The position numbers were made by a program, and so were the translations under genes. Source: Spongilla lacustris (taxonomy: Eukaryota > Porifera > Demospongiae > Spongillida > Spongillidae). From it: DNA of 64,000 nt. The stretch lies in the NCBI GenBank assembly GCA_949361645.1, contig OX442422.1, positions 8,031,534 through 8,095,533 on the forward strand, written 5' to 3'. Shown here in pieces: positions 1 through 64,000 of this stretch. The first letter of the stretch is position 1; each line of letters starts with the position of its first letter. Below the pieces are notes generated by a model. The model was not told the DNA's origin and made no database searches. It was given only the letters and a program-made list of their open reading frames with translations.

Positions 1-590
1 ACAGAGAGGCAAACCATTTTATCAAGCGTGTCTATACATGTATGTATAGCTAGCCTTGCAATCACATGGGAGAAGTCTTATACAGTTGGTTTTGTCAGAA
101 CCAGGCTATCATTTACAATCTTGAGATCTGCTAGCCTGTGTTTGTGCATAGGTTTGTGAGGCTCAGTTCTAGAGTGAAATGGCGATGTGGTCTAGGGTGG
201 AGCACACACTGAACTTTTAGCATGTTTTCAGTCCTATTTCTCTGTGCATTTGTTTCTCGTTTTTAATGATATCGTTAGGTATGTATTAACTTACTTAGTG
301 AAAAATAATTTATATATAGAATTCACCATCTCTTCACGGGGCTGAACCTCAACATCACAACTGTAGCCTAGTACTGGTGTTCCCCTGTGAACACTAAATC
401 GATATAAAAAGTCCATCAAAAAGACCCTATTCCTACACACTTCTTATGCTGCAAATTCCGGTATAATGTAACGAATATATAATGCGCTCAGCCCAGCGTA
501 TGGTAACTGCAGTAGTTGTCAAACCTGCATCATGGGAGGATGAGAGGCAGGCCCAAACCCAAACTCCTTGGGTGAAAAATCACCAATCTT
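1..590. other. No gene recognised
   Basis: AT-rich non-coding sequence. I see no convincing exon, RNA gene or repeat family here before the tRNA-like block that starts near 592. Confidence 0.4.
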
Positions 591-591
591 T

Positions 592-650
592 GCAGGATTT
601 GAACTCGCTACCCCGTGATTCAGAACCACTGGCTTTAGCGTTGAGCCAAA
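592..650 (-). repeat. tRNA-Gln-like (SINE-type) sequence
   Basis: Read on the minus strand, this block has an A-box-like TGGCTCAACGC, an anticodon-loop-like TTCTGAA (CTG, Gln) between imperfect GTGG/TCAC arms, and a B-box-like GAGTTCAAATCC. Stems beyond the anticodon arm are poor, so it reads as a tRNA-derived short interspersed element or a tRNA relic rather than a working tRNA. No second copy was located by eye. Confidence 0.35.
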
Positions 651-1460
651 TGACTAGTTATGAATATGATATGCTAAAACTACTTTTAGCAACATCAGGT
701 CCATCAATTAAATCCACATACATTTAATTGCAGAGTACTATGTTATTAATGCAGCCCTGGCAATAGACAGGGGTTGGTTCAAGATGATCGATAGCTTTTT
801 CAGTGAAGGATCTACTTGCAAGGGGGATGAGAAGGTCTTGCTTCAGACACAGGTGGCTCATTCAATATGTATTCTCTTTCCTGAAACTGGAAACATTGAT
901 GCTCGAGATATTGGGCAACATGTTCACACTCTATCCCCCAGTGTGCTTATAAGCATCACACAGGTGGTCGTTTGCTGCTGGCCATCAGACATGCAAGCAA
1001 TAAATGCTGTCAGGGACACGAAGTGCTTCTGTTCCGAGGATTTCAGTGCTACAAAAAATGCATAGCTCTCTTCCTGTCATCCTGAGCCAAAAATGTAGAT
1101 TGTTTTATTTTCTGGATCTCTGCCTCAGACCCCCTAGCTGCAATGGCATGGGTCACTATGCTGGCCTGACCAATTATCAACTGCTTCCTATGAGTCTGTG
1201 GTTATAAGGTGTGGGGGGGTTTGTTGCAAACCTGATGATTTTGAATTATGGTTGCACAAAATTGGCAAACATTTAGACTACATCATAGGTAAGGTGGTGG
1301 TGGTGGTGGTGGGGGTGGGGGTGTGTGTGTGGTGATGGTGTGGTGTGTTGTAGTAGGGTGTAGCTAGGGGAAGAAACAGCAAGTCTGTGCCCACACCAAC
1401 TGTTATAAAATTTGCTTTCGTATGATTGGAGCTCAATTTTGGAACAAGAAACTAAGTGGG

Positions 1461-1612
1461 CAGTACTGCAGGGTGCCCTTCCCTCTCCCTCCATACTGCA
1501 GGGTGCCCCTCCCTCTCCCTCCGTACTGCAGGGTGCCCCTCCCTCTCCCTCCGTACTGCAGGGTGCCCCTCCCTCTCCCTCCGTACTGCAGGGTGCCCCT
1601 CCCTCTCCCTCT
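1461..1612. repeat. 30-bp minisatellite, five copies
   Basis: The word actgcagggtgcccctccct recurs with a 30-bp period (starts near 1465, 1495, 1525, 1555, 1585). Because 30 is divisible by three, it produces several open frames on both strands. It is followed by a run of about 24 C (1647-1672). The surrounding 1290-1840 block is G/T- or C-rich and not coding. Confidence 0.85.
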
Positions 1613-1940
1613 GTAGTCGTATTTGGCCAGATGCAAGGGGGACCCCCCTTCCCCCCCCCCCCCCCCCCCCCACCCCTCATATCCGTATTTTGCCAAACAC
1701 AAGGGGGAGTATTCGGATCGAGGGGTGGGGGGGGGGGTGTTATGTCCTGTGCGCTCAACACCCTCACAATGCCACTGTGGTAGTGTGGTGAGGTGTGGGG
1801 CACTGAAGGCTGTGGTGGGTTAAGTGTGGGTGATATGGTCATCATAGAGGCTGACCAAGTGATGTGATATCATGGTCTTTTTTGCATTACACATGTACTG
1901 CTGTTGCCATGGTGAACATATAACTCACAAGTTCAAACAC

Positions 1941-1980
<40 letters not shown>

Positions 1981-1981
1981 G

Positions 1982-4723
1982 GCATTGTGGAGGGACTCAG
2001 TCACAGGCTGAAGGGGAAGAACGTTAACGCCCAATCAGATGGTGCAGCCTCTAACGGAACTTTGAAACCGAAAATTGTCAACAATGGCGAAGTACATCTG
2101 TGTAAGAAGTGAGTCAGTTTCAAACAACTGTAACAGTTATAATATTCTTAATGAGATGCGTGTGTAGGGGGTCTGGGGAGGAGGCTGTACATGTATAGTA
2201 ACACACTCCCCTTACACAGACCCGCCCACCTGCCCACTGGTCGTTCTGGTAGTCACACCCTGCAGGTCAAAGGTCATCGGAGGGGGATGTCATTTCTGAA
2301 TAAACTCTGGCCAACTAGCACAGGTACACATCTAACATGTACCTAGGGTGTGCATTATCTGGGGTCATGTACATGTACCTAGGGTGTGCATTATATCTGG
2401 GGTCATGTACATGTACCTAGGGTGTGCATTATCTGGGGTCATGTGCATGTACCTAAGGTGTGCATTATCTGGGGTCATGTGCATGTACCTAAGGTGTGCA
2501 TTATCTGGGGTCATGTACATGTACCTATGGTGTGCATTGTCTGGAGTCATGTACATGTACCTATGGTGTGCATTGTCTGGAGTCATGTACATGTACCTAA
2601 GGTGTGCATTATCTAGGGTCATTTATTGAGGTCCATAGCATTCTGTATGTTCATGCATGTAGTTGGTATTACATACAGATGATGTAATGACATCATTGTG
2701 CCTGTTGATTATGCAGATGGTGGGAACGCGTCAGAAGAGACCACACCCTCCACTGCACCATCTCCCACACCCTCAGAGAAGCTCCACCTTCAGAAGCAGC
2801 TGATTGGACTGGACAAATACAAGACCACACCCTCTCAAAAGGTGCTTCTGATCGGATACTCCAAGCTTCAGTCCAACCCCCGGCCCAGGATCAACAGGGA
2901 AATCCCCTTAACCCCCCTCCAAGAGGAGGAGCCACGCCCACACCCATATGAGGGAGGTGACAGTGTCCCCTCGTGGGGGGCAACAGTACCCTCTGCTGAG
3001 CTATTTGCCCCCCTGGTCGTCGATGTCCCCTTGGCCCCAGACCTAGGTGTCAGCGGCAGCGGTGCAGATGGCACGGCCGAAGCTCCACCCCAGGCTAACA
3101 GACGGCTCTCCTTATTGGCTGCAGCGGACAGAAGGAAGTCGTTAGCCAAAGGCCCAGAGAAGCCGCTGATGGATGGCGCCTTTAGGATGCCGGCCGACTC
3201 CCCTTTGCTCCTCCCTCCCTCCCAGCTCAGGGCGTCTCTGAGCTACCCTGACCTCACCCCTACCTCCAGACGCATCGACGGTCCCCTGGGGCTGACCACG
3301 CCCATAAAGGAGACCACACCCTTCAAGTGCAACCTCAAGTACAGCGCTAGTATGGACTCCGGGTCGGTCAAGAGACCGGGTGGGGTGGGCTGGGGACGAG
3401 GTGGAGCCGCCTGGGGACTAGCCGCTCCCACGAAGCCTGGTTGTTTGGATTCATGCGCTCCGGAGCAGCCATCTTGTGTCCCTGCTGCCTGTTCACGACA
3501 GGATAATGTGCCCGTGGAGGAGAGGGGAGAGAGGGGAGGTGTGTGTGGTGACCTCTCTGTGCTGGCCCACAGTCCAGAGGAGGCCCACAGGATCACTGTA
3601 GAGATGGCACAGAGACAGCAGTGCTATCTGTACGACTCCTATGCCAACCGCATCCAGAAGATGAACACAAGCTATTGCCACGCCGTGTCCAATCGTTCCT
3701 CCTCGTCCCAGGGCTCCAGTGCTGATGGGGACAGGCACCTCCCCTCCACCCCCTCCCAGTGTGGGGGGAGGACCCCCTTGATGGACGTCCACAAGATGGC
3801 TGACAAGGTGAAGACGCCCGTCTCCTTGCTGAGGGGTAAGAGGAAGCCGGACATCCCGCCATTTCTTCTGGCACTCACGCCTTCGTGGAAGAGAGCCAAA
3901 AGGGAGGGGCAGAGGAATGGGGAGGAGGCCGAAAAACTGAGCGAGTGAGTGATTAATTATGGTATCAGGGAGGAGGTAGATAATGATAATGGGGGTGGGG
4001 AGGAGGTAGATAATGATAATGGGGATGGGGAGGAGGTAAGTAGCCTAATGGAACACTTGATGTGATTTTAATTAATTAATCCAGTGCCTACATATAGCTC
4101 AGGGCAGAGGGAGTGGCTGTTGGAAGTGAAGGTACCTTGTACTCGATGTTCCTATGTGATGTGTCTCCTTGTACCCCTCCTCCTCCCCAGGAGGGCACAG
4201 CTGTACCTGGTACATGAGAATGCTGTCAGCAGTCCTGCACAAGAGGTGGGGCCACACCACACCACACCCACCTGTCCACTGCAAGCACACTAAATTGTGT
4301 ACAAACACACAGCTTTGCCACATAATCAAGCCATACAAATGTAGTCTGCTTGCAGTGATGACCAATTTGGGAAAACTGTAATCTAAACCACCACTCAATC
4401 CATACTCTCTAATTAAAGCACTGCTTCTCCTGTCACCATTACCAACATGATAGTGTAGATATCGTATCAGCCATGGGGAGGGGAGGGGGAGGGGCACTCC
4501 AGTATTCCATCTCCACCATTTGCCTTACCTCCAGGATGGTGGCAAAGAGAACACATCACATGATGGGCCTCCTCCCCAGTCCAGTAAGGACACTCGCGCC
4601 AGAGAATGGATTGTGTGATCAAACCAGCAGCCATTCGTGTAGTGTGTGTACTGTGTTGTGTGTTTATACATGTGTAATGTGTGTGTGTGTGTGTCTGTTG
4701 TAGTCCCCAGACCTTACACATGA
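1982..4723 (+). CDS. Ser/Pro-rich protein of unknown function (5' partial)
   Basis: I do not recognise this protein. A phase-consistent model joins 1982-2108, 2220-2323, 2717-3944, 4191-4245, 4535-4583 and 4704-4723 (TGA). Every junction is GT-AG. The first exon starts at an acceptor that directly abuts a CA microsatellite, so exons further upstream are missing. The large third exon is open for about 410 codons and is rich in Ser, Thr and Pro with many S/T-P sites, e.g. the segment KTTPSQKVLLIGYSK. Near its end is a more ordered-looking stretch, RITVEMAQRQQCYLYDSYAN. The long exon has its own in-frame TGA at 3946-3948 if the GCGA/GTGAGT donor is not used, so the last three small exons are less certain. 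The protein looks mostly disordered, and kinase regulation is plausible but unproven. Confidence 0.6.
2330..2632. repeat. About 36-bp minisatellite in intron
   Basis: About eight copies of a unit containing tacctagggtgtgcattatc and tggggtcatgtacatg fill most of the intron between the second and third exons of the Ser/Pro-rich gene. Open frames over it are by-products of a 36-bp period. Confidence 0.85.
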
Positions 4724-4914
4724 TACATGTACATCAAAATGGATGAAATTGCCATGGTGAATAGTACAAACACTTTACCCATATCAAGTGAGGAATGATA
4801 TGAATTGATAGTGTCGCATACCTGCACTACACACGCATGGCGTAAACACATTGATGATGCAGAGAAATGAATGAGGGCCGGAGAGGGGAGGAGGAGGATG
4901 GGTACCCTCCCCCA

Positions 4915-6345
4915 TCACACAGGACATCTTGCATTGGTCGGTGCACGCACTGCCTCTCTAGTCAGCATTGCTGTAATCTGTCCCCGCACGGTAATCTGCC
5001 GGCTGTGTGACTCCTTGAGAGCCAGGTGGGGCAGAAAGCCGAATATGAGCATCTTGTGTTGGTTCAAGACTCCATCGATGGTCATGTCGTTGATGGTCTC
5101 CTGTGCGTCCTGGTCGTGCACGCTGGTGTGCAGCACAATCCTCGTGTTGTCCAGGTCATGGCCCACGAGGTGGCTGGGCAGATGTACTTTGACCTCCAGC
5201 GTGGTGTTCTTGCCTCTGTCAATGTCCACCCCGTAGGGATGGAGGATGAAGTGGAACTTGGTGCGGCATTTGAAGCCCAGGGAGGCGAGGTCTAGGTCGA
5301 TGGGGGAGGGCAGCCTGGTGGAGTTCTCTTTGTGGCTGTAGATGGCCCTGTTGAGTTTGTCCCTGTCCACGTTCCATTCCTGCAAGTTCGAGATGACCGA
5401 GTGCAGCGTGGAACAGGGCCCAGGAGAGCAGGAACGGACTGGGGACACTGATAGATGCGTTGGAGTGCTTGCATGAGGGGACCCTGGCAGACAAGTAGAG
5501 AAGGGACAAGTTATGCATGCTAATTAAATTATTATTATACATGCATGTACAAGTGTAATTATACAGCTGTTGGAAGTGGATGCGTGGGTGTGAGCCGTAC
5601 TTTGACCTCTGTGGCTCTGACAACTGTTTATGGTTCCTGCAGAGCTAGAACGGGAGTATACGGAAGATGCGCTACCTCCCCTCTCAGTCTGCTGCACCTG
5701 CAGCGCGCCATCCAAGCTGAGTCCCGCCAAATCGGCCATCTTTATGATGCTACTAGTGCTAGCAGTACTACTAGCGGACGAGATACTGAGCTGGGACCCT
5801 CCCGAAGCTCTGTCCTCCTGCATTAGCTCCCTCAGAAACTCCAGGCTGAGGCCCGAGGATGCCGACATGTTGCGCCTGTGTACGTGCGCAAGCTTCTGTG
5901 GCCACCGCCCGTGAGGCGTGGGGTCCGAACCTTTGCCTCTCTTTGGCTGCGCTGGGATGGAAGAATATATATACATATAGTGATTTCCATTCTACTAATA
6001 GGCCTATAGGCCTACAACGCTGTGCTTACAGTACTTCTTCCGATATTCGTCCACGTAGTTGACCAGGTCCGCGCGATGTATGGACTTGAGCATGTCGAGC
6101 AGGTCGGACACAAAGGTTGGGTTGAACATGTCGCGTCTCTCTAGCCTTTGGAGTACCTCCAGCGGCGACATGCTCTTGCACTCCTCGGGAAGGTCTTGTA
6201 AGTAAGTGATGGAGAGAACGTCGTCGCTCCCTAACCTCTCGGCCAGCCGTATTATAAGCTTCTTGTACGCGGTGTAACGGTCGTCTTCGCATTCTGGTTC
6301 TGTGTGTTCGGCCGTGTCATCTGATTCCAGTGTAGCGGTAGCCAT
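4915..6345 (-). CDS. Death-effector-like domain protein with TRAF/MATH-like C-terminus
   Basis: Three minus-strand exons, 6345-6030, 5951-5607 (or 5601) and 5483-4915, join in phase to about 409 residues, from ATG at 6345 to TGA at 4915. Residues about 20-105 form an alpha-helical death-fold domain with death-effector spacing (segments YKKLIIRLAERLGSDD, SPLEVLQRLERRDMF and FVSDLLDMLKSIHRADLVNY). The middle exon is Ser-rich and low complexity. The last exon ends in a beta-rich segment with the pattern LGFKCRTKFHFILHPYGVDI ... RGKNTTLEVKVHLPS ... DNTRIVLHTSVHDQD, which I read as a divergent TRAF-C/MATH fold (inference). A DED joined to a MATH-like domain would be an adaptor linking apoptotic or immune complexes to TRAF-type oligomers. 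The DED call is fairly secure; the MATH call is not. Confidence 0.65.
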
Positions 6346-6790
6346 GTTTACCTTGCATGTAGTAATTATACTTCAGAATTCATGTACTATATGTAATAAT
6401 AAAACCCCCACTCACGGCCAATCAATGATCTTTATTGTATTACTTGTGGTGAGATCATCGCGGTTGCGCATTCCTGCCTATCATGATATGATGTGACACG
6501 GTTGTATGCGGCTTAGTTTCCAGTCAACAATTAGATCATTTACGGTATTACCATATATTTCTTAACTGATGGCTCATTATAGACATCTGATGTTTAAAAG
6601 CAAACCATAACTCACCAGAACTAGCAAATCAAAAAGTGAAAACGAACTCAAACACTGCATTCCTTTTCCTGTCATTTCCAGTCAATGCGCACAATTGAAA
6701 TTCCACATAGATAGCATGCGCATACCGTTTAGCAAGGTCACGCGATACGTATTTAGAAGGAGGGCGTTACTAAATGCGACGACGTAGCCT
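6346..6790. other. Upstream flank of the DED gene; no gene seen
   Basis: AT-rich spacer upstream of the minus-strand start codon at 6345. It should contain that gene's promoter, but I see no element I can name with confidence. Confidence 0.3.
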
Positions 6791-6959
6791 TTGGTGACTG
6801 AACTGGAAGGTATGAGTACTACAGCGATGCTCAGGAGGCATGTGGCTACCAGAATTTACTAACCTGAAGTGGCAACGCATTTTCTGTCACCACGAACAAG
6901 CTGAGCGTATTGCATGAATAATCGACGTACGTTGTGGTTTTGCCCTATACATTATAGGT

Positions 6960-9211
6960 ATGGATTACAATTTCCATACATTGCAGAGTGTGTGGGCAGA
7001 GGCTAACGAAGTACAGGGCAAAGAAAAGAACCAGCTCTGAGTGCATAGCATTCTCAGCTGAGCTGAAAATAGCTTTTGACATTGACACATCTGAGGATGA
7101 TGTAACCCTGAGATGTTCTGCATGCAATGTAAGCTGGGTATGTAGAGAACCATCTGTGCCATCACAAAGTGAGTGCATCACAAATGTGTAGTGATGCTAT
7201 TTGAGTGGCAAAACAAGTAAACATATGACATCATAAGAGGTCATCTTGAGAAGATTGCCCCTCTAGTTCTCCATAGTGAGCCTAGCCCACCTTTGGCAAG
7301 AGATAACAACCTATCAATGCTAAAGGTGCTGAAGTGTGCACTGTGCTCCAACACCCTCTCACAGCCACTGGAACTGCTGTGTGGTGCACTGGTGTGCTCC
7401 AAATGCCTCCGGGAGTGGATAGCAGCATATGATGCTATGAACCGTCCATGCTGCTCAGAGGATGGATAGTCCTCTGCTGCCCAGAGGATGGTCCCATGCT
7501 GATCAGTAATGGTCCCATGCTGCCCAGAGGATGATCCCCTGCTGCCCAGAGGACGGATAGTCCTCTGCTGCTCAGAGATGGTCCCATGTTGCTCAGTAAT
7601 GGTCCCATGCTGCCCAGAGGATGATCCCATGCTGCCCAGAGGATGATCCCCTGCTGCTCAGAGGATGGTTCCCTGCTGATCAGAGGATGATCCACTGCTA
7701 CTCAGAGGATGATCTCCTGCTGCTCAGAGGATGGTTCCCTGCTGATCAGAGGATGATCCACTGCTACTCAGAGGATGATCTCCTGCTGCTCAGAGGATGA
7801 TCCCCTGCTGCTCAGAGGACAGTCCCATGCTGCTCAGAGGATGGTCCCCTGCTGCTCAGAGGATGGTTCCCTGCTGATCAGAGGATGATCCACTGCTACT
7901 CAGAGGATGATCTCCTGCTGCTCAGAGGATGATCCCCTGCTGCTCAGAGGACAGTCCCATGCTGCTCAGAGGACGGTCCCCTGCTGCTCAGAGGACGGTC
8001 CCCTGCTGCTCAGAGGATGGTCCCATGCTGTCCAGAGGATGATCCCCTTTTGCTCAGAGGATGATCCCCTGTTGCTCAGAGGAAGATCCCCTGCTGCTCA
8101 GAGGACAGTCCCATGCTGCTCAGAGGACGGTCCCCTGCTGATCAGAGGATGGTCCCCTGCTGCTCAGAGGACGGTCCCCTGCTGCTCAGAGGATGGTCCC
8201 ATGCTGCCCAGAGGATGATCCCCTGTTGCTCAGAGGATGATCCCCTGCTGCTCAGAGGACAGTCCCATGCTGCTCAGAGGACGGTCCCCTGCTGATCAGA
8301 GGATGGTCCCATGCTGCCCAGAGGATGATCCTCTGCTGCTCAGAGGATGATCCCCTGCTGCTCAGAGGATGATCTCCTGCTGCTCAGAGGATGATCCCCT
8401 GCCGCTCAGAGGACAGTCCCATGCTGCTCAGAGGACGGTCCCCTGCTGATCAGAGGATGGTCCCCTGCTGCTCAGAGGATGATCCCCTGCTGCTCCAAGG
8501 ATGATCCCCTGCTACTCAGAGGATGGTCCCCTGCTGCTCAGAGGATGATCCCCTGCTGCCCAGAGGAAAATCCCCTGCTGCTCAGAGGACGGTCACCAGG
8601 ATGGTCCCCTAGTCAGACTATCATCAAGTGTGATAATGCTGCTGTCAGATGTTCTGGAGCACTGTATACAGACTGCAGCAGGGATATTAAGGATGGTGAC
8701 TATGAAGAGCATGAGTGTGCACCAACACTTACACCTGAGGAGGAGAAGCAAGCAGCGGGTTTGCTGAAGAGGGTAATCTCTACCAGCTAGTCCTGACAAA
8801 GCCATCATACAACTTGCTACAGGGGAAGCAGTTAAGTGAATGTCAATGACTTGTACAGAGGTTACATAATATATACACTCACTTCTGCCAATGACATTCG
8901 TGCATGTCACCAGAGCTAAACTACAGCTGCCTACTCATCATGGACTGAAGTTCAGGTACATGTATTGCCGGCGATTAAGGCTGGGCTTGCCATACCTTGG
9001 AATACACTGAGGCTTCTAAGGCGGTGTGTCACAACATACAGCAAAGGCTCAATTCTAACTCACTGGTGTTTCAGGTGGCTCAAATCATCAGGAATCTGTC
9101 TAGCTGGTGAGGAAAGGATGCACCACATATCCAGCCAAATTGTTGGCGATAACCCCAAAGGAGAAACAGCCCCCTTTTCAGGGGCCAAGTCAATTCATGC
9201 AAAATTCTTGG
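6960..9211 (+). pseudogene. RAG1 N-terminal-like RING protein, decayed
   Basis: Four fragments appear in order. (1) After an acceptor near 6983, a zinc-binding block VCGQRL ... FDIDTSED ... LRCSACNVSW. (2) At about 7248-7470, a RING-like half with CALC, LLCGALVCSKCLREW and PCC. (3) At about 8612-8790, a second Cys/His block, KCDNAAVRCSGALYTDCSRD ... HEC, then PTLTPEEEKQAAGLLKRV. (4) At about 8965-9211, KAGLAIPWNTLRLLRRWLKS ... GDNPKGETAPFSG, joined across a roughly 47-bp intron ending at 9073. This order fits the invertebrate protein class similar to the RAG1 N-terminal region, some members of which are transposon-linked (established knowledge, match by eye). The RING is split by a 1.1-kb minisatellite, and there is an in-frame TGA after LATGEAVK, so I call it a pseudogene. 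Confidence 0.6.
7440..8605. repeat. 22-bp minisatellite inside the RING-coding region
   Basis: More than 50 copies of a 22-bp unit of the type tgctgctcagaggatgatcc. Variants include gatcag for ctcag, catgc for cctgc and gacggt for gatgat. The first copy grows out of the codons for PCCSEDG in the RING exon. Because 22 is not divisible by three, each forward frame reads the same 22-residue peptide in turn, interrupted only where gatga falls in frame. Confidence 0.9.
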
Positions 9212-9639
9212 CTTGACATTTGCTCCAATCCACAACCACATGCAGAACCTGATGCGCATTGTGCAAGAACACTTACTAAGTATTGAGCCACAATTGGTAG
9301 CTGCCATACCCCCTCCAGCCAAGAGAGTAAAGAATAAATAATAATTCAGTTCAAGCTCAATCTATTTACATACGAGCATGGAGTCAAATTTAGACCAATA
9401 GAAATGTAAGGCTATATTTTAAACGCTCTGTTAAAACCCACATTCATTGCGCAAATTTTAATTCCCCCACCCCCAAAAAGACACCAAAATGGTGGATTTT
9501 CAAAGGCTAGGAATCTACTTCAGAAAATGCGTTGCCACTAACCTGTACCATAAAACGACAGTATAAACAACTAACTTTACCGTGATAGCTTTGGCATGTT
9601 CCAATTCAGTCACCGAGCGTCGTTGTAGTTTTTTGAACA

Positions 9640-10316
9640 CATGTAGTAGGTGATCACCGTGCGTAAGTCGATTGGTTTGAAGTACCAGAGCCGCCAGTTG
9701 GCAACACCAGGCCACGTGATTTTTGCTTACAATATAGTTCAAAGGTGTTTATCACTGCTAGTGTGGCTTTTAGGTGTTGATTACGTTTTATGTACCCCGT
9801 GCACAGCTGGTTCTAAAAGGCATCGGTTGTCAGGTTCGTTGCTATGGGTGTACGTAACTATTTCAATTTTTCGGGGCGTAGGGCTTAGTTTCCACGCGTT
9901 CAATGAGAGCAGACCACCGTGGTGACCATTTTGGCGATCCATGCGGTATGGGTCAAACTCCTCTCATTAGTCAGGGACATGTTGGCTTGTTTGGAGGTGT
10001 GGAACTGGAGGTGTGGCTATCAGGTGTGAAGATGTGACCAAGTGACAGTTCTGCAAACACACACACACACACAAATGTACACACACACACACACTCACAT
10101 TTATTTTAAACAATGCTTGTTAACACCAAGCCTCTCCGACTAAATGGTTTTTACAAATTAAACATGTTCGCTTTTTATAGTGCAATGGCATACCTGACTG
10201 TGTCATTCAGCTTGACTGAAACCTTTCCATACATGTCAGCAAACCTCAGGCCACAAGGCCACATGAATGCTAACAGATACCCTACAGCAGTGGCATTGGT
10301 TGTTCCTAACCATTCC

Positions 10317-10350
<34 letters not shown>

Positions 10351-11227
10351 AGGTGTGCATATGCATAAAGGGGCACAGACTGTGAGGTGGGGGAGGAGGC
10401 ACTGGTTTCAAAATCGATAAATAAGGTCAACTTAATTATTGGTGCACCTATAGGCCATTTCAACATGCTGTGAAGTCATGTGCACGTTGGGTTGACTGTC
10501 ATAGTGAAAGTCAGCTACTATATGCTAACGACTTGGAAATGTTCGGGCAGTTCACTTTGGCTAATTAAAATAACTTTTTGCACTACATAATATTGACCAC
10601 TGATCACAAAAATCTTTCTAGACCCATGAGTCCCACACACAAAGTATACATCGATTTTTTAAATAAGTTTTTGGTCATGTAAATATATAATTTGCCATAT
10701 ATAACATGTATCAGTTACTTGAAACTAGTGGATTGAATAATCAAATAAAATATCCATGCAGCTGTTCCACATATAGTTTATGCATTGTGTAGTCATGTCA
10801 TGCACTCCTATGCTGGAACATGACCAGCCCTAGGTGTTCACATGACCAGCCCTAGGTGTGCACATGACCAGCCCTAGGTGTGCACATGACCAGCCCTAGG
10901 TGTGCACATGACCAGCCCAAGGTGTGCACATGACCAGCCCTAGGTGTGCACATGACCCTACTATACTCCTCCTCCCCTTAGCAAGAGGGAAGGAAACATC
11001 TTGTTCGCTAGAGATGCATTGGGCTCAGGTAGCAGCCATGCATATTAAGCACAAAGTCAACACCGCTGGCAGCTTCTACGATACAACAAGATGCTTACAT
11101 CTTTCCCCCACATGCTTCATGCTGTTACTACAACGCTTACATGCACCTGCAGGTGAAAACAAAATTATTAGCGCAAATTACATACAATGAAATATAATAA
11201 TTCTATAGCTAGGTTCAGTTCTAGCAC
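9640..11227. other. Intergenic; repeats only
   Basis: No gene recognised. Contents are a CA microsatellite (about 10053-10096), a 33-bp poly-C run (10318-10350) and a 22-bp minisatellite catgaccagccctaggtgtg (about 10820-10960, six to seven copies). Confidence 0.5.
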
Positions 11228-14200
11228 TCAAAGACGGAAGACGTAAGAGTCACTGTGTGTGATGTAGCGCACCCAGCGATAGGGGGTCACCGACAGCTGC
11301 CCCTTCTCAAACACCCTCAGAGACTTGATCTGCAGGCCTGAACATAGGTACATGGGGATCTCAAAGTCCAGACTAATGGCGTTTATCTCCTTTCTAGCAG
11401 CTTTGCTCATTTCCGAGAGAGACAGCTATTGGAGAGGGGAGAGAATAAATAAGGAGGGGGAAGGTAGGGGAGGGAGCGAATAATGAGGGGGAAGGGAGCA
11501 GTCCAAATCCAGTCAGCCATAATGCACACTGATACTCTCCTCCACCCCCCACCTTTAGGACCAGTGCCTTCTCTGTTCCTCCCTCTATCTTCTTCAGCTT
11601 CCAGAGGTACACCTTCTCTTGTTGCTTGAACTCAGTCGATAGACCAGGTCCCAGCGGCTCACATGATGCACTACAATAAAGGGGACTCTAAATAATGCAC
11701 ATCATTGAAGGCAAGATATATGACATTGATCACACACAGAACCACTACACCAGAAGTACAATATGGCCAATGCAAGATGTGCAGCCGCACCCTCCATTTT
11801 GTAAGTGCATAGCCCACTGACCTGATGGTCGCCTTGGGAACTGGTATCCTAACAACCACATTGGTGGCTCCACTAGTGAGAGAGTACAGAAAGTGAGGAG
11901 GGAGGAGGAGGGGGGGGGGGGAAAGATGACTTCATAAGTATTAGTGGTTCTAATGCTTACGATGATTTTGCTGGAATCTCACACTTGAGGTGAACAGACA
12001 CTCGCAGAGACCTTAACAGGAATGAGACATAGCAGCGTAGCCAGGCAGTCACATGACTTACTTGGGTACCTCCCCTTCCTCGATGGTGGTGTAGGCCCCA
12101 AAGGGAATGACGTTCTGGAAGTCAGCACTGATGCGGTAGTTCATGAGAGTGAACTATTGACACCAATGGGAGGTAAGAGGGTAAATATTGACACCAAAGG
12201 GAGGTAAGAGGTTAAATATTGACACCACAGGGAGGTAAGAGGGTAAATATTGACACCAATGGGAGATAAGAGGGGATTAACTTATTTCTGATAAAATGGT
12301 TGCTACATTGCCCAGGCACAGCTAGCACACACCTCTCCCTCTGGGGCTACTATGGTCATCATCCTGTCTCTGTCAAATGTCTCCAGCAGTGCATTCTCGT
12401 GGAAGTTGCAATCATCCAATACTACGTTGCCATAGTTACGCATTCCTTCTTGACGTCCAATCACAAGGTCCTCATTCAGACCAATCTGAATATCTGGAGC
12501 ACAAAGGAATTCAAATCAATCCCATAACACCATGATTTAATAACATCTAAATGGCATACATGTACATGTAAGGTGTTCCACTTTTATAAGTGTTACTATT
12601 TAAATAATGCACACTTTATAAAGGCAGCCATAACCTGCTATGACCCATTCCTTATAAGGCTTCATACAAGCAACTCCACCATGTCATGAGGAGGAAGGGA
12701 AGGGGAGGAAGGGAAGGGGAGGAAGGGAAGGGGAGGAAGGGAAAGGGGAGGAAGGGAAGGGGAGGAAGGGAAGGGAAAGGGGAGGAGGAAGTTATGAGAG
12801 CTTACCTGCCGTGCCAGAGAGAAAACTTCTCATCAAGATGCAACCATCCAGGTGTGATCGAAGAACATTTCCCTGTAGATGGTGTAGTGTGGGAGGGGGA
12901 GGAGGTGCATGTGGGAGGGGAGGAGGTGGATGTGGGAGGGGAGGAGGTGAATGTGGGAGGGGGAGTATGTGCAACTGCATAATAACCCCTTCAGCACTAA
13001 CATTTGGTGCTATCAACACAGTCAGCCTCTCCAGGACATCAATGAACAGTTCGTTCTTCTGCTTCCTCTGCAACAGACCACAGAAGAGTATGAGATAAGA
13101 GCTCATATGTACACCCCCGTGGGGGGGAGGAGGGGGAGGGGGATTAGCTAGCTACATGTAGTGCACTCAGGACTCTAATAAGCGGACAGTTAATGTGTGT
13201 GGTGCGTGCATGTATGAATGTGCATGTACATGTGTGCATGTGGGATGACTATAGCCATACGGAGAGTACAATGAATGGTGTGGGCGTGGCACCTCTGATC
13301 AGAGGGGCGTATCCCACTGTAGTAGGTGAGAGGGGCACATACCATTGAGTCGACTGACAGGGCAATAGGCTTGTTGGCAGCCGAGCTGGGAAGTGTCTTC
13401 TTGTTAGCCACCGAGGTCTCCTTCTCCATCATGACCTCGCAGGGCTCATTGCACACATACGACTTCAGCATCTCTGTGGAGGTGCCTTGAGGGTAGCCAA
13501 AGTCCTACACACACGAGAGGGGTTAAAAGTAACCTAGCAACAACATGACCACAAGGGGGTTGAATAAACTGCTAGCTAAAGGGCTATTTAAATTGATACA
13601 TGTACATGTAAGTCCCATGACCCTACCACACAGCCCCCCCACTATACCACCCACACTATACAACCCCCACAGTCCCCACCCCCACAGTTCCCTCACTATA
13701 CCACCCCCACAGCTCCCCCACACTCCACCCTTCGTGCCAAGTTGATGCACATTTAGGATGTTGTGATGTGCCATTGAGCAAGGAAGTGTACCCAAAACAT
13801 GATGATGTAATGATGATGATGTAATCAAATACAACATGCTCACCAAGACCTCATCCAGAAGTTCATAAATCAGAACAAAGTTAAGTCTAATGGCCTCCTC
13901 ATTCAACAGACCACAGTAATCCTTGCAGAGCCCAGCAATCCTGTGCATGTGTGGTGTGTGTGTGTGTATGTGCATGTGTGGTGTGTGTGTGTATATGTGC
14001 ATGAGAATGGTGTATGTGTGTATATGTGCATGAGAATGGTGTATGTATGTGTGCATATGTGGTGTGTGTATATGTGCATGTGTGTGTGCATATGTGCATG
14101 TGTGGTGTGTGTATTTGTGCATGTATGGTGTGTTATGTGTGTGTGCATGGGTGTGTGTGTGCGTGTTTGTGCATGTGTGTGTTTGTGCATCGTGGTGTGT

Positions 14201-14810
14201 GCATGTGTGTGTGCGTATGTGTGTGTGGTATGTATGTATGTGTTAGGGAGGACGGGGTGACAATAAACTATTCCATCGGAGTGTACATGTATACGGTTAC
14301 GATCTGCCACGCCCCCTACATAACAAACAACACACACTCACCTTATCAACAGCTCCAGGGCAAGAGCTGGGGCAACGTTAAATTTCGTAGCTCCCACAAA
14401 AAACAGCCCGTTCCTCCGGACGTACACGAAATGGACTCCATCGGTACTCTCCTGTTGGCGGGACGGGACCCAGTGTCGGGCGCAGTGACTATATACACAC
14501 TAGCAGGCTTCCTTAGCTTACTATGGCCGGGGGTGGTAGGGTGTCCTTAGAGTCCTTCCACGTCTTGACCTGCTTGAAGAAGAGCTCCGGTGTGGATTTG
14601 GGCGCGTCCCCTCTGTCTGGAGTCCGAAGGTCAAGGAGGCTACTAGTACGTACGTACGCACACTCGAGACGAAAAAATAATGGCACCCCCCCGCTTAACG
14701 ACACGTATATACAGCTACATAAAAACCTGCTCCCTGGAGATGTTAAGGATACAGTCCCTGAAGACGATAGTGTCCCCTCTGGCGGACAAGATGAAGAACT
14801 GTGACAGCAT
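11228..14810 (-). CDS. AP4M1: AP-4 adaptor complex subunit mu
   Basis: Complete 13-exon gene of 441 codons, close to the usual length of about 450: 14810-14753, 14616-14522, 14451-14342, 13940-13844, 13504-13343, 13067-13002, 12872-12806, 12493-12333, 12153-12062, 12011-11961, 11872-11822, 11670-11553 and 11425-11228. All junctions are GT-AG and in phase. The N-terminal longin-like part starts MLSQFFILSARGD and continues with YELLDEVLDFGYPQGTSTEM, typical of mu chains. The C-terminal mu homology domain ends RWVRYITHSDSYVFRL, closest to AP-4 mu in my reading. The product binds Tyr-based sorting signals on cargo leaving the trans-Golgi network. The gene is divergent from the ASPP gene, sharing a 53-bp gap. 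Several introns carry tandem arrays against their splice sites. Confidence 0.92.
12154..12275. repeat. 31-bp array abutting an AP-4 mu acceptor
   Basis: Four copies of ttgacaccaatgggaggtaa plus gagggtaaata lie directly upstream (in minus-strand sense) of the acceptor of the exon starting at 12153. Each copy therefore repeats the pre-acceptor sequence GGTGTCAATA and its pyrimidine tract. Confidence 0.8.
12686..12790. repeat. Purine-rich GGAGGAAGGGAAG array
   Basis: Repeats of ggaggaagggaagg, about 13-15 bp per unit, lie in the AP-4 mu intron just downstream of the donor at 12805. On the gene's sense strand the array is a pyrimidine tract. Confidence 0.85.
12895..12962. repeat. Three-copy pyrimidine array before an AP-4 mu acceptor
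   Basis: Three copies of gggaggaggtgnatgtggga lie upstream, in minus sense, of the acceptor at 12873. On the sense strand they are repeated CTCCTCCCC polypyrimidine tracts with CAC steps. Confidence 0.7.
13941..14258. repeat. GT-rich degenerate microsatellite in AP-4 mu intron
   Basis: About 320 bp of gtgtgtgcatatgtgcatg-like sequence fills most of the third intron and runs straight into the acceptor of the exon starting at 13940. Long frames over it on both strands are low-complexity artefacts. Confidence 0.85.
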
Positions 14811-14863
14811 TGCTCAAATCGCACAACCTCGTCCCCACCTATAAATATTAATTCGGTCGTATT
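14811..14863. promoter_or_regulatory. Bidirectional promoter between AP4M1 and ASPP starts
   Basis: Only 53 bp separate the minus-strand ATG of AP-4 mu (14810) from the plus-strand ATG of the ASPP homologue (14864). The gap contains cctataaatattaattcgg, a TATA-like element usable on the plus strand. Both transcripts must either start within or overlap this gap or have an upstream untranslated exon that I do not see. Confidence 0.6.
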
Positions 14864-17800
14864 ATGGAGTTGGAGCCGGAGGATGCCGGATTTAAGGCGG
14901 TAAAATTCAATATTGTTGGACGCCGGTGGCCGCTGTTCTCCATCTCTCTGGACGTGTGTCCCGAAGACACTTGCATAGACGTCATCGATGAGCTGCTCAG
15001 CTACCTCGTAGAGGGATCGGACCGGCCTTTGCGGTTGCACCTTTACGAATGCTGGAGGGGGCGCGGTGAGCTATAAAACGGCGCCAAAAAAAATTAATTT
15101 GTGCATATGTGTGTTTAAATGCCACACCCTTTGTTGCAGAGCGGAGAGTACGTAATAACGAAAAGGTGCTGGAGCTGGTGAGAGGATGGGGTTGTCCTGG
15201 CAACTTCAAGCTCGTAGGGCGGGTCGTCAACGATTGCAGCAAAACCAAGAAAAAGAAAAGTAAATGCTGCTCAGTTCTGATCGTTTTAAGAACGGCATAA
15301 TTTCACTGCCTGCTTGAATCCGACAGAGCCACCACCGGATGTGCGCAAATTGACAGAATGGGATACTTTCAGCGGAGCAAGACATAACACAAAAGTACAT
15401 AAATGGCGTCTATAAACTTCCTTCTCCGCTTTCACCCCTACCCCCCTCTCTGTTATATCACCACACCAACACCCTCCTTTGCTTACTTGCAATTCTATTT
15501 GTTGCTCACCAGACGTTGGTGAAGGTAAGAGATGCACTGAGAAGACTGGCCACCCAGAAGCAGATGGAACTGGACTCTGTGATGCTGGAGAGGTTAAAGA
15601 CCCGCGGACCCCTGTGGGGGCCACGTGACCCCATAGCCCCCCAGGAGGAGGAGCTGGAGAGACTCAGGAGGGACAACCTCAAGATTGGTATGTACAGGGG
15701 GGGGGGGGGGGGGGGGGGAGAGGGTACCTTAACTGGTCATATTGAAGGCTTTTAAAAATTACTTCACCCCTCTTAAATCATTGTAGCCACGGACATTACT
15801 GACCTCGACATTGTCTGCAGTGACCTGTCCAATCAGATTGAGGCAGCCCGCCAGCGGGAGCAGAAGTTGCAGCAGAAGCTTGTCGCTGCCCAGAAAGAGA
15901 TCAGTCTTGTGGGGCAGAGAGTGGGCGTGATGCAGGAGCAAGCAGCGACTGAACTCAATGCCCTAAGAGCTGACCTGGAAGTAAGCCTTTCCTCTGGTAC
16001 TAGAAGTAAGCCTTTCCTCTGGTACTTTCCTCTGGTACTAGAAGTAAGCCTTTCCTCTGGTACTAGAAGTAAGCCTTTCCTCTGGTACTAGAAGTAAGCC
16101 TTTCCTCTGGTATTAGAAGTAAGCCTTTCCTCTGGTACTAGAAGTAAGCCTTTCCTCTGGTACTAGAAGTAAGCCTTTCCTCTGGTACTAGAAGTAAGCC
16201 TTTCCTCTGGTACTAGAAGTAAGCCTTTTCTCTGGTACTAGAAGTAAGCCTTTCCTCTGGTACTCTTTTTAAGAGCAGAACTGATGCAGTATGTTCACAT
16301 GTGCTGGTTTACATATCCGATACAATACAGTATGTTCACATGTGCTGGTTAACATCCGATACAATACTGTCCTATAGGTGTGGCTCTGTGTGCAGTGTAA
16401 TGGGATGGTTGGCTTTGTGCTTAGTGTATCACTCCCTTCTGTAGCAACAAGATCAGCTGAGTACCTTACTGAGGAGCAAACTTCAGTTACTACAAGATGG
16501 GCCATCAAAGCAAGGCTCTAAAGCCTCTAATCCATTGGCCCAAGATCGACCTTCAAAGCAAATGTCCAACTCATTGAACCAAGACGGACCCTCAAAGCTA
16601 AGGTCTAATCAATTGCTTCAAATTGGGTTTCCCCCATTGGTGCAGCATTCTGAGGGTAAGGTTCGATCAGCTTCATCACCTGAAGGTCCACCAGCCATGC
16701 CTGGTTTGGAGACCAACAGAACGCCATCAGCCATGCCTGGTGTAGAGACCAACAGCACACCATCTGCCATCCCTGGTGTGGAGCCCAACAGAACACCTTC
16801 AGCTGTAAAGCAGAGACAGTCAAGCCTGTTTGCTGCCCGGATGAGGAAGCTGATGGAGGAGGAGGAGATGACGTTCAAGATGAAGGAACATGATGGGAGT
16901 GGCCTGAGTGGGAGTGGCTACAGAAGGAAGCTTGACTTTGATCATGAACAGGCAGAACAGCTTATGTTGACCCCCTCCCACACCCCCTCCCACGCCCCTA
17001 CCATGACCCAAACAGTCCATTCCACACCATTACATCATCTGGAAGGTCCCGATACAGTCAAGGAGCGAGTTTGGTATCTGAACACATCACAGGATGAGCT
17101 AAAAGGTACGTACACCCACTTCATATCTAACCACGCCCACTACATTATATAACCGCGCCCACCTCACTTGTAATCGTGTCTTATATGACCATCTGTAACC
17201 ACACCCTCCTCCACTGTTCACTACATGTATAACCCCCACTAACAATGTCACCACATCACAGCAACCACCCACCTCCTGCGATTTGACCATGCTGCGAAAG
17301 AGGGCGTGGCCTCACAAGAGGGTGTGGCCTCACAAGAGGGTGTGGCCTCACAAGAGGGAGGCGCCTCCCAACAGATGCTCTTGCCCACTGAGGAGGACAG
17401 GCTGTGGTACCTGAGCACGTCGCAGGACGAAAGGGGAAGCTTGGGTCCCCCCAGCACCCAGGGCTCCCTCCTCCCCCTCACACGGGAGGGGCCATCTCCA
17501 TCTCGCAAGCCTCACAGTCGCCCCAGCAAGCCCCGCCCCCCGAAGCGCGTGAGGTTCAGGGCAGACGCCATCATCCTTGACGTGGCCTTGGAGGGACAGC
17601 TTAATGTGCTCCAGCAGTGTGTGAGGGAGGTGGGCCTTTAATAACTTCTTCAATAACTACTAATAATAATCTAGTACCTTGTACTAAGAAGCAACATTGA
17701 ATTGACTAAACATTTAATAAACATTTAATAGCTTCTAATAACATTTCTTGAGACTAATAACATTATTTTAATCACTTTCTACCAATACCAAATACTTAAT

Positions 17801-19772
17801 GTTTAACATCTACTAGTACTAATAACATTTAATAACTTCTGCCCCTCCCTTCCAGCTTGGGTCTTGCTCTGTTGCTAGCAACAAAGGGTTAACCTGTTTA
17901 CACAATGCTGCCTGCTCCGGCAGTCTGGGGACTGTCCAGTATCTTGTTGAAATGGGATGTGATGTCAACGCGCAAGATGTGGACAAATGGTATGAACAGT
18001 GGGTGGGGCTGGCTGGTTGTTACCATGGAATCGGTAATAATGGTTCCAAAATGCCACTTATCCCCTTCCCAATATACCACTTAACCATCCTCCCTTCCTC
18101 CTCCCCAGTACATCACCTATCTCCCCACCCCTTCCTCTTCCCCAGTACATCACCTATCTCCCCACCCCTTCCTCTTCCCCAGTATGTCACTTATCTCCCC
18201 ACCCCTTCCTCCTCCCCAGTACATCACTTATCTCCCCACCCCTTCCTCCTCCCCAGTACATCACCTATCTCCCCACCCCTTCCTCTTCCCCAGTATGTCA
18301 CTTATCTCCCCACCCCTTCCTCCTCCCCAGTACATCACTTATCTCCCACCCCTTCCTCCTCCCCAGTATGTCACTTATCTCCCCACCCCTTCCTCTTCCC
18401 CAGTACATCACCTATCTCCCCACCCCTTCCTCCTCCCCAGTACATCACCTATCTCCCCACCCCTTCCTCTTCCCCAGTATGTCACTTATCTCCCCACCCC
18501 TTCCTCCTCCCCAGTACATCACTTATCTCCCACCCCTTCCTCCTCCCCAGTATGTCACTTATCTCCCCACCCCTTCCTCTTCCCCAGTACATCACCTATC
18601 TCCCCACCCCTTCCTCCTCCCCAGTACATCACCTATCTCCCCACCCCTTCCTCTTCCCCAGTATGTCACTTATCTCCCCACCCCTTCCTCCTCCCCAGTA
18701 CATCACTTATCTCCCACCCCTTCCTCCTCCCCAGTATGTCACTTATCTCCCCACCCCTTCCTCCTCCCCAGTATTTCACTTATCTCCCCACCCCTTCCTC
18801 CTCCCCAGTGCATCACTTATCTCCCACCCCTTCCTCCTCCCCAGTATGTCACTTATCTCCCCACCCCTTCCTCCTCCCCAGTATGTCACTTATCTCCCCA
18901 CCCCTTCCTCCTCCCCAGTGCATCACTTATCTCCCCACCCCTTCCTCCTCCCCAGGACACCACTCCACTGTGCAGCTGCATATAGTCATCTTGGGGTCAC
19001 CCGGTACCTTGTTCAAAATGGCGGGGCCATCTTCATGGAGACGTCCTCTGGGGAGAATGCACTGCAGATAGCCACAAATGAGTGCAATGATGTCTACACC
19101 CAGAGCAGCCAGGAGACCCTTGGATATCTCCGTGGTATGCCACGTGCATGAATATACATTATGAATTATGTGTAGGCATATGTACATGTATGTGTACATG
19201 TATGTGTACAGGTATGTGTACATGTATGTGTACATGTATGTGTACATGTATGTGTACAGGTTGTGTACATGTATGTGTACATGTATGTGTACATGTATGT
19301 GTACATGTATGTGTACATGTAAGTGTACAGGTATGTGTACATGTACATGTATGTGTACTTGTATACATACATGGCATGCCTCTGTGAATGTGTATATGTG
19401 TAGGGGATGGGGCACTTTTACCCTAAGTCATCATGTATGAATCTATAAGTAAAGGGTCTTGGGACATCTGAGATTAAGGGGTGGGTTAATAAAATTAAAC
19501 TGATGCTAAATCTTTATCCCTGCCTAAATGATTTTGCAGGTGTTTATGATTCAGTGGGTGTGGCCAACAAGGGGTTGGTCTATGCACTGTTTGCGCACCG
19601 CTCAGAGAACAGTGAAGAACTCAGCTTTGAAGAGGGAGACATCCTCATGGTGTGGGATAGGGGAGGAGGCTCCCATGGCAACCAGTGGTGGTTGGCAGAG
19701 TGTAACGGCTTGGAAGGACTTGTTCCATGCACACATCTGGGAGTTGCTGGCCGATACAGAGTACCACTCTAG
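14864..19772 (+). CDS. ASPP-family p53-binding/PP1-regulatory protein
   Basis: Complete 10-exon gene of 777 residues: 14864-15065, 15140-15259, 15327-15394, 15513-15687, 15787-15980, 16445-17105, 17262-17629, 17856-17989, 18956-19134, 19540-19772. All joins are in phase. The N-terminus (residues about 1-100) resembles a Ras-association/ubiquitin-like fold. Exons 4-5 form a coiled coil (EAARQREQKLQQKLVAAQKE). A long Ser/Pro-rich middle follows. The C-terminal block has the family order: PP1-docking RVRF within KRVRFRADAIILDVALEG, two visible ankyrin repeats (GLTCLHNAACSGS; WTPLHCAAAYSHLG) and an SH3 domain (LVYALFAHRSENSEELSFEE ... WWLAECNGLEGLVP). Family members bind p53-type factors through the ankyrin-SH3 face and target PP1. 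The gene is shorter than vertebrate ASPP1/2 (about 1,100 residues). Two introns contain splice-site arrays. Confidence 0.92.
15981..16265 (+). repeat. 25-bp array of repeated 5' splice sites in ASPP intron 5
   Basis: The exon ends CTGGAA at 15980 and the intron starts gtaagcctttcctctggtac. A 25-bp unit ending tagaa then repeats it, so GAA/gtaagcc occurs 11 times up to about 16250. Each copy is a near-consensus donor in the same relation to a preceding GAA. Confidence 0.9.
18088..18955 (+). repeat. About 36-bp array of repeated 3' splice sites in ASPP intron 8
   Basis: The intron between the two ankyrin exons is almost wholly made of a unit ccccaccccttcctcctccc-cag-t followed by a variable tgtcacttatct or catcacttatct. 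Every unit (more than 20) has a long polypyrimidine tract ending in CAG. The last copy is the real acceptor at 18955. Open frames of 200-400 codons across it are artefacts of the repeat period. Confidence 0.92.
19166..19370. repeat. 12-bp gtatgtgtacat array in ASPP intron 9
   Basis: About 16 copies of a 12-bp unit, gtatgtgtacat, lie in the last ASPP intron. The unit is near-palindromic, so frames appear on both strands. Confidence 0.9.
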
Positions 19773-20046
19773 CACACTATTGTTGTGCATAGTCTTTGTA
19801 TGATGGGGTGCTATTTTTGGATTGATTTCTGAATTAATCGCAGCAAATTGTGTGTGCACATGCTGTGGGATTTGGTTGTGAGAGACAGCCGCATATGTCA
19901 CACTCATGGTACGTCCACTGAAGCCATTTATACTTTCAAAGTCCCTGACACAGACATGCACACTACACACACGCACCACATGCACATAAATGTTATTGTA
20001 CACACACAAACAAAATACAGTCTACCCGACAGTGAGATAATTCGCG
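19773..20046. other. ASPP 3' flank
   Basis: Non-coding sequence after the ASPP stop codon. A clear AATAAA is not evident close to the stop. I see no other gene. Confidence 0.35.
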
Positions 20047-21206
20047 TAGGGTCAATTAAGTAGTGTTCGCCACCCGCGAGTACCGATATCGGTATTCTTA
20101 CATATTAAAAAAAAAGGACGGGTAGTGCTTCAAACATACTTGGTTTCAAGAGATCCTCAGTCCTTATTCTACACTATTATCGCTTTGTTTCTCCAAAAAA
20201 GTGTTCCAAACAAAATAAAACAGTGGTTTTATCCAATTAAGCGTATTTCAGGTATATCCCTGTTGGGCTTTCGCCACGTCGATTTTGGAGTGTTCGCCAC
20301 CCCCTGTATTTCGTTGTTGCGAAGTGTAACAAAAGTGGTTTTTACATAGGACGTTGCTAAAACAAGTAAGCTTGTTCACTGTAACCCTTTAAACGCCCTG
20401 GGAGTCTTTCTTTGCGATGCTGTATTTTTTTTAGATAGAGCGGCTTCCATTTGTACATCCGTGGCTTGCAGTTAGTTAAAACATACAGATCCAAGGGCTC
20501 GAGTTGGCTCAAGCAACTGAACTGAGTTTAATTAGAAATCCAGAAACAAAAAGAAACCATTTGAAGCATGAAAAAATATATATTTATGCACATCCCATTC
20601 TGTGTGTATGGGAAAGAAGGCCACGCCCCCATGGCGAACACTCCTTCCCAACATGAACAGCTTACAGTACTTATATATAATTGGTAGCAAACATTTATAG
20701 GCCTAATGGTAGCTATTTTGGCTATTCTCACTTCATCATTTCAGAAAGTTTGAGTAGTCGCCAGGGGTGGCGACTACTGCTTAATAGCGTAATTTACGAT
20801 TGGAGTCTCCGCCACCCACCCTAATTCCCAAGCTAGTAAGTTTCATAACAAATAGAACTACATATATTGTACAGAAATCACCACTCTTCTCTAATAACAA
20901 GATTTTAAACAGATCATGACTACGTATTTTACGGACAGCGACTTGCACCAGGTAAACACACTTCCAATTGCGCGTTGTTTACCGCACCACTTTTGCCGAA
21001 AATTGAGGTAGCTTAGTTTTTGATTTTTTTTTTGTAAGAACCGAAATAACTAATAGAACTTCAATTGTGGGCCGTAAACACAGACTCCATGTACTAATAT
21101 TTCCATATTTTGCTGCGATATTAAAACGTCAGGTAAGCCCTAGCGCCGCGTTTGAAGTTAAGGGTGGCGAACACTCCCCCCTGGCGAAATTACCTTAATT
21201 TACCCT
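20047..21206. mobile_element. Non-autonomous DNA transposon (GTTCGCCACC family)
   Basis: The left end tagggtcaattaagtagtg followed by ttcgccaccc is matched, inverted, by the right end gggtggcgaacactc ... aattaccttaatttaccct. Internal sub-repeats of tcgccaggggtggcga occur near 20757. It is about 1.16 kb with no transposase. Flanking TA dinucleotides are possible target duplications, but the exact ends are uncertain. Confidence 0.6.
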
Positions 21207-21399
21207 AGCTTACATGCCTTCGCGTTAGTAGTACCATAGATTAGGTTATTAATAAATGGTAGTACGTACGTTCAGAGATAATAATTATATAGATAATATT
21301 ATATCTACATGTATAATTATAATTATTATCTCCGGTAATCAGCATTCTATATGGTCAAAAATAGCGGAACACAAAAAAAAAAAAGCGAATGAGTCAAAT

Positions 21400-21643
21400 G
21401 ACGTATTGGAAAACGCGACTGATCGTTAACTCAGTTTTGCTCTCATTATCATCTTTGCTTTAATACATAAATATCTATTAGCGTATATCATGCACATGCG
21501 CAAAAGGGGCGGGTAGTATATTGAAATAGGAAACGCGTCACGTGTGCTTTGACACACCATACTAGTATCACCACAATCCGCCGGCTGTTGGAGTCAAAAC
21601 CGGGTTACCCTGCTAGAAATCGACTGCAGTACTTTCAAATCAG
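21400..21643 (+). promoter_or_regulatory. Promoter and 5' exon of PARP-like gene copy 1
   Basis: The segment gaaatcgactgcagtacttt followed by a CAG/gtacat donor at 21643 is nearly identical to 40506-40537 upstream of the second PARP-like locus, including the preceding cgcgtcacgtg. Conservation of the exon end and its donor at both loci suggests a shared first exon, probably untranslated. Confidence 0.5.
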
Positions 21644-24599
21644 GTACATAGATAAATTCATCATTTACGTCGCACGATTGCGATACATGCATGTACATGT
21701 ATTCTTTTTGTGGGACAATTGTAACTTTGTAAGATACAGTGTAGTTTGTACTAACACGTTCTCCAGCGAGCTATGTTTACTGTGGGGTCATAGATACAAG
21801 GCCTCACGGTTTTATACAAATACAAAAAGGTTGCCCTTTTGAGCTGCTCAGATCACAGGGTGACCAACAAACACCACAAAACTAATACAAGCTTCAGGTG
21901 TGATCTGTGCTGTTCAATCTCCTGCAACGACTACTCTAATAATCCAAGCTGGAACCCCTTTAATATTTACGTCGCTCAGAGGATAGGCCTATATCCATAT
22001 CGAGTCATATCTACGGTAGTCTCGCGGGTCATGTAGGATAGCTACAGAGTCGTGTCGCTAGCAATCATCGATGATTACTTGTCTAGCTAGCTCGCACGCT
22101 AGGAAAATGTTAACGGCTTCTTAGAAGTTGGGAAAGGGCAGAAAATTATGTGTTCCTTTCGTGGGAAGTCACATTGCTACTAGGCATGATTCCCAGGTTG
22201 ATAGGTTTTTAACAAAATTCACAGTTGACTTTGAGCCTTTATCAACCTGTTTGTGGAATCTGATATTTTATTCCTGTGATATTGCCTCAGACGTATGCTT
22301 CTTAAAATTTCAGTTTGAAGGTACACATGTACACGGTACGCATGCACTCACACGATCCACGTTAGTGGTTATGCCATGCAGATCTCAGAAGCACAAGGGC
22401 AGACAAGTTACTGGTGTGTTTTTTAAGGGGTGACTTAGTGGCCAGAAACCATAAAAGTGGTTTGAACTGCCCATTGTTGATATTATAATACATGTGGAAA
22501 CAGTCCAATCAACACTAGTTAACACCTGCAGTCCACACATTCAGGGCACTATTTGGAATACTGAGCAAAATATAAGTGATGGTACAGTTGAAACCTTGGT
22601 ACTTAAGCACTTCAATGTTTGGCATTATTTTTTGGAAACGTGGTGAATGATATCATAAATCTGATTGCAGTGTTATGTTGATAAACTACATGACAGCAAA
22701 TATTGAATGTAATGTTGTCATATGACTTCGTAATTTTGTTTATGCAACCTGTTCAATAAGTTATTTTGTCCACTTGTATGTGACAGTTGTACTGAAAAGC
22801 ACTCAACATCTTTATCAATCATCTGATTGACAATTTCAATGCAGTAACACTTTAAGACCCAAATAAGTGCTCTTTAGAGGTGTAGAGGTTTTTGATACTT
22901 TTGACAATCAGAATGTCTTATGGAGCATCACATTTAGCTGTTGTAGATTTCTAGAAGAGAGATGTATGCACTAGAAACACCCAACCAATCTGTAAAGTGG
23001 TTTACCTGTTCGCTAAAACATGCAGACTGTCAGCTAAATGGCTGGAGTTTGATGTGGAAACAGTTCTTTTCAGAGCCAAATTCTGAGTCCTTTGTCAAAT
23101 CAAGCAACACGGAAAGCTAGCGTTGTGGTGTCATGAGTTTGGGAAGCTTTGAAGAGAAAGGGAGCTCTGGGCGAAACTCCCAATTAAAGCTGGTAGTTTG
23201 AGTCTGTTGTGCTGCCGATGCAAAATTTCAATTACATAGTCAGTGCCCCTGATGTCCCCTAAGAAATCGCAGGACTACATCTGAACTAGCTGAATGCTGC
23301 CAGGGAGCTCAAGTACATGCCGAACATTTCTCATATTGAAGCCAGGAGGTTGTATTACATGGAGCTGATGGTCAATAACACAGTTAATCTTGTTCCACTT
23401 ACCCAAGCACTTGAGTAATTCTTGTGATCTATTATTTCGACAGGCTTGGCACCACAACTCATCAGTGTCGTAGTGTAGCCATGACATAGTCAAGTAATCA
23501 CACTCATAGGATCTTATGCTGACCTCAAGTCTGGCTCTTTGTGATGGACCTGGAGTTCCACTTGAACTAATCAGCCCGCACTCCACAACCTCACATACAG
23601 ATTGCCACCGTGTAACCCCCGTTTGGAGTTACTTTACTGGACGTTTAATGCCCGATACATGCTTTTATACACATCTTGGTACACCAAATACGTGACTTAA
23701 TTAACCTAAAGTTCATCTCTACAATACAGCACAGTTCAACCTCCTGAATGGCTCCAGGTCAGACCTTTGATAGGTCACCGATCTGTCACATTCCATTCCC
23801 CCTCTCCAATACAATTCCAAATTCAAAGACCTAGGTTTAAATCCGCAGAATAGTTGCTTTGTGTATCAGCTGTATGTTTTTGTCAGGAGCTAACAGTAGA
23901 TATTTAAGGTTTTGATGTAATATACAGGGGAATTTGTGATGAGAAACCCACATGAACATTTGAAAAAAAGGCCCCTATTCAATGGAACTGAGGACTTCTT
24001 CGGGAAAAATATGGTGACCTGTTTAAAAATCTTGTCAAATGTGCCGCACTAACAACCTGTCAGGAGCTAAGCTGTAAAAAAAAAACAAAAAACATTTGGT
24101 ATGCTTTCCCCATACTGTGACATGTGTATGGAACCATTATGGTAATATGATTACACAAATGAAGGACTCCCGTTGACCGCTCATTTCTCCATATGTTTGG
24201 AGTAACCCTTTGTGGTCAATGCATGTAACTTCTCAGCAATGATTTCTGTAATCAATGGTCACCATGCATGAGAAATCTACTTGCATTTAGCATAATCTTC
24301 AATGAAATGGTGTGGGAAATCACATTTGCAAACCCTTATCTTTACAGCCCAAGCAATCCTTTGATGTGTGACCTTTAATGGCTAGTGTGAGAGGTAAGGA
24401 AACAGGATTGACGTATTGTTTGATATTGTGCACTGATAAATGAATTTCAGGTACCTTTTTAATGTCAGGGTACATTAATGTTGCACAGAATAAGGTCAAC
24501 TCAGCAGCTTGCACTTATACAATATTGCTGTAACTTACTAGAATGTATGGTGACAATGAACAGATGGATTTTTAACTATTGCATTTTCTGACCTTGTAG
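21644..24599. other. Presumed long 5' intron of PARP-like copy 1
   Basis: About 3 kb with patches matching 40.9-43.0 kb (e.g. gattcccaggttgatagg, gccagaaaccataaaagtgg, gtgacctttaatggctagtg), showing that the whole upstream region was duplicated with the gene. No PARP exon is recognisable inside it. Confidence 0.4.
23275..23586 (-). CDS. Unassigned open frame on the opposite strand
   Basis: A 103-codon frame with normal amino-acid composition, including SWLHYDTDELWCQACRNNRS and a CxxC pair. I recognise no family. It lies antisense within the PARP copy 1 upstream intron and is not seen in the second locus, so it may be a transposon relic or an exon of another gene. Confidence 0.25.
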   Translation of the reverse strand: MECGLISSSGTPGPSQRARLEVSIRSYECDYLTMSWLHYDTDELWCQACRNNRSQELLKCLGKWNKINCVIDHQLHVIQPPGFNMRNVRHVLELPGSIQLVQM

Positions 24600-25713
24600 C
24601 AACAAATGCAGTGACTGCAGTCTATCTTCGTGAACTCACACCTAATTCTATCAAATTTAAGGATATATTGCATCATTTCTGCACCACCTGGGCTAAAGGA
24701 AGGTGTCCAAATGTGGACCATATTTTTGAAATTGATAATGCCAGGCTGAAGTTCAGATGGGATTATTTCAAGCAGTCTATGGGGTCACCTGTCACTGTGG
24801 AGCAGTATTATTATGGCAATACCTTACAGTGCGATCTAGCTAGTACCAAGCGTTTTTGTAAAAAAGAGGGCTGTTATATATGTCAAATAAGTCAAGGAGG
24901 GTTTGGAGTGACCACAAAATCAAGTAGGTCTGGCTGCCGTTTTGTCTTAGCTCCAAATTCCTCAAAAAGTGATAAATACACCCACAGAAGTTATAACTAC
25001 AGAACCATGCTTCTTTGTGATGTCCTCCCTGGGAAGAAGTACACAGTTCCTGCAAGTTCCACCAGAGTCCCTGCCCCCCCAGCTGGTTATGACAGCGTGT
25101 ACCTCACTCCTGGAGGGGGTCTGAATGATCCATTGATTGTGCTGTACGAGGAAGCCTGCATCTTGCCTCGTTATGTAATCATTTATGGGAGATATACAAA
25201 AGGTCAGCCTTCATGAAGGATTAATGTAGCAGAGCCACATTTGAATATTCATGCATGTGGCTACAGTATGAAGGATGCTGCATATTGTGATACTATTGCT
25301 GTTGTTGAGCTCAGCTTTGCAACCGTTACATTCACCTGCATGTTTAGTTATGTTTAGTTAATACAGTAAGGTGCAGGCTATTTTGTTGCATTTTCATTTC
25401 CTGCAAGTAGTTTGTGAGTTGTATTCATACCAATGGTATCTAACCTACAGACAATTCCCACGACTAATGCCCACAATATAGCTTATAAGTACGTGAATAA
25501 TTATATCTACATGTACATCACGTTCTATTTTGTTAGGTGTGTTTCACCACTTACTCCTTTCACTTACTTACTCTTTTTGTTATTCTTGTGCTTCTTACTC
25601 TACATGTGTTTCAGTCTACCTCTCAGTAGGGCCAAACATCCATCAATCACAAGGTTTGTTTTGTATCTCAACTTTTCATGAATTATACATGTATATACTA
25701 AAGAAGGTAAAAT
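24600..25713 (+). CDS. PARP-like (ADP-ribosyltransferase-fold) protein, copy 1
   Basis: The exon 24600-25202 follows a ttgtag acceptor and encodes a PARP-catalytic-like domain: CPNVDHIFEIDN, GCYICQISQGGFG, LAPNSSKSDKYTHRSY, MLLCDVLPGKKYTV, PPAGYDSVYLTPGG and ILPRYVIIYGRYTKG. The exon can end at AAAAG/GTCAGC (25202) or read on to a TGA nine bases later. A short following exon at 25630 (GPNIHQSQG) matches the linker exon of copies 2 and 3, but here it reads on to TAG at 25713 and no Death exon was found. By manual alignment the catalytic His is Tyr (YYYG), the GIYFA-type Tyr is replaced (FVLA), and the Glu is Pro (NDPLIVLY). It is therefore probably catalytically inactive, or at best atypical. 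Confidence 0.7.
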
Positions 25714-28300
25714 AGCTAGGTAAAGTTGCCTGAAGGAAAGAATGCTTAAACCTGCTTATTGATTGGACACCTCTACATGGAAAATATATTATTATAAACA
25801 TGTGTGTTGTATTTTAGAAAGTGTATTATTATATAAGTATAGTGAATATCTCAAATCAGTTGTACACAAACAATAGGGCATACAAATAAACACAAACATT
25901 AAGCATTCCTGCCTGCTGAGCAAGACAGATCAATGGCATGGTCAAGTGGGGAGCACGTGCCTCGATGGTATGATGACATATATGTGCATATAGAAAATGT
26001 ATATGTGCATATAGAAAATGTATGCACGTATATACAACTCCAAATGATTGTAGCTTAAATAGATGTCAAATCAGTGATGCACAAGGTTGTTTCATGGATG
26101 GGTCTGGGCACTCTAGCATGAGAACAGGAGCTTGTACTTGTGTATTGTTGCAATGGATATTGAGGATTTACAACATTGTGGGCCATATTATGTACACATG
26201 GGCTTATTAGCTTTCCTTCACTCTTATCACCTCCGTTGGATGTACGTGTGTTCTTGAATGCTATAATGTGTTCTGGAATGCTTACCAGGGCAGGCAAGGC
26301 TGGGATCATTGTACCAAACATTTCTTGTTACACAGAGTCACTTGGAGGACCAGAAAAGAAGTGGAAACCTAGCAGTGACATTATAGGTGATGAAAGTTGT
26401 GAAGATCAGAGCAGGTAGATGTGTAATTATGCTAAGAGGACGGACATGCCATGATGTAATAAATAAGATACATGGATTACTTTCCTTGAGCAGCTAGAAT
26501 GTAATAATAAGCCATGTTACATTCCAAGAATGGGGCCAACATAAGTTAAAAGGAGGTAAGGGACACACCTCCCCCCAGCAAAGGGGTATGGGGAGTGCTG
26601 TGAGCTCATACATCGGGGTCTGGGGCAGAGCCCCAGCCGCTTTGTAACTTTCGCAATTTTTTGAGTCCCGAAATCATAGCATAATTGCTTAGTACTAGAT
26701 ATGTCACGCGCAAAGCGTGGATTTGCGCAATCCCAGAATTGTCCTGTGCAAACCCTGGATCCACGGTTTGTGGTACAATCCATGGATTGGCTGCACAATC
26801 CTGGGATTGCCCTGCGCAAAGCATAGATCAGACAGATCTGTAATACATGTATATTAGTGATGGGATATCAAATAACATGCGTTTGCAGTACAAATAAAAG
26901 GCCTATGGTGTACAAATACAATTGTTCTCTTCTGATGAGACACCGAGCACAGGGAACTGTGCCATGGTTCAGAACTCTTGAAAATGTGGTCAGCTTCATT
27001 ACTTATTGTTGAGCAGTCCTTCGTGTCTCACTTCATTTGTGCAGTTGCTTGGCAAGCTTCCAATAATGCTAACAAATATGAAATAAATTTCTCCTGAGAT
27101 ATCACTTTTTCCTCACCATCACCAATATCTGCATTTTAATTGGCCTTTCATGTATAAATTACTTAGTTTCATGTTTATGTAGCCAATCAGCGCAAGACTA
27201 ATTTCCATTGATTAACTATCATTTCCTTCATCTTCACATTACTCAACGCAATTAAGGTCGTGACCCCCCCCCCTGTAACGTAATTAAAATTAGCTTGAAA
27301 ATGCATGTTACGCTTGGTTATTTTTCTTTCAGATTACTATAATGAAAGCACCTAAATCATATATGTAAAGAAAGAACACGAACTGAGGATTCGCAATATC
27401 CACTCCAAAATTTTACTGGACATTGCGATAAAGCTATTCCGACGTTTGAGTTCAGCCATGTTTGGCAAGGGAAAATCGCTCGAGGCGGAACTAGGTTGGT
27501 GTGCAACTTGGCATTGTGCTATGTCATTGTGTAGCTGAACTTGTGAACTACCCTAGAATGCACCCCGCTTATTAATTTATTACTAATACATGAAGTTGTT
27601 TGAAGTTAAAGTGCTTATATAAATGAAATTATGCACATGAACAAAGTTTATATGGTATTAAACTTCCGTTAACTAACTTCCAAGACAAGCGGTGAACGGA
27701 TCCAATTAGTAAAATCTATGTACGACACATACACATACCTTTCAGCCCGATAAACTAGGTTTTTGTGTTTCGCCTTTTACATAGCTAGTTCCTATATCAT
27801 TTTAAAGCGGCCGAATACTCTTTGTATGCGGCTGCTTAATCACGTGAGTTGAGCGGGGAACATCTGCAACAAATATTCTGTACTGGTCCATGTCAAGCAT
27901 GCCGCTCGTTCCAAGCAATCGTCACCGTCGTTCGTTCCAAGCAACCCGTCATTATAGTTCCGCCTTCAGGAGTCGCTAGCATAAAAGCCCTGTTACCTAT
28001 ACGTCATAACAAGGACCTTGGCAATTAAGTACACATGATAAGGCATCCTATGAATATGTTAGTACAATAACAACAAGCAGCATGCAGACGGGAGTATTCT
28101 GTCTTCACCGTCACTGAATATCATCGCTTCAACATTTAAGGTAAACTGGTGGAAAGAGAAAAATAATGTTCATTGGTGCATATGCATGTCAAAATAGGCA
28201 CTCCAAATAGGTTTTGCCATTTAGCACAACCTGAGGAATTCACAGTAAAAAAAGAGGGTCAGAATCAATTCTTGAATTCCAATTAATTTGACCCTTACAT
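25714..28300. other. Intergenic, no gene recognised
   Basis: AT-rich sequence. It includes a block rich in inverted words such as gcgcaatccc (about 26690-26800) and an ordinary spacer. A frame near 26176-26418 (KWKPSSDIIGDESCEDQSR) could be a stray exon, but nothing supports it. Confidence 0.35.
26690..26800 (-). repeat. Interspersed repeat, copy in minus orientation
   Basis: The complement of about 26715-26780 (ccagggtttgcacaggacaa ... gggattgcgcaaatccacgc) matches 32325-32395 in plus orientation with few mismatches, identifying a dispersed repeat. Confidence 0.6.
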
Positions 28301-28343
28301 TATGATACATGTTTACATACCTGGTACAAAATGCTCATCAATC

Positions 28344-28344
<1 letters not shown>

Positions 28345-28405
<61 letters not shown>
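28345..28405. repeat. CA microsatellite
   Basis: An uninterrupted run of about 30 CA dinucleotides. Confidence 0.95.
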
Positions 28406-28408
<3 letters not shown>

Positions 28409-28519
28409 TCAACCACTTAATACAAAGAACAAAAGCAATGTGTCAATGCAAATATATCTAGTTATGCTTCAGATAACAATTAGAATTAAACCGTCTTGAT
28501 CTAAGAGACTTAGAATCCA

Positions 28520-28938
28520 TAGCAGTAGGGAGGGGCTACTAAGGACCAGTGGGGAGGGGCTACTAAGAACCAGTGGGGAGGGACTACTAAGGACCAGTAG
28601 GGAGGGGCTACTAAGGACCAGTGGGGAGGGGCTACTAAGAACCAGTGGGGAGGGACTACTAAGGACCAGTAGGGAGGGGCTACTAAGGACCAGTGGGGAG
28701 GGGCTACTAAGAACCAGTGGGGAGGGACTACTAAGGACCAGTAGGGAGGGGCTACTAAGGACCAGTGGGGAGGGGCTACTAAGGACCAGTGGGGAGGGGC
28801 TACTATGGACCAGTGGGGAGGGGCTATTAAGGACCAGTGGGGAGGGGCTACTAAGAACCAGTGGGGAGGGACTACTAAGGACCAGTAGGGAGGGGCTACT
28901 AAGGACCAGTGGGGAGAGGCTGCTAAGGACCAGTGGGG
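28520..28938. repeat. 28-bp minisatellite
   Basis: About 15 copies of ggggaggggctactaaggac plus cagt. Variants tactaagaac and ggactact are arranged in a higher-order pattern, with a three-unit block repeating near 28540, 28624 and 28708. Confidence 0.9.
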
Positions 28939-29029
28939 ATTCTAAATCACATGGATCATAATGGTTTCAGTATCCAATGTGACAAATCAGATTGCAAGGT
29001 GTTATAGCGATGAGGGTCGCCGTTATGTG

Positions 29030-30046
29030 TGAGTGGGGATGTATTATGAGAATAGGGGTGTGAGTGTTGTGTGTGAGTGGGGTGATGTATGCGAGTGGGG
29101 TGTTGTATGTGCGTGGGGTATTGTGTTTGAGTGGTGAGAATAGGGGTGTGAGTGTTGTATGCGAGTGGGGTGTTATGTTTGAGTGGGGTGTTGTGTGCGA
29201 GTGGGGTGATGTATGCGAGTGGGGTGTTGTATGCGCGTGGGGTTTTGTGTGTGTGGGGTGTTGTGTGGGGTGTTGTGTGTGAGTGGGTGTTGTGCATGAG
29301 TGTGGTGTTGTGTGCTGTGGTGTTGAGTGCAAGTGGGGTGTTGTGTGCAAGTGGGGTGTTATGTGCAAGTGGGGTGTTGTGTGCAAGTGGGGCATTGTGT
29401 GCAAGTGGGGTGTTGTGTGTGTGAGGTGTTGTGTGTGTGAGGTGTTGTGTGTGTGAGGTGTTGTGTGTGTGAGGTGTTGTGTGTATGAGGTGTTGTGTGT
29501 GTGAGGTGTGTGTGAGGTGTTGTGTGTGTGAGGTGTTGTGTGTGTGGGGTGTTGTGTGTGTGGGGTGTTGTGTGTGAGTGTGGGTGTTGTGAGGTGTGTG
29601 TGTGAGGTGTGTGTGAGGTGTTGTATGTGTGGGGTGTTGTGTGTGAGTGTGGGTGTTGTGCATGAACGAGTGTGGGGTGTTTGTGCAAGTGGGGTGTTGT
29701 GTGCAAGTGGGGTGTTGTGTGCAAGTGAGGTGTTGTGTGCAAGTGGGGTGTTGTGTGCAAGTGGGGTGTTGTGTGTGTGTGGTGTTGTGTGTGTGAGGTG
29801 TTGTGAGTGTGGGTGTTGTGCATGAGTGTGGGGTGTTGTGTGCGAGTGGGGGTGTTGTGTGCGAGTGGGGTGTTGTGTGTGGGGTGTTGTGTGTGGGGTG
29901 TTGTATGCGAGTGTGGGTGTTGTGTGTGTGGGGTGGTGTGTGCAAGTGGGGGTGTTGTGTGCAAGGGGGAGTGTTGTGTGCAAGCGGGGGTGTTGTGTGC
30001 AAGTGGGGGTGTTGTGTGCAAGTGGGGGTGTTGTGTTCGAGTGGGG
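29030..30046. repeat. 1-kb GTGTTGTGTG minisatellite
   Basis: Degenerate units of gtggggtgttgtgtgcaa (15-20 bp) fill the block. Minus-strand frames of up to 360 codons made of HTTP repeats are artefacts of the composition. Confidence 0.9.
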
Positions 30047-30049
30047 GTG

Positions 30050-33000
30050 CAAATGCTCACTTCAGAAGGTTCAGTGTGTGGCAGCACAGGAGCAGATTGC
30101 TGGTGATAAAGAATGCAGCGTTGATGCCATTCTTTCCACTCCTTCCAATCTTGCATGCATAGCCTGGTGATGAGGCATCATGTAAGAAGCATAAAATGTC
30201 ACAATAGAGGAAATTGTTTTTAATACAATGGATTCTATCACATGTACTGTTGAAACAAAGCTGTGCAAGGCCATTCTGTTATGATGATGTGAATTGAGTA
30301 TATATAAAATAGCAAAGTGGTAGATTCATGCATGGTCTATATGTAGCCCACCATTTCACATAAAGTCTATACTGGGAGACCCCAATGTATTACTGTCATG
30401 TAATATTATACTGTATCTACACTTTGTTGTGCCTTTCATTTTGCCTACATGCAATGGACATGTTCTTCCGTGTTACCTGTGATACATGTGTGTGTTGTGA
30501 AAGTACCAGTGCAGGAATTATAGAACTAGGGGCAATTAGGTGGGAGTACTGTGACTGTGCTTGTGTGTAGGAGTGATAACCAGTTTGTAGAAGACACACA
30601 CGTTACACACCCGGCGCCCTCGTAACAAAGGAAAGTTTATTGTAAATAGTAACCACGGGAAATATACACACGATAGTGGCTTTCTTAGTTTCTAACGGAA
30701 TATGCCTAGTTGCTGGCTAATACATCAAAGAAACAGGTATGTGTATTGCAGTTGTGTTTTTAAAGTGCCACTTCGATCACCCGCTTAAACAAAATGCCTA
30801 CCGCCCACACGCAAGTAATCACCTTATTTTGTCGAAGTAAGTGATTTCCTTCCCATGTTCAGGTAGTAGTCGTTCAAAGTTTCTGTAGTCTGTACAGTAG
30901 ATCCTGAATAAGGTTGTCTGGTATGGCTAGGCCCGGTAGTATGCAGATCGCTTCGTGGAGATATACGTACCTTCGGGAAGCTTACTCAATCGGTATAAAG
31001 ATTCACCTGGCCTCAAGCGCAGACTTTAACTAGATACTCTAATCATATATAGACTCGATCTAGAAATGGCGGTACGGTACGGTATAATTTTGTCACAGGA
31101 TTCTAGCGCGCGCTTCGCTAAAATTGTGTTTCCAAGGCGCTACGCGGCGTGCGCGTAAAATGAATGTACCCAGCCTTAATTTAGTTGAGTACCTCTTTCC
31201 TCAAGTCCTTGACTTTGAGGATGCCAGTCTGCCATTATAAGAATGGTCGAGTCACCAGGCCAGTTCTTTACAAAATCAGCAATTAAAGTGCTCCCATTGT
31301 GATATAAGCAATTAACTGATTTGGTGCAAGGTTCCAGGCCACCTCCTTGCCCCTCTCCTCTGACTGACTCTGAAGAGTAGGATTAATCCACACCTATCCA
31401 ATCACTGGTGATTAACCTTGTACAGTATATACATGTAGGTAAGTACTTTTCTCATAAATCCTGATGCTATATGATGGATTCTAGTGGCACTGACTATGAG
31501 AACTGGAAAGGGGACACTTGCAGGCTCACAAACTGAATATCTGTACCGTAGACCATGGAAGATATTCAAAGAATGCCGAATCTATATTTGAAAAAACACA
31601 TACACACATACATGTATAATTATGAAATTAACTATTTTCTCTGTTCAGTACGAGTGTAACTTATGTTATATATGAGCCCATTGTTGACACTGTCATAAAA
31701 ATTTTTCCCCAAACACCACTTTACTAACGTGACTAGAACGGTGGTATTACTAAGATTTAAAAAAAAAAGGACGAAAAATACTTGTCACATGTTTCTAATG
31801 CTGGCTGGTGAACAGAGCACATCACAGAGTCAGCGTCCAAGTGCAACTTAACCCAAAACTTCAAACGGTCAGTACTAGTCCCATTTATAAGTGCAACTAC
31901 CCAACAAACTAGCTCCCTGATTTCCTTTTTGGCAAATACGGCAGTATCGTGATTAACATTGACAGTACCAATATGACTTTCACCCACTGCCATGATTAGC
32001 GGGTGCCCATAAGCTGGATTCAAGTGAAGCCACTGTGCCTTTCGCAACCATCACAAAACTTCTGAAAAGTGTTCTATTGAGTATCAATCGATCCACTCTT
32101 AATAATGCCTACAACACAACTTACCGTCTTGAAATTTCAAGCACAAATAGGTTGGAGACCCCAATCTGCCAGACCGACAGGGGATCTCATCTTATCTGTG
32201 TGTACGCTCATTGGCTCTGCCAGGCTCTGGTGTAGTCGATACAACTTTTGTGCCTTCGTTATAGTTGAACATTACGAGATACGAGCTGATTGGGTTAAAA
32301 TACATAAGGGCAATCTCGAGATTGTGCAAACAACCGTGGTTCCAGGGTTTGCACAGGGCAATCCCGGGATTGCGCAAATCCACGCTTTATGCGTAACAGA
32401 TATACATGGGTAACAATTACCTGCTTCCAGACTCTCGCAAACCAAATACTTGGTCCCTGGCCATTTTATATCGGGCCATGCAAATTGTATAATCACGATA
32501 GGACTCTGTAGTGGATCAACATCATTATTTATTGTTTACATGTAGGTCAGCTGAACATCCCTGCTTTGTTACATGCCGCTACCTCGGGTGTCTTCAAATC
32601 CAAACTTGGTTAACGTAGTAACGCAAGTGCACCCCGTAACCTGCATGCAATATGGATGTGGAATAGAAATTAAATAAACAAAATGATTAATTGATTGGAT
32701 GGAACAGCTAATTATGATTAAATAGTATTCGCTACTGATGTATTGAACTTCATGAAGAGATGAGTGACGCATTCGACAAAGGTACTAGACTGAGGAGGCA
32801 CACAGGCATGTGCACACATTAATGCACTGTGCATGTTAGTGTTATTAGAAGGAGGGGCTCTATAGAGAAGTTGCACCTGACATCATGCGCGTCTTACATC
32901 ACTGTGTATGTTGCTATAAATATACACTGTGTGGGTACCAGGTAAACAATAACCGAATGGGAACTAACAACGGAGGAAAGAAGGCGGTGTCATACGCTCG

Positions 33001-33400
33001 TGTGGTACATATTTATAGCTTGTTGTATACATAAATAGCAACATACATATGATGTAGTTGACGCACATGATGTCAATGCAACTCTACAGTGTAATAAATA
33101 GTTTTGCTGTGTATTTGAGGCACACGGGCTGCTAAACACATGTACATGTCCACACATTGACACATATTACTAGGGGGAGGGGGGACAAGCACTGACGTCA
33201 CTGTACAAGCTGAAATTGCAAGGGGGGGGGGGGGGGGGGGGGGGGAAACCCCCTCCAGCCACCCCCTAGCTCTGCCAGTGGCATGATTGTTCAGCACATG
33301 CATACTAGTACCACATGTGCACATTTTATGTATATTTGTGCAGTGCATGGCTACATTAGGTAAGTATATAAAACGCTTATCAAATTCTTCACTTATGCAG
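30050..33400. other. Unassigned region upstream of the ROCO-Death gene
   Basis: It must contain the missing 5' exons and promoter of the ROCO-like gene, unless these lie further left, but I cannot place them. A minus-strand frame at 31757-32047 (AYGHPLIMAVGESHIGTVNV and on) has normal composition but no family I know. A 24-bp poly-G run sits at 33222-33245. Confidence 0.3.
32325..32400 (+). repeat. Interspersed repeat, copy in plus orientation
   Basis: Matches the complement of about 26715-26780. It contains ccagggtttgcacagggcaa and gggattgcgcaaatccacgc. Confidence 0.6.
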
Positions 33401-35841
33401 GAAGAGTTATGACGAGGCCATGAAGAAGGGATATGTGGAAACAGCAGTGATCAAATGCCTCATTCTAGGGGCAGCTGGTGTTGGAAAGACTCACCTCAAA
33501 CACCTTCTTCTGAAGAAGGACCATCCAAAGCAACGTGTCAGTACAGGACTGGCTGACAACCCTGTTAGAGCCATCTCCTTCACACTGGCTGGTGTGGGTG
33601 AACTAGAGGAGGATGACTGGTTTGTGGTTGAAGATGACAAGGCACTGATGAATGTTATTGGAGGAACCATCAAAGGTGGTGTATCCATGGCACCATCATT
33701 GGCTGATATGGTGAGCACTCTCCCAAAGATGGCCATAGACCCTTCCAATGTACCCAGTGATGGAGCTGTTGGTCCCACCCCTGCTGGTGTGAACATCACC
33801 AAGGACACCACCCAGCCTGAACAGAGCAGAGCTGCAGATATAGCGGATGAGCTGGTTCATTACATCAACCAATCCTCAGGTTAGAGCAGCAGGCCTTATT
33901 ATTTGCTTGTATCAACCCTAAATCTCCCTCAGTAGATAACAAGAAGTTGTTTGGTGTGAAGTGGATCCAGTTCATTGACAGTGGTGGTCAGCTGCAATAC
34001 CATGACATCCTTCCATTGTTCATTCAAGATCCCATGGTAACAATATTTGTACTGAAGCTGTCAGAAGAGCTATCGTATCACCCCACCATTGAGTACTATG
34101 GAGCAGATGGCAAGCCTGTTGGTAAACCATACCGATCATCTCTCTCTCATAAACAGATCCTTCAACACTGCCTTGGAGCAATTCACTCACAGGATGCTCA
34201 TCCTCAGATCATCATTGTGGGAACATATCGAGATGCCAAAGATAGCTGTGTAGAAACCATGGAACAGAAGAACCAACAACTCCAGGCACTACTGGATTCT
34301 ACCTACTTTAAGGTGCTGTTTTGTGGAGAAGGAATGAAAGAGCTTATATTTGCTCTGAATGGCCTTTCCCCTGAAGATGTGGACAGACATGTTGCCCAGG
34401 TACTTAAGAAGCAAATCGTATCCAAATCACCCCAGCAGTTAATAAAGATGCCTATAGCATGGTTTGGGCTGGAGGTTGTTCTCCAAAGGTCTTCCCATGA
34501 TGGTGTCTTGAGTCTTGTAGAGTGTCAGGTGTCTGCTAAAACGTTTTACATTGAAGGAGATGCATTCTCTGCTGCCTTGCACCATCTTGTCAAACACAAT
34601 GTGTTCTTATATTACCCCGAGGTTCTTCCCCAGACAGTGTTCTGTGACCCCCAGGTAGTCCTCACCAAGGTGACTGAACTAGTGCAGTATCACCACAAGC
34701 TCAGAGATAATCCAGATGGGGGTGTGGCAGCTGAGAGTGACCTGGTCATGTTCAGGGACCATGGTCTGTTGTCAGTGGAGCTACTGAGGAAGTTTCCAAA
34801 GCACTACAAAGAGGGTCTGTTCACTCCACAAGATTTAGTGAAGTTGCTGGTGAGTCGTGGTGCCATAGCTATGATCAGAGATGGTGAGTACTTGATGCCT
34901 GCTCTGGTGCCCCACCTGGACTCCACCCAAGTGTCCAAGTACCTTGAAAGAGGTACCTCCCTGATGATTAGGTTCCCCCATGGCTATATTCCTAGTGGTC
35001 TGTTTTGTTGTCTTGTGGCCCTTCTACTTTCATCTTCTTGGAAGTTGTGCATGGCTAGGAGCAAGCCGTTGTGTCTGTATCGCAACTGCATCAGATTAGT
35101 ACATAAGAGTTCCTCAGAAGTTGTGACCCTTGTTGACATGTTCTCCTATATAGTAGTGCATGTTGATGAGACTTCAAGTGAGGTGTGTAGGGAATTAAAA
35201 GGTCTTGTCCACAGTGGTATCAAGAGTGCCTGTAGTGTGCTCAAGTACCATAATGTCCAGTATGAAGATGCCTTCATGTGTGCGGGAGCTAGTTGTTCCT
35301 CAGACCCTCCTCATCTAGCTGTAGCTGTGTATTCAAGGTCAGCATACAAGTGGAAGTGTACCATTTTAGAAGACCAGAAAGGAGACCTGAGTGAGGACCA
35401 GCTGATATGGTTCGGTGGAAACAGTAGTTTTTTGCTAACAGGTTTGGAGGACCAAAAGCCCAATACAACAGGTGGGTGATGTGTGTGGTAGTACCATTTG
35501 ACCAACATCTGTTCCATCTCTGTACAGTTCCTGTGTCCCTGGACAGTGAACCATCATTACCACACCTCATGGACAGGGTAGCAGCTGTGATTCCCCACAA
35601 GTTTGAGACAGTTGGACTTCAGCTTGGCCTCACACTAGGTGAGCTTCAAGTGATAGGTCCAAATCATCCAAGCCTGGAGGACCACCACAGAGCATATGGT
35701 GAGATGTTTGGTGTGTGGAGGAGACATGGGTCCCCTCCTTACACCTGGAGGACAATCATCGGTGTGTTGAGGTGTGCTAGTGTTGGTGAAGTCCTGTTGT
35801 CTGAACAGTTGACCTCCTGGCTGGGATCAGGTAATCCATGA
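33401..35841 (+). CDS. ROCO-like GTPase with C-terminal Death domain (5' partial)
   Basis: Exons 33401-33879, 33933-35471 and 35528-35841 join in phase (776 residues in the window). The first begins at an acceptor mid-codon, so upstream exons are missing. Residues about 20-30 carry a P-loop, LILGAAGVGKT. FIDSGGQLQYHD is the DxGGQ switch II motif. IIIVGTYRDAKD holds the base-recognition TxxD-type motif. A roughly 60-residue insert separates P-loop and switch. The middle (CQVSAKTFYIEGD to YLMPALVPHLD) resembles a COR-like region. The last exon is a Death domain (HKFETVGLQLGLTLGELQVI ... YTWRTIIGVLRCASVGE). Such proteins act as nucleotide-switched scaffolds for Death-fold signalling (family knowledge). 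The intron at 33880 is only 53 bp. The stop follows GSGNP; a CAG/gtaatc donor just before it could allow a longer form. Confidence 0.85.
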
Positions 35842-35917
35842 AGCTGTGAACAATGTATCCTCGTTTTATGTTAACTGTTGAGATGTTTTGATGTTTTGTT
35901 TTACTGTCATAGTCAAT

Positions 35918-37430
35918 CTGCAGCGCTGCCAACCCTCCTGGCTAATCCTTGAGTCTCAAGGTTTTCAATCATATCTCAAGGTTTCAAGGGAAGTGGTCCA
36001 ATTCTCAAGGTTTCTAAAGCCGCCCATATGTAACATCATAGACACTAAGGACTGTGATATGAAATGCAGAATTAATGTACGGTCGACCGGTCTATAGCTT
36101 AGTAACTATTTTAACAAAACTACAGTTATGCATGGCGGGGAAATGAAACGTACGCGTGTTGTCTGCAATCAATTCTGAACCAAGCAATTCTGATAGTGGG
36201 CTAGAGAGCCAGCCTGGTCCGTCAGAAAGGAGTGCCAAAAAGCACAAGATAAAGTATAAGAGCAAATTTTCGAAGGAGTGGACAAAGACCTGGCGATTCA
36301 TCTTTGCGCTACCTGGAGATATCCATTCCTTTTCATGTACTGTATGCTCTAGGAGAGTCTCCTGTCAGTATCAGGGGTTCTTTAAGTTTTCTAGACTATC
36401 CCCCCCCCCCCCCCCCCCCCCCCCAAATTATTACTAATCAACAAATCAATTAACAGCCTTTGATGTAATCAACAGTGTGTTCGGGTCTCATGTGACATCC
36501 CAGTAGTTGCAGTAATGCTACTGTATGCCTTCCATTCATCGCTGTAGATGATACTGCCAGGACGAATGTGGTGCTGGATGAGAGCGATGAGTGTGGCAGC
36601 ATCTCAATGCTCAACCTCCAAACACCCATGCAGTGACCTTCCACCTGCCTGCCTTGGTTATACTTTCTCTTTCAGGGAGTGCGTGACGTGAAAGATCACA
36701 TTAGTTCTCAAATTTATCAAACATTACTCAGCCAAAGCTTTCATTTCCATCCGTTGATCCACTTACACAGAAGGTAAGATGCAAAAGCTGATGTACACGT
36801 AACTACTGCTAATACCTTTATCCTAAGCATACTTGAGCAGAAGTGAAGATGACAAATTTTTTAGTCCAGTATTATATACCATTCTCCATTGCTGATGATC
36901 TGAGACCATTGTTTCTCAATATTTTCCCAGACAGCCAAATTGCAAAAGCATATGCAAGAGGCAGAACAAAAGCCACTTGCATACTTAATAATGCGATTGC
37001 TCCACACTTCACGGGTATGTATTCTGCTACATCACCACTAGAGTTATTGCACGAGTACAAAGCGGAAAGGAGTTTTACAAGACATTCTATGATATGGAAT
37101 ATAGTGAAATAGTCAGGTTTGGTAGTGTTAGACGGCTTAGCCTTGATGCAGCAATAAATAGAATTCGTTTAGTATATCCATCTTTGAAAAGTTATTTTTT
37201 GTCTGAATCAGAGTCACAAGAACTATTCAAAAGATTGGCTGAGGCATTTGGAAATCTATTTACTTTTTTTTTCAATCTGTTCTGCCAACATTCAATAGGT
37301 TCAATCTCTTATTACAGTGTGAAGAACCTTCAATATTTCTTGTTGCAGATGAAATACAATACTTTTTAAAAACATTCATTGCACAGCAAACTGATTGCCT
37401 GGTGTATTGCTGAGCTACTTTTAATATTTG
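35918..37430 (+). pseudogene. hAT-family transposon remnant
   Basis: Starts near a hAT-like terminal word, cagcgctgccaaccctcc (35921). A BED-type zinc-finger segment (SKEWTKTWRFIFALPGD ... FSCTVCSRRVSC) at about 36156-36390 is broken by 25 C. Then come hAT transposase pieces: NFLVQYYIPFSIADDLRPLF ... RTKATCILNNAI (36843-37110) and a frame-shifted tail (ESESQELFKRLAEAFGN ... VADEIQYFLKTFI). No right terminus was found. Inactive. Confidence 0.65.
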
Positions 37431-37689
37431 ATACCAACCTCTCTATACACTGTCACGTGCACACACAACCAATAATTTCCTCCCCCTCCCTTACCTCAAC
37501 CCCTTACCCTAACATGCACTGACTTGGTTTGCTTCAATCTGCATGCCTGCAAAGTGTGCACATACAGCCACATAGCTAGCCTCCATCCCAAATACATGTA
37601 TGTCACATAGGCACACACACCAATGATGTCCACATAACACAACATTCACATAAATGCTTGTACATCACTCATCTTTAATGTGCATCCTC

Positions 37690-37753
<64 letters not shown>
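37690..37753. repeat. CA microsatellite
   Basis: An uninterrupted CA run of about 30 repeats. Confidence 0.95.
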
Positions 37754-37754
<1 letters not shown>

Positions 37755-38019
37755 TTGCTGTACAGTCACAAGAAGACACAGCAATCTACCTGGATAGAGC
37801 TACCAGATGTAGCATACTACCGTTCAGCTTTATGTGTGGTTAATTGATGGTGTGATGCATTGGATGTGTACTAAGCACACCTCCCTAAGACCCTAACTCT
37901 GGGAGATTTGGGAATGACACAACTCCACCCCTTAGGGAAGTGAGGAAGTGTTCTTACACACATGTGCACTGTTGTAAGTGAGTCCATACATACCATGTGT
38001 ACTCTAGTTATACATGACC

Positions 38020-38262
38020 ACCATCAACACCCCTAGGTACACATGACCACCATCAACACACCCACAGGTGCGCATGACCACCATCAACACCCACAGGTAC
38101 ACATGACCACCATCAACACCCCCCCAGGTACACATGACCACCATCAACACCCCCACTGGTACACATGACCACCATTAACACCCCCACAGGTACACATGAC
38201 CACCATCAACACCCCCACAGGTACACATGACCACCATCAACACCCCACAAGTACACATGACG
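38020..38262. repeat. About 29-bp minisatellite
   Basis: Eight copies of acatgaccaccatcaacacc plus a short variable ccacaggt tail. Confidence 0.9.
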
Positions 38263-38639
38263 AGGGTGAGGGTTCCCACCTCATTCCCCTCAGAGAGATC
38301 ACACCAGGGTGAGGGTAACCCACCCTTATATGTAGAGGTACCTGACTATAGTGATGCATGAGTGTGTGCTAAGGACACCTCGCTAAACTCACCTGGGGGG
38401 AGGGGGGGCCCAGGCCATCCATTTTAGGCTTCTATATAGTTTCAAGTAACATTAAACCCGCAACATGGAGGACACTAGTTGCTAGTTGGCTAAGAAGTAC
38501 ATGTATCAGGACAAATTGTATCTGTTTATTCATACGTGTACTTCTAAAAACTAGAGATACATGCACCATGCATCAGGTCTGAGGACTTCAGGCATGATGG
38601 AACTGAATTAAATTTTTGTATATTTATTATTATTATATA

Positions 38640-39080
38640 ACTAACACACAAGTAACAACAAAATAAGTAAAATGCTGTCAACCAGTGACAACCAATGAAG
38701 GTCCAGCTTTTGACAGCAGAGCTCTAGCACAGGACCTCACCAAAGTGAGGTTGAGTCTGCCATAAATGGAAGCAGTGGCCTGGGACTTGGTGCACCTCAT
38801 CTGTATAGTGGCAAGACGTGAAATTGTTTCCCTATCCTCAGCACCCCAGCAGCGATAAGCCTCTACTGTGCATCAGCCCAATTCTGAGCACTTTGGGCCA
38901 TTCAAATCACGCCTGTAACACTCCTGCAGACCCTGCCGTCACTCCCTCTTCAGACAAAATAGAGGGGTTTAGTGTTGAGGTAATGGTAAGATCAAATGCA
39001 GTTGGCTTTCCAAGGGACCAGTTGGGAACCAGAGCATCTGCTGGTCTGGTAGTGCGTTTGTCATGCCCAAAACCACTGCC
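38640..39080 (-). pseudogene. Retroelement-type ORF remnant
   Basis: On the minus strand, ADALVPNWSLGKPTAFDLTI continues to TSTLNPSILSEEGVTAGSAG, and in another frame ASIYGRLNLTLVRSCARALL. This combination recurs at the C-terminus of highly repeated, RT-associated proteins in early animal genomes (recalled family pattern, not searched). Stops and a frameshift separate the pieces. Confidence 0.5.
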
Positions 39081-39482
39081 AACCTCGACTTGGTCAGATA
39101 CATTAGCTCACCTACAACACTCTACAAACACATCATAGCGAATACTTGCACACTTGATTTATATACATACTGGTACAGACAAAGTAACAAACATGTGTGT
39201 AACATTGATGGCATATATAAGACAAACCAGATGAGAACGATATATTATATGAACCAGAACATCTGAAAGTGTTTTGCCGGGAGGTTTATTTGGATCTCTT
39301 ACTGTCCTTGGATCTGGGGATCTATATGACACTGATCATGAACTTCAGACGTCCAAATTTGAACAGTGAATAGATTTATTGACCATATAAAGCAAAATGC
39401 TCGGACTTTACATGTTGCAGCTGGTTTACTGCTTATAATATATCAGAAACTGGAAATCATGTATGCTGCGTGCAGGCAAAGT

Positions 39483-39525
<43 letters not shown>

Positions 39526-40429
39526 AAGGGCAAAGAAGAAAAATGATAAGGGACATGAATGACTTTTCGTGAGCTATGATAGTCAAGTGCCGTATGGATT
39601 AAGTTCAACATGTCGTTCAGGCTGTTCAGCTACCCAGAGCAGCTTACCAGCAAAAGCTCATCCACCTCAAGCAGAAAGCAGAAGTTATGAAGGTGAAATA
39701 GTTGTGCGATTAAGCTAGAACATATAAAAGTTCACATCATTTTTGCCAGCCGGTTTTTACCCACAGCCAATAATGTCAATCGCATTTGACACATAATAGA
39801 ACGCTAAATGACCATTCTGCTTGACAATGTGCTTATGGCAATGGGCAATGTGGAATAAAATGTGCAGTTTCATACAACAGTATGCACAAAAGTAGCGTCA
39901 TACGCTAACGGGAGATCGAGATGTAACGAATCCACATAACGTCAATACAAACGTGGATGCGGACAATATGCCAACAACACGAAAACAAGATTTTAACATG
40001 AGGTAGCCTTGACTACCCTGAGAAGTGGTATGGGACCAGTCACCACGCACACCCACCAAACCCGCCCTGCTGACACCCTGATCGGAGATAATATATAAAA
40101 TTTATATATCCCATCATGGCTGCTGCCTGTGACGTCACAGTTGTGAATCTGCTCAACCCAGGCTTGATTCTGGGAGTTAGCTCAACTGTGGTACTCGGCA
40201 GCAGAAAAAGAAGTTGTCAAGGAATCCTAGCTGTAGAAACTATCATTAGCAGTAGGCTCAGCTTCCAGTGAAGGAGGAGGGGAGAGCAGGATATGTATAG
40301 AAGACTAAGCCTGACCTCAGTGAGGGAGAATGTGCTGCAAAGGAGATAAAAGGGCGGGGATGACTAAATTAAACTCACCTGGCCTGATGTCATGCTTATT
40401 TATTTTATTGCATTGTATAATATGGAAGC
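39081..40429. other. No gene; 42-bp poly-G run
   Basis: A run of 42 G occupies 39483-39524. The rest is AT-rich with no exon I can support. Confidence 0.5.
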
Positions 40430-40537
40430 GCGTCACGTGGGCCCATGACACAACGCGGGCAATCCGCGGAATGATTTGTAACTTTGCTTCTGGAGGCAAA
40501 AGTCACTTAGAAATCGACTGCAGTACTTTCAAATAAG
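40430..40537 (+). promoter_or_regulatory. Promoter and 5' exon of the tandem PARP-Death gene
   Basis: gaaatcgactgcagtacttt then an AAG/gtaaat donor (40537) matches 21622-21643. The flanking cgcgtcacgtg (a CACGTG E-box) is also shared. No such sequence precedes the third PARP exon, so the two downstream PARP exons probably share this one promoter. Confidence 0.5.
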
Positions 40538-43255
40538 GTAAATATGAAGTCACCATTTAATTCGAGCACGATCGCGATACATATACGTTTTACTTACACG
40601 ATGCTGTAGAGTACTAGTATGAGCATGTTTTGTTATCAGTAGCCCCCTTGTTTATACTTACTTCGCTCAGAGGATCGTCGAAAATTCGGCACGTACATGT
40701 AGCCTACTGTATTTGAAGGATATTACACGCCTGGTCTATAGGCAACATTTCGTGTGCTAGCGACAGAATCTTGTCGCTAGCTAGCAACCAATCATATGAT
40801 AATCGATGAACACATGTTCAGCTCGCACGCTAGATGTTGAAAGCGCTATCGTAACGGCTTCTAAGCAGCTGGGCCGAACTGCGCCTAAATCAAAAGGGCG
40901 CAGATGTGTTTGTGCCAACTAAAATGGAAAGTACAGGCCCTGGATGATTCCCAGGTTGATAGGTTTTTAGCAAAATTCACAGTTGACTTTCTCACCCTCG
41001 ATGCCGACGATGGTTGATTTAGACCTAGTCTTTATCAACCTATATTTTTAAAAAAGGCTAGCTGCGAGGATCCATTGATATCCTCAGGTCGACGTGAAGA
41101 GCGACGCTTCTCTTAGTTCGACGGTACACAGACAGTGACTCACACGGGGTTATGCGGAAGCACTGTAGTCAATTCTACTAGAGCAGTTTGGCGAGTACCA
41201 TTTTCAATCCGTACCTAGAGATGCTCTGCTAGCCAGAAACCATAAAAGTGGTCTGAACCAGTAAACAGGCATACGTACGCATTGTCAACTCCTGTTTCAA
41301 AATTGTACTACTATAACAGGATTTTAAAGAACAAGACGAAGATATTAATCAATTTGATGTTAGTTTAAACGCTCGACTTTTTTTTTTTCAGTGCGGGGGC
41401 TTAATGCACGTGCACGCACTTTTATGGTACTAGTAAATTGATGTTAAACCCTATGAACACTTCTATCTATTATAGCAACCCCTAACTTACTTGTTCCCCC
41501 CCCCCCCCCCCCCCCTGGAAATAAAATAGTTTACCCTATCCTGGCCCCCCCTTCCAGAAATGCTGGGGGCACCCATGGTGATACTCTCAATGAGCTTTCA
41601 AAGATGGTGTCTTCATTTTGTCCCCCGCAATTCAAATGTATGTTATTATCAAGTTGCAACTTGCTGTATCATGAAATTGCACTTGAGTTCTGAGTTGATG
41701 GATATCAAATCCCAGAAGGCAAAGGCAGTCATCTTTGTTCAAGTCATCATTTTTGAGATTGAGAACAAAAAAGCCTATTTGATCCAGTTCCCAGACCCAT
41801 TCTTCTTGAATTTCCTCAGATAGTATAACTTGGGATAGGAACGCCGGTTTTAAAGAGTGTTAATAGCTTTAGACATTACCTCACATATACACATTTTGCC
41901 AAACACCATGACAATCCAGTATGTATGGTTAGAAACTTATGGTATAATGCCGTTGAACTGGTGTAAATACAATTGGTGTTGTCAATGCCTATGAGGATGG
42001 GGGGGGGGCAAAATTCCCCAGGCCAGTACAGTTAAGGGGCCCGGGCCTTAATGATGCCTGCTCCCGTAATTCTACATATCTTGAGCAAATTTTGTCTGGG
42101 CCCAGACTGTTTTTATTGTTATAACCAATCATAGCGTTTTATTTCCTATTTAATGAGTGAGCATGATCTACCACCACAAATTAGGCAGCGGGGGAGCTCC
42201 AGATATATGTATCAAAAATGTGATGTTTTTTTGTTGTAAAAATTTGTTCTACACGGGGAAGGAGCGGCCAACTTGTATTGCATGATGCCCCAGAGACCGT
42301 TAGACTGAGCAGGGCCGTCACCACCACATGGCTGTAACTTGACAGTGTCTCAGCCCACACCCGTATTATTACATCATTGTGCACACACACACATAGTTTA
42401 TACATCTAAATTATTTGAAATCCGTCAGCAGCTCGATGGGGCAGCTTGTATTGAGGTTTTTGTTCACTTAGAAGTATACACATTTGCCCCCAAGGCCTGC
42501 CTATCACTCATAATGTTGCTGAATGCTATTTATGATGGTGAAGTCCTCTCTTACCTCAAAGAGTTGTTTCCCAGGCATTTGGAGTAACCCTTTTATGCAC
42601 ATAACCTCTCAGCGATGTTTTCTGTGGTGAATGCAAAGATGGTCACCATGCATGAGAAATGTACTTGTATGTAACCAAAATTTTCATGTGCCATGTTTAA
42701 TTTAGCTCTGTACAAGTAGACAACCAGCGTAATGTTCATTGACATCATGCAGGAAATCACAATTAGCAGACACGTATCTTTACAGCTCAAGCAGTGAATG
42801 CTGAATCCTTTTATATGTGACCTTTAATGGCTAGTGTAAGAGGTAAGGAAACATAGCATTGAACAATTGTTTGATAGGTACTATGTGCACAATGAATTTC
42901 AGTTAATTTTTAATACAAGGGGAAATTAATGTTGCACAGAACAAGGTCAACTCAGCAGCATACAATTACATTGCATGTATCATTCAGGCCCGTAGCCTCC
43001 CTCCCCCATTCAATACTTGAGTTCCGCCCCCTCTAGTTATGATACTTTTTAAGAATAATTTGCCTCAGGCCCAAAGGTGACAGCGGGCTTTCATTTAGCA
43101 TGAGGGGACCCCCCCAGCCAGACTTCCTGGCTACGGGCCTGTCATATGGCTGTAACTGGCACATGAACATATGAAATGTATGACAGAACTGAATTGATAT
43201 GTTGATTAAGGAAATGAAAGTGGGCATATCTTTATTGCTGTTCCTATATTTTCAG
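40538..43255. other. Presumed 5' intron of the tandem PARP-Death gene
   Basis: Patchily similar to 21.6-24.6 kb. An 82-codon frame at 42339-42587 (PKACLSLIMLLNAIYDGEVL) reads like protein but is not conserved at the first locus, so I leave it unassigned. Short poly-C runs occur near 41500 and 42000. Confidence 0.35.
42985..43141. mobile_element. 157-bp MITE with CAGGCCCGTAGCC ends
   Basis: It begins caggcccgtagcc and ends ggctacgggcctg, a perfect 13-bp inverted terminal repeat. A related, longer version lies before the next PARP exon (about 44370-44555, ending at the same ggctacgggcctg), so it predates the tandem duplication. The first PARP locus lacks it at the matching place. Confidence 0.7.
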
Positions 43256-46200
43256 ACCTTGCAGCAACAACTGCAGTGGCTGCAGTTCATCTCCTTGAGC
43301 CTGATTCTGTCACATTTCAAAATATATGTGATCAGTTCCAAACCTCCTGGGTTAAAGGGAAATGTCCAAATGTGGACCGTATTTATGAAATTGATAATGC
43401 GAAACTCAAGTCGAGTTGGGATTCTTTCAAGCAGTCTATGGGGTCACCTGACACTGTGGAGCCGTATTATTATGGCAAAACTTTACAGTGCGACCTACTT
43501 AGTACCAAGCATCTTTGCAAAAATGTGGGCTGTTATATATGTCAAACCAGTCAGGGAGAGTTTGGAGTTAACAGCATTTCAGGTTTCCATTTTCTCTTAG
43601 CTCGAAATTCCTCCAAAAGTGATGAATACACCCACAGAAGTTATAACTACAGAACCATGCTTCTTTTTGATGTCCTCCCTGGGAAGAAGTACACAGTTTC
43701 TGCAAGCCAGACCAGACTCACTGCCCCCCCAGCTGGTTATGACAGTGTGTACCTCAGTCCTGGAAGGAATCCGAATGATCAATTGATTGTGCTGTACAAG
43801 AAAGCCTCCATCTTGCCTCGTTATATAATCATTTATGGGAGATATACAAAAGGTCAGCCTTCATGAAGGATTAATATAGCAGAGAGAGCATGTGAATATT
43901 TTAGGTACCAATTGGAGGTATTATTATGTATATGGTGAATGCATGATGTGGATGCTGCATATTGTGATATCATTACTATTGCTGTTGTTGGGGTGAGCTT
44001 TGCAACCGTTTACATTAACCTGTTTCTTCTTGTTCTATATCTGTAGCTTCTGTAACAATTGTTAAAAGCAATCACACATATTGTTTCCTGACAGTTGTGT
44101 GCGATTTATATTAATAGCAAAAGATGCTATGTAACTCGCAAATGACTCAACACCCACTATTTCATGTGTTTTACCCTACTTACAGTATTTGTTATTCTCT
44201 TAGGGCCACACATCCATCTATCACAAGGTTGCGATCGTAGTTTAATCAGTGGTGCCCACAGTACAACAGGTGGGTGATGTGTTTGGCAATACACAGTACC
44301 CAATGTAGGCCTACGCCTACTTGATGATTACAGTTTATTGTATGTATAAGATTGGTCGACCCCCCCCCCCCCCCCCGTTGAATGCTTGAGTTCCGCCCTC
44401 TAGTTATGGTACTTTTTAAAAAAATCAGGCCCGAAGGTGACAGAGCTCTGCCGAGCTTAAATTTAGTGCGAGGGGGACTCCCCCCCCCCCCCATATGTAA
44501 TAGAAATTCTGCATTGATCCCCACCTCCAGCCAGACTTCCTGGCTACGGGCCTGTCATATGGCTGTAACTGGCACATGAACATATAAAATGTAAGACAGA
44601 TTAAAAAAATAACTGAATTGATATGTTGATTAAGGAAATGAAAGTGGGCATATCTTTATTGCTGTTCCTATATTTTCAGACCTTGCAGCAACAACTGCAG
44701 TGGCTGCAGTTCATCTCCTTGAGCCTGATTCTGTCACATTTCAAAATATATGTGATCAGTTCCAAACCTCCTGGGTTAAAGGGAAATGTCCAAATGTGGA
44801 CCGCATTTTTGAAATTGATAATGCGAAACTCAAGTCGAGTTGGGATTCTTTCAAGCAGTCTATGGGGTCACCTGACACTGTGGAGCCGTATTATTATGGC
44901 AAAACTTTACAGTGCGACCTAGCTAGTACCAAGCGTCTTTGCAAAAATGCAGGCTGTTATATATGTCAAACCAGTCAGGGAGAGTTTGGAGTTAACAGTA
45001 GTTCAGGTTTCCATTTTCTTTTAGCTCAAAATTCCTCCAAAAGTGATGAATACACCCACAGAAGTTATAACTGCAGAACCATGCTTCTTTTTTATGTCCT
45101 CCCTGGGAAGAAGTACACAGTTTCTGCAAGCCAGACAAGACTCACTGCCCCCCCAGCTGGTTATGACAGTGTGTACCTCACTCCTGGAAGAAATCCGAAT
45201 GATCAATTGATTGTGCTGTACAAGAAAGCCTCCATCTTGCCTCGTTATATAATCATTTATGGGAAATATACAAAAGGTCAGCCTTCATGAAGGATTAATA
45301 TAGCAGAGAGAGCATGTGAATATTTTAGGTACCAATTGGAGGTATTATTATGTACAGAATGTTTCACAATCAAAGGATAATTGTTTATAAATTAACCACA
45401 AGCAGTTTATTAACTGGTGATTGTTGTTAAAAGTTCTAAAAGAAGACATGCTGGTGAAATAATCTTTAATGGTTTATTAATGTTGATAAAAGTCCCAAGA
45501 CCCCTATTCATTTCAATTAAATATTATTAATGTTAATAAGTGTAGGGTTGGTGGTTGTTTAAAAAGCTGCAAATTAACTGCTCCCATTAAAAAGTTATTC
45601 AAGATTGAAATTTTGATTTTTGCAATGTACTTGATTTAGGGGCCGTTGTATCTCGATTTAGTGGTTTGAATTTATTAATACATTCGGCCTAATTTATATT
45701 TTAAAATTCAAGGAAATGTTAGGGCTTTTGAATGCCTCTAAAATGTTATGTTTTGATTAGGTGTTATTGGGAATTATTAATTCGTTTTCGTTAATTTAGA
45801 TTTTTTTATTATATTAAATTAATTATTAAATTAATATACATCAACATTTAAGCTCACATCAATGGAGCATTTACCAACAATTTTAAGTTAATTAACTGCT
45901 TGTGGTTAATTTATAAACAATTTTCCGTGATTGTGAAACACCCTGTATATGGTGAATGCATGATGGGGATGCTGCATACATGTATTGGGATATCATTACT
46001 ATTGCTATTGTTGGGGTGAGCTTTGCAACTGTTTACATTAAAACCTTTTTCTTCTTGTAGCTTCTGTAACAATTGTTAAAAGCAATCACACATATTGTTT
46101 CCTGACAGTTGTGTGCGATTTATTTTAACACCGTGTCCGCGAGTAAAGTGGGTAAATTTTGGCCGTTTTAGGGGGAAATAAAAAAACTAAGAGATCCACT

Positions 46201-47606
46201 GATGAGTATTATTGTTTTCAAATACAGAAATGTGAAAGTACAACTCTTGAGACGACATTGGATGCATTTTGTGAGAGATCATTCAGCTCGCTGGATGGTA
46301 TAAATGTGGCGATATAAAAGGAGTCCATGCCGATGAAACCATAATTCAGCATCGTAGAAAAACGGCAATAATCCCATTGTATAAGCCAAATTGAACTTTT
46401 AAGCATTTCAATCGTTTTTCAGTTGTAAGCGATGTATTTTTTTAACTGTTTGCATGTGTTCTATCATGTCTATAAAATACTATACGTTACTGCGTGCGGT
46501 TTAACTTGGTTGCTTTGCACGCTGCTTTGCGAGTCTGCATGCACATGTAATTTTTATTATCAAGGAAACCAAGAGCTGCATTGATATAGATGGCTCTTGT
46601 ATGCACAGTCAAGAAGGGAAGGGTTGCAAAATTATAAAATGATAAGTGTAGTACCACAATATGCCTATTTAAAGTGTGTGCATCAGAACTGCGATAGTTG
46701 CAGCTCTTACAAATTATAATGAAAACGTAGTGCAAAAGGTTACTCTACTTATTTTACAAGCAGTACCTGTGATTCTATTGCTAGCAGATCTTTTCGTTTT
46801 TTATTTTCCCCCTTTTTCGGACCCACTTTACTCGCGGACGCGGTGTTAATAGCAAAAGATGCTATGTAACTCACAAATGACTCAACACCCACAATATAGC
46901 TTCTATTTCATGTGTTTCACCCTACTTACAGTATTTGTTATTCTCTTAGGGCCACACATCCATCTATCACAAGGTTGTGATCGTAGCTTAATCAGTGGTG
47001 CCCACAGTACAACAGGTGGGTGATGTGTCTGGCAATACACAGTACCCAATGTAGGCCTACTTGATAATTACAATTTATTGTATGTATACTTTTTTTCTAT
47101 ACATTGTGTTAAGATATGTTTGTGACAACCAACATTTGTAACAACTAGCCCCATCTCATGATCTCTGTGTGGTAAACTAACATGCAAAAAGATTTTCACA
47201 TGTAATTTTTAATTTGACAGCTCACGGGACCACCTATTGCAGAATGCCATGCATTATTAAATAGTAGCTATTTTGTAAGCTAGGTATTATATCTCTTCTA
47301 CTAGAACAAGCTGCAGGACCCCCCACCCTGGAGCGGTTACTGCACTTCACTGGCAAAACCAGGACATTCAATGTAGCCACAGAAGTGGGAACTGCATACT
47401 CAAAGATGGGAGTCTTCCTTTTGAAGGATCAGACTGGAGTTGTTGTGCAGGCTCTGGAAAATGAGCATATGAAGGATGCTGAGAGGATCAACCAAGCCAT
47501 TTTTAGCCAGTGGCTCCAAGGGAAGGGAGCACAGCCTGTAGCCTGGTCAACACTGATAGGTGTATTGAGGAAGATAGGCCTGTGTGCATTGGCTGATGAG
47601 ATATAG
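43256..47606 (+). CDS. Tandem PARP-like domains plus Death domain
   Basis: Coding exons are 43256-43852 (PARP-like), 44204-44269 (linker), 44680-45276 (PARP-like), 46950-47015 (linker) and 47305-47606 (Death, TAG). Every one begins and ends in phase 1, so PARP-linker-PARP-linker-Death reads through with GT-AG joins; earlier coding exons are not identified. Skipping copy 2, or treating each as a separate gene, is also possible. The PARP domains are about 96% alike (CPNVDRIFEIDNAKL, SSKSDEYTHRSYN, KASILPRYIIIYG). The terminal exon is a Death domain (SKMGVFLLKDQTGVVVQALE ... AWSTLIGVLRKIGLCALADE). By manual alignment the catalytic His is Tyr (PYYYG), the GIYFA Tyr is Leu and the Glu is Gln (NDQLIVLY). 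I infer a Death-fold signalling protein with pseudo-ART domains. Confidence 0.7.
45355..45945. mobile_element. 591-bp MITE, TA target duplication
   Basis: Ends are cagaatgtttcacaatca and, inverted, cagggtgtttcacaatca. The inverted repeat extends about 50 bp (attgtttataaattaacca, then agcagtt). It is flanked by TA on both sides. The equivalent place in the preceding duplicate (about 43930) reads attatgtatatggtgaatg with a single TA, i.e. the empty site. TA duplication and CAGGG-type ends fit the Tc1/mariner class. There is no transposase. Confidence 0.88.
46129..46845. mobile_element. 717-bp MITE, TTAA target duplication
   Basis: Ends are caccgtgtccgcgagtaaag and, inverted, caccgcgtccgcgagtaaag, continuing to tgggt (25 bp with one mismatch). 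Flanked by TTAA on both sides. The preceding duplicate has a single TTAA at the matching place (tttatattaatagcaaaag near 44110). TTAA targeting suggests a piggyBac-type source. Confidence 0.88.
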
Positions 47607-47640
47607 TAACATTTGAGGTTTATATACATGTTAGTTTTAT

Positions 47641-48960
47641 TTGAAGGGTGTGAATGCTGAACTGGAAGATCACTTGATGATTTTACGTAAAATCCACCAT
47701 GGAGAGGTGATAGTTACTCAATGTCGTGCATGTGGCATGTACAGTAGGCTATACAGCTGTATTTGTGGACTCAGCCCTAATAATATTCATGCAAATTCTC
47801 CATCTCGTGATAGACCTTTAGTTTACCCATACACGTGTACACCTGCACTGGATTATCAACCTAAACAATACATGTAGATAATCTACGTAAGTGAGCCGGA
47901 CCACAATGTACGCCTTCACAGCAAACACCTGTTGCACGGATGTACATACATGCATGCTATATAAAACTGTTAAAACGGTTACATTAAAACCCATTTGCAG
48001 ATCGTGTGTGATGTCTATACAACCATCATATGGGTCCTTTAATTTTAAAGGTCTGCCTCCAAGTTCAGGGCCGGGGCCACATCTGCATTATCTGTATCAG
48101 ACCATGGGGAAGCACTTCTTGAGTTGTCCAACTTGTGAAAGGGTTTGCAAAGGACACGGCTATAACACTCAATGTTGTGGATACAAGCTGCATGCAATTA
48201 TGTCTCCCTCTGTTGTTCCAAGAACTGCATTTTGGAATGGACCCTTTGCATGAAAGATCGGAAGTACGATAAACGTCACGTCTGGAGTAAAAACCACAGC
48301 GGTTGCTTAGAGACATTGTGTCACGTCCGCGGACCTTTGCGTAATAAAATGGCAACGCTCGGAGTCAGCTCAGACATTGATCCTACGGCCGATCCAGTTC
48401 CTGATCAAACTATGCTGCCAACAGTAAGTTTGACCGGGTCTGACATACCCAGAGCCTTTTTAAAGCCGTCCATTTAAAAAGGCTCCGGGTATGTCGGACT
48501 CGGTCAAGCTTACTGTTGGCAGCATAGTTTGACCAGGAACTGAATCGGCCGAAGGATCACTGTCCGAGCGGGAAGGAATGACTATGAGCGCTGCCATTTT
48601 ATTACGCAAAGGTCCGCGAACGTGACACAATGTCTCTAGGCAACCGCTGTGGCTTTTACTCCGGACGTGACGTTTATCGTACTTCCGATCTTTCATGCAA
48701 AGGGTCCATTGGGCAAGATGAATGCTCAGATGATATAATAATTCAGCTGCAAAGAAAACACTGGATATATGGATGGACCACATCAATAGACCTACCGCCA
48801 CCAGTGATATATCTAAAGGTGAATTGTAGAGACATAAAACTTCTATATCCCTACAGGGACTGTTCCAGCAATGGAGGACCCAGCTGCATCCTTGCAAAAT
48901 ATGTACTGTGGCATGGTGTGCTGAAGTATGATGATGACGAGTCTGGCTTTTGATGTGACA
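47641..48960 (+). pseudogene. Unassigned coding-like sequence split by a palindrome
   Basis: Before the palindrome, 48100-48235 reads HFLSCPTCERVCKGHGYNTQ ... YKLHAIMSPS with paired Cys. After it, 48711-48953 reads ECSDDIIIQLQRKHWIYGWT ... YPYRDCSSNGGPSCILAKY. Composition looks protein-like on both sides, but I recognise no family, and the frames are not continuous through the insert. It may be a transposon-encoded protein. Confidence 0.3.
48236..48710. mobile_element. 475-bp foldback palindrome
   Basis: Two arms of about 235 bp meet near 48473. The left outer end aatggaccctttgcatgaaa equals the complement of the right outer end, and the inner sequence ctttttaaa...tttaaaaag forms the turn. 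Arms differ by scattered substitutions and small indels (e.g. gatcctacggccga versus tcggccgaaggatc), so it is not an assembly mirror of a single arm. Fits a foldback element or old inverted duplication. Confidence 0.85.
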
Positions 48961-49567
48961 CGTGCAATATGTGGTACTCAAACTGTGCCTCATGTGATGG
49001 CCATATTTATGTGCCTACATCAGAAACGTATACTGCTCTCATTGATGCGTGGGAAAATTGTCTTTTTGTATATATATTTGCGTGAAATTTCCCTTTCTTT
49101 TAAATTTTTACAAACGCCTGTACATTTAAAAAACGGAGCTACAAGGCAACGGGGAAGTCAGCTACTAGTCGTCATTGTACAGATGATTGTTAAGTGCAAT
49201 CGTCAATCGTACTCGTGTTTAATTACACTGGATCCGCGGCTTGTATGCATGCACGTGCGTGCTCGCGAGATCGCGATACGACGCAATATGTCAAACCCCG
49301 ACGGCATTGATATAAAATCAAAGCGGTTCCGCTTTCATACAATAAGTTAACTGACAGTTTCCAAAGACGAAACCTAACAGCTTGAGTACCTAAGGGGTCC
49401 CGCTAGCATTTCCTTTGCAGGTGAAGTAGCTGCAATGATTGACCAAATGTAGAAACAATGAACGCAATTTTTGCAAAAACACATATTTCTTCTGTACACA
49501 TACAAATTGATCAGAATGTTCAATAATTCCTTCCAATAAAATGTTGAACTAGTCACGCATGTATATA

Positions 49568-56934
<7,367 letters not shown>

Positions 56935-57832
56935 CTGTGGGGAGGAGAGTGCAAAATACACAGTCCTGAATACCACTTGTACAATGTAAGTCTAATCCAC
57001 ACTGTATCGCACACAAATCCCTGCTTAATTGCAGAGTTAAACACAATGGCCTAGCTAAACCAGCTGACGCTAAAGTAGGCCCATCTTGAATGACTAAGTA
57101 GTGATGGACGATTTCAACACTTCTGTAATTGCACATGACTTGGAAAACAAATCACTCCGCTCTAGAAACAAATGCAATTCAATGTAAAATGGTTCAAGCT
57201 CTGAAGTTGCTAGATACATGTATCTAAGCTTGTTGAGGTTGCAACCATTGATCCTCATGCAGGTGGCTTTAATTCTGTTACCCGACTGATCGTGTAAAAG
57301 CACGACATAGCCTATAGGCCTACGTTGAGATCCTTCAATTGTGTAGGCCTAGAGTGTATGAACTGTCACATTCAGATGTACACTGTACATGGACTGGTAT
57401 GGAAAGTGAATATGATGATCATATCTCTCTTCAGGAGCTTCGAGATGCGGCAGAGAGAGGTGATATTGGTGATGGGACCTGTGTTCACTCACATATGCTT
57501 GTCTCTTAATGGCAGGTTGTTGAATATTGTCCCTGTCATTATCAGCTCGGCAATCATCCATCTGGCATCCATACTGGTACATATCATGACTGCCGCAAAC
57601 GTGATTCACTCACATATCCATGCTTGTCTCCTAATGGCAGGTTGTTGGTCAGTATCAGCTCGGCGTCCATCTGTCATCCATACTGGTACGTATCATGACA
57701 TCATTGCTAAAAATACACCTTAATGACACATTATGCCATGTTTGATGTGGCTTTTTACTTCCTGATCTTAGCTGTTCCAATCTTCTTGAAATTACAGCTC
57801 CATTAACCTGACATTTGTTTTTTTTTTATTTG
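56935..57832. other. EPRS upstream sequence; imperfect tandem duplication
   Basis: No GluRS exon is visible. An imperfect duplication of about 130 bp (gtctcttaatggcaggttgt near 57502 and gtctcctaatggcaggttgt near 57626) lies in it. The short stretch ELRDAAERGDI after an acceptor near 57432 resembles the start of an ankyrin repeat but is not continued. Confidence 0.35.
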
Positions 57833-60180
57833 CTCTTGTTTTGAGACAGCCATTAGGCCTGTGCTGCCAAGGGTATGATTTGATGCTTGTCTGTATCATG
57901 GTCACAGCTTTCTGAACTAGCGCAGCAACAATAGCTTCAATGTGGGTTCTCTGATTTAGACGTTGGGCCATTGATAGTATAGTAAACTTTGTACTTATGT
58001 AGCTCGATGTAGTATGCTTGACGTTATAGAAGCATTACCAGGTCACACGGAATGATTCTATACTCAACCGGGAAAGGGCTATGCATGAGGAGTATCCTCG
58101 CCAACTGCAATTGGTATGCATTAAGCACCATAAGCTATAGCTGCCCTGTGGGCCAGTGGTTTGACGTGGCCACACTCTTGTACTTTGAAGAGGGCCTGGA
58201 GACATTCCCATAAGAAATAAGTTATCAATGTCACGTTACGAGGAATGCAGTCACCTCATGCTAACACGCCAGAGTTGAGTGTTTCAGTCTCTGAAACTGC
58301 TACACCTGAAATGATGTGCCAGTCCTGTTTTTGCAGACACAACAGCTCTCCACATGCAAACACAGAGCCCCACACCTATGGCTTGTCAACATCTTTCATA
58401 CTTCCTATAAGGTGACAAGTGCTTCAACGCCTGAAGGATTTATCGAACTCTGAAACCGGTCGCGATTAGAAAAAAGTAAATCTCAGAGAAATGGAAGCTA
58501 GCGATGAACATTTTGTGTTCTTTGATGCATTTCTATTTATTGTACCTTAATTATATAAATACCAGAACCGCAAAAGCCTACAAACACATATGTGCATGTA
58601 CCCTCGGGCGTGATCATTTGAGAGAGATGGATCAGCTGTCAGAGGAGGTGATCCAAGCCATTGCGGATAGGGTCATGAAGAAAATGGAGACAGGGACAAG
58701 CCTAAAACAATCGTCGTCAAGCATGGATCCACCAGCGGTCGGTCTGAAGCGTCCAAATCAGTAAAGAAACAAGGCATGCCAAACAATCCAGATGCGTTCT
58801 ATCAACACACCAGAAATATACACGGACCCTTCAGACACTATACTTATTCCAATAAAAGAATAAATAAATGGCCGTATATCACCACAAGATGTGTGGACAG
58901 ATAAAGCCACGCAAACTACACCACAACACAGAGGTAACCCAACCATGCCCATATCCAGAAACCCAAGTTCACTGATCACTCTTCCCTCACCTTCCAAGCT
59001 GCTGTCAGACAAAGAGATCCAGACACCAGTGGCTTATCTCTAGAAACGGGGAAAAGGCGGATGGTGCAGATTCTGGACCAGTTCCAACAAAATAAACAAT
59101 ATCACTTGACTACCTATACCACCATCGAAGGAGGAGGAGGAAGGGGAGGAGGAGGTCCTGTCATTTTCTTAAATAAATGTGCATGGTTTTTATGGTAGAA
59201 AGCAGACGACTCCATACGCATCTTCAGCGTCATAAAGACTTGCAACGACACTTCTCACATAACGAGAGAAACGATTTCTGATTTGGTGAAAGCGCAACAA
59301 AGCACAGCTACCTTTGGATTTTCTGGGGGAAACTGGGTGAAGGGAAGGCCCAATCTACCTTCTCCCGCCTGGCCTCTCACCTGGCCATCACCACTTCCTC
59401 CCCCAAAGGTAAGCTATCTTCAGCCTTAGACGAACTTGGATCCGGCCTCCAGGAAGATTGCGCAATGCCTGAGGCAATAAATTTAAGGATTACGGCATTC
59501 ACCGTGGGTACCGGTGGGTACACAGCTACCTTAACTTGGGATATTGGTCCTTTACCAACTCAAGTTCACCATCATTAGAAGCTATATTCATGAGTGTGTG
59601 GGTACACAGCTACCTTAACTTGGGATGTTGGTCCTTTACCAACCCAAGTTCACCGTCATTAGAAGCTATATTCATGAGTGTGTGTGCATTGTGAAACTAC
59701 CCTGATAAGTGTAGTTCGATTCTTATGCTTTTTTGTGATGTCCAAATCACTTTCAGCACACTAATTTATATATCTGTCTCTTGAAGCAGTGATAATAATG
59801 AGGTTTTTTTTAAAACCAATGGCACCACATTTAATGGCACGATGAAATAACATGTTGGAGCTGAGAAGGAAGACAGACACCAACATGTACATGTAGATGA
59901 CTCCGATGTGGTATGAGTAACATGGCCCATATGCATCGACAAGAGTATCCTAACAGACCATATGTATCCACAAGAGTCTCCTAACGTGCCCATACATGTA
60001 TATGTATCCACAAGAGTATCCTAACAGACCATGTATCCTAACATATGTATCCACAAGAGTATCCGAACAGACCATGTATCCTAACATATGTATCCACAAG
60101 AGTATCCTAACAGACCCTATGTATCCACAAGAGTATCCTAACAGACCCTATGTATCCACAAGAGTATCCAAACGTGGCAC
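57833..60180 (+). mobile_element. Duplicated transposon-like unit, longer copy
   Basis: Blocks of this unit recur in the same order at 61388-62370 (e.g. tgctcttgttttgagacagc, acagctctccacatgcaaac, gggggaaactgggtgaaggg, ggattacggcattcaccgtg). This copy carries about 300 bp and 840 bp not present in the shorter one. A frame around 58615 starts MDQLSEEVIQAIADRVMKKM. Another reads KLSSALDELGSGLQEDCAMP ... WDIGPLPTQVH and is preserved in both copies. No known transposase was recognised. The right part includes a roughly 30-bp array of gtatccacaagagtatccta. Confidence 0.55.
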
Positions 60181-60684
60181 ATATCCATCCTGCAGCTACA
60201 ACAGCTCGGAGAGAAGGGGACACCTATTCACTCAGAGAGAAATCCCAGGTGTGATCTGGTGTACTTCAGTGAGGCCTTTCACAACGCCCAGCTATGCCAA
60301 GTCTCCCTCCAAGTTAACAGACATACCACAGTAGGTGTACAGCACAATATCACAAATCTTATCTGTGTGTACCATACCTATATAGTCTTTGTAAGGTAGT
60401 AGGTGACATAAGGGTTTCGTACATCATTTCATTTAGGTAGATGTATCATAACAGCTATCATAACTGTTTCTATAGCTGCAAAAAATGTTATATCCTACCA
60501 CCTAACTGAATATGATTTATGGTAACCCTGCTTGTCTGGAGCCTCTGACTCTCCCACCTCTATTACTGGTTAGCTGTGTTAGCTAAGTTGTTTCACTTTC
60601 AGTGGTGGTGCTGCTGAAAAATTGTACCAGGACCCCAATGCCATCAAGTGTGGGGACATGTATGCAGTGGTTGACAACAAGTGA
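60181..60684 (+). CDS. Possible exons of an unidentified protein
   Basis: An open stretch at about 60180-60325 reads ILQLQQLGEKGTPIHSERNP and CDLVYFSEAFHNAQLCQVSL. After an acceptor near 60600, 60602-60684 reads GGAAEKLYQDPNAIKCGDMY then AVVDNK and a stop. The MYAVVD tail is like a tyrosine-based motif of receptor tails, and a transmembrane exon lies downstream at 63213. Linking them is speculative. Confidence 0.25.
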
Positions 60685-61387
60685 AAGGTACTGTGCGAGA
60701 CTTCAATGAACATTGTTTAGATTTAGATAACGTGATCATGATTGTGCATTGTTAATATTGTAATCTTGCTATTAATGCAACTTGCGATCGTCTACCAAAC
60801 TTGACTGACTCACGATCTAGAGCGATAGAATCTCTAGCAGGGGACCCCCTTCAGATGAGTGGTTATCACTATATAAAGGTAGCCTATCCTGGATGAACCT
60901 TTCAGATTGGATCCCAATATACATGTATGTATAGAGCTGAGCCACTAATACTCAGTCTCGGTTGTGGAATTTGGCACCCTCCCAGGGCTGAGCAATGCAC
61001 TCCCCCAGACCTGGTCCAGCCGTTTGGTTATCTCGCCCTGGTTCAAACCAACATCAGGTGCGAAATAGGCAGGCCGGCATGTGGAATAGGTCCACCCACC
61101 TGCTTGTTGAGTTGTACACTTGCAGCGAGGCGCCTGACCAGTTTGTGTCAAGTGGTGTGAGATATGTGAAAGCCGGTCTCTCTCATTCCCCACACTAGGG
61201 GTGCGCCCCCCTACAAAACAGTACAATCTTGCTACATGGATACTGCCCGTGCCGATCGCTATGGAGTTTTCCAATATGGAGCTGAGATGGGGAGTGTGGG
61301 AAGGGAGAGGGTGGGGAGTGTGGGAAGCAAGGGTAGGGAGTGGCTGTGGCCATGTTGTCTGTTGAAGTGTAGCGATGTCACAGATTA

Positions 61388-62370
61388 CTTTGCTCTTGTT
61401 TTGAGACAGCCATTAGGCCTGTGCTGCCAAGGGTATGATTTGATGCTTGTCTGTATCATGGCCACAGCTTTTTGCATGAACTAGCGCAGCAACAATAGCT
61501 TCACTGTGGGTTCTCTGATTTAGACGTTGGGCCATTGATAGTATAGTAAACTTTGCACTTATGTAGCTCTATGTAGTATGATTGACGTTATAGAAACAGC
61601 TCTCCACATGCAAACACAGAGAGAGCCCCACACCTATGGCTTGTCAGCATCTTTCATACTTCCTATAAGGTGACACGTGCTTCAACGCCTGAAGAAGGAT
61701 TTATCGAACTCCGAAACCGGTCGTGATTTGGGAAGCAGAAAAAAGTAAATCTAGATTTTCTGGGGGAAACTGGGTGAAGGGAAGGCCCAATCTACCTTCT
61801 CCCGCCTGGCCTCTCACCTGGCCATCACCACTTCCTCCCTCAAAGGTAAGCTATCTTCAGCCTTGGACGAACTTGGATCCGGCCTCGAGGAAGATTGCAC
61901 AATGCCTGAGGCAATAAATTTAAGGATTACGGCATTCACCGTGGGTACCGGTGGGTACACAGCTACCTTAACTTGGGATGTTGGTCCTTTACCAACTCAA
62001 GTTCACCGTCATTAGAAGCTATATTCATGAGTGTGTGTGCATTGTGAAACTACCCTGATAAGTGTAGTTGGATTCTTATGCTTTTTTGTGATGTCCAAAT
62101 CACTTTCAGCACACTAATTTATATATCTGTCTCTTGAAGCTGTGATAATAATGAGGTTTTTTTTTAAACCAATGGCACCACATTTAATGGCACGATGAAA
62201 TAACATGTTGGAGCTGAGAAGGAAGACAGACACCAACATGTACATGTAGATGACTTCGATGTGGTATGAGTAACATGGCCCATATGCATCCACAGGAGTG
62301 TCCTAACGTGCCCATATATGTATCCACAAGAGTATCCTAACGTGCCCACATGCATCCACAAGAGTATCCT
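61388..62370 (+). mobile_element. Duplicated transposon-like unit, shorter copy
   Basis: Collinear with 57833-60180 at high identity but missing internal blocks. It looks like an internally deleted derivative of the same element. The conserved frame ends WDVGPLPTQVHRH. Confidence 0.6.
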
Positions 62371-62484
62371 AACGGGCTCAAAAGATGTTGTCAATCGACT
62401 AGCTCTTCCTTGGGCTCTTCATCCGACTTCAGCAGCTCCTCTTCCACCTCCACCTCAGACGGTTCGAACAACCGCAGGAGCAGG

Positions 62485-62954
62485 CGCTTGTAAAGACGGC
62501 ACGGGAAAAGCCGCTCTAAGCATCACTACTACGCTTGTAAAGACGGCACGGGAATAGCCGCTCTAAGCATCACTACTATGCTTGTAAAGACGGCACGGGA
62601 AAAGCCGCTCTAAGCATCACTACTGCGCTTGTAAAGACGGCACGGGAAAAGCCGCTCTAAGCATCACTACTACGCTTGTAAAGACGGCACGGGAAAAGCC
62701 GCTCTAAGCATCACTACTACGCTTGTAAAGACGGCACGGGAAAAGCCGCTCTAAGCATCACTACTGCGCTTGTAAAGACGGCACGGGAAAAGCCACTCTA
62801 AGCATCACTACTACGCTTGTAAAGACGGCACGGGAAAAGCCGCTCTAAGCATCACTACTACGCTTGTAAAGACGGCACGGGAAAAGCCGCTCTAAGCATC
62901 ACTACTACGCTTGTAAAGACGGCACGGGAAAAGCCGCTCTAAGCATCACTACAG
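62485..62954. repeat. 47-bp satellite-like array, ten copies
   Basis: Ten nearly identical 47-bp units, cgcttgtaaagacggcacgg followed by gaaaagccgctctaagcatc and actacta, with single-base variants (tgcgctt, aatagcc, gccactc). No spacers. Homogeneity suggests recent expansion. Confidence 0.95.
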
Positions 62955-63212
62955 GCACCGCAGCTCCATCTTATCCGGGCTACCAACAGACTCTCCTCTG
63001 ATCTCTTGTACCAACAGTCTGACTACCATACATGTAAATACACTGTAGTACGTTCTGCAATGACATACATGTAGTTTGAGTACACTGTACAGTTTATTAC
63101 ATACTCCTTCCATTTTGTGATGGTGTGATTTACAGTATCCTTTTCTACTATGACATCACCAACATCAGGTACTGTACACATGTTAGCTGTACACATGTTG
63201 TCTCATTTTACA

Positions 63213-63374
63213 GCTAACCCAACACCCAAACCCACCTATAACTCCACCATTATTGGTGGAGTTGTAGGTGGAGTTGCAGGTGGAGTTGTTATTATTATTA
63301 TTGCAATGGTGGTGGGGGTAACGATTTGGTTGAAGAAAGGTAAAAGTAGCATGGCAGATGGTCAAGAAGGTTAA
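63213..63374 (+). CDS. Transmembrane exon of an unidentified membrane protein
   Basis: After an acceptor (ttttacag, 63205-63212) the frame reads ANPTPKPTYNSTIIGG, then a hydrophobic Gly/Val/Ile helix (VVGGVAGGVVIIIIAMVVGV), a basic stop-transfer WLKKGKSS and TAA at 63372-63374. It is a typical C-terminal single-pass segment with an N-glycosylation site (NST). Ectodomain exons are not identified. Confidence 0.45.
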   Translation, partial: ANPTPKPTYNSTIIGGVVGGVAGGVVIIIIAMVVGVTIWLKKGKSSMADGQEG

Positions 63375-63392
63375 GAGAGGTGAGTACACTGA

Positions 63393-63850
63393 TTTTGACA
63401 AGTTGCTCTCCCCCACAGATGATCGGTTAGCACCCAAGCAAAGCCACAAGGCCAAGCAGCAGGTCTGCGATCTGCAACGTTGGCAAGAGGCGTGGAATAT
63501 CTATCTGGGCATTCATATTTAGACGGCTCCCATGACAGCACTGCAACTAGTCGAATTTGACAAGTTGCTCTCCCCCACAGATGATCGGTTAGCACCCAAG
63601 CAAAGCCACAAGGCCAAGCAGCAGGTCTGCGATCTGCAACGTTGGCAAGAGGCGTGGAATATCTATCTGGGCATTCATATTTAGACGGCTCCCATGACAG
63701 CACTGCAACTAGTCGAATATCATAGCATCGTGTACCAGCTGTTTTCTGCCTACCTGACTGCATCAGCCCCAAGCTATTTAGGGAGGCTGTGGCTAGAGGA
63801 CAACCTTCAAATGGGACATGCACGCCTTGGTCTGGTGCATCACCCTTAAA
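63393..63850 (+). pseudogene. Gag-like fragment with 162-bp tandem duplication
   Basis: A 162-bp block (63393-63555) is repeated almost exactly at 63556-63717. Each copy reads FDKLLSPTDDRLAPKQSHKA ... LQRWQEAWNIYLGIHI and then a stop. A shifted frame continues TALQLVEYHSIVYQLFSAYL ... SAPSYLGRLWLEDN. The RWQEAWNIYL pattern resembles capsid-like N-terminal regions of retrotransposons (inference). Confidence 0.45.
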
Positions 63851-63871
63851 CCCTTTCATGCTCGACAGCAC

Positions 63872-64000
63872 CAGCTCCACCCCTCATCAGGACGCAGCTC
63901 CACCCCTCATCAGGGCCCAGCTCCACCCCTCATCAGGGCCCAGCTCCACCCCTCATCAGGACGCAGCTCCACCCCTCATCAGGGCCCAGCTCCACCCCTC
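63872..64000. repeat. 22-bp minisatellite running off the window
   Basis: Six copies of cagctccacccctcatcagg followed by gc or ac, continuing past the window end. Confidence 0.9.

Follow-up and report, generated by a model that had tools for sequence, protein, structure and literature searches.

A predicted sponge gene combining two PARP-like domains that lack the catalytic triad with a Death-type exon

Inactive PARP domains and the shuffling of Death-fold domains have both been described. The C-terminal PARP domain of PARP13/ZAP carries the triad Y-Y-V and is inactive, as stated in the cited section of PMC8795897. Marine invertebrates possess lineage-specific Death-fold proteins, such as Amphimedon Death-TRADD-N proteins with variable C-termini, and a DED-TRADD-N-ART architecture occurs in the oyster (both from the cited section of PMC8195603). 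Here we describe a locus from the sponge Spongilla lacustris, within a 64,000-nucleotide stretch of DNA (the window), in which predicted pseudo-ADP-ribosyltransferase (pseudo-ART) domains in tandem and a C-terminal Death exon form an arrangement that differs from these systems. Its PARP-like domains share with PARP13/ZAP the same H to Y change and the absence of the catalytic Glu, and 4x52 is the best PDB match of a single PARP exon (E 0.002). Unlike PARP13/ZAP, the window copies lose the Tyr too, stand in tandem and carry a Death-type exon, and Pfam shows neither CCCH zinc fingers nor WWE in the scanned exons. The invertebrate proteins covered by that section of PMC8195603 are similar in that a Death-fold is shuffled with variable domains, including ART in oysters. 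However, they contain TRADD-N and an N-terminal death-fold, whereas the present gene has its Death exon at the C-terminal end and a predicted pseudo-enzyme as its ART. In the open-access literature nothing was found joining PARP, death domain and exon shuffling, on sponge Roc/COR/LRRK with ankyrin, or on Ephydatia sponge PARP with SH2.

The exons of the gene at 42786-47606 on the forward strand (gene 2) likely encode one predicted protein and would be spliced together. They comprise a start exon (42786-42842, coding from 42827 to 42842 for MASVR plus one base, with a phase-1 donor), PARP-like exon a (pseudo-ART; 43256-43852, 597 nt, phase 1-1), linker exon 1 (44204-44269, 66 nt), PARP-like exon b (44680-45276, 597 nt), linker exon 2 (46950-47015, 66 nt) and a Death-type exon (47305-47606) that ends in the stop codon TAG. 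The predicted joined frame of 547 aa, MASVR-PARP-linker-PARP-linker-Death, is open with its sole stop terminal, all internal borders are in phase 1 and the introns run GT...AG. Inspection of each internal border bears out the exons and phase-1 GT-AG borders proposed by an earlier sequence-only reading, as well as its suggestion that a PARP-linker pair can be skipped without frame loss, since omitting one pair leaves an intact open frame of 326 aa. The two PARP-like exons, which it called near-identical, agree over 97.15% of their DNA and 95% of their protein. Five compared stretches flanking them are 95-100% identical, which points to a recent tandem copy. While the exons it listed are real, the start exon and a third PARP-like exon further upstream had been missed. 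The start exon reads ATGGCTAGTGTAAGAG and is followed by the donor sequence GTAAGG. The candidate end of a 5' untranslated exon lies at 40500-40537 on the same strand, with a donor at 40538, within a 77-column alignment (84%) with an upstream paralogue; a genome search with 40480-40600 as query gave two matches, its own place and that paralogue. MITE-like insertions are present in the intron after PARP exon b.

The upstream paralogue (gene 1, forward strand) has a candidate 5' untranslated exon end at 21606-21643, identified by paralogue alignment and genome search, a start exon at 24348-24393 (coding 24378-24393, MASVR), the third PARP-like exon at 24600-25202 (protein 73% identical) and a linker microexon at 25630-25653 (24 nt, phase 1-1). 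Conservation between the paralogues forms islands at the PARP exon, the start exon and the 24-nt linker, which fit the exon model. The PARP exon is identical at 505/588 positions and the start exon at 42 of 46 aligned bases, with 11 gap columns, and the intron 3' of the start exon at 89/125. Each linker exon of gene 2 contains an additional donor, also in phase, 24 nt into the exon (after 44227 and after 46973), and conservation with gene 1 is restricted to those 24 nt, with 22/24 identical versus 42/99 in the flanks (28/57 and 14/42; P = 8e-6). From the linker of gene 1 up to the neighbouring gene, no Death exon of gene 2's kind was found.

None of the three window PARP copies retains any residue of the H-Y-E triad (0/3), which is replaced by Y-L-L, Y-L-L and Y-V-L, and the second glycine of FGxGxY is replaced in every copy. 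The related protein P0042 has Y-F-L. All three residues are kept in 11/11 aligned relatives from contig C1 (11 of 20 matches, leaving out L023-L028, which are fragments or stop-bearing, and rows without a locus). In 25 database proteins aligned together with P0042, out of 52 returned, H is kept in 25/25, Y in 24/25 (one gap) and E in 25/25; P0043, P0046 and P0051 among them may share their species with the window. Residue loss is concentrated in the pocket motifs though not confined there. In the 25 proteins, 39 columns reach 90% conservation or more, 8 of them in pocket motifs; those changed in all four pseudo-copies (three in the window plus P0042) make up 6/8 of the pocket-motif columns versus 1/31 of the others (P = 5.7e-5). 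With the C1 copies alone as reference the comparison gives 5/7 versus 5/43 (P = 0.002). The three window copies keep 34, 33 and 39 of the 50 C1-invariant columns. They score 19.3-21.4 bits against PF00644, below its cut-off of 26.7, compared with 39.6 and 41.9 bits for two C1 relatives, and in an alignment of window and C1 copies 14/14 rows match PARP at E <=0.01. Profile searches, as the sequence-only reading had proposed, thus recover PARP homology at sub-threshold scores for the window copies. The ADP-ribosyltransferase fold that it suggested is upheld as homology to PARP domains, but ADP-ribosyltransferase activity is unsupported because none of the three copies has kept H, Y or E. By analogy with PARP13/ZAP, we predict that the window PARP domains are pseudo-enzymes.

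Over the PARP domain, the window copies are 39-46% identical to sponge PARP proteins (Ephydatia P0001 and P0005, Em-tagged P0002 and P0003) and 26-31% identical to basidiomycete-fungal-type and unnamed PARP proteins, and four conserved cysteines are common to the window, sponge and basidiomycete domains. Unlike the window copies, the sponge and fungal proteins keep H-Y-E; P0002 and P0003 carry SH2 and P0006 a kinase domain. The PARP-Death order, which the sequence-only reading proposed to look for in other sponge and cnidarian proteomes, was found in none of 39 + 15 database hits by their Pfam annotations, an absence that is weak evidence because Pfam misses this Death type. A tblastn search around the C1 PARP genes, covering 1.5 kb either side of L012-L028 and 10 kb for L039 and L040, found no Death exon at E 1e-3 except at L022, where a different Death-like exon belongs to a gene on the opposite strand.

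The Death-type exon has at least 151 matches in the genome. Alone it scores 12.9 bits against PF00531 (E 0.13; cut-off 22.6), is outranked in Pfam by a poxvirus core-protein family (E 0.044), and 4/10 members of its alignment match Pfam Death, at E up to 1. A 35-sequence profile of the family retrieves three Fas Death-domain entries from the PDB with E-values of 1.5e-4 to 2.7e-4, the next best match being at 0.89, and a 10-sequence profile retrieves Fas at 0.0089; alignment A2 took 9 of the matches to the Death exon and alignment A4 34 of 56. The Death assignment of the sequence-only reading consequently falls short in Pfam and is recovered through the family profile, which suggests that this exon family likely forms Death domains. 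Among the matches listed, its closest kin are exons at C9:7.93 Mb and C9:8.00 Mb (89-91% identical), the terminal exons of ankyrin-Roc-like-GTPase genes that lie at distances of 78 and 147 kb on this contig. In a tree of eight Death rows the window exon groups with these two, with a support of 99 versus the other six. The phase-1 acceptor also resembles that of ankyrin- and Kelch-linked Roc-like GTPase-Death genes, and the Death-type domain was likely copied from a gene of this large family. The 3' end of the linker with its donor, as in linker exon 2, matches the exon ends of Roc-like genes over 34 nt (88%; whole-genome E 2e-8), which gives the gene the appearance of a mosaic assembled in part through exon capture; this donor resembles a Roc-like subfamily other than the ankyrin-linked one. 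The earlier proposal of an ADP-ribosyltransferase-type domain in frame with a Death-type exon, in phase-1 exons suited to shuffling, therefore stands, the former domain by homology.

In contrast to the Roc-like GTPase-Death genes, the PARP gene has no GTPase part: GTPase and COR-position exon queries against the window matched only 33.4-35.5 kb and nothing in the PARP gene. A Roc-like GTPase gene lies there (33401-35841, forward strand; exons 33401-33879, 33933-35471 and a Death-like exon at 35528-35841), with an open joined frame, and is of the type whose exon end the linker matches. A frameshift after its Roc-like exon was rejected, as a 53-nt GT-AG intron (33880-33932) fits and the joined gene is open; three uninterrupted copies (L051-L053) vary in length at this place. 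Its GTPase exon has at least 151 genome matches. The Roc-like label is a weak one, based on weak matches, and searches of the PDB with L051 and of NCBIfam each gave one weak unrelated match. We take these genes to belong with DAPK among the ROCO proteins; the COR, which has no Pfam match, is presumed from position only.

We hold with moderate confidence that gene 2 encodes one 547-aa protein whose two PARP domains, devoid of H-Y-E, are followed by a Death-type domain that was probably copied from another gene, and that this protein would serve as a scaffold or decoy and not as an enzyme. The pseudo-ART domains may bind a partner or ligand, and their doubling would raise valency. The Death domain, at 89-91% identity to the ankyrin-linked exons, may bind products or partners of the ankyrin-Roc-like genes through Death-Death contact, and the resulting protein would recruit ligand to those Death assemblies or compete within them. 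It is thereby predicted to link a catalytically inactive fold with cell-death or immune signalling. Two-domain, one-domain and Death-less forms would arise if a PARP-linker pair were skipped, if the 24-nt or the 66-nt linker were chosen, or if reading continued into the TGA that follows YTKGQPS. More tentatively, the locus may reflect a sponge exon trade, in which a phase-1 Death tail from the huge Roc-like family is grafted onto unrelated domains, the dead ART pair acts as a PARP13-like decoy or sensor in Death signalling, and exon skipping and a read-through stop choose between Death-bearing and Death-less forms.

Two serious alternatives are less likely. The first is a decaying array, in which an ADP-ribosyltransferase gene lost its function and was duplicated, with its frames open by chance. 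The PARP-exon dN/dS between paralogues is 0.57-0.72, or 0.82-0.86 with transition correction and single-difference codons only (P = 0.29-0.35 versus neutral), and is thus not different from neutral. Decay would also account for the 16, 17 and 11 changes in the 50 C1-invariant columns, the MITE-like insertions after copy b and, in the PARP exon of gene 1, a TG where gene 2 has its acceptor AG. However, an in-phase TAG 9 nt downstream offers gene 1 a replacement acceptor, gene 1 and copy b differ by about 90 substitutions without a stop (neutral simulations, P 0.02-0.06) and by gaps of whole codons, and the pattern of residue loss is non-random. The dN/dS of the Death exon against its two closest relatives is low (0.197 and 0.185), although part of this may predate the joining to the PARP gene. 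The second is a small stand-alone pseudo-PARP that stops at the TGA behind YTKGQPS, which would leave the linker and Death exons unused or confined to rare forms. C1-type relatives do stop right after the PARP domain with a tail that is short and similar, and between the paralogues 31 of the 34 nt downstream of the PARP donor, the TGA included, are conserved. Against this, P0042 continues through the equivalent place without a stop, the linker island is conserved and the second PARP exon would require its own start. Moreover, neither AATAAA nor ATTAAA occurs in the 417 nt that follow the TGA of gene 1 or in the 341 nt that follow that of copy a, whereas the Death stop has an ATTAAA behind it at 47983. 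This evidence is weak, since such a signal is also missing from the 959 nt after the neighbouring Roc-like gene, and AT-rich inserts give copy b several of them. An active ADP-ribosyltransferase coupled to Death assemblies, favoured by PARP-domain homology, is highly improbable and was rejected on the altered catalytic triad, replaced in every copy along with the second glycine of FGxGxY.

If translated, the proposed 547-aa scaffold or decoy would couple a Death domain directly to a PARP fold that has lost catalysis and shows the H to Y change of human PARP13. Such a gene would offer a tractable example of early-animal cell-death or immune adaptors being made through the transfer of a single phase-1 exon, as well as a test case for pseudo-ART domains as ligand-binding baits. 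The expansion of Roc-like GTPase and Death exons around the locus, with at least 151 matches to each, may matter even more.

The five exons that the sequence-only reading had assigned to gene 2 lie where it placed them and are in phase 1, and its proposal that a PARP-linker pair can be skipped without frame loss also holds, as removal of one pair leaves an open frame of 326 aa. A start exon (42786–42842), which codes MASVR and ends in phase 1, is added to this model, and together the exons give a frame of 547 aa whose only stop is terminal. PARP exons a (43256–43852) and b (44680–45276) are 97.15% identical in DNA, and their nearest named protein relatives are from the sponge Ephydatia muelleri. 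The intron after copy b carries two insertions without counterpart in copy a, one at ~45355–45945 flanked by TA copies and with inverted repeats, the other at ~46129–46845 flanked by TTAA copies and with inverted ends. Both look like MITEs that arrived later than the PARP duplication. Nested inverted repeats also lie immediately 3′ of the gene at 48236–48710, with arms of 132 and 97 nt that are 95% and 91% complementary.

Gene 1, an upstream paralogue of the same build starting near 21.6 kb, provides a check on the model. Its start exon and PARP exon (24600–25202) match gene 2 at 42/46 and 505/588 positions, and the intron after the start exon at 89/125. The chief rival on transcript structure is a functional short form that stops at the TGA after the PARP donor; the segment past this donor, TGA included, is conserved at 31/34 positions between the genes, which leaves room for such a form to work. 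The linker (25630–25653 in gene 1) is itself a conservation island, with 22/24 positions identical compared with 28/57 before and 14/42 after it (P = 8e-6), as suits the joined PARP-linker-Death reading. Where gene 2 has the AG of its PARP acceptor, gene 1 reads TG, with an in-phase TAG 9 nt downstream, and no Death exon of gene 2's kind is found within 25630–35841. Exons 33933 and 35528 of the neighbouring Roc-like gene offer downstream acceptors of matching phase 1, and a join of the gene 1 PARP-linker to either is possible on paper.

Judged by sequence, the window PARP copies are probably dead PARPs, their catalytic residues being replaced. They score 19–21 bits against the Pfam PARP profile (cut-off 26.7), compared with 39.6 and 41.9 bits for two relatives on contig C1, which holds 20/24 of the PARP matches in the 248.6-Mb assembly. 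A profile built from 14 PARP copies matches tankyrases (E 1e-11), and its conserved Tyr and Glu align to a tankyrase Tyr and Glu that we take to be the catalytic ones. The catalytic columns read Y-L-L, Y-L-L and Y-V-L in the window copies and H-Y-E in 11/11 aligned C1 copies; all 25 aligned database proteins keep H and E, and 24 of them keep Y, with a gap in the remaining one. A further database protein, P0042 (tagged lgn, from a 1473-base contig), reads Y-F-L. Taking HGT, FGxGxY and E as the motif set of the pocket, and considering 39 well-conserved columns after exclusion of one Met column at the N-terminus, 6/8 motif columns are changed in all four pseudo-copies versus 1/31 others (P = 5.7e-5), with four more of the 31 altered in some; of 50 columns invariant among C1 copies, the window copies retain 34, 33 and 39, and all three are changed at 5/7 pocket versus 5/43 other columns (P = 0.002), the rows in both comparisons sharing ancestry. 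Two C1 loci (L039 and L040, 11.92–11.95 Mb) form a cluster of H-Y-E PARP exons with a cysteine-rich stretch upstream (CKTPNCPRQ...YDYCS..CR) and no Death exon. A parallel exists in PARP13, tabulated as Y-Y-V and 'catalytically inactive' (PMC8795897).

NG86 dN/dS is 0.50 between copies a and b, 0.57–0.72 between gene 1 and either, and 0.28–0.47 for five C1 pairs. With transition correction on single-difference codons the gene 1 comparisons give 0.82–0.86, no different from 1 (P = 0.29–0.35), and no stop separates gene 1 from copy b, for which neutral simulation gives P 0.02–0.06; constraint on the pseudo-PARP protein is thus suggested by pattern only, not by rate. For the Death exon (47305–47606), comparison with the two closest relatives gives dN/dS values of 0.197 and 0.185, and comparison with loci L032 and L037 gives 0.34 and 0.27. 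Three-way differences give ~0.16 for its own branch, a figure that also covers whatever period preceded its arrival in gene 2.

Pfam alone does not name the Death exon (Death 12.9 bits, E 0.13; a poxvirus family E 0.044), and a profile of 35 members of its family matches Fas Death domains (E 1.5e-4). It is one of at least 151 genome matches (best 150 of 220 candidates scored), the closest listed being, on the window's own contig, C9:7932019 (91%) and C9:8001104 (88–89%), which group with it apart from six other rows (support 99). Both are last exons of genes that combine ankyrin repeats with a Roc-like GTPase, and the acceptor regions are alike. At locus L041 the ankyrin repeats score 44 bits and the GTPase matches LRRK2 in the PDB (E 0.005), with Pfam Roc under its cut-off. 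A matching exon lies ≤1.5 kb upstream in 6/9 such Death loci; we label it putative COR from its position in ROCO proteins, and Pfam does not detect this domain.

The linker has a different affinity. Its 3′ end and donor match the corresponding exon end of the neighbouring Roc-like GTPase-Death gene (34 nt, 88%) and C9:118213 (E 2e-8), and codons for NTTG or STTG close 4/6 such exon ends (window, L045, L052 and L053; not L051 or L032). Where compared, Death exons of the linker-matching genes are only ~35–40% like that of gene 2, so the tail looks, at sequence level, like a mosaic of two sources. The neighbouring gene (33401–35841) belongs to a very large family: its GTPase exon has at least 151 matches at E 1e-5 (best 150 of 214 candidates scored), the top listed being 86–93% identical on many contigs, and N-terminal partners among relatives include ankyrin (L041, L042) and Kelch (L050). 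An apparent frameshift at 33880–33932, seen only when exons are read as frames, is a 53-nt intron, at whose place three uninterrupted copies carry indels. Downstream lies a Kelch-type exon fragment (37800–37844; 15 residues, 80%); elsewhere in the window, a tRNA match at 584–655 (−) scores 31.9 bits, barely over the Rfam threshold of 29.

Death-fold shuffling with variable partners is already known. Section 10 of PMC8195603 describes 357 TRADD-N proteins in Amphimedon, most architectures having Death-like units, and DED-TRADD-N-ART proteins in oyster; 128 Death-domain genes are reported in Dysidea (PMC12909245), whose main text contains none of the words PARP, ROCO and Roc and has COR a single time, in a legend. 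No pseudo-PARP joined to Death at its C-terminus came up in the open-access literature searched or among the database protein hits. The PARP type of the window also occurs in the Em-tagged proteins P0002 and P0003, there fused to SH2, and in P0006, there fused to a protein kinase; this PARP family seems prone to acquiring new signalling partners. If its PARP, linker and Death exons are spliced together and the Death exon was copied in the direction of gene 2, as we infer, the product most likely serves as a scaffold or decoy adaptor. A ligand would be held by the pseudo-ART pair, and through Death-Death binding the Death domain would dock onto the Death assemblies formed by the ankyrin-Roc-like proteins with the same domain.
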